Source: Elusimicrobiota bacterium
Lineage (GTDB): Bacteria > Elusimicrobiota > Elusimicrobia > F11
NCBI GenBank assembly: GCA_022072025.1
Contig: JAJVIP010000002.1
Span: 1-39,255, forward strand
Reading direction: 5' to 3'
Length of the DNA stretch: 39,255 nucleotides
Shown: piece after piece, positions 1 to 39,255 of the stretch
Numbering within the stretch: the first letter of the stretch is position 1
Layout of the letters: every line of letters starts with the position of its first letter
Notes under the pieces: model-generated
What the model was told of the DNA's origin: nothing
The model's input: the letters and a program-made list of their open reading frames with translations, nothing else
Databases searched by the model: none
Made by a program: the position numbers and the translations under genes

Positions 1-121
1 TGAAAGCCAATGCTTGAAGTGTCCATGGTAAGCCGTATGATCGGAAAGGTCACGTACGGTTTGATAGGGGGACTCAGGAAACCGGCGCTATATTATATGG
101 CCACCGGCGCCTGAGTTCTAC
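1..121 (+). ncRNA. Group II intron 3' end (domains V and VI), partial
   Basis: Bases 31-61 fold as a domain V hairpin. AGCCGTA (31-37) pairs with TACGGTT (55-61). A two-base CG bulge (53-54) is followed by the upper stem TGATC (38-42)/GGTCA (48-52) around a purine loop. The AGC at 31-33 matches the catalytic triad. A second hairpin, GACTCAGG (71-78) with CCTGAGTT (110-117), fits domain VI, and the intron would end at about 121 (TTCTAC). The order and the sequence just after domain V are typical of bacterial group II introns. The maturase and 5' part lie outside the window. The branch-point adenosine is not obvious, so the exact 3' splice site is inferred. Confidence 0.8.
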
Positions 122-123
122 CA

Positions 124-1305
124 ATGATTAAACGGCACTTTTCCATGGCTTTGGCTAAAAAGCTTAAGAATTTTAGCGTGGTGACCGTGTTGGGACCCCG
201 GCAATGCGGGAAAACAACATTTGTTCGCCATAGCCTTTCCGATTGGGACTATTTTGACCTGGAAAAAACCTCCGATCGCGTTCCTTTTGAGCAGGACGCT
301 GAGGCTCGATTGGCTCAATTTCCCTCAAAGCTGATTCTCGACGAAGCTCAGAGGTTTCCGGAAATTTTTCCTCTTCTAAGAGGAATGGTTGACGAAGATC
401 CCCGAAAAAAAGGGCGATTTGTTCTCTTGGGTTCGGCTTCACCCTCTCTTGTCCGGCATATTTCAGAAAGTTTGGCCGGACGAACCGCTTTTTTGGATAT
501 GACCCCTTTCTGTTGGGACGAAATTAAAGGGCAATCCGAAGTTGGGGATCCAAAGGATCTTTGGTTGAAGGGTGGATTTCCAGATGCGTTTCTGCAGAAG
601 AAAAACGATATTAGATGGGAATGGTTTGAAGCCTATGTGAGAACTTTTGTGGAGAGGGACCTGCCTTCTTTGGGTATCGATATCTCAATTTCACAAATGC
701 ATAAGCTTTGGGCCATGCTGGCTCATTTCAATGGGGGGATTTGGAATGCTTCTCAATTGGCCTCATCGCTCGGGGTCAGTTATCACTTGGTGAATCGGTA
801 CACGGATATTCTTGAACAAACATTTCTGATTAGAAAGTTGGTCCCATTTTTCGCGAATTTGAGGAAGCGGATTGTTAAAAGCCCGAAGGTTTATTTCAGG
901 GATACGGGCTTGCTTCATTTTTTTCTCGGAATCCGGGATAAAAAAACATTGGATGTCCATCCCGGTCGCGGAGCCAGTTGGGAATCATTTGTGATTGAAC
1001 ATGTGATTGCTGGGTACCAGTTACAGGCATCGGGATCTCGTCCTTATTATTGGAGAACGGCGACCGGTTCAGAGGTTGACTTGCTGATTGAACATGAAGG
1101 TCGTCTCATACCTTTTGAAATAAAGCTTCATTCTGCTCCTGTGGAAAATGATGCGCGAGGATTGATTTCTTGCATGAATGATCTTGGGTTGAAACGAGGC
1201 TATGTCCTATGTCCTGCTCAAAATCGCTATTCAATCGGAAAAGGAATCGAAGTTCTTCCGGTTGAAGATTTTATTTCTAATCCCAAAATGTTGGTTTCCC
1301 TTTAA
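124..1305 (+). CDS. AAA_14/DUF4143-type ATPase
   Basis: A 393-residue protein with the usual three parts of this family. The N-terminal P-loop ATPase has Walker A GPRQCGKTT (residues 24-32), Walker B LILDEAQ (70-76) and a GSAS sensor-like motif. A middle winged-helix-like DUF4143 region begins near TFVERDLPSLGI. The C-terminal PD-(D/E)XK-like fold has GSEVD (315-319) and FEIK (331-334). The length is normal and the N-terminus looks complete. The start is the ATG at 124, because an in-frame TGA lies at 112 and no Shine-Dalgarno is visible. The gene begins three bases after the putative intron end, so the intron sits in its 5' untranslated region. These proteins are widespread and often solitary; their substrate is unknown. 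It is convergent with giant gene 1, and a relative lies at 33505-34653. Confidence 0.9.
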   Translation: MIKRHFSMALAKKLKNFSVVTVLGPRQCGKTTFVRHSLSDWDYFDLEKTSDRVPFEQDAEARLAQFPSKLILDEAQRFPEIFPLLRGMVDEDPRKKGRFVLLGSASPSLVRHISESLAGRTAFLDMTPFCWDEIKGQSEVGDPKDLWLKGGFPDAFLQKKNDIRWEWFEAYVRTFVERDLPSLGIDISISQMHKLWAMLAHFNGGIWNASQLASSLGVSYHLVNRYTDILEQTFLIRKLVPFFANLRKRIVKSPKVYFRDTGLLHFFLGIRDKKTLDVHPGRGASWESFVIEHVIAGYQLQASGSRPYYWRTATGSEVDLLIEHEGRLIPFEIKLHSAPVENDARGLISCMNDLGLKRGYVLCPAQNRYSIGKGIEVLPVEDFISNPKMLVSL

Positions 1306-1351
1306 TCCCGGATTTTTCATTGAGACTGCCTTTTCGGCGAACTCTGTTGGG

Positions 1352-1440
1352 GACAGTTGCGAAATGGACAAATTCGTACCTAAAGGCGTGAAACGTGCAC
1401 AAAACGCTGTCGCCCCGGTATGTTTTTGGCCGGGGCGACG
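1352..1440. repeat. Dispersed palindromic repeat, copy 1 (one end only)
   Basis: This copy matches, in inverse orientation, the right half of the element at 18094-18324, sharing GACAGTTGCGAAATGGACAA and the following GTACCTAAAGG. It ends in a perfect hairpin, GTCGCCCCGG (1409-1418) with CCGGGGCGAC (1430-1439). It lies between the convergent stop codons of the ATPase and giant gene 1. Read on the minus strand, the hairpin is followed by AGCGTTTT, so it could act as a weak terminator for giant gene 1. Confidence 0.85.
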
Positions 1441-1486
1441 AAAAAATACGTTGCCGGGCTTATGAAGTGGTGAACTTAAGAGGCGG

Positions 1487-4400
1487 TCAGGCCTGTCTTT
1501 TCCTCTGGGAAATTTCTCTCAATTCTCGCCAAATTTCGCGCGAATGAATGGCGCCGGGCCTGCCCTTCTTCTTCTCGGACCTTTTCACTGGTAAACCCCC
1601 ATCCGCCTTGGACCCAAAGTGCTCCAAGCCCAAGGAAGAAGGTGAGTCCGCTAATATCTTGGATACGCTTTGAGCGGGGGTGGTCACGTTGCGGGAGGGC
1701 GGGTTCACACCGCTCCTCCACCAATCCGATCCGATGGTCAAAACGTTCAAGATGGGCCCGTTTCGTCGCCGCAGGGACTCGGCTTCAAGATATTCCTTTA
1801 GTTTTGCGGCCACCCTCTCAGGCGGGACAATGCGGGGCCTGGCATCGCGGAAAATTTCCTGAACCGTTGACACACCCGCGACCGAGAGACCAATGACCAG
1901 AAGATCGTAAACCAGGTGAAAGGCAAGGGCGAGTTCCGGGCGACCCATGTGAGCGGCCAGGGCGTAGAGGGAGAGGAGAACCAAATATCCCCCCAACGTG
2001 GCCAGGATGGGCGGCCCGCGGATTTCAGGTTTCTTCAGCAAGTGATTGAACCCCAGCAACAGCCCATGGAAAGTGATCCCCACGAAGGCCACGAGCAGAA
2101 ATTCCTGACCGACCCCCGAGGCCAAGGAGCCGAGCAGGATGGGATATTCCCAGGTTCGAACCCCATAAAAACCCACCATCGCGGCCAAGGCGTGAGACAC
2201 CCCCGAAAGTAATCGACGGAGTCGAGGATTATGAGGGGCGAGCTTCCCGATGATTCCATTGAATATCGGCACCAAGAGCAAATACCCGATTGCGGCTGGG
2301 GCGGGGGGAAGTGATTGTTGGAGTTTCTTAAGTCTGTCGATGAAGCCACTTAAAGGAACCCATACTCCGACATCGGTGGACCTGGCTATTTCTTCGTTGA
2401 TGGTGGCTTCAGGTCGGACGGATAATTCGTACTCCATTTCATGGAGGGCGCGTCCAAGAACCACGAAGTCAACCCAGGCCCAAACGAGATTTCGATTCCA
2501 ATTCGGCATGAGGATAGAGGTGTGACGTTTCTCTTCCATAAAGTGTATGTACTCTTCAACCACCATTTCTTCTAAAGCACGTTCAACATCGGTGGCGATC
2601 TTCAGCAGAGGGCCCCATTTTTTGGAATCCTCAGTTGAACGCATTTCTCCATGAAAAACGTCAAAAATTTCTCGGGAATTAAGACCTGTTACTGTGTGAA
2701 GGACGGCGAACTTGATGTAACCAAAAGCACGGATAAGCCCTCCCAAATCGAGCAGAGCGAGGGTGCGTTGTCGTTTCTCTTCCGGCGCCATTTTGGGTGA
2801 CCCGCCAAGATCAAGGAGAAACAGGTCATACTTTCGATCGAAAACAATCTGATCCAACTGCATATCACCATGGGTTCGGCTTAATTGCACTGGAACCAAC
2901 TTGGGGAGAACTTGACTGGTCAATTCCTCGGCGAGCCGTCCCCAAACGGCCATGAAATCAGTGAATTCCTTGATTATGGGTCCAGAAAGTGTCTCTGTGA
3001 CCGCAGTGAGTGTTCGAAACGGTCCTTGCACGATGGATTCTTGTAACTGTTGAGGATCCTCTAAAAGAATGGAACCAAAGCCAGGGGCTGGGTTTTGAGC
3101 CAAAGCCACATGAAATTCAGCGATTAACTTCGCCATTTTCTTCGCAAGTTCTCGATGGGTTTCATGGGGGGCATATTGTTGGCTCAGGAAGATTTCAACT
3201 GGATTCATCTCCGCCGCGGAATTTTTCGAACCCATTTCCTTTATAAATTCCGAAATTCCGAACCAAAAGTTATAACCAGCCGTTGTTTGGTAGCTTTTTA
3301 AATTCTCAGGGCCGTTGATTTGATCCATCACAATTAACAGTGGAATTGACTCACCAGTACCGCTTCTTTGGTAATGGGCCGTTCCATAGAGACCTGGAAC
3401 ACCAGGGAAGGTTGAAAGCGCTTTGTACATTTCCGGCTCGACATCTCCCGTTCCTTGGCGAAGTGTTTTTATGACGATATTTATTCCCCTTAGGATCGCC
3501 GATGTTAAAGAGTTGGAGGTTTTCTTTTCTGATCCTGCCAGTAAATCTTTGGGGCCTTCAAGGAGACCGGCGAGTTGTTCCTTGCGAGTGGGGATTGGGT
3601 CAAATCGAATGGAACCATTTTGCCCATGTATCACGGCTTGGTTGCGGAGTCGTCGAAAGACCGCTTGCAGGTAGCTCAAAGAGTGTTCAGCCGTTTGATG
3701 CGTTGATGAATTGGGAAGTTCAGAGTCAGACCTGGCGGGTAAAATAATTTCCGGAACAAAATACAAGTTGTCTCGCTTACCCCCGTTTCGGATTGTCTGA
3801 ACGTTGTAAAGGGAAGCAAAAATACGACAGCCCGCCGCTCCATCGGTAAGCTCAAAAGTGTCCACCAGCGTAATATCCGCAATGGGTTCTCCTTTCTGAA
3901 GAAACCAACGTTGTTCCTGCCACCATTTTTCTGTCTTCAAGGGTGAATGAGCGGTTAATTCTTCATACGGCTCTCTGACGGGACCTCGTCCATGGTGGGG
4001 CGAGACAGGGTTGGCGTTGGTTCCCGTGCGCAGTCCGACAAGAAAACCGGAATCGGTTTTAACCTGACCATCCACCTGGATCCGAAAAGGATTGGTTCCC
4101 AATACGCTCGACTCAACATCAATTTCAATCTGGTACACAGAAACGTCTTTGGGGAGTGTTGTTGAGACATCCAGCTTTCGCATCGGGAATCGGCGCCCGT
4201 CATCAAAAACCACCTCCACGGTTTGAATTGGTTTTTGGAGGGGACTTTTGACTGTGGCGCTTACAATAAATTGTTCGCCTTCATAGGCCATTTGTTTGGA
4301 TCCCGGTCCCATATGGGGAATCGTATGTAGAACGTGAGAGTGATCCGGGCTTAAATGGTCGGTTTGTTTTTTGAATGAATTCCGGTGACGGCTCTGGGCT

Positions 4401-7400
4401 ACACGTCGCATCAAAGTTACAACGCGATAGGCCAAGGACTGATCATCGGTGGTCCTGTCGGCCGCTTCCAGTAAATCCTCAATGGTGAACGGGTCTCGAA
4501 CCGTCCAAAATGTTTCGCTGTTCGGCGTGGTTCCGTCCCCTGAAAACCAAGCTTTGCCGGGCATGTTGTAAATTCCCTCGTCACCTCGCCCCGCCCAATC
4601 GGACATCGTGATAACGACGCTCCCCGCACGGGATTGCGCCTCTGCCACCAGCACCGCTTCATGCAGTTCCGGCGTTAATGTATCAAGAGAGATATTTGCT
4701 TCCTGGGAGAGATAACCATGCTCTTTTAACCAATTCACCACGACTTGTTTTTGGTCCGGTGATTTAAGGTAATACTTGGTTCGGCCCCAGGCTCCCTTTC
4801 CGGTCCACCACTCAGCCAAGGGAATGGTATCTCCGGTGCCAAATTGAGCCTCATCCTGACCGTCAAGATTTTCGATCCAATAAGCATTGTTGTCACCTGT
4901 GAAATACTGAAAACCGTAGAAGCCCGGTTTGAACTGTGAAACACCCAATTCTTTATTGGCCCGCGCCACCTCGGGGGGAACCACCCCCAGATTTTCCAAT
5001 ACCAATGTTTTTCCCTGTCGCTGAGCTTCCGCCATAAACGCCGCGATAATCTCTTCACCATAACTGGGATTGTAGAAGCCCAGTTGAATGGTATCGGTGG
5101 GCGCAAGGAATAATTTCTTGTCTCCAGATAGCAGTTTGTGCAGGTAATCCACGTTTCCATGTTCGTTGGGACTGAGGAGGGCATAAAGGAGTGTTTGTTG
5201 GTATTCGTCGGAGTATTGTTCGTACCAACCCGTTTTTTCACGTTCTAACTTTTCTTCATCGGATTTTTTTCGCATGGCCAGAACCACGTTGCCTGAACGG
5301 AGATTTCCCGATGCTTCGAAAACAGAGTCGTATTTGGTCGAGTCGTTGTTTTTGAAATGACGTTTCATGGCGTCCAATATTGCCGTGTAAATTTTCTGCC
5401 GGGCTTGTGAAATATCCTGAATATTATTTTGGATGTTCTCTATTTCCTCCCAAACTCCCAATTGCTGCAAGGTGGGGCCATTTTCAGAGAGGTAATACTG
5501 CCGGTAAAATCCCAGCGAGTGATCGATGCGCAACCGATTTCCAAATTGAAGATAAAATGTCAGTCGGTCCAACAGTAATTTTTTGGCCAAAGTTTTTTGG
5601 GTATCCAGCACATAGAATTGCCAATGCTGGGGGATATCGATCCGGTGTGGGGGGGCCCCTTGGCGATAGGGTGTGGAGAGGGTTTCGCGGTCAATGATGA
5701 ACGCGTCCATATTGGCCCACACATCCGCCCTCCCAAACGCAATGGGTTGGTCCAGGGCCAAATCCACAGTGTCCTCTCCTTCTTGCGACAACACATGGCA
5801 GGCTGACAACTGTTCTGTGGCGATCCATTGCACAAAAAATCCCTGGAGAACTTTTTCCCTATGATTGAACAGGCTCAATCTCACGGCTTGAGGGTCATGA
5901 CAGGCGATATCTCTGGGCCAAGCTGACGCGCGAATGTCATCGGATTGATATTCCTCAGCCAGAATTGAGAAATGGACGTGATCGGTAAGAAAGTTCCGTT
6001 TCTGCCGCAAATAGGATTTAAATTTCCTGGCGTTTTCGGTGCCCGAATTCATATCGAGTTCACCCTCACCGGAGATGTAGGTCAAAAGAGCCTCTTTCTC
6101 TTGTGGTAAATCGCACTCCATAAATTCTTCAAATGCAGATTGAAGAATGGGATCTTTGAGCCGCCGAACGGCGTCTGGACGGCTTCGCTGATTCCGGCTT
6201 AACTCGAAGAATATTGGTTCAGCGTCCGCCATGAGTTTCAGAGTCTTTTCATAAGTTTTATGTTGATAAGTCGAATTCATTCCAAGTTGTGAGCGAAGGG
6301 TTTCAAGGCCGATGTATACGGAATCAATGAGAAAAGAACTTTGGAAGGAATAGGGGCAATTGTTTGAGGTGGAGCGGGTCAGGGGCAGCAGTTGAAGTAT
6401 CTTCAGGTTCATTTTTTTTGCGAACTGGATAACTTTGGGAAGAACGTCAAAATCCCCCATTCCCGGATCCTTGTTGCGGGTGCGCCATGCCGAAACCGGA
6501 TTAAAAATGCCAAGGGCCAAATCTCCGATAAAAGCATGTGACACAAATCGGGGGTCATCGAGCGGGCCTGATTTGAACGGATCCATCCATGCCAGAGGTC
6601 TACCAGTCCAAGGAGCCAAGAGGTTGTTGTAGACAACACCATGAAAAAGTCCGGTGGCCAAGGTGGCCGCAATCATATTGAGCCCGCTGGTGGAAGGAGA
6701 CCAAAAAGCGGTGAGATATAAAATCATCAAATGGAGACCTTGGAACAATATCCCAATCTCTGTTATGGCGCGTTGGAAAGAGATCCCGCTTGGTCGAGGC
6801 GCTGTCCGTTTGAGTTGTCCATCCGGGGTGAGATAGCGAGGGGTGACATGTCCTTTGCGGAACAAAAGGAAACTTCCAATGGACCCCATGATCCATCCCA
6901 ATTCTTGGGGCAAATACAGCAATTGAAACAGGAAACCCAGCCCACTGACAAGAATCAACGAAGATGGAATTTCCTCCGTACCCCTCAGGGCCGCGCGAAA
7001 TCTTGCGGCGGAAGTCCAGGTCGCGGGGAAGGTTCGGACCGCGTCCAAGGCGAGGTGGGGAACGTAAACCAGAAGGATAAGAGTAAGATCAGTCAACGGG
7101 GGAGGGAGGAGGGGGATGACCAATGAAATCAGGTAGAGCGAGCCCAGCAACAAAGTCGAGAGGGCGTGGTTTCGGTTCCACAAAGGGGGCCACGCCAAAG
7201 CTTCCCCTTGGCTGGTTTCCCCTCGAATGCGGTGCGCGTTGTACTCGGCCAAGAGGTAATCACTGAAGAAAAACACCGCCAGGAAAAGCGCTTTGCCGAT
7301 TGTTGTGTCGGCGTAATAATTCATGCCGATGAGGAGCAGCGTGGTCTCGATGGGCGCCCAGACCAAACCCACCCAATCAAGGGTCCGGTTCAACTTTTTC

Positions 7401-10400
7401 CATTGGGGCAATTTTTTCTCCCCAATCATGAGGAGGGCCAAGAAAAAGAAGGTGTGGCGAAGAAATGAATGGGGCGCTGCGGAGGTCTCTGAGTCCTCCT
7501 TGTAACCGGAACCGGATTCGCCTTTCTCTGGGAATGGAAATTCACTCGTTTGATTATTCGTCGAGGTTCCAAGGCGTAATATTGCCTCGTTCCGAACATC
7601 GCCCCTCCCCTCGGTTCCGTTTCTCGAAGGGCCCCTGGGACCTCCAAGGAAATACAGACCCATGACCAGAAGGTCGAAAATTATATGGCCATAAAGGCCC
7701 CAGGTGGGAACGTTCAGGGAGGAGGTGAGAGCGTAGAAGGCGAGTAAGAGAATATAACCAGCGAGTGTTTTGCCCCAAGGCGGGCCGCGGTTTTCGAGGG
7801 GTTTGGAGAGATGATGAAGTCCGATCAAACTGAAATGAAGGATCAAGCCGATGAAGGCGGCCGCAAAAAAATTATCCCCGATGCCATGGATCAATGAATC
7901 CATAATGAATCTGGATTCATAAACCCAAACAACATACAACCCCACGCCCGCCGCCACCCACTGAGACAATCCCGCCACCCATCGTTTCGCTCGTTCTGAA
8001 AGAGAAGGTTCAAACAGAACCAGGAAACCATCGACAATCCACATCATTCCCAAATAACCAAGGGCTCCAGGGGCGGGGTGAGAGTGCGGGGACTTATGTT
8101 TCCCTTTCACACTCATGTTTTTATACGCATGGAACCCCCACAACGTGACTCTCTGGCGGACCTGCCCGTCGGGGAGTGTGTCATTTTTATCGATTGTAAG
8201 ATGTTCACCTTCTGATAAAAATTGATTGGAACCCTTTGAGAGGTAGGGAGCATGGACTTGGCTCGCTGGGAAAACCCCCCCTCTGGTTTTCTCTAGCAAT
8301 TTAAATGTGTAGCCCCGTTCCTTAAGTAATTTTTTTGCTATTTCCAAAAAATTCTGCCGGGCCACCCTGATCAATTGAGAAGTCCCTGCTCGGCGATCGT
8401 CGTCAGATAAACTATTGGAATTTAAATTGAGTGACTCCATGATTTGTTGAAGATCGGGTCCAAACCACTGGAAAAATGGGAACACAGATGAGAAATGGAC
8501 AATATGAATTTTCCCTTCCTTGGTTGGTTTCCATAATCTTTCCAGACCGTCAAAAATTTTCTTTAGAACTTCCTCATTTAATGCATAGGAAAGCGCGTTG
8601 AGACCGGTCACAGCGGAATAAGTGTGAGAGGGGAGTGTCTCGAAATTTTCCCAATCGCCCTGAATGACCTTGATTTGTGGAAACCTTATTTTAAGCTCCT
8701 TTACAAAACCTGGCATGTATTCAAAGGCCGTTATTCGAGCGGAGGAGGCCAGGTCAAGGGCTTCCAGATGATGCCCAAGACCAGTGCCAAGGTCCAAAAC
8801 CTGATCGGTTGGTGAAAGGCTTTTATTAATCCGTTTCCAAAATTCATCTTTAAAGAATTGAAGATAAATGTCTTTTTGCAAGGAGAATACTTGAACCAAT
8901 TTCTCCATAAGGTAAGGAGAGTAACCCTTAAGGAGCTGGCTCAAAATTTTCCCATCACTCGGGGGGCCGATCTGAAAATCTTGCACCCATGCGCCTTCCT
9001 CGTTGGTGTAGGGCGGCCCAACTTTATGGCCCAATCCTTTTTCCGTCAAAATTTGTTTCGAATCCCCAATAGTGGGTTCAGTATTTTTTTTCCATAACAC
9101 AATCTGATTTCGATTTTTCCAAATGAACTCAAATAATTTTTTAATTATTGGTTGGGTTTGATAGGGCAATGCCTTCTTATCGCATTTCGTTTTCAATTGA
9201 TTGGCTAACTTTTCGAGTTCTTCCCGGTTTTTTTTAGCAGCCTCCACCATTTGGTTCAATAGAGGTTTGTTCAATAGTCCCGTGACAGAAGGAGGAAATT
9301 CCGGAGCAAATTTCTCAAAGATTTCTTCAACAGGTATGGGGGAATTTTTCTTGAGACCGGATTTCGTTGCAGCTTTTTTTGTTGGATTAGGACCCGCCGA
9401 GGGGATATTGGACTTGCGTTTGTGCGCCGCTGACATCTGCAACCACCGCCACCCCCATTTCTGGGTTAAGAACCGATAAATCCGCGTATCCCGATATTCC
9501 CGGGTGTGCCGTTTCAGGGTTGGCAAAAACAGATTGTTGCCGGCGTGGAGCAGGAAGGAGAGGGTGAAGGCAACAAGGGGGAGGATCCAGGGACTCATGT
9601 CGGATGAACCGGTGAGTAAATAAATTGAATAGGGGAGCGAAAAGAAAAGGGAGGCGAGGAGGCGGTTCCACAGGCGGGCCTGCCAAAAGTGGCGGCGAAG
9701 CTTTGTGATCCTCTCGGGACTTCCGCGTGAACTCCTCACATCGGTGAAGTAATGGGGGAGCGCGTGAACAAAGGCATAGGCCAGCGCGCCCGTGATCCCT
9801 CCAACCTGAATGGCCCCCCACCGGAACCCTTCTTCTATAAAAGGCATCACCCCGCCATAGATCAGCTTCCCACCCCGTTTTCCTATCCAGGATTGAGGAT
9901 TCGTGGCCTCTAGAGTCTCTTGAGAACCGGAGTTCTTATTATTGAATGCAGTCTGGAGGAGACGGAGACTCCGGACCACTTCCTGACTCTGCGCATCAGA
10001 GGAATAAATTTTATCGAGAAATTCTTGATGTTGTTTTGGGTTACTTAAGAGAATAATTTCCAATGGAGTCTTTGATACGTCATCGGAGTTCACCTCAGGC
10101 AAAGTTATAAAAGTGCGAATAAAAAAACTCGATGCCTTTGCAGCCCAAGATTTATTGATCCCTTGTTTTATTGTTTCTATTTCATTGTTTTCTGTCGGCA
10201 GTTCCAATATGTTGGGCGATAGCCCTCCCCCCAATTCCCAAAATTCTCTTAATATTTTCTTAAAACATGATTCCAATATTTTTCTGTTGTTCTCCTGGTT
10301 TATAAAGGCAACAAATGTACGATGAAGAGTGTCGATTTCCAATCGGGTTTTATCTATTAACGTTGTAGGGTTGGGGGCAGCAATCGAATCGGGCTCGACC

Positions 10401-13285
10401 ATAGGAGCCACCCCCAGGAGCAAATATCCCAAAGCGCGTTCTTCTGGATCTGATGGCTGCCCTGCTTTGCGTTTGCTGTCTATTAATTCAATGAGAAGTT
10501 CCATCGTTGATTTTGGGTTGATCGATTGGTTAGGATTTTTCGCAGAAGGAAGGGCTTGGTATAAATCAGGTAGATCTAGAGTTCCGAAGTCGGCGATCAG
10601 ATGCAATCCGGTTAACATGGCGTCCAAAACCGGATCCTCAATTGCTCTGGAGAGTTCGATGAACGAAAGTATATCTTTGTCTTCTTCAACAAAGGATGAA
10701 ATGGATAAAAAGCGCAAAATTCGAAGAGAAAGGTAGGGGTCAATGAGATCTCTTTTTTTAAGCTGATTGATCAATTCCCTCATTTTTTTATCCACAACCT
10801 TTCTTGAGAGATTGTGTTGAAAGGTAAACAGGTTCAAGGCAATGAGAGCGTTGTTGGCCGGGGAATGCTTGGGGTTTCTTGTTTGTAAATTGTTTTTGGT
10901 TGCAAAGATTTTAAAGGAGCCTTCAAGGCAACCATAAACATCGCGGCAAATTGGTTGGATTTGATCTTGATTTGAACCGGGGGGGATCTTCTTAAGTTGA
11001 TCAACCCAATGTAAAAATTTATCGAGCTGTTCGTCACGTCTCTGCATGAATCGAAATAATTGAGGAAGGGGAAGGTGTCGCAACAGAATGGCGCCTATGC
11101 CAAAAACAATACTCACCCATACAAGGCCGCTGGACCAGGGGCCCCAACCAGTGGCCACGGGGGCGGAATTTAAAACATCAATGGTCCAGGCGGGTGTGAT
11201 GCGGAGCTGCAGATCGAAAGTTTGAAGGGCCCCGTCCCCTCCGGGCCCTGAGGCCATCAAATGGACGGTTTTATCCATGAGGCGCTCCAAAACATTGATT
11301 TGGAAACCCGTCACCTGGTGAAACCAATTCTTGAGAGGGGTGGCGGCGACAACACCGGAGAAGAAACTCAAGCCCACGACCCACACCGCCGCCTGGCGGG
11401 CGATGGTTGTGGTCCAAGGGGTTTTGGCCAAAAAGAGTTTTTCTCCCTCAAATAATTTATCGAGAGGCGATTTCTCTTGGGTGAACACGCTCAAATAGGC
11501 GTTGCCATTGTCGGTGGGGATTTGGGTGATCTTGGGGACGAAGGACAACGTGGTGAGGCCGGCTTGGCGCGTCAATTGTTCAATGCCTTTCGCGTGAAAC
11601 CCGCCGGTGACCAAAACGGCGACTTTGGCGTTTCGAGAAGCCATTTCCCGCAGAAGGTTTTGGGTCATCGCTTGGTCGCGAGCTTGGGCTTCCTTGTAAA
11701 AGGACTCGAAAAACTTCAAATCACAAGTCTCAAACTCTAAACTCGAAGAAAACTTGAAATCTGAAACATCAAAACCTCTCACAGGATTGGGGGTTTCAGA
11801 TTTCGAGTTTTCAGTTTGTTTCGAGTTTAGAGTTTGAGACTTGTGATTTCTCCTCTTGTATTCCTCCCATTCCTCGGGTGTCAGCGAAAAATCCACGAGC
11901 TTGCCAATGAGATACCGCCGCTTGGACAGGGCGATCAGGGCCTTCTCCTCCTCGGTCTGGGCCAAGGAAGAAAACCGGGACTCTTCCATTAAAGAAACCT
12001 CTTTCAGAAGGTCCTCGGCGTTGACGGCGTCTGAAAGCAACACATAGCGGAGATAGGTGCGCAGGGCCGGGAATTGCGTCAAAGAAACCCCGTTTTGTTC
12101 GCACAGATCCTGAACATACCGGTAAAACGTGGCGTGATTTATTTCCCCTGAACGGTAGGCGATACTGTGGCGGGTCAAAGAGGTCGTCTCTTGGGGAGTC
12201 AATTTGGGAACGAGTTTCGAAAGGAGGTGAGACCGTTCCGCTTCGACCTGGGAAAAATTGAGGGAAGCCTCCAAATTTAAAGCGTGAAGAAAAGTTTGGA
12301 GGGTGGGTGAAACGGGAGCCCCAGATCCAGAAAGAAACTGAACGTAATCCCCAAAAGTAATTTGTCCGCGGCGATGGGCGGTCACGTGCCGATCAAAGGA
12401 AGCCAATTCAGGATTCAAGACTTTGGCTTTTTGGCTTTCCAATTTTCCTTCCAACAATCCCAACTGTTCTTTCGCCGTTTTCATCAAAGGGACGGACTGT
12501 TGATAGGCCTCAACATTGGCTTGATGGTGTTGGGGATCATCCACGCCCACCAAGGGAGGCAAAACCTGGTCGGGTCGAAGCCGAAGAGCGGCGTGAAGGG
12601 GGCCGGAAATTTTATTTTCTTTGAGCAAAAAGTCTGCCACCTTGTGAAGGGTGTCTTGGTGGGGAAAGCTTCGAAAGTCGGTCAAGTTGATGGGACCAAA
12701 CGCCCCCTCCAAAGCAATCAAGTCAACCTGCTGGTGGTCGATCAATTCCTGAATGGTTTTCCCGATGTTCGTTTGGGCTTCAGGGTTCATGTGAACATCT
12801 TGAATGTGCAGGATTATTTTTTCACTCATCAAGTTCTGAGAGCCTGAATAAAAACCCCGAGGGACCGTCGCCCCGGCGATCTTTTGGCCGGGGCCCAGGT
12901 TTCCATCTGAGGCAAAACCTGGGTCCCGGCCAGAGGCATGCCGGGACGACGGCTTTTTATACACCCTCTGAGGAAGGGACACCTTTCGCACCGTTCCATA
13001 CCGCGGGGACAAGGACTGAAAAAGCGGATGGAGTTGGGGCGATTCCTCAAGCGAAAGGGGGGGGAGCGCGGAGGGAAGCGAAATTCGCATCAATGGAGAA
13101 GACATTGCCGGCAAACTGGCCCATTGAAGAGGCGGCGCAACCTCCGTTTGGGACGGCGGCAAAGACTTGCGTCTCTCCGACCAGAAATTGATTTCGGGCC
13201 GGTGCGCAAACACACATTGGGTCGTCAATAAACTGACGCACAAAGAAGCCGCAAAAACTTTATTAACAAGGGAGGGATTTTTCAT
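1487..13285 (-). CDS. Giant exported multidomain membrane protein 1 (CPBP protease, methyltransferase, amylomaltase, maltokinase)
   Basis: A single uninterrupted frame of 3,932 codons. Order by residue: signal peptide 1-27 (cut predicted after VFA), NFWSERRKSLP motif 33-43, repeat-derived linker 111-147, shared N-terminal domain 155-625, a membrane and helical region to about 1130, intact CPBP-type module 1130-1260, SAM methyltransferase 1470-1665, membrane module 1738-1885, further membrane segments to 2232, GH77 glucanotransferase 2240-2970, a beta-sandwich-like stretch about 2998-3088, maltokinase-like domain 3115-3600, a second copy of the membrane module 3658-3805, and a basic tail. The start is the ATG at 13285, which gives a good signal peptide; a hairpin lies three bases upstream and no Shine-Dalgarno is seen. 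The ATP- and SAM-using domains imply that at least parts face the cytoplasm, so topology is uncertain. Whether the protein is processed into pieces cannot be told from sequence. Confidence 0.9.
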   Translation of the reverse strand: MKNPSLVNKVFAASLCVSLLTTQCVFAHRPEINFWSERRKSLPPSQTEVAPPLQWASLPAMSSPLMRISLPSALPPLSLEESPQLHPLFQSLSPRYGTVRKVSLPQRVYKKPSSRHASGRDPGFASDGNLGPGQKIAGATVPRGFYSGSQNLMSEKIILHIQDVHMNPEAQTNIGKTIQELIDHQQVDLIALEGAFGPINLTDFRSFPHQDTLHKVADFLLKENKISGPLHAALRLRPDQVLPPLVGVDDPQHHQANVEAYQQSVPLMKTAKEQLGLLEGKLESQKAKVLNPELASFDRHVTAHRRGQITFGDYVQFLSGSGAPVSPTLQTFLHALNLEASLNFSQVEAERSHLLSKLVPKLTPQETTSLTRHSIAYRSGEINHATFYRYVQDLCEQNGVSLTQFPALRTYLRYVLLSDAVNAEDLLKEVSLMEESRFSSLAQTEEEKALIALSKRRYLIGKLVDFSLTPEEWEEYKRRNHKSQTLNSKQTENSKSETPNPVRGFDVSDFKFSSSLEFETCDLKFFESFYKEAQARDQAMTQNLLREMASRNAKVAVLVTGGFHAKGIEQLTRQAGLTTLSFVPKITQIPTDNGNAYLSVFTQEKSPLDKLFEGEKLFLAKTPWTTTIARQAAVWVVGLSFFSGVVAATPLKNWFHQVTGFQINVLERLMDKTVHLMASGPGGDGALQTFDLQLRITPAWTIDVLNSAPVATGWGPWSSGLVWVSIVFGIGAILLRHLPLPQLFRFMQRRDEQLDKFLHWVDQLKKIPPGSNQDQIQPICRDVYGCLEGSFKIFATKNNLQTRNPKHSPANNALIALNLFTFQHNLSRKVVDKKMRELINQLKKRDLIDPYLSLRILRFLSISSFVEEDKDILSFIELSRAIEDPVLDAMLTGLHLIADFGTLDLPDLYQALPSAKNPNQSINPKSTMELLIELIDSKRKAGQPSDPEERALGYLLLGVAPMVEPDSIAAPNPTTLIDKTRLEIDTLHRTFVAFINQENNRKILESCFKKILREFWELGGGLSPNILELPTENNEIETIKQGINKSWAAKASSFFIRTFITLPEVNSDDVSKTPLEIILLSNPKQHQEFLDKIYSSDAQSQEVVRSLRLLQTAFNNKNSGSQETLEATNPQSWIGKRGGKLIYGGVMPFIEEGFRWGAIQVGGITGALAYAFVHALPHYFTDVRSSRGSPERITKLRRHFWQARLWNRLLASLFFSLPYSIYLLTGSSDMSPWILPLVAFTLSFLLHAGNNLFLPTLKRHTREYRDTRIYRFLTQKWGWRWLQMSAAHKRKSNIPSAGPNPTKKAATKSGLKKNSPIPVEEIFEKFAPEFPPSVTGLLNKPLLNQMVEAAKKNREELEKLANQLKTKCDKKALPYQTQPIIKKLFEFIWKNRNQIVLWKKNTEPTIGDSKQILTEKGLGHKVGPPYTNEEGAWVQDFQIGPPSDGKILSQLLKGYSPYLMEKLVQVFSLQKDIYLQFFKDEFWKRINKSLSPTDQVLDLGTGLGHHLEALDLASSARITAFEYMPGFVKELKIRFPQIKVIQGDWENFETLPSHTYSAVTGLNALSYALNEEVLKKIFDGLERLWKPTKEGKIHIVHFSSVFPFFQWFGPDLQQIMESLNLNSNSLSDDDRRAGTSQLIRVARQNFLEIAKKLLKERGYTFKLLEKTRGGVFPASQVHAPYLSKGSNQFLSEGEHLTIDKNDTLPDGQVRQRVTLWGFHAYKNMSVKGKHKSPHSHPAPGALGYLGMMWIVDGFLVLFEPSLSERAKRWVAGLSQWVAAGVGLYVVWVYESRFIMDSLIHGIGDNFFAAAFIGLILHFSLIGLHHLSKPLENRGPPWGKTLAGYILLLAFYALTSSLNVPTWGLYGHIIFDLLVMGLYFLGGPRGPSRNGTEGRGDVRNEAILRLGTSTNNQTSEFPFPEKGESGSGYKEDSETSAAPHSFLRHTFFFLALLMIGEKKLPQWKKLNRTLDWVGLVWAPIETTLLLIGMNYYADTTIGKALFLAVFFFSDYLLAEYNAHRIRGETSQGEALAWPPLWNRNHALSTLLLGSLYLISLVIPLLPPPLTDLTLILLVYVPHLALDAVRTFPATWTSAARFRAALRGTEEIPSSLILVSGLGFLFQLLYLPQELGWIMGSIGSFLLFRKGHVTPRYLTPDGQLKRTAPRPSGISFQRAITEIGILFQGLHLMILYLTAFWSPSTSGLNMIAATLATGLFHGVVYNNLLAPWTGRPLAWMDPFKSGPLDDPRFVSHAFIGDLALGIFNPVSAWRTRNKDPGMGDFDVLPKVIQFAKKMNLKILQLLPLTRSTSNNCPYSFQSSFLIDSVYIGLETLRSQLGMNSTYQHKTYEKTLKLMADAEPIFFELSRNQRSRPDAVRRLKDPILQSAFEEFMECDLPQEKEALLTYISGEGELDMNSGTENARKFKSYLRQKRNFLTDHVHFSILAEEYQSDDIRASAWPRDIACHDPQAVRLSLFNHREKVLQGFFVQWIATEQLSACHVLSQEGEDTVDLALDQPIAFGRADVWANMDAFIIDRETLSTPYRQGAPPHRIDIPQHWQFYVLDTQKTLAKKLLLDRLTFYLQFGNRLRIDHSLGFYRQYYLSENGPTLQQLGVWEEIENIQNNIQDISQARQKIYTAILDAMKRHFKNNDSTKYDSVFEASGNLRSGNVVLAMRKKSDEEKLEREKTGWYEQYSDEYQQTLLYALLSPNEHGNVDYLHKLLSGDKKLFLAPTDTIQLGFYNPSYGEEIIAAFMAEAQRQGKTLVLENLGVVPPEVARANKELGVSQFKPGFYGFQYFTGDNNAYWIENLDGQDEAQFGTGDTIPLAEWWTGKGAWGRTKYYLKSPDQKQVVVNWLKEHGYLSQEANISLDTLTPELHEAVLVAEAQSRAGSVVITMSDWAGRGDEGIYNMPGKAWFSGDGTTPNSETFWTVRDPFTIEDLLEAADRTTDDQSLAYRVVTLMRRVAQSRHRNSFKKQTDHLSPDHSHVLHTIPHMGPGSKQMAYEGEQFIVSATVKSPLQKPIQTVEVVFDDGRRFPMRKLDVSTTLPKDVSVYQIEIDVESSVLGTNPFRIQVDGQVKTDSGFLVGLRTGTNANPVSPHHGRGPVREPYEELTAHSPLKTEKWWQEQRWFLQKGEPIADITLVDTFELTDGAAGCRIFASLYNVQTIRNGGKRDNLYFVPEIILPARSDSELPNSSTHQTAEHSLSYLQAVFRRLRNQAVIHGQNGSIRFDPIPTRKEQLAGLLEGPKDLLAGSEKKTSNSLTSAILRGINIVIKTLRQGTGDVEPEMYKALSTFPGVPGLYGTAHYQRSGTGESIPLLIVMDQINGPENLKSYQTTAGYNFWFGISEFIKEMGSKNSAAEMNPVEIFLSQQYAPHETHRELAKKMAKLIAEFHVALAQNPAPGFGSILLEDPQQLQESIVQGPFRTLTAVTETLSGPIIKEFTDFMAVWGRLAEELTSQVLPKLVPVQLSRTHGDMQLDQIVFDRKYDLFLLDLGGSPKMAPEEKRQRTLALLDLGGLIRAFGYIKFAVLHTVTGLNSREIFDVFHGEMRSTEDSKKWGPLLKIATDVERALEEMVVEEYIHFMEEKRHTSILMPNWNRNLVWAWVDFVVLGRALHEMEYELSVRPEATINEEIARSTDVGVWVPLSGFIDRLKKLQQSLPPAPAAIGYLLLVPIFNGIIGKLAPHNPRLRRLLSGVSHALAAMVGFYGVRTWEYPILLGSLASGVGQEFLLVAFVGITFHGLLLGFNHLLKKPEIRGPPILATLGGYLVLLSLYALAAHMGRPELALAFHLVYDLLVIGLSVAGVSTVQEIFRDARPRIVPPERVAAKLKEYLEAESLRRRNGPILNVLTIGSDWWRSGVNPPSRNVTTPAQSVSKILADSPSSLGLEHFGSKADGGLPVKRSEKKKGRPGAIHSREIWRELREISQRKRQA
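1871..2314 (-). other. Giant 1: C-terminal membrane module (copy B)
   Basis: Residues about 3658-3805. Several hydrophobic helices repeat the plan of residues 1738-1885. The copies share xGY(L/I)xLL, an RGPP turn between helices, and a final H-x-x-x-D in HLVYDLL versus HIIFDLL. The layout resembles a CPBP protease module that has lost the E-E-x-x-x-R active-site helix (here QEFLLV). It is probably a membrane anchor; catalysis is unlikely. Confidence 0.6.
2486..3943 (-). other. Giant 1: maltokinase-like (Mak/Pep2) domain
   Basis: Residues about 3115-3600. It starts with EQRWFLQKG, matching the QRWFagK start of maltokinases. It continues with a SNSLTS segment, an IKTLRQG lysine strand, FPGVPGLYG, and the kinase loop THGDMQLDQIVF with the catalytic aspartate at 3474. 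The usual DFEGEP that follows is changed to DLGGSP, and the arginine-rich and RAFGY segments are kept. In the family the reaction is ATP plus maltose to maltose 1-phosphate. Placement right after an amylomaltase domain fits alpha-glucan metabolism. Activity is uncertain because the metal-binding DFEG is altered. Confidence 0.75.
4376..6568 (-). other. Giant 1: 4-alpha-glucanotransferase (amylomaltase, GH77) domain
   Basis: Residues about 2240-2970. Recognisable GH77 blocks in order: LQLLPLTRSTSNNCPYSFQS (family wqvLPLgpTg..SPYqs), ADVWANMDAF, GAPPHRIDIPQHW (family GvPPDyFs..GQ.W), LRIDHSLGFY with the nucleophile aspartate 2588, VLENLGVVPPEV with the acid/base glutamate 2764, and FTGDNNA with the third aspartate at 2798. 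A closing DWAGRGDEGIYNMPG corresponds to the family DllGLG..aRmNtPG. All three catalytic acids are present, so activity is plausible. The domain would transfer alpha-1,4-glucan chains. The length of about 730 residues is longer than bacterial MalQ because of inserts. Confidence 0.85.
7631..8074 (-). other. Giant 1: internal membrane module (copy A)
   Basis: Residues about 1738-1885, similar in length and pattern to residues 3658-3805. Shared features are the helix beginning GALGYLG (AAIGYLL in copy B), an FIGLILHFSLIGLHHL stretch (FVGITFHGLLLGFNHL in copy B), NRGPP (IRGPP in copy B), and HIIFDLLVMGL (HLVYDLLVIGL in copy B). This indicates an internal duplication with one copy on each side of the glucan enzymes. 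Confidence 0.65.
8291..8878 (-). other. Giant 1: SAM-dependent methyltransferase-like domain
   Basis: Residues about 1470-1665. Motif I VLDLGTGLGHH has aspartate 1498 and glycines 1500, 1502 and 1504. It is followed by an acidic strand end (ITAFEYMP), QGDWENF and a VTGLNALSYAL post-motif. This is the class I Rossmann methyltransferase plan. The substrate is not recognisable. Confidence 0.75.
9506..9898 (-). other. Giant 1: CPBP-type intramembrane protease module with intact motifs
   Basis: Residues about 1130-1260. Motif 1 is E1151-E-G-F-R1155, matching EExxxR. Motif 2 is YAFVH with H1174. Motif 3 is H1247-A-G-N-N1251, matching HxxxN. The three motifs lie in separate hydrophobic helices, as in the Rce1/CAAX and bacteriocin-processing enzyme family. 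Of the several CPBP-like modules in the two giants, this is the only one where I see every key residue. Confidence 0.75.
11411..12823 (-). other. Giant 1: shared N-terminal domain (DxHMNPEAQ...GGFH)
   Basis: Residues about 155-625, clearly homologous to residues 120-615 of giant 2. Landmarks are D163-x-H165 in DVHMNPEAQTNI, E193 in ALEGAF, and H564 in VTGGFH. The domain ends with YLSVFTQEKSPLDKLFEGEK. An early D-x-H, a glutamate about 30 residues later and a late GG-x-H on a strand recall the TIKI/TraB-EreA-ChaN hydrolase group, but that link is inference. No established name is claimed. Confidence 0.6.
11718..11849. repeat. 132-bp palindromic repeat inside giant gene 1
   Basis: The outer 30-bp arms 11718-11747 and 11820-11849 are perfect inverted repeats. 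An inner 12-bp pair (11756-11767 with 11793-11804) extends the palindrome. It is translated in frame as residues about 480-523, a low-complexity stretch rich in S, N, T and K that interrupts the shared N-terminal domain. A related but decayed palindrome sits at the same place in giant 2 (19911-20025). Confidence 0.9.
12846..12955. repeat. Dispersed palindromic repeat, copy 2, inside giant gene 1
   Basis: Contains GTCGCCCCGGCGATCTTTTG followed by GCCGGGGCCCAGG, and the complementary half CCTGGGTCCCGGCCAGAGGC with ATGCCGGGACGAC. This is the core of the family seen at 13575-13757 and 18094-18324. It is read in frame as residues about 111-147, in the linker between the signal peptide and the first domain. 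Confidence 0.85.
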
Positions 13286-13288
13286 TTT

Positions 13289-13307
13289 GACTGTCCGGGA
13301 GACAGTC
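13289..13307 (-). promoter_or_regulatory. Hairpin immediately upstream of giant gene 1 start
   Basis: Read on the minus strand, GACTGTC, a five-base loop TCCCG, then GACAGTC, ending three bases before the ATG. It would cover the ribosome-binding region and may modulate translation or be an operator. No Shine-Dalgarno lies between it and the start. Confidence 0.4.
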
Positions 13308-13359
13308 TAAAAATCTCAGATTAAGGGAGCCTTAAGGTCTTGTATCAAAGTTGTAAATT

Positions 13360-13520
13360 TTGCCGAATTTCCTTGGCTTGTTTTTCTTTTCTCAAGGGAA
13401 CCCTTGGCGGAAGCCATGCGCAATATTCGAAAAGCCATCAAACTGTATCTCTGGTCAGTTGATAGAGACAAGCAATCCCTCCAAAAGAAACTGGTTCTCA
13501 TTAAAGACATCGCGGCCTGA
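13360..13520 (+). pseudogene. hicB-like antitoxin remnant (frameshifted)
   Basis: In one frame the sequence reads PNFLGL-FFFSQGNP (13363-13404). One frame over it reads LAEAMRNIRKAIKLYL and ends at the TGA at 13518-13520. Joined, these resemble the HicB signature (P-x-L-P-G-C-x-S-Q-G-x-T-x-x-E-A-x-x-N-I-x-x-A-I-x-L-Y-L). The frame break between SQGN and LAEA, the missing N-terminus and the absence of a hicA toxin suggest a decayed toxin-antitoxin remnant. The match is short, so it could be chance. Confidence 0.5.
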
Positions 13521-13574
13521 TGTCTCATATTCCTCTAAACGTCGATTACCGTCTATCAACCGTGAATATTTTAG

Positions 13575-13757
13575 TGCCGTCATCCCGTCATGCTTTCTGG
13601 TCGTACCGATACATTGATTTGCATAATGCTGGTACCTACCGACCAAGATCATTATGGAACAGTACGGGGTCCAGGGTTTTACCGACAGGAAAACCTGGAC
13701 CCCGGCCAGAAGGCATGCCGGGGCGACAGCGTCTTGTGCAGTGCCTTTAGGTTCGAT
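13575..13757. repeat. Dispersed palindromic repeat, copy 3
   Basis: Shares the GTCATCCCG start, the CCTGGACCCCGGCCAGAAGG half, ATGCCGGGGCGACAGCGT and the CCTTTAGGTTCGA tail with other copies. It also contains the module around ACCGACCAAGATCATTATGG, which occurs in reverse orientation in copy 4 (about 18186-18246). It lacks the terminal TTTCGCAACTGTCTC found in copies 1 and 4. It lies in the divergent gap between giant 1 and the ABC operon. Confidence 0.85.
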
Positions 13758-13852
13758 TCAACTGAATCATCCCGGCTAATCCAATAATTTTTATTGAGTT
13801 GCAAAATTATTTGCGCTCGTTGTATATTTGCGGAAATAAATTTCAATTTATT

Positions 13853-13867
13853 TTGTATTTGATACAA
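13853..13867. promoter_or_regulatory. Palindrome upstream of ABC operon
   Basis: TTGTAT-TTG-ATACAA is a perfect 6-bp inverted repeat ending eight bases before the ATG of the first ABC gene, in AT-rich DNA that also contains plausible -10 sequences. It may be an operator or part of the promoter. The first gene has only a poorly spaced AGGA in front of its start. Confidence 0.4.
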
Positions 13868-13875
13868 CACAGGAC

Positions 13876-14823
13876 ATGATACAGGTCAAAAATTTATCGA
13901 AAAGTTTTGGCAGCACGAAGGCCGTGGACGACGTGTCATTTGATATTCCTCAGGGCCAAGTGGTTGGCTTTTTGGGCCCCAACGGGGCAGGGAAGACCAC
14001 CACCATGCGGCTTTTAACGGGTTACCTTCCGCCGGACGATGGCTCCGCTCAACTCATGGGCATCGATGCCTTAACTCATTCGCTTGAACTCAGAAAAAAA
14101 TTGGGATACCTGCCTGAAAACAACCCGCTCCCGGATGATATTGAAGTCACCGATTACCTCCATTTCGTGGGTCAACTGAGAGGTCTTCATGAGCAGGCCC
14201 ACCGGACGTCTCAAGTTAAAAAGGTTCTTAAACTTTGCGCGCTTTATTCGGTGGTGGGGAAAAAGTTGGGTGAACTTTCCAAGGGGTTCCGTCAGCGGGT
14301 CGGCTTGGCTCAAGCCATCATTCATGATCCTGATATTTTGATTTTGGATGAACCCACCTCGGGACTGGATCCCAACCAGGTGCAAGATGTTCGCGAATTG
14401 ATCCAGAATTTGAAAGCGCAGAAAACCGTTATTCTCTCGACGCACATCTTGAGCGAAGTGAAACACACGTGTGACCGCGTCCTTATTATTAGCAAAGGGA
14501 AGGTCGCGGCGGATGGAACTCCCAATGATTTGGCGGGGTCTTTGCAAAATGTGAACCGGCTGTTCGTATCTCTCAAGGGACCTGAGAGCGAAGTGGAGGC
14601 CGCGCTAAAAAATATTCCAGGCGTCAGTCGTTTTTCATCTCAAACTTCAATGGATGGTGAGGCGGGATACGTGCTTGAGTCCGATTCGACCCTTGATTTG
14701 CGTGAGCAGGTGTTTCGTTTGGCGAGCGAGCGGCATTGGGTGGTGTTGGGATTGCAACAGAAACGCTTGAGTTTGGAAGAAGTGTTCCGGGCTCTCACTC
14801 AAGGAGAAACATCCCATGCTTGA
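13876..14823 (+). CDS. ABC transporter ATP-binding protein (GldA/ABC-2 type)
   Basis: A 315-residue ATPase that energises an ABC-2 type exporter. Walker A is GPNGAGKT (34-41). The signature loop is LSKGFRQR (about 134-141), a variant of LSGGQ typical of the gliding/NatA type. Walker B is ILILDEP (154-160), and the switch histidine is in STHI (about 190). The C-terminal 90 residues form the usual accessory domain of this subfamily. It is the first gene of a four-gene operon: its stop overlaps the permease start by eight bases. It resembles GldA of the Bacteroidota gliding ABC complex, but such clusters (ATPase, permease, GldG-like, DUF4340) occur widely outside gliding bacteria, so the cargo is unknown. 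Confidence 0.93.
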   Translation: MIQVKNLSKSFGSTKAVDDVSFDIPQGQVVGFLGPNGAGKTTTMRLLTGYLPPDDGSAQLMGIDALTHSLELRKKLGYLPENNPLPDDIEVTDYLHFVGQLRGLHEQAHRTSQVKKVLKLCALYSVVGKKLGELSKGFRQRVGLAQAIIHDPDILILDEPTSGLDPNQVQDVRELIQNLKAQKTVILSTHILSEVKHTCDRVLIISKGKVAADGTPNDLAGSLQNVNRLFVSLKGPESEVEAALKNIPGVSRFSSQTSMDGEAGYVLESDSTLDLREQVFRLASERHWVVLGLQQKRLSLEEVFRALTQGETSHA

Positions 14824-15544
14824 TAAACGCGTGGTGGCGTCTTTGGCGAAACGAACCTTTCGGCAATCGGTGGAATCCCCCATCGCCTATGTGGTCGCGA
14901 TTTTCTTTTATGGATTCGTCGGCGGTCTTTTTGGGGCCAATTATTTTATCAACAACCAAGCTTCCATCTATGGAATGGTTCAATTGTCTCCGTGGCTTTT
15001 GTGGTTTGTGGTGCCGGCTTTGACCATGGGGCTTCTGTCAGAAGAATTTCGCTTGGGAACATTTGAGCAGTTGGCCACTCTTCCTGTGCGAGATTGGGAA
15101 ATTGTTCTTGGAAAATTTCTCGGATACGCGGCCTTGGCATTTTTATTGATGTTGGGCCTCGGTGGATACGTGATTCTGGTCATTTTGACCGCCAGTCCCG
15201 TTCCCGGGATCGATTGGGGAAGCACGGTGGGTGTTTTGGCGGGTCTCTATTTCCTTTGTTTGGCTTATGGCGCCATGGGTTTGTTCGCTTCTTCTTTAAC
15301 CAAAAACCAAGTTGTGTCCCTGATAGTGGGAATGATTTTTTGCACACTTTTCTTCATCGCGGGGCAGATCACGGCGCTTCTTCCTCCGGTTTTGGGACGG
15401 GTGGTTGATTTCATCGGCGTCATCTCACATCTGGAATCCATGGGGCGCGGTGTGTGGGATATTCGCGATCTCGCGTACTTCGGTTCTTTGGTTTTTTTCT
15501 TTTTATCTCTCACGGTTCAACGCTTGTCCACTCGGAGATTTTAA
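14816..15544 (+). CDS. ABC-2 type permease (GldF-like)
   Basis: A 242-residue integral membrane protein with about six hydrophobic segments, starting at about residues 20-40 (IAYVVAIFFYGFVGGLFG). It contains SEEFRLGTFEQLATLPV, the hallmark cytoplasmic turn of ABC-2 permeases (E-x-R-x-G-T-x-E-x-L-x-x-x-P). A Shine-Dalgarno AAGGAGAA lies nine bases before the ATG, inside the end of the ATPase gene. Directly followed by the GldG-like gene with no spacing. It should form the channel with the preceding ATPase. Confidence 0.93.
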   Translation: MLDKRVVASLAKRTFRQSVESPIAYVVAIFFYGFVGGLFGANYFINNQASIYGMVQLSPWLLWFVVPALTMGLLSEEFRLGTFEQLATLPVRDWEIVLGKFLGYAALAFLLMLGLGGYVILVILTASPVPGIDWGSTVGVLAGLYFLCLAYGAMGLFASSLTKNQVVSLIVGMIFCTLFFIAGQITALLPPVLGRVVDFIGVISHLESMGRGVWDIRDLAYFGSLVFFFLSLTVQRLSTRRF

Positions 15545-17083
15545 ATGGAGCAAACCCAACTTCAAAAAGAACGTCAGCGGTTTCGAAGGTATTCATGGAG
15601 TGGGGCGGCCCTGTTGGCCGCGGTTCTTGGTGTGTTTAATTTTGTGGTGAGTTTTCTGCCGATTCGCTTGGATACCTCTCAAGGTCAAGCCTATTCTCTG
15701 TCGCGAGGTTCGAAAGACATATTGAAAAAGTTGGATGATACGCTGCTTGTCAAAGTGGTTTTCTCCTCGGACCTTCCGGCGGTTTACAAATTGAACGAAC
15801 GCTATTTGATGGATCTTCTCTCTGAATACAAACGCGCTTCTCGTGGGAAAATTCGGGTGGAATATGTGGACCCCAGCGCGACCCCCGACGCGAAACGTGA
15901 AGCGATGACGTTGGGGGTCGCCCCCATTCAGCTCGATGTTCGTTCCCGGGACAGGCGGGAGGTGAAGGAATGTTTTATGGGGGTGGCCTTCCTCTACGGT
16001 GATAAACGGGAGGCCATTGCGATCGTTCAAGACACCTCCAACTTGGAGTATGAAATGTCGGTTCGGTTTAAACGATTGTTGGATCCGGTGAAACCCAAAC
16101 TTGGATTCGTGACGAACGGGAACGCCATGACGCTCGACAGTCCTTCTCTTTCAAATTTAAGAGCCCCCTTGGCACAGCTTTATGACATTGAACAAGTGGA
16201 TCTCGAGAAATCGGTTCCCGCCCACATCAAATCCATCTGGCTCATCGGGCCCACGACGGCCCTTCCCGAACAAGCCATCACCAATCTGCGAGATTACTCA
16301 AAGTCAGGGGGATTCGTGGGCCTGCTCTTAAACCGACACATGGAAAATGTGGAGCAATTCCGCGCCTCACCGGTCAACCCGGGAATGGATTCTTTTCTGT
16401 CGGATTGGGGGTTGACCTTGAGAGAGGGGCTGGTGCTGGACCCGCGCGCGGACCGAATTCAAGTCCAATCCGTTCAAGGCGCTTTTCGGATGATCAATGT
16501 GATTGATTACCCCTACTTTCCGTGGGTCAGTGATTTGAACCGAAATCATTCAACCACAAAAAATCTTGAGGGGGTTTCCCTTCCGTTTGTTTCTCCGATT
16601 GAAGTGTCGCAACAAGTGGCCGGCGTGGTCACCACGCCTCTGGCCAAAAGTTCTGAATACAGTTTTTTGGACGAGCGACCCATGGATTTAAACCCCATGA
16701 CCCCTCGTCGTCCTGAGGCCAATTCGGCCAAGGGCCCTTTTATTTTGGGAATGTTGGCCGAAAACAACGGCGCTCGATTGGTTTTGTTTGGAACTTCTCG
16801 ATTCATTCAGTCGGAATATCCCAGCCAACCCAGCAACTTTGGCCTCCTTGGAAATCTTCTCGATTGGTCCGTTCAGGATGAGGCCCTCATTCAAATCAGG
16901 TCCAAAGGAGTGGCCCGCCGGCCGCTGAAGGAACAGTCGGATGGAGTTCGTCTGCTGATTAAATACGCCATGTTTTTTGGATTGCCGCTCTTGTCTTTGT
17001 TGGTGGGGCTGTGGATGTGGCGGTCCCAGAAAATTCGCCGGTCCCTTTTGCCATTGGAATATCGGGAGAGTAGCGCGGGATGA
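15545..17083 (+). CDS. GldG-like ABC auxiliary membrane protein
   Basis: A 512-residue protein with one N-terminal membrane helix (about 17-39), a large extracytoplasmic region, and one C-terminal helix (about 478-496). The segment after the first helix, YSLSRGSKDILKKLDD, matches the start of the GldG/ABC_transp_aux family. The mid region GLLLNRHMEN and FGTSRFIQ also fits this family. The start directly follows the TAA of the permease, with GGAG about eight bases upstream. The stop overlaps the next start by four bases (ATGA). GldG-like proteins accompany GldA/GldF-type exporters; their function is unclear. Confidence 0.88.
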   Translation: MEQTQLQKERQRFRRYSWSGAALLAAVLGVFNFVVSFLPIRLDTSQGQAYSLSRGSKDILKKLDDTLLVKVVFSSDLPAVYKLNERYLMDLLSEYKRASRGKIRVEYVDPSATPDAKREAMTLGVAPIQLDVRSRDRREVKECFMGVAFLYGDKREAIAIVQDTSNLEYEMSVRFKRLLDPVKPKLGFVTNGNAMTLDSPSLSNLRAPLAQLYDIEQVDLEKSVPAHIKSIWLIGPTTALPEQAITNLRDYSKSGGFVGLLLNRHMENVEQFRASPVNPGMDSFLSDWGLTLREGLVLDPRADRIQVQSVQGAFRMINVIDYPYFPWVSDLNRNHSTTKNLEGVSLPFVSPIEVSQQVAGVVTTPLAKSSEYSFLDERPMDLNPMTPRRPEANSAKGPFILGMLAENNGARLVLFGTSRFIQSEYPSQPSNFGLLGNLLDWSVQDEALIQIRSKGVARRPLKEQSDGVRLLIKYAMFFGLPLLSLLVGLWMWRSQKIRRSLLPLEYRESSAG

Positions 17084-18006
17084 AAAAGAAACTGGTCATT
17101 TTGAGCGGGTTGTTTGTCCTCCTGGCCGTGGCGGCCATTTATTTTTCTCTTCAAAGGCGTCCCTCTTCTCTCACCCTCAATCCGCTTGAGAAAATTGAAT
17201 TATCCGCCATCTCAAAGATCAGCATTGAAAACACCAAAGGAAAAGTTGATCTCGAAAAGTCAACCGAGGGATGGCTGATTGTTTCACCCGTGAAAGACGC
17301 CGCGGATCCTTCGCTTGTGTCGGAAATCTTGGAGAATTTGCTGTCATTTTCAGCGGGGTCAGTGATATCTGAAAACCCAGCGAAATATTCTGAATTCCAA
17401 ATTGACGACGCGCAGGCCACCCATCTCCAGGTTTATGCGGAGGGGAAACCCGAACCCGTTTTGAATGGATATGTGGGGAAAAATGCGATGGGATATCAAT
17501 CCTTTTATTTTCGGTTTTCCGGGTCCAAGCCTGTTTACATTGCCCAAGGACTTCCGTATCTCAACCGGGAACCGAAAGATTATCGTGATAGTCGGCTGTT
17601 TCCCGTTTCGGTTCAGGAGGCCACGGCCGTTAAAGTCTTTCAGGATAAATTTAAGATGGACATAGTCAAATCGAGCGCCACCTGGGAGCATCGCTTCAGC
17701 AGCAAAACGGTGGATTCCGCTCTGGTGACGAGCGCCCTTTCAAAACTTGAAAGGATATCTGTTCAGGATTTTGGAACGGGCCAGGAGAACCCCAAAGATT
17801 TGGGATTGGACAAGCCCTTTTTGGTGGTAACTTTGGAGGCCAATACCAAAACCTTCACTCTGACCGTCGGAAATAAAGTGAAAAGTTCGGTCCCTTCAGC
17901 CCCGTCGACTCGTTATGCCAAAACTGAAGGTCGTGAGGCCGTCTTGATCCTGGATGAAAACTCCTTGAACGAGTTTCCAACAGCCCTCAAATCCTTTCCC
18001 AAATAA
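17080..18006 (+). CDS. DUF4340 domain protein
   Basis: A 308-residue protein with an N-terminal membrane anchor (about 4-22, LVILSGLFVLLAVAAIYF) and an extracytoplasmic beta-rich region of the DUF4340 type. Typical features are ISIENTKGKVDLEKSTEGW near the start, YRDSRLFPV in the middle, and a final YAKTEGREAVLILDE strand pair. Members of this family regularly follow GldG-like genes. It ends the operon, with a Shine-Dalgarno GGGAG 12 bases before its start. A possible partner of the GldG-like protein on the outer face of the inner membrane. Confidence 0.85.
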   Translation: MKKKLVILSGLFVLLAVAAIYFSLQRRPSSLTLNPLEKIELSAISKISIENTKGKVDLEKSTEGWLIVSPVKDAADPSLVSEILENLLSFSAGSVISENPAKYSEFQIDDAQATHLQVYAEGKPEPVLNGYVGKNAMGYQSFYFRFSGSKPVYIAQGLPYLNREPKDYRDSRLFPVSVQEATAVKVFQDKFKMDIVKSSATWEHRFSSKTVDSALVTSALSKLERISVQDFGTGQENPKDLGLDKPFLVVTLEANTKTFTLTVGNKVKSSVPSAPSTRYAKTEGREAVLILDENSLNEFPTALKSFPK

Positions 18007-18093
18007 CCAACCCCCAAGATTGCCTCAATTAAAAACGCACCTGGGCAATTCTTCTTGCAAACACAATCTGTTTTGGGGCCTTCCGTCGCTGAA

Positions 18094-18324
18094 AGAGACT
18101 GTTGCGAAAGTAAGCATTAAGCCGTCATCCCGGCAATCTTTTGGCCGGGATCCAGGTTCACCGTCGGGCGAAAACCTGGGCCCCGTACCGTTCCACAATG
18201 ATCTTGGTCGGTACGTACCGGCATTATGAAATTCAATGTATCGGTACGGCCAAAGACATGCCGGGGCGACAGCGTTTTGTGCAGTACCTTTAGGTACGAA
18301 TTTGTCCATTTCGCAACTGTCTCT
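18094..18324. mobile_element. MITE-like element with 16-bp terminal inverted repeats (repeat copy 4)
   Basis: AGAGACTGTTGCGAAA (18094-18109) and TTTCGCAACTGTCTCT (18309-18324) are terminal inverted repeats with one mismatch. Inside are CATCCCGGC...GCCGGGAT hairpins, the GTACCGTTCCACAATGATCT module shared with copy 3, and the tail shared with copy 1. At 231 bp with no coding capacity, it looks like a non-autonomous transposable element. Copies 1-3 are partial or rearranged relatives. Confidence 0.75.
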
Positions 18325-18380
18325 GAAAAAGTTCATTGAATTTTAATCCCGTCTTAAGGCGGAATTCTCGGGTTTCCCTC

Positions 18381-18386
18381 TACAAT
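18381..18386 (+). promoter_or_regulatory. Candidate -10 box for giant gene 2
   Basis: TACAAT overlaps the first ATG (18385) and lies seven bases before the second in-frame ATG at 18394. If used, transcription would begin at about 18393 and translation at 18394 on a leaderless mRNA, giving a better signal peptide (MNSQVFRRFF...). No good -35 is visible and there is no Shine-Dalgarno before either ATG. Confidence 0.4.
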
Positions 18387-21300
18387 GGACCCGATGAACT
18401 CCCAGGTATTCCGCAGGTTTTTTTCCGCCTTTTTAACGACCCTCTATTTCACCACTCAGGTGGTGTTGGGCTCGGCGACAGAGTCAAATTTCTGGGCTGA
18501 ACGGAAAAAGACCTCCTTACCAAAAAACTCATTGTTGGCGGCGCTGCCCGCCTCACGCGCCACTCCCGTCCTTCACCAACTTCCCTCCCTCGCTCCGACC
18601 ACGATTTCGACATTAGAGGGGGCAGCAGAGGGGTCAGGTCTTGATGCGACAAGACCTGACCCCTCTGCCCCCTGGATCGATTCGATCCCCTTGACCCACG
18701 GCTCACTCCAAGAAGTTTACGAGTCCAGCGACGAAGAAAACCAACCTCCGGTTGTGATCGTTCAAGATATCCACATGAACCCCGAAGCGCAGACCAACAT
18801 TGCCGGTATTCTGCAAGAACTGATCAATCACAAGAAAGTTGGAGCGGTGGGCGTCGAAGGGGCTTTCGACGTGTTCGATTTCCAACCCTTTCGCCGCTTT
18901 GAGGACAAGCAAACCGTTAAGACGGTAACTGAGGCGTTCTTAAAGAAAAACCTTCTGGCCGCCGCGTCCTACGTGGGGGTCACCAGTCCGACAGAACCAC
19001 CCCTTTTCATCGGGATGGATGACCACGCGTATTACGACGCCAATGTGCGGGCCTATCTGGATAGTCGATCAATCAAAGAGAAAGCCGTTTCGGAAGTCCG
19101 CGCCCGCCAACAAGCGCAGCAAGATAAAAAGAAAAAGGTTTTTTCAACCGAACTTCTCCGGTTCGATCAGCTCAGGTCCGCGCATGCAAAGGGGACCGTG
19201 GGATTGGGTGAATACGTGAAGAACTTATGTCCCTCCCCATCGTTTCACAATGGGGGGGAGGTCGCCAAAGTCACGCGCAACTCAAACACAAGCGCAGGCG
19301 GCGACTCGCCGGGGCGAGGGTTTCCTTTTGTCCTTGATCAATTCCTCTCCGCTTACGAAATCGAATCGACCCTCAATTTCAAACAGGCCGAACGCGAACG
19401 GCAGAGCGTTATCGAACAACTGACAAAAACTTTAAATGAGCAAGAAATGTCCGAACTCATGTCTCAAAGTCTTTCCTATCGCATGGGACGTCTTGGGTTC
19501 GGAGCTTATTATCAGGGACTTAAAAAACTCTGCCTCAAGAAAGGACTTTCGCTTTCCCCTACGCCGGCGTTTGATGAATACATTCGATATGTGCTTCTTG
19601 CCGACGGCATCCAGGCGAAAGAGCTCTATGAGGCCCTCGAGAAATTGGAGAGCCGCGTTCTTCGGTCGCTTGTAAAAACCCGTGAGGAGCAAGAATTGGT
19701 TGACGAGAGCGAGCGCACCGTTCTTCAGAGCAAGTTGTTGGAGTTTTCATTGACCCCCAAAGAATGGGAGAAATATAACCGTATCGGACGCGGCGTGAAC
19801 AGCGTGCCTCTCCAACCCTTCGAAGATTTCTATCGGTATGCGGATTTGCGCAGTGACAAGATGGTTCAGAATCTGCTGGCGCGGATTCAAATCGCTCCGT
19901 CCGAAACCCTCGCCGTTAAATCCGAAATCCTAAACTCTAATGAAGTTTCAAATCCCAAATTATTAAACCAACAAAGAAAAGGCTTGGGATTTGGGGCTAC
20001 GGACTTGGGGTTTCCAAAACCGCAGGTTTTGATCACGGGAGGGTTCCACACTCCCAGAATCACGGCGCTTTTACGTCAGAAGAAGATTTCCTACGCCGTC
20101 ATCTCCCCCAAGATCACCCACCTTCGTCAAGACTCCGGTGGGCAAGCCGAGTACCTTTCCGTTTTTGCGCGTGAAAAAACCCCGCTCGACAAGTTGTTCC
20201 AGGGGGAAAAACTTTTCTTAAGTCCCTCCAAAATCCAAACCACCGATCCCAGCACCGCAGTCACACTTCAAGGCAGTCTCTGCGCGAATGTACTCGGTGT
20301 ACTCACCTTCCCTTGGAAGATCGGCAAAAGGTTTTTCACCTTTCACGTCCGCATTCTGAACAAAGCCGACCCGACACAAGTCGAGGTCGAACTTTCCAAA
20401 TGGGATTGGTTCTATCTCACCCTCCTGGTGAACTGGGAAAACGCCCTCTTTTTTCTGGTTCCCGCAACCCGATATTTGCTGAACACTCTATTACCCGAAT
20501 CATCGCCTGTGACCTGGTGGATTGTCAGCGGCGTTTATTTGCTGAGCGCCGCCCTTTTCGCCGCCGCCCATCCGAACCCAGAGAAAAAAACTTGGTTGAG
20601 ATGGGCCAAGTGGATCGTCTTGTTCGGAATGGGACTTTGCATCGGAGCCCCCTTCGCTTCAACCTCACTGGGCTTCTTGAACGCGGTTCTTATCTCCATT
20701 TCCATCCACACTCCGTTCAACCCATTGCTTCTTCGAGCCCGGTCTTTGTTTGCTGACGTGCCGTACCTGGGAGACTTCCTTCGTTGGGTGCCGCTGGCAT
20801 CTACGTTATCACCGACCAGGCGCCGCCGTCCCCGACGACCATCTATTTCTTTACCTGCACTCCCGAACCAATATCCGTTGAATGCTCACACCCTCTCAGT
20901 TGGCCTTATGAACACATATCTTCTCAAGCTTTATCTAAAAAAGTTTCACGCAGTGGGAGCAGAGTATTCCCAATCCGCTCGATATGCGTTCCTGGCCTTC
21001 GCCGAGCTTTTGGTTCGAGAAGATCCGACAGGACAAACCTTCCGCGACGTGTGGCTTCCCAACTTTGAAGGCGAGAGTGATCTGCAAACACTTTTCTTGG
21101 TGGGCAAAATTCTTTCGGAACACGCGCCGGAGGTATTCAAAGCAGAATGGATTCCAGCTTTCAACAAATACCCGGATCAATGGCAGGGGGACCTGCATAA
21201 TTTTCTTCTTCGGTACACCGAAGATAGAGACGATTACAAACAGGTCAGAAGGTTGGTTGATGAGGATCCATCGGGCAATTCGGCTCTCGCACACTTTCAG

Positions 21301-24300
21301 AACACGCGCGATAATGATTCACACTCGATGAAAATTCTGAGCGGATACACGAACGTTTTGAATCAATCAAGAGAGGCCTTGAAATCTTTTATCTCGTCCG
21401 ATGAACCGTTCGTTCCCTTGGGAAAAGCACTGTACGACCCCGTTGCTCTTTGGCCGATCCTCAAAAATTTTTCTGATCAGATGGGGAGTGCCCAGTTTGC
21501 TCAATCAGCCGTTGCACTTGGATGTCTTGTGCTCAGCGAGGGAGAACCTTCAAGACTTGAGAATTCCACAAGAGCTTGGGAAACGCTGATTGATATTCTG
21601 GCCACTCTAAAAAAATTCAACATTCGCCATGAAGGACAAAGGTACCTGCTGGTTTCGGCGGTGACTGCGCTTGGAAGACAATCTGATCCGATTGATGCAG
21701 AGGTGATGTCGATTGCTGTTCGTAATTATTTCAATTTGAAATCAGGAGAACGCGTCGCCAGAGGCAACAAATCGCCAAAAACCCAGATTGCGCACGTTCT
21801 CCTGGACGCAGCTCTCAATCAAAACGAGTTGCCCTCAGATTTTGCAGCCATGTGGAAAGAATTTGTTGACACGAAAAACCACAACACGGTTCTGCCGTTT
21901 GTCGAAACGCTCATCCATGACGCAAATTGGCGATTGGTCAAGGAACTTAACCCGGGTTTCCATGCCCCCGCTGAAACGCGGACCTTGGTGCGTTTGATTG
22001 AAACGTTCGTGTCGTGGTCGAATGGTGTCGAACCAAAGAAATCCGGTGCTTACTGGGTCCAAGCTCATCGCGTGATGGCTTGTATCCTACGGGACCAAAA
22101 CTCCTGGAATGAATTAGGACTGAATCAAGAAGTGAAAGATCACTATTATCCACGCCAATTCTTGAGAGAGGCCCAGATAAAGATCTACCAATTGGCAGCT
22201 CGGACCTATGGGCGATATGCCGGTTTTCAAGCGCCTTTGGACGAATTTATGATTGGTGATTTATTGGAGGACGAAACTCACAAGCTTCCCATTGAAGAAC
22301 GGGTCGAAGCATTTCGAAACAAAGCAAAGAAAATTGTGGACGAAATTAGAAGTCGCTTATCCGCAGAAGAACGGGGCCAACTTCAGCCATTGGTTGACCT
22401 GATGGTCCAGTTTCACGAGATGTTCGACAATCAAGGCAGATTAGACAAAGTGAAGATTCTCAAAATTCAGGCTGACCGTCTCGAAAACATCATAGGTACG
22501 GCCGTTGGCAAAATTCTGCGTCTGGAAAAGAGCGTCTCATTAGAAAGTGTTCAAGAGTTGGATGAACAGGAGTTTCGGGTCATTCGTTACCTCATGAAAT
22601 ATCCCCAGTTCATGGAACATTCTCATCCGTTAAGTGCGCCTCTGCGTGCCTATTACTTGGTTCGGTTTGGCGGGAAAACCAAAGAAGAGGCAACCAGTAA
22701 ATTTTATGAGGCTTTGAATTTGCCGGCGCAGACCCCCCATGACAAGAAAGTTTTGGAGGGGCCTCAACCCTTAACCGGTCATGTTTTCACTGGGAAACTT
22801 TCTCCAGAACAAAGGGAAAGACTGGGACAGTGGTCTGAGGGTCTTCGCCATCTGTCTTTTATTATCGGTGAATTGAAGCAAGGCGAAAATCCAGATAAGG
22901 AACTTGCGAAACTTTTAGAAGACATCAAAGCCAACCGGCAACCCACTGCAGCAGATTACGCTACATATCGATCCGCTATAAAAGAACGCATATCAGAAAG
23001 GGAAGCCTCGGCGACAGGAACGATTCAAGAAAACCTTCGTATTGCGGAAGGCCACTTTCGTCGCTTTGATGAACTCAATGCGCAGGTGGAGGCGGATGCA
23101 GATACCGAAGAGGTAATGCGCAACGTGCGGAGTGTTGAGGTGGAAATCTCCATAGAGAATGATCCGATTCAGAAACTTCATTTGGGATGGCCGAGTTTGG
23201 GGGGAAGCTGCCTAGATCTGATCGACGGCAGCAACGGGAAATATGCGGCGGCTCACACCATACATCCCTTGGTTCGGGTCGTCTTTATTCGGGAAAAAGG
23301 CGCGGAGCCCGGGAAATCTCCACTCGCGCGCATCAGCGTGGCCTACGATCCTGTGAGCGGCGTGCTGTTCGCGATCAGCCCCATCAAAACCAACTCAGAA
23401 TTTGAATTTTCTCCATTGGTGGGCGAATTCATGGCCCAATGGTCAAAACTAGGCGTGGATGTGGTTCTCCCCAAATCTTTGTCTTACGATGAAAGTCTTG
23501 AAAACGGATTTATCGAGGGGATTGACAACGTTGCCTTAGCAAAAGGCCCCATAGACTTTTATTCAGATCTAACCGGCTTCGAAACTGGAACCTTTCGGAA
23601 GAACTTGGAGGGCATGGTACTGAGAAGACCCTCAGAGCGGAAACCTGGACTTGAGCATGCCGACGAAGCCGCAGCCACCTATACCGGTGAAAACATGACT
23701 GACATCCAGCACGATTCTTTTCGGTTGACCATGGCAGAAGCCGATCAACAGTCCATCAACTGGACCATTGACGAACTGGTGCAGAATGCTCTTAACGCAA
23801 ACATGGCCACAGGCATGTCGTTCGAAGAGGCACTGCGTTCGGTGAAAATCCAACCTCGATTGTCATTTGACAAATCCACCCTGGCCATCGAAATATCCAA
23901 TGAAATACCTTTCGATGAAAAGGAATTTTCCAAAAGGTTACCTTCCGTTCTCATCACCTTGCTCCGCATGCGGGAACGTTCAGGCGACATGATTGGTCTG
24001 TTAACGGATTTATTTGTGGACCCGCGCCGCGGCAGGGAAGCGCTGGCAGAAACCATTTTGCGTGTCGAGCAGGCTATTAACAAAACAAGCGCAGGATGGG
24101 CGCTCACACCGGGCGAGATCTTCCTTCTACTCCGTTCTCCATTTTTCTCGACCAAATCCGAAAATCAAGAACAGTTGTATGGGATATCCGCCGACAATAT
24201 CCCTATGCTGGGAATCTCTGGCGGCGCAGGGCTGGGATTGGCGAAGGGAGCCGAATTACTCAAACAAATGGGCCTGCGGTTGGCCGCGCGGTTTGACGGT

Positions 24301-27300
24301 AAACGAACAACGTTCGTGATCCTCATACTAACAGAGGGCCGTGTTGAGCTTGCCCAAGTTTCCCAAGGTACTCTTAACCGTCATTTGGCTGAAATTGCCC
24401 AAGAGAACTATTGGACCGCAAAAAATGCGGCGACTGGGAATCAATTGAGTGGATACACATTTCCTTTTCCCCAAAATTTGAGGCCGCCCGATCCCGGCGG
24501 CCTCATGGAGTGGGTGCGGGAGGTGTTTTATCCAGATATGAGTCCATCGGACTACGCTGCCGACGCTTACTGGCTGGAAAACTGGGTGTTGTACAAGTGG
24601 TTGGGGCCCACCGTGGGGTTATTTGTTTTTGGGCTCGCCTACCACCTCGGATTGCCTGATATAGGCCTCGGTGCGGTTCAGGCGGGAGACCTTCTTTCTT
24701 CCTTCAAAGCGGCAAACGCCGTGCTGTGGGGCATTTTCGCGCTTGGGCACGTGCCGCACTTGGTTGTTTGGTTCGTCCAGCCGCTGATGAATTTGGTTGG
24801 GCGCCCCAAAAGAACCAGAGGCGACCGTGCCCCGCCTTTGACATTACCAAGCCTTGTCAATCACTTTATTCCCGCCCTCCTCATCTCCACCCTCAATATC
24901 ACGCTTCTCACTCTTCCCTGGCTCACCTGGTTCCCCGTTCTCGCCACGCCCCTCACCACCCCGTTGTTCTATGGGGCACTCGTTGTTGTGGGGTTCGTGC
25001 TTGTTCATAAGTACGTTAATTATTTTCTGTCGGTTGGTGCGGAACCAACGTCAACTTTTTCATATGCGCAAGGAATACACCTTCTTAAGAAAATTCAAAG
25101 TGAGCAACCTCTTGAAATGGACGACATTTTTCCAAACGGCAATCCAGATGTCAGAGCCATTTCACTTGTAACCCATCTCATTAAACAGAAAGGGCTTATT
25201 TCAGCGAAAAAAAGAAATGAAATATTCCAGTTAATTTTGCGGAAGGCCGAAGGGTCCATTGAAATTGGGGCGATGAAAAACAGCGACAGCGTGCCTTCGG
25301 TATTGCCAGCACTTTACGATCTCGGAGTGGCTGTCCTTGATTTGGAGATGGAGCAGGCTCGACAGTCACAGATCAGCGCAGATCCAGACATTACGATACC
25401 CGTTTGGGGAATCCGACGCCGAGACCATCTGGAATGGTACGGAATCGCGTATCGGAACAATCGATTGTTTTTTATTTGTGCGGAACAGCATCACAGTTGG
25501 CCTGCCGTGTACTTCCAAAACCTGTTCATATTGATGATGAAGAGAAACCCGCAGAGATATCAATTGCTCTACGAGCCAGGGTTAGGTGAAGTTGACGCGG
25601 TCCGAACCGAAGAACTGTGGGAAAGTCAGATTCCGTATTATTTCGAGGCGGTTCGCCAGAATGTTCCCACCGAAAGGGGGTATGCGACTCTTCATCATGA
25701 AGTTGTTGAAGAAGCCGCCGCTTTGCGTAGCAATGATTCCCATCCTAAGGGCATTGATGACGAAACTCTCGCCGTTGCGTTTCTTTACTCCTACCTTTCG
25801 AATAAATCTTGGTGGAACAATGAAGTTGAGAAACCCGTCACCGCCAACCACTTGGCTTATCTGTGCACCTTGTATGCGTTGGTCGCAGAATTTCGCTTGC
25901 CGCCGGGCCGACTGGACGAAGCGCTTTTGAACGCCTTTAAGCGCTGGGAAGATTTGACGCCAAACGATTTACTTGAACATGTAAACGAAATTTCAAATCT
26001 ATTTTTAACGATCTCAAATAAGAAGCAATGGAAGAATTTTGAGAAGCTGAATTCGGATGCTCCGGATAGAACGACACTTTACATCGCTGGTTTTGCGCAT
26101 GCCGGTATATTTCAGGGAGGATTTCGTTTATTCAATGACGGTTCGCTCAATGGAATAAAGGATCTTTCGAGCTGTGTGCAATTTTCGAAGAAATATCCAG
26201 ATCGTTCGAGATTCAAAATCGCCTATGAGCTTGCTCAAGAATTACCATCTGACATCGACTATCAGAATCCGATGTATTCAACACCCTACGAAAGAGTCAA
26301 GGGAACGCTTGAAAAATGGTTGAAGTTGCACCGAGTATTTCTGGCTTCGCTCGCAAAACACGAAAAAGAAGAATTCAACCTTGCCTCCGACAATCCCGAC
26401 GCTTCATCAGTTGATGCAACGGCACAGCGCGTCAAATCAATTTATCCCGCCTCCATCTGGATCCGTTGGACGGTGGTCGCGTCTGCTGTAGAAACAATCC
26501 TCTATCAATATCTCGGTGTGCGGCTCCTTCCTGGTCTGCTCCTCTGGTTGGCCCCGCAGATGTCGCCCGAATTTGCCGCCATCGTTGGTGTCGGGTGGAC
26601 AACGCTTGCCTTTGTCCTTTTACACGGGAAACAGACCGGAAAACATTTCGCGGTCCGCCTGGGGCTTTCTGTTGTCTTGAGCAGTTTTTTCGGAATCGCG
26701 GATCTTCGGCTGGCTTTCCTTGCCGCCATTGTCACCCACGCCGTTTATAACGCCATGGCCCTCGCGCTTCGCCAATATAAACCCACCCAAGAATTTGCCG
26801 AAACGTGGCTGCCGCTGGCGTCAACGATCACCAAACCGCAAGACGAACCTAATGGGCAACCTTCAGAGACACAAAAGGCCTACATGGATGAGATCGTGAA
26901 AGATGTCTGGGGTCAAGATCCAACTGAGTTCGAGGCGACTTACGGCAAAGATGATGATGGGCATGATTTTATTTTTCTCAAGCATGATGAGATCGATGAG
27001 GTTCACAATGAGAGGTACAGTTTCATATACCTGGTCCGCTTCATTCCGGAAAGCACGGTCGCTTTGAGTCCACGTATTCCCAATTACAAACAGACAAACA
27101 CCCTCATTATGCCGACCAGACCGTCCAATGGATGGTCAGAACAAGTATTGGAGAATGGGCGTAATGCTTTTCGCCGCGCCATTGTTGGAGACCCGAAAAA
27201 CCCTCGCTTTAGAGAGAAAGTTGTATTGGCACGTTACCAAGCAGAAGCGGTGAAAAAAACTTTGGCTGCTCTCGAGGAGCATAAATTGGGAATGAATGTG

Positions 27301-30300
27301 ATGGCCACTGCCACCGGAAAAACCGTCGTCGCTCTAATGACAATGCATCTTTATCGGAAGGAAAGATTGAAAACACATCCCAATGAAGACCCGGGAGCAT
27401 TTTTGTTTGTAGTCAACAGAGGAAAAATCTTGGAACAGGCGGAAGACCTTTTGGTTCGGTTATTTCCTGGTCAGTACAGAACCACACGAATCTATGGGGG
27501 GGTGATCAACGGAACAGGTGATTACGCTCAAGCCGATGTGATATTTGCCACGCCGGCTTCTCTTGTTCCACGTAAAAAAGGGGAAAAGGATGATGAAAAT
27601 CAGGAAGACGAACAAGGCCAGGCGGATCAGGCCTATCAAGAATATGAAGTGAACCAAGAAGAGGGGCCAGCCGGTGCCGATTACCGATTGGCCAAACTGC
27701 TTCGAAGCAGAAAAATCGGCGGAGTTATCTTTGATGAGGTTCATCATGCTCCAGCGTCGACATTTGATCGAGTTTGGGATGAAGTAATAACAGCCAGTCA
27801 GAATAACGGATGGGACACTGTCATTCTCGGTTATACCGCCACTGAAGTCCGACCGGACAAACTTCCAGTTGTGGGGAGATTCCAACCCGCCGGCATTGTC
27901 CACGAATATTCGATTAAGAAGGCTCGGGATGAAGGCTATGTTGTGCCGCCGGTTGTGGTAAGCGGCGACACAGATATTCGGAAAAAATTTAACATGACAG
28001 ATACAGGGCGCCCCATCCTCCCAGGGGAACCCAGTTACGAAGACTACAAGGCATATCTATACTCCCCAGAACGTTATCCACACCTGCTTCAACAATATAG
28101 GCAACATTCCAACAGTCAATCAGACAAAAGAGCGCTGATTATCGCACCCAGTGTGGAGGACGCGCAAAATTTGAGGAATTATTTCTTGAAAAACGGCGTG
28201 AAGGCCATTTGCCTAACAAGCAAAGAAGACAAAACCTATGTGGACCATCACTATCAGGCATGGAAAGACCGAGCCTGGCCGAAGGAAAGCCACTATGGCA
28301 GCGAACCATTCCCGGACGTGGTGGTGTCCGTTTCTATGTTCAGAGAAGGAGTCGATATTCCAGGGATTCGGCTGGTCATACTTTGGCTGGACCCAAATTC
28401 CATCATTTCATTCATGCAGATTTTTGGGCGCGGGCTTCGTTTGGCAAAGTTTAAAAGCCACATGCTATTTGTGGATACCGTTGGGGCCTTTAGGAAAGTT
28501 CACTTGCTGCGTTATTTGGCAGGTATTCTGCAAAGCGAAAGAGGAAAAAACTATCCACCCGTGGATCTCCCCGAGATGGGTGAATTGCCAGAGGGACTGG
28601 GCATACCCCTCTTCCACGAGGAAATCGAACCCTTTTCGCCCGAATTGAACCAAGACGTCACGGAGGTATTCGATTTGATCTTTGATGACACGCCCGGCAT
28701 GTTGTGGGACCGGTACGGAACTCAAGTCCCACCCTCCGAGATGCGGGATCATATGGATCCCTATTTGGCGCGCCACATGATGAACCCCTCTTCGGATCAA
28801 AATCAATCTGAAACCGTTGAGCAGATGAAAAACTATTTGACCTCCATCGCAGGCGACTTGTCGAAGTTGAACCCGGAAACAATAAATGAACTTCGGTCAA
28901 GAGTGCGGTCAAGTTTCTTTCCAATCTCATCTGCGGAAAGGGACACGGGGGGGAGATCCTTCCCGGTGTCCGGCGTGACTGAAAATATTTTTATGCGACT
29001 GAATCAGCTTATCCGTTCTGCGAGTCCATCCATACAGGATGAACAGGTTGAATTAATTTTCCCGGAGTTCTCCGCTCTGGCTCGAAAAAAATCAGAAAAT
29101 CGCTCGAGAAATCTGGCCCAATTTCAAACCTACTTTTTTCGAAATACATTGAAGGGGTTTGTTACTTTTATCTTGGAAAGTAAGTACAGGCAGTCCATTA
29201 AAAAATTAACTTATCAATCCAGGACATTGCTGGCATTAATGCATCTTGACACCGGCATCTCGATCCCTTCCTTGCTTGAGTCCAATGAGGAGATTTCTCC
29301 GAGTAAGCTGCAGATCATCGACGATGCGGCAGAAGAAAAAGGGATTTCATCTGAAATTGCGCACATGGGTCTTGCGGTTTTGCAGAAGGCATGCATTGAG
29401 CTTTATTTGGGGTTGGTATTGCCTGTATTAAAAAAATCACCTTCGCATAAAAAAACAAATGAAATCTCATCTGAATCCTTTGAACTCGATCCATTGGAAT
29501 TCAAGAAGAAAATGTTGCTAATGGCACCAAAGGAATCCAGGGGCGCCTACACACCTGGGAAACTTTTGATTGATCGAATCAGGAATTTTTCGACTGCCAT
29601 TAAAAGAAATAACGAAAAGGGAATTGAGGAATCCGCCACTTCATTGGATCAGTTTATTCTCGATCTGGATGATTTCGAACAGTACAACATCGAAAATCTT
29701 AATAGAGATATTATTCAACAGCTGCTTAATACACGCCTCACTATCAAGAATATGTTGGACTCACGGGAAAAAAATGCCACCGGCATTGAAAGAAAATTGA
29801 TTACGGATATGGATAATTTTCTAAGGGGGCACGCCATTCTATGGGGAGCTGATGGTCCCGCATCCACTTCCGGGGTACTTTCTTTTCAACGAAGGGACCA
29901 ACGAAACTTCACATGGTATTTTAAGGATGATTCAGGATATACCACCGAGGCTCCATTCTCAATATGCCGCGACTCGTCTGGAAGAGTCAATGTTTATTGC
30001 AGCCAATTTCCCTCCGGCTTGGTCGCTCGGTTTAATCAGGGGTCTGCCGATGACAGAAATATCCTATTGAAGGCTCAGAGGGAGAGCTTTGTCCATTTAG
30101 AGAAACTCTTTGGGCCAAGATTGGTGTTTCTTTTTCCAGATTTCGATTCGACATTTGTTAATGCCCTTATGGATCATGTGGAGCAACAAACCACGCTTAA
30201 TTTTATTGGGCCCCTTGCCAATGTGGTTCCGAATTTTGGTCCAGACTATCTACGTTTTAGAGCCGAAACTTTGCGGTTCCGTGTTGAATTTTTAAACTCA

Positions 30301-33300
30301 GGTGAACTGAAACAAATGGAAGACCGGTACTTCACAAGGCATGAGAACCCCAGCAGTTGGATCAATAGTTTTGTCCTTGATCGCGAAGTGGCTTCGAGAA
30401 AAGGGGGCTTTACCACGCCGGGATCAATCGCCCGCCAAAAATTGAATCAATTTAATCCTACCGATGAGGAAGGTGAGCGGATGTTGAATGATTTACAATC
30501 CGAAGGTCTGGATATTTTGTCACGACCTGAAGTTTATGGACCAGAATTCAAAAAACTGAGTGGATTGTTACAACTTCATCTTCCCAACCGTCCGCTAAGT
30601 GTGATTCAGGTGCGATCCGCTCATGGTTTTCTGGGTTTGATGACCAAATACCCACAGGCAACAGACTACAGAGAGTCTGGTCTGTCAGCGATTTTGGGGT
30701 TTCTTGGCGCGCAAGTTGATTACGAGGGACAAGGGAAAAGTGTCCCAGAAGAAATTGTTTCGGATATCGAACAGCTTCTTCAACTTCAAAAAAAATACCT
30801 CAACCCCTCATTTTCTTCCGCATTGCAATCTGAGGCCATTGCGATCAAAAATCTTGCTCAACAAATAACAGGAAAATTGAAAACATCAGGAATATCCAGC
30901 GTATCGACGGCCGAGGGGCCTCCTTATTTCGTAGACGGAAATTTATACGGTTGGGTAATAACCGCGAAAAAAGGAAAAGAAACTCTTCATTTGGATCCCT
31001 TCCACGCAAGGACAGCTCTCGGAAAAGCGGGAAAGGGAGCGCAAATCATCCCAACGGCTGTAAAAAATGTTGATGTGAAGGGCACGACCTATTGCAAGCA
31101 ATGCGGAAAAAATTCGAATGATCACGGGAAATTTCAATATGATTTCTCGAAGAAATATCGGGGTACCCCACATGAGTTGCGACGAGATGCAGATGGTGAA
31201 ATTATTTTGCCTTCATCACTTTCTGAAAATAGAACCGACACTCAAGATGAGACAGGTGAAACCAACCCCTTGAGTCGCCGCAGTGTCGGCCGAGCGTGGG
31301 GGGGGGCTACTCTCACGGCCGCGGCGCTTGGGTTGGCGGCTCATGTCATCCAAATGAATGACACGGCTTCCACAATATTGATTGTGTCCGCACTGACTCT
31401 TTTTGGATTCTTCACGCTTCTCTTGGCCTTGATGCCCTTTATCTGGACAGCCGGAAGGTTCCTCGGAAACGTGGACAACACCGGTCCGCCGGAACAAATT
31501 TTTCTTTACGGCCGCGATGCTGTCTTCTCTGACGCCGCCCACTTCATTGAATACAACCCAAACAAATCTCGATTTGAAGTAAATCCCCGCCTCTATCGCC
31601 TCCTCACTTTTGGAATGACCTCCCCATCGAAGTCGATCCGCACTTTCGGAGTCCCGATCCGCTACGTCACCCACTTTGTGCTGGCTCTCGTTTTTGTTCC
31701 CCTCCACGAAGGTCGCCACGCGCGCGGCGATACCACTGAATGGAGGCCGTTCCTGTTGCAGTTCGGGATGTTCGCGCTCGTGATCGCTTCGTGTTTCGTT
31801 CTGCCCGCGCTTGGTTTTTCAGCTGGATGGGGCATGGGAATTTATTTGGCGGGCGCGGCGGCGTTTGCGGGGCGGGCGACATCGAAACCATACGGTGTCG
31901 TTACCACTACCGATTTGTTCAAAATTCGCGATCAAATCGACCATGCGGCTTGGCAGGGAAACACAAATGAAATAAAGCGTTTGATTTCCAGCCTTGAGAC
32001 GTTAAAGTCCGATGATCCGTCCGCTTCCGGTCTTCTCGTGGAAATCAGGACTGATGGACTGACGAAGTTGATTGAACTTTTGTTTTATGAATCGAGCAAG
32101 AAGATGAATGGTGGTCAATTAGACAGCGCCTTGGAATGTCTCTCGGAAGCTCAACAGATCCTCAAATCCCATTCCGGTATTTTTCAAAACCACCCCCTCC
32201 GCCAGAAGTTATCGCAATTACAAGACAAAATCAGAAATTTGCGCGCGCCTATCAACGCCATCAATGCAGAATCTTTATTGGCCTATCTTCCCGACAGCGT
32301 CACGCAAGTGTCTCTGGAAAATCAAATATCCGATGGAGAACTGACCGCTGTTTTATTAAAGACCGTGGGATGGACCGATAGGAATCGGTATTGGGTGGTG
32401 TCACTCGTAAATAATTCGGACGGCACCTTTTCTTTGGCGGCTCGCGCAAACGTGGATATCGATAAGGATAAAACGTCGAGTAAACCTTTCACGGTCACCT
32501 TCATTAAAGGAAAAGGCTTTCTTCAGCGAACCATCACATTGTTGTTGAGGAAAAACGTTTTATCCGCCTGGCAATCAGACGATATAGGTCAACGGTCAGA
32601 CGAGGCCAATGAAATGTATCGCCGAATGGAGTCAGATGCGACCCTCAAAGTAACACGAAATCAAAGGACGATTGTCGTGACCTTAAGCGGTGTCGAATGG
32701 ATTTCCGATGTGTTAACGGCATTTCTCGAAAAGGATATATCGCGTCTGGCGCCGGTTGCTCCCATCAATGTGGGTGGCGAGATTACGTCTTCCAGTAATC
32801 ACGAAGCCGCGCTGATCGATCAAATTGAACAGCTGGCCAATAATCCCGACCTCTTGCAGGCGATTAGAACCAGAATCTCGGAAAAAACTCACGCTCAAAT
32901 TTCAGACGAGGCGCTGGAAGTGCTCATCGCCGTGGCGCTTGGGAAAAGCGTCCGAACAGGAACCGCTCAAACAATATTGGATTCAACAAACACAGGCGAT
33001 AATTGCCTTATGGTTTTCAAAGGGAAGTCCGCATCAGACTCGGAACGACGAGTTCGGAAAATCCGGATGATGGCGGCATTTGTTCGAATGGCGTCAACAA
33101 AAATCGATCTCATGGCAGATGAGGAGGCACGGCCTGAGGTTCAACAGGCCATTGCAGCTTTACAGAGCTTTGGTTTGACTGTTCAATCCCGGATTCTTTG
33201 GGATCAAAAGAAGTTCTCTGAAATGGCCCAAAACGCCACTCTTGTCATCGTTCCACCCGATATGAAAATAGACCTTGGGCTCAAGAAATTCATTTCATTC

Positions 33301-33381
33301 GACGAGTTCATTCCCCCAATAACGAATGCTGGAATCGACCGTTTGGACAAAGCCCTCCGCGCCATACTGTCCGCCGCGTAA
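18385..33381 (+). CDS. Giant exported multidomain membrane protein 2 (GHKL ATPase-like, SF2 helicase, HExxH)
   Basis: A single frame of 4,998 codons. Order by residue: signal peptide 1-31 (or from Met4), NFWAERKKTSLP 35-46, a palindrome-encoded linker 77-97, shared N-terminal domain 120-615, degenerate CPBP-like membrane module 672-790, a long helical region to about 1560, a domain with GGSCLDL (about 1610), GHKL ATPase-like fold 1775-1990, second degenerate CPBP-like module 2055-2215, an unknown domain 2240-2660, third such module 2688-2800, SF2 helicase 2930-3400, a helical unknown region to 4230 with CKQC at 4237-4240, membrane segments with HEGRH at 4441-4445, a TPR-like stretch 4510-4620, and an unknown C-terminal region. 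ATG 18394 may be the true start. It is paralogous to giant 1 only at the N-terminus. A helicase and an ATPase behind a signal peptide are unusual, and the topology is unresolved. Confidence 0.9.
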   Translation: MDPMNSQVFRRFFSAFLTTLYFTTQVVLGSATESNFWAERKKTSLPKNSLLAALPASRATPVLHQLPSLAPTTISTLEGAAEGSGLDATRPDPSAPWIDSIPLTHGSLQEVYESSDEENQPPVVIVQDIHMNPEAQTNIAGILQELINHKKVGAVGVEGAFDVFDFQPFRRFEDKQTVKTVTEAFLKKNLLAAASYVGVTSPTEPPLFIGMDDHAYYDANVRAYLDSRSIKEKAVSEVRARQQAQQDKKKKVFSTELLRFDQLRSAHAKGTVGLGEYVKNLCPSPSFHNGGEVAKVTRNSNTSAGGDSPGRGFPFVLDQFLSAYEIESTLNFKQAERERQSVIEQLTKTLNEQEMSELMSQSLSYRMGRLGFGAYYQGLKKLCLKKGLSLSPTPAFDEYIRYVLLADGIQAKELYEALEKLESRVLRSLVKTREEQELVDESERTVLQSKLLEFSLTPKEWEKYNRIGRGVNSVPLQPFEDFYRYADLRSDKMVQNLLARIQIAPSETLAVKSEILNSNEVSNPKLLNQQRKGLGFGATDLGFPKPQVLITGGFHTPRITALLRQKKISYAVISPKITHLRQDSGGQAEYLSVFAREKTPLDKLFQGEKLFLSPSKIQTTDPSTAVTLQGSLCANVLGVLTFPWKIGKRFFTFHVRILNKADPTQVEVELSKWDWFYLTLLVNWENALFFLVPATRYLLNTLLPESSPVTWWIVSGVYLLSAALFAAAHPNPEKKTWLRWAKWIVLFGMGLCIGAPFASTSLGFLNAVLISISIHTPFNPLLLRARSLFADVPYLGDFLRWVPLASTLSPTRRRRPRRPSISLPALPNQYPLNAHTLSVGLMNTYLLKLYLKKFHAVGAEYSQSARYAFLAFAELLVREDPTGQTFRDVWLPNFEGESDLQTLFLVGKILSEHAPEVFKAEWIPAFNKYPDQWQGDLHNFLLRYTEDRDDYKQVRRLVDEDPSGNSALAHFQNTRDNDSHSMKILSGYTNVLNQSREALKSFISSDEPFVPLGKALYDPVALWPILKNFSDQMGSAQFAQSAVALGCLVLSEGEPSRLENSTRAWETLIDILATLKKFNIRHEGQRYLLVSAVTALGRQSDPIDAEVMSIAVRNYFNLKSGERVARGNKSPKTQIAHVLLDAALNQNELPSDFAAMWKEFVDTKNHNTVLPFVETLIHDANWRLVKELNPGFHAPAETRTLVRLIETFVSWSNGVEPKKSGAYWVQAHRVMACILRDQNSWNELGLNQEVKDHYYPRQFLREAQIKIYQLAARTYGRYAGFQAPLDEFMIGDLLEDETHKLPIEERVEAFRNKAKKIVDEIRSRLSAEERGQLQPLVDLMVQFHEMFDNQGRLDKVKILKIQADRLENIIGTAVGKILRLEKSVSLESVQELDEQEFRVIRYLMKYPQFMEHSHPLSAPLRAYYLVRFGGKTKEEATSKFYEALNLPAQTPHDKKVLEGPQPLTGHVFTGKLSPEQRERLGQWSEGLRHLSFIIGELKQGENPDKELAKLLEDIKANRQPTAADYATYRSAIKERISEREASATGTIQENLRIAEGHFRRFDELNAQVEADADTEEVMRNVRSVEVEISIENDPIQKLHLGWPSLGGSCLDLIDGSNGKYAAAHTIHPLVRVVFIREKGAEPGKSPLARISVAYDPVSGVLFAISPIKTNSEFEFSPLVGEFMAQWSKLGVDVVLPKSLSYDESLENGFIEGIDNVALAKGPIDFYSDLTGFETGTFRKNLEGMVLRRPSERKPGLEHADEAAATYTGENMTDIQHDSFRLTMAEADQQSINWTIDELVQNALNANMATGMSFEEALRSVKIQPRLSFDKSTLAIEISNEIPFDEKEFSKRLPSVLITLLRMRERSGDMIGLLTDLFVDPRRGREALAETILRVEQAINKTSAGWALTPGEIFLLLRSPFFSTKSENQEQLYGISADNIPMLGISGGAGLGLAKGAELLKQMGLRLAARFDGKRTTFVILILTEGRVELAQVSQGTLNRHLAEIAQENYWTAKNAATGNQLSGYTFPFPQNLRPPDPGGLMEWVREVFYPDMSPSDYAADAYWLENWVLYKWLGPTVGLFVFGLAYHLGLPDIGLGAVQAGDLLSSFKAANAVLWGIFALGHVPHLVVWFVQPLMNLVGRPKRTRGDRAPPLTLPSLVNHFIPALLISTLNITLLTLPWLTWFPVLATPLTTPLFYGALVVVGFVLVHKYVNYFLSVGAEPTSTFSYAQGIHLLKKIQSEQPLEMDDIFPNGNPDVRAISLVTHLIKQKGLISAKKRNEIFQLILRKAEGSIEIGAMKNSDSVPSVLPALYDLGVAVLDLEMEQARQSQISADPDITIPVWGIRRRDHLEWYGIAYRNNRLFFICAEQHHSWPAVYFQNLFILMMKRNPQRYQLLYEPGLGEVDAVRTEELWESQIPYYFEAVRQNVPTERGYATLHHEVVEEAAALRSNDSHPKGIDDETLAVAFLYSYLSNKSWWNNEVEKPVTANHLAYLCTLYALVAEFRLPPGRLDEALLNAFKRWEDLTPNDLLEHVNEISNLFLTISNKKQWKNFEKLNSDAPDRTTLYIAGFAHAGIFQGGFRLFNDGSLNGIKDLSSCVQFSKKYPDRSRFKIAYELAQELPSDIDYQNPMYSTPYERVKGTLEKWLKLHRVFLASLAKHEKEEFNLASDNPDASSVDATAQRVKSIYPASIWIRWTVVASAVETILYQYLGVRLLPGLLLWLAPQMSPEFAAIVGVGWTTLAFVLLHGKQTGKHFAVRLGLSVVLSSFFGIADLRLAFLAAIVTHAVYNAMALALRQYKPTQEFAETWLPLASTITKPQDEPNGQPSETQKAYMDEIVKDVWGQDPTEFEATYGKDDDGHDFIFLKHDEIDEVHNERYSFIYLVRFIPESTVALSPRIPNYKQTNTLIMPTRPSNGWSEQVLENGRNAFRRAIVGDPKNPRFREKVVLARYQAEAVKKTLAALEEHKLGMNVMATATGKTVVALMTMHLYRKERLKTHPNEDPGAFLFVVNRGKILEQAEDLLVRLFPGQYRTTRIYGGVINGTGDYAQADVIFATPASLVPRKKGEKDDENQEDEQGQADQAYQEYEVNQEEGPAGADYRLAKLLRSRKIGGVIFDEVHHAPASTFDRVWDEVITASQNNGWDTVILGYTATEVRPDKLPVVGRFQPAGIVHEYSIKKARDEGYVVPPVVVSGDTDIRKKFNMTDTGRPILPGEPSYEDYKAYLYSPERYPHLLQQYRQHSNSQSDKRALIIAPSVEDAQNLRNYFLKNGVKAICLTSKEDKTYVDHHYQAWKDRAWPKESHYGSEPFPDVVVSVSMFREGVDIPGIRLVILWLDPNSIISFMQIFGRGLRLAKFKSHMLFVDTVGAFRKVHLLRYLAGILQSERGKNYPPVDLPEMGELPEGLGIPLFHEEIEPFSPELNQDVTEVFDLIFDDTPGMLWDRYGTQVPPSEMRDHMDPYLARHMMNPSSDQNQSETVEQMKNYLTSIAGDLSKLNPETINELRSRVRSSFFPISSAERDTGGRSFPVSGVTENIFMRLNQLIRSASPSIQDEQVELIFPEFSALARKKSENRSRNLAQFQTYFFRNTLKGFVTFILESKYRQSIKKLTYQSRTLLALMHLDTGISIPSLLESNEEISPSKLQIIDDAAEEKGISSEIAHMGLAVLQKACIELYLGLVLPVLKKSPSHKKTNEISSESFELDPLEFKKKMLLMAPKESRGAYTPGKLLIDRIRNFSTAIKRNNEKGIEESATSLDQFILDLDDFEQYNIENLNRDIIQQLLNTRLTIKNMLDSREKNATGIERKLITDMDNFLRGHAILWGADGPASTSGVLSFQRRDQRNFTWYFKDDSGYTTEAPFSICRDSSGRVNVYCSQFPSGLVARFNQGSADDRNILLKAQRESFVHLEKLFGPRLVFLFPDFDSTFVNALMDHVEQQTTLNFIGPLANVVPNFGPDYLRFRAETLRFRVEFLNSGELKQMEDRYFTRHENPSSWINSFVLDREVASRKGGFTTPGSIARQKLNQFNPTDEEGERMLNDLQSEGLDILSRPEVYGPEFKKLSGLLQLHLPNRPLSVIQVRSAHGFLGLMTKYPQATDYRESGLSAILGFLGAQVDYEGQGKSVPEEIVSDIEQLLQLQKKYLNPSFSSALQSEAIAIKNLAQQITGKLKTSGISSVSTAEGPPYFVDGNLYGWVITAKKGKETLHLDPFHARTALGKAGKGAQIIPTAVKNVDVKGTTYCKQCGKNSNDHGKFQYDFSKKYRGTPHELRRDADGEIILPSSLSENRTDTQDETGETNPLSRRSVGRAWGGATLTAAALGLAAHVIQMNDTASTILIVSALTLFGFFTLLLALMPFIWTAGRFLGNVDNTGPPEQIFLYGRDAVFSDAAHFIEYNPNKSRFEVNPRLYRLLTFGMTSPSKSIRTFGVPIRYVTHFVLALVFVPLHEGRHARGDTTEWRPFLLQFGMFALVIASCFVLPALGFSAGWGMGIYLAGAAAFAGRATSKPYGVVTTTDLFKIRDQIDHAAWQGNTNEIKRLISSLETLKSDDPSASGLLVEIRTDGLTKLIELLFYESSKKMNGGQLDSALECLSEAQQILKSHSGIFQNHPLRQKLSQLQDKIRNLRAPINAINAESLLAYLPDSVTQVSLENQISDGELTAVLLKTVGWTDRNRYWVVSLVNNSDGTFSLAARANVDIDKDKTSSKPFTVTFIKGKGFLQRTITLLLRKNVLSAWQSDDIGQRSDEANEMYRRMESDATLKVTRNQRTIVVTLSGVEWISDVLTAFLEKDISRLAPVAPINVGGEITSSSNHEAALIDQIEQLANNPDLLQAIRTRISEKTHAQISDEALEVLIAVALGKSVRTGTAQTILDSTNTGDNCLMVFKGKSASDSERRVRKIRMMAAFVRMASTKIDLMADEEARPEVQQAIAALQSFGLTVQSRILWDQKKFSEMAQNATLVIVPPDMKIDLGLKKFISFDEFIPPITNAGIDRLDKALRAILSAA
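18618..18672. repeat. Palindrome inside giant gene 2 linker
   Basis: CAGAGGGGTCAGGTCTTG (18626-18643) and its exact complement CAAGACCTGACCCCTCTG (18650-18667) form 18-bp arms with a six-base loop, extended by GGGGG/CCCCC outside a bulge. It is read in frame as residues about 77-97 between the signal peptide and the shared domain. The sequence resembles REP-type palindromes mobilised by Y1/REP transposases (inference). Confidence 0.85.
19231..19262. repeat. Short imperfect palindrome inside giant gene 2
   Basis: CCCTCCCCAT, a ten-base spacer, then a complementary run with an extra G (ATGGGGGGGAGG). It encodes part of a Gly/Ser/Asn-rich insert of roughly 30 residues that giant 1 lacks at the same place. 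Confidence 0.55.
19911..20025. repeat. Decayed palindromic repeat inside giant gene 2
   Basis: AAATCC-type A/C-rich repeats (19918-19958) face T/G-rich complements (19984-20020), including CAAATCCCAA with TTGGGATTTG. It is translated as residues about 510-547 just before the VLITGGFH strand, the same position as the perfect 132-bp palindrome in giant 1. The shared AAACTCTAA and A/C-rich style suggest the same family. Confidence 0.65.
20398..20754 (+). other. Giant 2: degenerate CPBP-like membrane module 1
   Basis: Residues about 672-790. Hydrophobic helices contain WENALFFL (one glutamate, E685, where EExxxR is expected), SAALFAAAH, and SIHTPFN (HxxxN). The spacing fits the CPBP fold, but the second glutamate and the arginine are missing. 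Confidence 0.5.
23707..24354 (+). other. Giant 2: GHKL (HATPase)-like domain
   Basis: Residues about 1775-1990. An N-box-like helix ELVQNALNAN (about 1796-1805) is followed by an EISNEIPF strand, a long insert, and a GGAGLGLAKGAELLKQMG G2 box (about 1943-1960). A final TTFVILI strand completes the fold. This matches the ATP-binding fold of histidine kinases, Hsp90 and MutL. No histidine phosphoacceptor or receiver domain is seen, so the partner is unknown. Confidence 0.6.
24547..25029 (+). other. Giant 2: degenerate CPBP-like membrane module 2
   Basis: Residues about 2055-2215. WLENWVLYKWLGP stands where EExxxR is expected, then GIFALGHVPH (FxxxH-like) and VHKYVN (HxxxN). An RAPP turn mirrors the RGPP turn of the giant 1 modules. 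Confidence 0.45.
26446..26784 (+). other. Giant 2: degenerate CPBP-like membrane module 3
   Basis: Residues about 2688-2800. AVETILYQYLG replaces the usual vEExxFRg, followed by LAFVLLH and THAVYNAM. The HxxxN motif and helix spacing are kept; the paired glutamate and the arginine are not. Confidence 0.55.
27172..28584 (+). other. Giant 2: complete SF2 helicase core
   Basis: Residues about 2930-3400. Pre-motif ARYQAEAVKKTL; motif I MATATGKT (2973-2980, the first P-loop Gly replaced by Ala); motif Ia FVVNRGKILEQAE; motif II DEVHH (3117-3121); motif III GYTAT; motif V SMFREGVDIPG; motif VI QIFGRGLR (3345-3352). This is the type III restriction/UvrB-like SF2 plan. A Q/E/D-rich insert (27580-27680) lies between motifs Ia and II. 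No nuclease or methylase partner for a restriction system is nearby. Activity is plausible apart from the P-loop substitution. Confidence 0.85.
28941..28971. repeat. Short palindrome inside giant gene 2 after the helicase
   Basis: GGACAC(G)GGG pairs with CCCGGTGTCC with one gap. It encodes a DTGGRSFPVSG stretch between the helicase and the following helical region. Possibly another in-frame repeat insertion, but short. Confidence 0.45.
31657..31884 (+). other. Giant 2: membrane segment with HExxH motif
   Basis: Residues about 4425-4500. A hydrophobic helix ends in VPLHEGRHARGD, with H4441-E4442-x-x-H4445 matching zinc metallopeptidases, followed by two more hydrophobic helices. A third ligand is not obvious, so a peptidase role is only a possibility. 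Confidence 0.4.
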
Positions 33382-33419
33382 ACTGAAGTGGTCAGGAGAA
33401 GAGTTAACGGTTTCTGAGC

Positions 33420-33434
33420 GGGAGGTTTCCTCCC
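33420..33434 (+). terminator. Weak hairpin after giant gene 2
   Basis: GGGAGG-TTT-CCTCCC, 39 bases after the stop. The T-run is missing, so if it terminates transcription it is not a classical intrinsic terminator. It lies between the convergent ends of giant 2 and the ATPase. Confidence 0.3.
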
Positions 33435-33504
33435 TGTCAACTCATTTACTGGCTAGAGCAGATGTAGAACCACCTTCCAATTTCGGTTTGGATAAATCGG
33501 CATT

Positions 33505-34653
33505 TTAAAGATCCAAGTCTCTAAAAAATTGTTGCCATGGCATAATCTGAACCTTTCCAATTTTTCTGGAAGAATCTCCAAGGTACAAGACAAAAGCCTC
33601 AAATTTTTTCCCATAGTAATCGGCAAAACTCTCAAAACCCCTTAAATCTGAAGATCCCACATTTTTGGACGCTTTAACCTCAATGGCATACACCTTGTCA
33701 TCAAGTTCAAATATGAAATCAATTTCAGCCCCATGTTCGGTTCGATACGAAGAAATGCGAAAGCTTTTATCTCTCGCATTACAGCTATGGATGAATTGGT
33801 TAAAAATAAAGTGCTCAAACAAAGTGCCGATTCGATCCGACGAGGCTGTAAAATTATTGACCAATCCATTTAAAACCCCAGTATCGAAAAAGAAAAACTT
33901 CGGTCTTTGAACAAGCCTCTTCCTTTCTGATTTTCCAAATGCCTCGCATCGGTGAATAATGAGAGTGTCTTCCATGATTTCAAAGTATCTCAACGCCGTT
34001 TGGCGAGGAATTTTTGCTTGACCAGCCAATTTCGAAAGATCAAGAAATTTTCCTGCTTCGGCCGCCAGGACAAACAAGAAGCGCGAAAAGCCCTCAATAT
34101 TTTGAGATAAGGCCTCAGCTTGAATCTCCTCTTTGAGATACGTCACCGCATAACTCGATAACGTCTTTTCCCTTTCATATGCATCAGGCTCAACCCAAAT
34201 ACCTGGCAGCAATCCGGTTGATAGAGCTTTATTCAAATCCAGTTGATACTGCAATTCTGATGAGACGAGGGGGCCCAGATGATAGGAATGGATTCTTCCA
34301 GGCAGTAAATTGGCATGCCCTCTTTTTAATTTCCGCGCACTGGATCCAGTTAAATAAAACTTAAACTTAGAGGGATTTTCGTCGACAATAACCTGAAGTG
34401 TGTTAAGTAATTTAGGGAGCCTTTGAATCTCATCTATAAAAATATTTTTTCCCTTTGTCGCAGCAAGCCTTTCCTCGAGTTCATTGGGATTTCTTGCAAA
34501 ATCAAGAAAGGTAGGTTCATGGGCTAAGTTGATGGTGATATCTGGCGCGAGATGTTGAATGAAAGTTGATTTCCCTGTTTGTCGGGGACCGAGCAACAGG
34601 ACGGACTTCTTTGACCGGAGAACAAAAGGTTGAATATTCCGTACTATAAACAT
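33505..34653 (-). CDS. AAA_14/DUF4143-type ATPase 2
   Basis: A 382-residue protein of the same family as the gene at 124-1305 but only distantly similar. Walker A is GPRQTGKS (22-29), Walker B NIFIDEIQRLP, then TGSSARKL and LPGRIHSYHLGPL. A middle winged-helix region follows, and the C-terminal nuclease-like segment has GAEIDFIF and YAIEVKAS. The DNA is AT-richer than the neighbouring giant gene, which may point to separate acquisition. It starts at the ATG at 34653, only six bases after a strong -10 box, with no Shine-Dalgarno. It converges on giant 2. Role unknown; members are often chromosomal orphans. Confidence 0.9.
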   Translation of the reverse strand: MFIVRNIQPFVLRSKKSVLLLGPRQTGKSTFIQHLAPDITINLAHEPTFLDFARNPNELEERLAATKGKNIFIDEIQRLPKLLNTLQVIVDENPSKFKFYLTGSSARKLKRGHANLLPGRIHSYHLGPLVSSELQYQLDLNKALSTGLLPGIWVEPDAYEREKTLSSYAVTYLKEEIQAEALSQNIEGFSRFLFVLAAEAGKFLDLSKLAGQAKIPRQTALRYFEIMEDTLIIHRCEAFGKSERKRLVQRPKFFFFDTGVLNGLVNNFTASSDRIGTLFEHFIFNQFIHSCNARDKSFRISSYRTEHGAEIDFIFELDDKVYAIEVKASKNVGSSDLRGFESFADYYGKKFEAFVLYLGDSSRKIGKVQIMPWQQFFRDLDL

Positions 34654-34682
34654 GTGGTTATATTACAGCGTAATTTAACCAC
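34654..34682. promoter_or_regulatory. Operator-like inverted repeat over the ATPase 2 promoter
   Basis: GTGGTTATATTA (34654-34665), a five-base spacer, TAATTTAACCAC (34671-34682): 11 of 12 positions complementary. It fills the space between the -35 box and the start codon and overlaps the -10, so a bound dimer would block transcription. No adjacent regulator gene is evident, apart from the XRE-Fic gene upstream. Confidence 0.65.
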
Positions 34683-34689
34683 ATGTCAA
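34660..34689 (-). promoter_or_regulatory. Sigma-70 type promoter of ATPase 2, leaderless
   Basis: On the minus strand TTGACA (34689-34684), 18 bases, TAATAT (34665-34660). The expected transcription start, seven bases past the -10, falls on the A of the ATG at 34653, so the mRNA should be leaderless. Both boxes are close to consensus. Confidence 0.75.
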
Positions 34690-34769
34690 CCATAATCCGA
34701 ATAGGCCAATTTGCACTAATTTATCAGCCCCTTTTTATAAACCCGGATTTTGAGACGGAAAAGGTGGTT

Positions 34770-34925
34770 ACCCCCGAATGTCTCTGTCGGACCCGTTCGA
34801 CAATGATAACAATGCCGGTAAAGTCCCAGCATTCATGAAATTATTGAATGGGACGGATGGCCATCCTGAAAGAAAAATGGATTCCCGATTGAGAATTTCG
34901 GGAATGACGACCGGGACATTAAACA
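34770..34925. repeat. Intergenic repeat-like sequence, copy 5 (divergent)
   Basis: Contains CCCGTTCGACAATGATAACA with ATGCCGG and CATTCATGAAAT, resembling the CCGTTCCACAATGAT...CCGGCATTATGAAAT stretch of copy 4. It ends with ATTCCCGATTGAGAATTTCG-GGAAT, an imperfect hairpin typical of dispersed bacterial repeats. It lies in the gap between the Fic gene and ATPase 2. Confidence 0.55.
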
Positions 34926-34936
34926 TGCGCCGTCTT

Positions 34937-35875
34937 TCAACTGGTTTCCAAATCCTTCCGCTCCAAAATTTTTAACCCATCGATGACGGCGTTACATAGG
35001 AAGTTTTCCAGTTGACTGTGATCGCCGGCCGTCTGGGCTTTATAGAGATAAGTGTAATAGAGCTGTTTTTGCTGTTGTTTGATAATGGCTGGGGCGAGAT
35101 TCGCTTTGAGGAGCATTGCGTTCATAATCAGACGGCCGACGCGGCCATTTCCATCAGAAAAGGGATGAATCTGTTCAAAACGGCTCTGCACAACGGATGA
35201 AGTCGCAATAATGTCACTATTTCTCTCCTCCGCTTTACTCATCAGTTCAGACATGAGGATAGGAACTTTCAAATAATTCGCCGTAGGCAAATGAATGCCA
35301 GTGATCCTCACAGCATGACGTCGGTATGACCCGGCATCGGGACGAATGCTGTTCATCAAAATTCCGTGGAGCTTCAAAATCAAATCTTCATTGATGGTCT
35401 TGCCACTCAAAAGATGATCAAAAAGATAATTGAGGGCCGTCTGATGATTCTTTGCTTCCAACTGTTCAGTGAGGCTTTTATCGGGCAGAGCAACATTGTC
35501 GAAAAGAATCGCGGCAGTGTCTGGCTCGGTAAGGGTGCTGCCTTCAATACTATTGCTGTTATAAGTCAGCTTCAAAATGTACTGATCTTTGATATCGCGA
35601 TTTTTCAGAATTTCCTCAATGACATTTTTGTATTGAGCCGATCTTTCAAAGAGAGCTTGTTTTTTAACAACGAGTTCGGCGGTGGGAATAATTTTCTGTC
35701 CGGTAACCTCCAGATAAAGTTCATTGATAGCGGCCAACGCCTTGGGACGAGGGTTCGACTTTCCCCTCCACCAACTATTGAAAGCAACAAAAGAGACGCC
35801 GAACTTGTCCGCCAACTTGGTCTGCGTGAGTCCGAGTCTCTTTTGAATCACCTGTAATTTTTGTGGGATGTCCAT
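34937..35875 (-). CDS. Fic family protein with N-terminal XRE helix-turn-helix
   Basis: A 312-residue protein. Residues 1-60 form an XRE-type helix-turn-helix (KLQVIQKRLGLTQTKLADKFGVS). The inhibitory helix has S107-NSI-E111-G, matching (S/T)xxxE(G/N), so it is a class II Fic with an intramolecular lid. The active site is HPFSDGNGRVGR (237-248), complete with catalytic His237. Fic domains usually transfer AMP from ATP to a hydroxyl of a target protein. The DNA-binding domain and the palindromes just upstream suggest that it regulates its own gene. No separate antitoxin is present. A -10-like TATACT lies eight bases before the ATG. Confidence 0.93.
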   Translation of the reverse strand: MDIPQKLQVIQKRLGLTQTKLADKFGVSFVAFNSWWRGKSNPRPKALAAINELYLEVTGQKIIPTAELVVKKQALFERSAQYKNVIEEILKNRDIKDQYILKLTYNSNSIEGSTLTEPDTAAILFDNVALPDKSLTEQLEAKNHQTALNYLFDHLLSGKTINEDLILKLHGILMNSIRPDAGSYRRHAVRITGIHLPTANYLKVPILMSELMSKAEERNSDIIATSSVVQSRFEQIHPFSDGNGRVGRLIMNAMLLKANLAPAIIKQQQKQLYYTYLYKAQTAGDHSQLENFLCNAVIDGLKILERKDLETS

Positions 35876-35883
35876 AAAAGGGC

Positions 35884-35935
35884 AGTATATGTAACTTTAT
35901 AATGTATTAATTAATTAACAAAACTTTATAAAGTT
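35884..35935 (-). promoter_or_regulatory. Fic promoter region with operator palindromes
   Basis: The perfect palindrome AACTTTATAAAGTT (35922-35935) and a second AACTTTATAA (35893-35902) are 29 bp apart, about three helical turns. A -10-like TATACT (35889-35884, minus strand) is eight bases from the ATG; the -35 is poor. Likely binding sites for the XRE domain of the Fic protein itself (inference). Confidence 0.55.
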
Positions 35936-36031
35936 GCAGAGCGCTTCAATCATTGCCTTTTTATCCGCAAAATGAAAAGAAGTTCACTCGAGATTATCGT
36001 TGCGCTCAGCGCCGCACTTCCGAAAGCAAGT

Positions 36032-36268
36032 TCAAAAACGTTTGGACCGGAAGGCACGGCCTGATTTTGTCTTTAGATACTTTTCAAATGAAACTGCTTT
36101 GTCGATATCTGAAAACCAAAAGGCTGCAGTCAACTTCCAACACCTTAACGTTTTGGTGTAGTCCGACTCTCCGTTATTGTGTTGCTTCAGCCGCTGTTTC
36201 AAATCCTTCGTTAATCCGACGTAGTATTTATCCGGAAAGTTAAGACTTCTGAGAATGTACACGTACAT
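36032..36268 (-). CDS. GIY-YIG single-domain nuclease-like protein
   Basis: A 78-residue protein with the GIY-YIG core: VYIL (3-6), YYVGLT (15-20), DLKQRLKQHNNG with the conserved arginine at 26, a TKTL segment, and the late FEKYLKTKSG with the metal-binding glutamate. The length and layout fit the small UvrC-like GIY-YIG family common in bacteria. A strong Shine-Dalgarno GGAGGGG lies four bases before the ATG, inside a hairpin. Its role is unknown; it is probably not linked to the neighbouring tRNA. Confidence 0.9.
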   Translation of the reverse strand: MYVYILRSLNFPDKYYVGLTKDLKQRLKQHNNGESDYTKTLRCWKLTAAFWFSDIDKAVSFEKYLKTKSGRAFRSKRF

Positions 36269-36272
36269 GATT

Positions 36273-36297
36273 CCCCTCCAAAGGGTTACTTGAGGGG
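36273..36297 (-). promoter_or_regulatory. Hairpin holding the GIY-YIG Shine-Dalgarno
   Basis: CCCCTC (36273-36278, + strand) and GAGGGG (36292-36297) are complementary. In the minus-strand mRNA the GGAGGGG ribosome-binding site forms one arm of the stem, so translation may be restrained. In the + direction the stem is followed by AGTTTT, and it could act as a weak terminator. Confidence 0.4.
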
Positions 36298-36320
36298 AGT
36301 TTTGCCCGTCTACGCCTTCG

Positions 36321-36388
36321 GCTTCGACGTGGCGTCTTCGCGGCGAATTGCTTCGGTTAATCTGTGGAGGGGTTTACCACGTCGAAGC
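36321..36388. repeat. Inverted repeat between GIY-YIG and tRNA-His
   Basis: GCTTCGACGTGG (36321-36332) and CCACGTCGAAGC (36377-36388) are exact 12-bp complements 44 bases apart, in a GC-rich tract with several TCG/CGA-type echoes (CTACGCCTTCGGC, CTTGCGAAGGCG). It lies in the 156-bp gap. Possibly a REP-like palindrome or the processed 3' region of the tRNA transcript. Confidence 0.55.
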
Positions 36389-36423
36389 TGCGGCTTGCCG
36401 TGTAGCCGCGTCTTGCGAAGGCG

Positions 36424-36498
36424 GGTGATCGACGGGACTTGAACCCGCAGCCTCAAGGTCCACAACCTTGCGCTCTAACCAATTGAGCTACGACCACC
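36424..36498 (-). tRNA. tRNA-His (anticodon GTG)
   Basis: The minus strand folds as a full cloverleaf. Acceptor GTGGTCG pairs with CGATCAC, with an extra G at -1 opposite C73, the histidine identity mark. The D arm is GCTC/GAGC, the anticodon stem CAAGG/CCTTG with loop TTGTGGA (anticodon GTG), and the T arm GCGGG-TTCAAGT-CCCGT. CCA is not encoded (the next bases are CCG). Confidence 0.95.
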
Positions 36499-36796
36499 AA
36501 AATCTAGAGGTGAATGAAAGGAAAGTAGTGGGAAGTTGGGGCGAATCTTAGCAAAAGTGCCATCTGACGCCTTATCCCATACCGAATTTTTAAGATTCGG
36601 TTCTGCACCATTTTCGGGGCTTAACGGGTTATTGGGATATGTGATTTTTTTCACTATTTAAGGTTGAATTCCGCATATCCTTCTTGTTCAATCGTTTTCA
36701 TTCTTCCGTTAAATTAGCCTCCCATAAATTATCGTTGGATTGTTGAGAGTTTTGTCACGGCTTTGTCACAGGCCCCTATTACATTTAATTGTTCTT
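36499..36796. other. Intergenic region before the fibronectin-III gene
   Basis: About 300 bp with no gene. It holds an inverted repeat ACCGAAT...ATTCGGT near 36579-36602, and a direct repeat of TTTGTCAC 11 bp apart at about 36752-36770, which may be a regulator site. An AT-rich stretch runs up to the start at 36797. No clear -35/-10 pair or Shine-Dalgarno stands out for the downstream gene. Confidence 0.5.
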
Positions 36797-39255
36797 ATGA
36801 TCACATCTATTAAAGAGGGGCAACACAAAATCAATTGGCTGGGTCCCATCATGTTGATGGGGCTTTTTTGTTTTATAAACCCCGCAACAGCCACTTCACT
36901 GAACCCCACTGTCACAAATGTTTCAACAGGAGGCATTGTTGTTTCTTGGGAGAATGGTTCAACCGGCAGTTATACCGCGGTGCTTTCCACGCATTCGAAT
37001 TTTTCAAGCGTTCTTTCCTCGATCACCAACAATTCCAATTTCCGTGCCTTCGGAAATCTTTTGCCCGATACCACTTATTATTTTCATGTGAAAATTTCAT
37101 CGGAGTCGGATGCGAGTTACGCCTTAAACGAAATATCAACCATAACCTTGCTGGGGAATATAAAAATCTGGTTGGGCACTGGCCCCAACAATTTAGCGTC
37201 AACTTCTCAAAATTGGCTGGGCGGGATTGTCCCTCAAAATGGAGACGATGTGCTCTTTGATTATAGATCGACCACGCACAGTTGCGCTTGGAACATCAAC
37301 GGTTTGATTTTAAAAACATTTAGTGTGGACTCGAGTTTTTTCTGGACAACGGCGATTACGATATCAACAGATATCGGGGTCACCTCTCATATGAAAGTGA
37401 AGTCCGGTCAGTTCAATTATCCTGGAGTTAAATTTACGGTGGGGGGGGATTTAGATGTCACTGGAGCTGCCGGTTACTCCGTAGATTCAGAATTTATTAT
37501 GAACGGATCCTCCACCCAAGTGATAGCGCCCAAAGCGGATTTCTTTGGAAAGCTCACCATTAATTCTTCATCCGAAGTCGTCATGAACGCCCCCATGAAC
37601 TATGCAGATGCCGTTAATTTCCGTTTGGTGTCCGGGGTTTTTAGAGCGGGCAATTTTATTCACGAAGTGGGGTATAACTGGATTCAAACGGGGGGACTTT
37701 TCATCGCTGATAATTCAACTTTTACATTTCGCGATTCTGTTTTTAACAACGTGAAAAAGATTCAAACCCTTCCAGGCAATCCTTTTAAAAATTTTCAGAT
37801 TCAAACCTCGACCGGCGTTGAATTGTTGTCAAATATCGAAATTGATGGAAGCGTAACCCTTATTTCAGGCACTTTGTTGCCGGTTAATAATCAAATTATT
37901 GTTAAAGGAAATTGGAACAACAGTGCGAATTTTATCCCGGGCAACTCCGTGGTTAAATTTAATGGGGGGACTCAGTCGGCGCTTTCTGGTAGCACGACGT
38001 TTTACGCTCTAAGAGGCACAACATCAGGAAGTACGCTTTATTTTTCTCCTGGAGCGCATGTTGGTGTTTCTAATACCCTTGAATGGCAAAACATCGGGTT
38101 GATATCGCAAGTGTCCAGTTCCCTTTGGAATCTTTCTTACTTCGGATCCAGTCAAACCGTGGTGAATGTCAGTGTTCGAGATTCCAATGCTTCAGGGGGC
38201 TCTTTGATACAAGCGTCGGGTTCAAGTACCGACTTAGGAAACAATACCAATTGGTCGTTTACCTCGGCGACTTTATTGAATCCCTATTTCGCATTGGTGT
38301 CTTCAAATTCTGTCAGCGTAAACTGGGCGAACTTGGGTACCACCTATTATGCGGAAATGTCGCTTTACCCCGCATTTTCACCAATGGTGTTCACGGGGGC
38401 CATATCAACTCCTACTCTGACAATCAATAGTCTCCCTGCCGGTAGCAGTGTCTATTTCCGAGTGCGGGTGGACACCGAAACCTTTAACAGTTTTGGTCCC
38501 AACACGATCTCAACGGAGACGGCGCAGGCTGTGCATATGACGAACCTGCAACCGTTTGTGAGTTACACGAGTTCGCATTCAATGGTGATCAATTGGGGGT
38601 ATGTCGGGGGCGCGAGTTATGACGCGCAGGTCTCAACGGCGGCAAACTTCTCGAGCCTGCTGCAGTCAACGACGAACACGACGCAAACCTATTTCGACTT
38701 CAAGAATCTGAATGCGAACACGACCTATTATTTCCATGTGAAGTTGGCGACTGAAACCCCCACCGCCTATGTGGGGAACACGATATCGACCATCACGGCG
38801 CCGGCGGTGTTGGTGACGTTGTTGAACCCCCAAGTGACGGCGGTGTCGTCGAATACGGTCAGCGTAAACTGGGCGAACTTGGGTACCACCTATTATGCGG
38901 AAATGTCGCTTTACCCCGCATTTTCACCAATGGTGTTCACGGGGGCCATATCAACTCCTACTCTGACAATCAATAGTCTCCCTGCCGGTAGCAGTGTCTA
39001 TTTCCGAGTGCGGGTGGACACCGAAACCTTTAACAGTTTTGGTCCCAACACGATCTCAACGGAGACGGCGCAGGCTGTGCATATGACGAACCTGCAACCG
39101 TTTGTGAGTTACACGAGTTCGCATTCAATGGTGATCAATTGGGGGTATGTCGGGGGCGCGAGTTATGACGCGCAGGTCTCAACGGCGGCAAACTTCTCGA
39201 GCCTGCTGCAGTCAACGACGAACACGACGCAAACCTATTTCGACTTCAAGAATCT
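36797..39255 (+). CDS. Secreted fibronectin type III / beta-rich surface protein (3' end outside window)
   Basis: An open frame from the ATG at 36797 to the window end (819 codons, no stop). Residues 1-33 form a signal peptide: K-containing start, hydrophobic WLGPIMLMGLFCFI, cleavage predicted after ATA. A first fibronectin III domain (about 35-112) contains ATVLSTHSNFSS-like and DTTYYFHVK strands. Residues about 115-490 are beta-rich, with NWLGGIVPQNGDDV and later VVKFNGGTQSALSGSTTFY, similar to surface proteins with beta-helix or autotransporter-like repeats. From about 494 on there are tandem fibronectin III domains (NPYFALVSSNSVSVNW, NTTYYFHVK) in 182-residue pairs. No Shine-Dalgarno precedes the start. 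A likely cell-surface adhesin or cell-wall protein. Confidence 0.88.
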   Translation, partial: MITSIKEGQHKINWLGPIMLMGLFCFINPATATSLNPTVTNVSTGGIVVSWENGSTGSYTAVLSTHSNFSSVLSSITNNSNFRAFGNLLPDTTYYFHVKISSESDASYALNEISTITLLGNIKIWLGTGPNNLASTSQNWLGGIVPQNGDDVLFDYRSTTHSCAWNINGLILKTFSVDSSFFWTTAITISTDIGVTSHMKVKSGQFNYPGVKFTVGGDLDVTGAAGYSVDSEFIMNGSSTQVIAPKADFFGKLTINSSSEVVMNAPMNYADAVNFRLVSGVFRAGNFIHEVGYNWIQTGGLFIADNSTFTFRDSVFNNVKKIQTLPGNPFKNFQIQTSTGVELLSNIEIDGSVTLISGTLLPVNNQIIVKGNWNNSANFIPGNSVVKFNGGTQSALSGSTTFYALRGTTSGSTLYFSPGAHVGVSNTLEWQNIGLISQVSSSLWNLSYFGSSQTVVNVSVRDSNASGGSLIQASGSSTDLGNNTNWSFTSATLLNPYFALVSSNSVSVNWANLGTTYYAEMSLYPAFSPMVFTGAISTPTLTINSLPAGSSVYFRVRVDTETFNSFGPNTISTETAQAVHMTNLQPFVSYTSSHSMVINWGYVGGASYDAQVSTAANFSSLLQSTTNTTQTYFDFKNLNANTTYYFHVKLATETPTAYVGNTISTITAPAVLVTLLNPQVTAVSSNTVSVNWANLGTTYYAEMSLYPAFSPMVFTGAISTPTLTINSLPAGSSVYFRVRVDTETFNSFGPNTISTETAQAVHMTNLQPFVSYTSSHSMVINWGYVGGASYDAQVSTAANFSSLLQSTTNTTQTYFDFKN
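38312..39255 (+). repeat. Tandem 546-bp repeat (pair of fibronectin III domains)
   Basis: The sequence from GTCAGCGTAAACTGGGCGAA at 38312 recurs at 38858 (offset 546 bp = 182 codons). As far as the window shows, 38312-38709 and 38858-39255 are identical. Each unit encodes two fibronectin III domains. The identity at synonymous sites points to a recent duplication or ongoing gene conversion. Confidence 0.95.

What the first reader, a model, noticed from the sequence alone, without database searches (positions are those of the whole stretch)
27172..28584. Complete SF2 helicase behind a signal peptide and membrane helices
Motifs I to VI are all recognisable in a protein that appears to be exported or membrane-embedded. 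Motif I has Ala for the first P-loop Gly. A nucleic-acid motor in this setting could act at the inner face, in DNA uptake or release, or could be a delivered effector.
Basis: partly seen in the sequence, partly recalled or inferred. Interest (0 to 1): 0.7.

Follow-up and report, generated by a model that had tools for sequence, protein, structure and literature searches.

The report
Helicase inside giant membrane-tethered Elusimicrobiota protein
A DNA/RNA motor of the helicase kind sits in the middle of a 4,998-residue membrane protein, one of a large, apparently undescribed family of giant bacterial proteins that share an exported enzyme-like front end and a near-fixed last residue but carry different enzymes in between.

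Summary
One uninterrupted 4,998-aa frame (18385-33381, +) carries an N-terminal signal-peptide-like segment, several membrane modules and, at residues ~2940-3400, a full SF2 helicase core. All 24 columns invariant among eight distant homologues are kept; only the first Gly of AxxGxGKT is Ala. No other genome sampled in the phylum (341) has this helicase, so its fusion cannot be checked in an orthologue. However, residues 1-~630 are a 'head' shared by at least 14 proteins of this genome and by 63 of 336 Elusimicrobiota genomes, normally on giant frames. The head has the TIKI-superfamily catalytic pattern: Asp-x-His, Glu 28 residues after the His, and a distal His. The cargo behind it varies (kinases, phosphatases, glutamate dehydrogenase, SecA-like motor, glucanotransferase and others), keeps catalytic residues, and shows dN/dS well below 1 in three orthologous pairs. 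The last residue is Ala in 50 of 56 complete members, against 22 of 284 other ORFs. I read the helicase as a cytosolic motor module of a membrane-tethered protein with an exported TIKI-like head. Topology is not settled, and delivery as an effector remains the main rival. DNA uptake has no support.

The parts
18385..33381 (+). Giant ORF, 4,998 aa (P0001)
   Evidence: coding periodicity continuous over the whole frame
18385..18480 (+). Signal-peptide-like N-terminus (res 1-32), followed by the family motif ESNFWAERKK
   Evidence: same pattern (basic n-region, hydrophobic core, AxA-like end, FWxERR) in paralogues and relatives
18643..20274 (+). TIKI-like head (res 87-630): D128-x-H130, E158, distal H555
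   Evidence: D128, H130, E158 and H555 invariant in 14/14 own-genome members; His to Glu spacing of 28 in 75/88 and distal GGxH in 88/90; AF2 model pLDDT 81; ChaN Pfam in 5/14 at best E 0.0037
20254..20736 (+). CPBP-like membrane module 1 (res 624-784)
   Evidence: hydropathy; the segment 654-807 recurs in paralogue m9
23722..24384 (+). Possible degenerate GHKL-type ATPase (res ~1780-2000; 'DELVQNALNA', 'GGAGLGLAKG')
   Evidence: motifs by eye; no significant database match; tentative
24595..25008 (+). CPBP-like membrane module 2 (res 2071-2208)
   Evidence: hydropathy
26437..26769 (+). CPBP-like membrane module 3 (res 2685-2795)
   Evidence: hydropathy; weak CPBP_JDVT_MrtJ match, E 0.12
27205..28506 (+). 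SF2 helicase core (res 2941-3374)
   Evidence: ResIII and Helicase_C; profile of window plus eight homologues
27304..27324 (+). Motif I ATATGKT (res 2974-2980), Ala2976 for Gly
27568..27684 (+). Acidic low-complexity insertion before motif II
   Evidence: gap in all eight homologues
27733..27744 (+). Motif II DEVH (res 3117-3120)
28345..28362 (+). Motif V EGVDIP (res 3321-3326)
28417..28440 (+). Motif VI QIFGRGLR (res 3345-3352)
31294..31824 (+). C-terminal hydrophobic segments (res 4304-4480)
32659..33378 (+). C-terminal domain (res 4759-4998) ending ALRAILSAA
   Evidence: 28% identical to the tail of paralogue m5/L021; terminal Ala in 50/56 members
1487..13285 (-). P0002: second family member in the window (same head; methyltransferase, GH77 glucanotransferase, maltokinase-like cargo, CPBP module with EExxxR, H, HxxNN)

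Best explanation
P0001 is one gene and one polypeptide, a member of a family of giant, membrane-tethered, multi-enzyme proteins of Elusimicrobiota. SHOWN: a shared head with the TIKI-superfamily catalytic pattern behind a signal-peptide-like start; hydrophobic modules between soluble domains; variable cargo with catalytic residues in place; a near-invariant C-terminal Ala; an SF2 core of the ResIII / type I R-subunit / RadD kind with every invariant motif residue. INFERRED: the head is exported by Sec; each CPBP-like module returns the chain to the cytosolic side; the helicase therefore works in the cytosol, held at the inner membrane, as an ATP-driven double-strand nucleic-acid translocase or remodeller, coupled to whatever the outward-facing TIKI-like hydrolase senses or cleaves. 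The Ala in motif I probably tunes rather than abolishes ATP use, because Lys, Thr, DExH and the motif VI arginines are intact.
For: Helicase core real and motif-complete. Head shared by 14 proteins of this genome and 63/336 phylum genomes, on giant frames. TIKI pattern: Asp-x-His, Glu at +28, distal His, matching the His-Glu spacing of RRSP (3902/3930), Bcr135 (85/113) and EreC (50/78) reported in PMC6254334 and PMC7979712. Cargo enzymes that need ATP, NAD, PLP or SAM keep catalytic residues, which fits a cytosol. A SecA-type motor sits in two orthologous members, with dN/dS 0.13 over the window that covers its motifs. The best positive-inside solution restricted to the three membrane modules puts the helicase inside whether the head is out (27.0 vs 20.4) or in (30.0 vs 23.4).
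Against: A freer topology search was indecisive (in minus out 0.38) and put a dockerin control inside; family-wide loop charges give no signal (p 0.61). No orthologue of this helicase exists in the sampled phylum, so constraint on it cannot be measured. Ala in motif I is not seen in eight homologues. Foldseek gave no significant match for the head; HopBA1, a TIKI protein, is only rank 5 with E 0.77.
Confidence: 0.45

Rival explanations
1. The giant protein is exported whole or in part and its enzyme modules, helicase included, are delivered into other cells (host, prey or kin), working like a multi-effector protein. The TIKI head or the CPBP modules would release the modules and the C-terminal tail would be the sorting signal.
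For: Constant head and constant end with unrelated enzymes between; signal-peptide-like start throughout; C-terminal Ala in 50/56; membrane-embedded protease-like modules; a TIKI enzyme is itself one of the effector domains of a MARTX protein (PMC6254334).
Against: No adjacent small immunity gene: the next gene starts 124 bases away on the other strand and is a DUF4143 ATPase. A median of 7-8 predicted membrane segments after the head suits membrane residence, not release. Cargo is mostly metabolic or regulatory. No secretion apparatus was tied to the family in the flanks examined (a limited test).
Confidence: 0.3
2. The cargo is captured sequence kept as structural filler in a large surface or envelope protein; the helicase fold is retained but the motor is not used.
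For: The helicase is a singleton in the phylum, very divergent (~25% identity), with Ala in motif I and an acidic insertion.
Against: All 24 invariant residues kept; paralogue cargo keeps catalytic residues; orthologous giants evolve under purifying selection along most of their length (dN/dS 0.13-0.49).
Confidence: 0.13
3. A DNA-uptake or DNA-release motor at the envelope.
For: A nucleic-acid motor on a membrane-tethered protein.
Against: No competence, nuclease or pilus gene among the annotated neighbours: DUF4143 ATPases, a Gld-like ABC-transporter operon, Fic, tRNA-His, an fn3 protein. Paralogous heads carry cargo unrelated to DNA.
Confidence: 0.05
4. Assembly or gene-calling artefact: a separate cytosolic helicase gene joined to a membrane protein.
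For: No second genome carries the same fusion.
Against: No internal start with a ribosome site, unbroken frame and codon periodicity; P0002 in the same window and 12 further members in the genome have the same build.
Confidence: 0.02

Closest known systems
ResIII / type I restriction R subunit (EcoAI family) and RadD-type SF2 helicases
   Same: Helicase core, motif order, DExH, EGxDxP, QxxGRGLR
   Different: ~25% identity; far below every NCBIfam cut-off; no nuclease or HsdR partner domain found; Ala in motif I; embedded in a 4,998-aa membrane protein
TIKI superfamily (ChaN, EreC, HopBA1, RRSP, Bcr135)
   Same: Acid near the first His, Glu exactly 28 after the His, distal His; strand/helix core in the predicted model (PMC6254334; PMC7979712)
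   Different: Asp instead of Glu before the His; ~330-residue helical insertion; only sub-threshold Pfam and Foldseek matches; sits at the front of giant proteins
MARTX and polymorphic toxin proteins
   Same: Constant ends with variable enzymatic modules (a likeness in build, a lead only)
   Different: No immunity gene, many membrane segments, cargo largely housekeeping-type enzymes, both ends constant
Huge proteins of Elusimicrobiota and giant ORFs of Omnitrophota
   Same: Elusimicrobiota were already noted as rich in proteins over 5,000 aa, without assigned function (PMC11573180); Omnitrophota giants are proposed adhesins or coats (PMC10066038)
   Different: In the papers found here no common head, cargo census or C-terminal Ala is described; adhesin-type domains are rare in the members scanned (one dockerin)
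CPBP (Rce1/CAAX-type) membrane proteases
   Same: The module in P0002 keeps EExxxR, H and HxxNN; Rce1-like Pfam match in one relative, E 9.7e-5
   Different: P0001 modules are degenerate (for example WENALFF for EExxxR) and match only weakly

Membership tests
SF2 helicase, ResIII/RadD-like | Motifs I, II, III, V, VI with catalytic residues | tested here: met
   24/24 invariant columns kept; first Gly of AxxGxGKT is Ala
SF2 helicase, ResIII/RadD-like | Family profile score above curated cut-off | tested here: met
   ResIII 68.8 vs 22.5 bits; Helicase_C 28.2 vs 23.5
Type I restriction R subunit / RadD (equivalogs) | NCBIfam equivalog cut-off | tested here: not met
   EcoAI 62 vs 550 bits; RadD 34.6 vs 720
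SF2 helicase | ATP-dependent translocation or unwinding | not testable with these tools
   needs purified protein
TIKI superfamily (head) | 2His/2acid pattern with Glu 28 after first His | tested here: met
   D128, H130, E158 and H555 invariant in 14 members; +28 in 75/88, distal His in 88/90; first acid is Asp, not Glu
TIKI superfamily (head) | Fold: parallel beta core with flanking helices, matched by structure search | tested here: inconclusive
   AF2 pLDDT 81; HopBA1 rank 5, E 0.77, prob 0.47; ChaN Pfam sub-threshold
Polymorphic toxin system | Adjacent small immunity gene | tested here: not met
   Next gene 33505-34653 is a DUF4143 ATPase on the other strand; criterion from PMC3482391
Polymorphic toxin system | Constant N-terminal part with variable C-terminal toxin domain | tested here: inconclusive
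   Constant N-terminus with variable middle, but the C-terminal end is also constant and cargo is not toxin-like
CPBP membrane protease (P0001 modules) | EExxxR, FxxxH, HxxxN motifs | tested here: not met
   Degenerate in P0001 by inspection with weak profile match; intact in P0002
Sec-exported protein | Cleavable signal peptide | tested here: inconclusive
   Pattern fits in most members but no dedicated predictor available; region just after it is rich in K/R

The most novel reading that the evidence does not exclude
A new class of giant modular proteins in which an exported TIKI-type hydrolase and repeated CPBP-like membrane modules process a long chain into separate enzymes, with the terminal Ala tail as a recognition signal, so that one gene supplies a set of enzymes (helicase included) to the membrane face or to another cell.
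Probability: 0.2. Interest if true: 0.88.

Novelty: new variant of a known kind. Interest (0 to 1): 0.6.

Why it matters
Elusimicrobiota are among the bacterial phyla richest in huge proteins, with no function assigned (PMC11573180). A shared TIKI-like head, shuffled enzymatic cargo under purifying selection and a near-invariant C-terminal Ala turn an anonymous set of giant genes into one family with testable parts: where the head goes, what it cleaves, whether the chain is cut, and what reads the tail. A nucleic-acid motor in such a chain is an extreme case that would discriminate sharply between a cytosolic and an exported role.

Tried and rejected
Close-relative scans of genome and viral collections with the helicase found none. 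Single-sequence AF2 of the helicase was unusable (pLDDT 35) and was not searched. PDB sequence searches of other P0001 regions gave nothing useful. Charge-based topology: the restricted model favours helicase inside, but the free model is indecisive and misplaces a dockerin, and family statistics are flat, so I do not claim topology. Profile comparison of C-terminal domains joined only some groups; homology of all tails is not shown beyond the terminal residues. A Gld-like ABC operon upstream of P0001 recurs near one relative only, so linkage is not supported. A degron reading of the tail was compared with the genome's own tmRNA tag, ANEELALAA: P0001 and second-group tails (LSAA) resemble it, most own-class tails (QA, HA, SA) do not.
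Full report
WHAT IS THERE. The window holds two giant genes. P0001 (18385-33381, +) encodes 4,998 aa without a stop, P0002 (1487-13285, -) 3,932 aa. Pfam finds ResIII (6.7e-19) and Helicase_C (2.4e-6), both over cut-off. Nearest solved structures by sequence are a putative helicase (7clg, 3e-16), a type I R subunit, XPBII and RadD; nearest NCBIfam models are EcoAI-type R subunits and RadD, far below their cut-offs. Against eight phage and plasmid homologues at 24-29% identity, all 24 invariant columns are kept, including GK, DExH, TAT, EGxDxP and QxxGRxLR. The first Gly of AxxGxGKT is Ala only here, and there is an acidic insertion before motif II. The same position is not always Gly in other SF2 groups (Hel308-type proteins; general knowledge, not tested), so I do not read it as inactivating.

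IS IT ONE GENE. Codon-position GC is coding-like in every 500-codon block, and the only Met codons between the last membrane module and the helicase lack a ribosome site. Promoter-like sites do not exceed shuffles. No relative of this helicase at E 1e-12 occurs in 341 genomes of the phylum, nor at 1e-10 in 60 relatives, and among the ResIII matches listed for 60 relatives (list truncated) ours is the only one in a giant frame. A profile of the helicase finds no second copy in 127 large ORFs of the family loci. So the fusion cannot be checked in an orthologue, but the build is typical of the family described next.

THE FAMILY. Residues ~5-630 of P0001 match 13 other proteins of this genome, including P0002, at 30-47% identity, while the rest of the chains is almost unrelated. 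The genome-contig scan found 124 relatives; the best 80, all that were shown, are Elusimicrobia MAGs or 'Ca. Obscuribacterium magneticum', whose contig lengths agree with genome G001, placed by the genome tool in the window's own family. A profile of the head hits 63 of 336 genomes of the phylum, in the window's class and in a second group of families outside that class, usually on frames of thousands of residues (a 13,472-residue frame). No match in phages or plasmids. Presence outside the phylum was not excluded, because only the best 80 of 124 hits were listed. Nearly all members start with a signal-peptide-like stretch, followed in the window's class by FWxERR.

THE HEAD. Pfam gives only sub-threshold ChaN matches in 5 of 14 members. 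The AF2 model from 47 sequences is good (pLDDT 81) and shows a strand/helix core interrupted by ~330 helical residues. Foldseek is not significant; the TIKI protein HopBA1 is rank 5 (E 0.77, prob 0.47). The residue pattern is stronger evidence: D128-x-H130, E158 (28 after the His) and H555 are invariant in the 14 own-genome members; spacing of 28 holds in 75 of 88 heads and the distal GGxH in 88 of 90. Published TIKI enzymes have the same spacing: RRSP His3902-Glu3930, Bcr135 His85-Glu113 (PMC6254334), EreC H50-E78 (PMC7979712). Caveat: part of the set was found with a pattern that includes QDxH, but not the Glu or distal His; the own-genome members and the 20 second-group loci were not chosen by that pattern.

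THE CARGO. In this genome: kinase-like domains, LMW phosphatase, glutamate dehydrogenase, PPDK N-domain, PLP enzyme, GNAT, PP2C/FHA, methyltransferases, GH77, maltokinase-like, a dockerin, and our helicase. In relatives: PP2C, cNMP-binding, ABC1 kinases, AAA_5, SecA DEAD/P-loop, M48, GHKL, ARMT1 and others; the SecA-like motor is in two orthologous members. Catalytic residues are in place, by inspection, in those printed. Three orthologous pairs show dN/dS 0.13-0.49 along their length. Modules shuffle: P0001 654-807 recurs near the end of m9, and P0001 4769-4998 is the tail of m5.

THE TAIL. The last residue is Ala in 36 of 42 complete members against 22 of 284 other ORFs in the same loci (Fisher p 1.7e-26) and in 14 of 14 complete members from the second group (some are close relatives of each other). 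P0001 ends ALRAILSAA. The meaning is unknown; the genome's tmRNA tag ends ALAA, a partial resemblance.

TOPOLOGY. Hydrophobic modules lie at residues 624-784, 2071-2208, 2685-2795 and 4304-4480. Restricted to the first three, the positive-inside optimum places the helicase inside for either head orientation. A freer search is indecisive and fails a control, and loop charges across the family are flat. I therefore lean to a cytosolic helicase because its cofactor and substrate are there, and mark it as inference.

VERDICT. The helicase is one cargo of a giant TIKI-headed membrane family of Elusimicrobiota. Most likely it is a membrane-tethered cytosolic motor; delivery to other cells is the main rival; DNA uptake is unsupported. 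Huge proteins in this phylum were counted before (PMC11573180) but I found no description of this family in the library searched, which lacks most subscription journals and preprints.

Noticed in passing
P0001 C-terminus, window 33352-33378; L017-L029, L033-L108, L119-L138: Near-invariant C-terminal Ala (50/56) across otherwise unrelated tails, often ILSAA or xQA; what reads this signal is unknown.
   Followed up: partly
window 1487-13285 (-): P0002, a second family member with an intact-looking CPBP protease module, a methyltransferase, a GH77 glucanotransferase and a maltokinase-like domain in one chain.
   Followed up: partly
window 13876-18006 (+): Gld-like ABC transporter operon (ATPase, ABC-2 permease, ABC_transp_aux, DUF4340) directly upstream of P0001; the same operon lies near one relative (L046:17165-21367).
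   Followed up: partly
L067 and L073, residues ~2000-2700 of the giant ORF: SecA-type motor domain as cargo behind the same head in two orthologues; the most constrained part of that chain (dN/dS 0.13).
   Followed up: partly
window 124-1305 (+) and 33505-34653 (-): Two DUF4143/AAA_14 ATPases flank the giant genes, plus a Fic protein with HTH at 34937-35875 (-).
   Followed up: no
window 36740-39253 (+): Start of a further large open-ended ORF with fibronectin type III-like repeats.
   Followed up: no
window 23155-24384 (P0001 residues ~1590-2000): Region with a possible degenerate GHKL ATPase preceded by a sugar-phosphatase-like stretch (GGSCLDLIDGSNGKY); no database support.
   Followed up: partly
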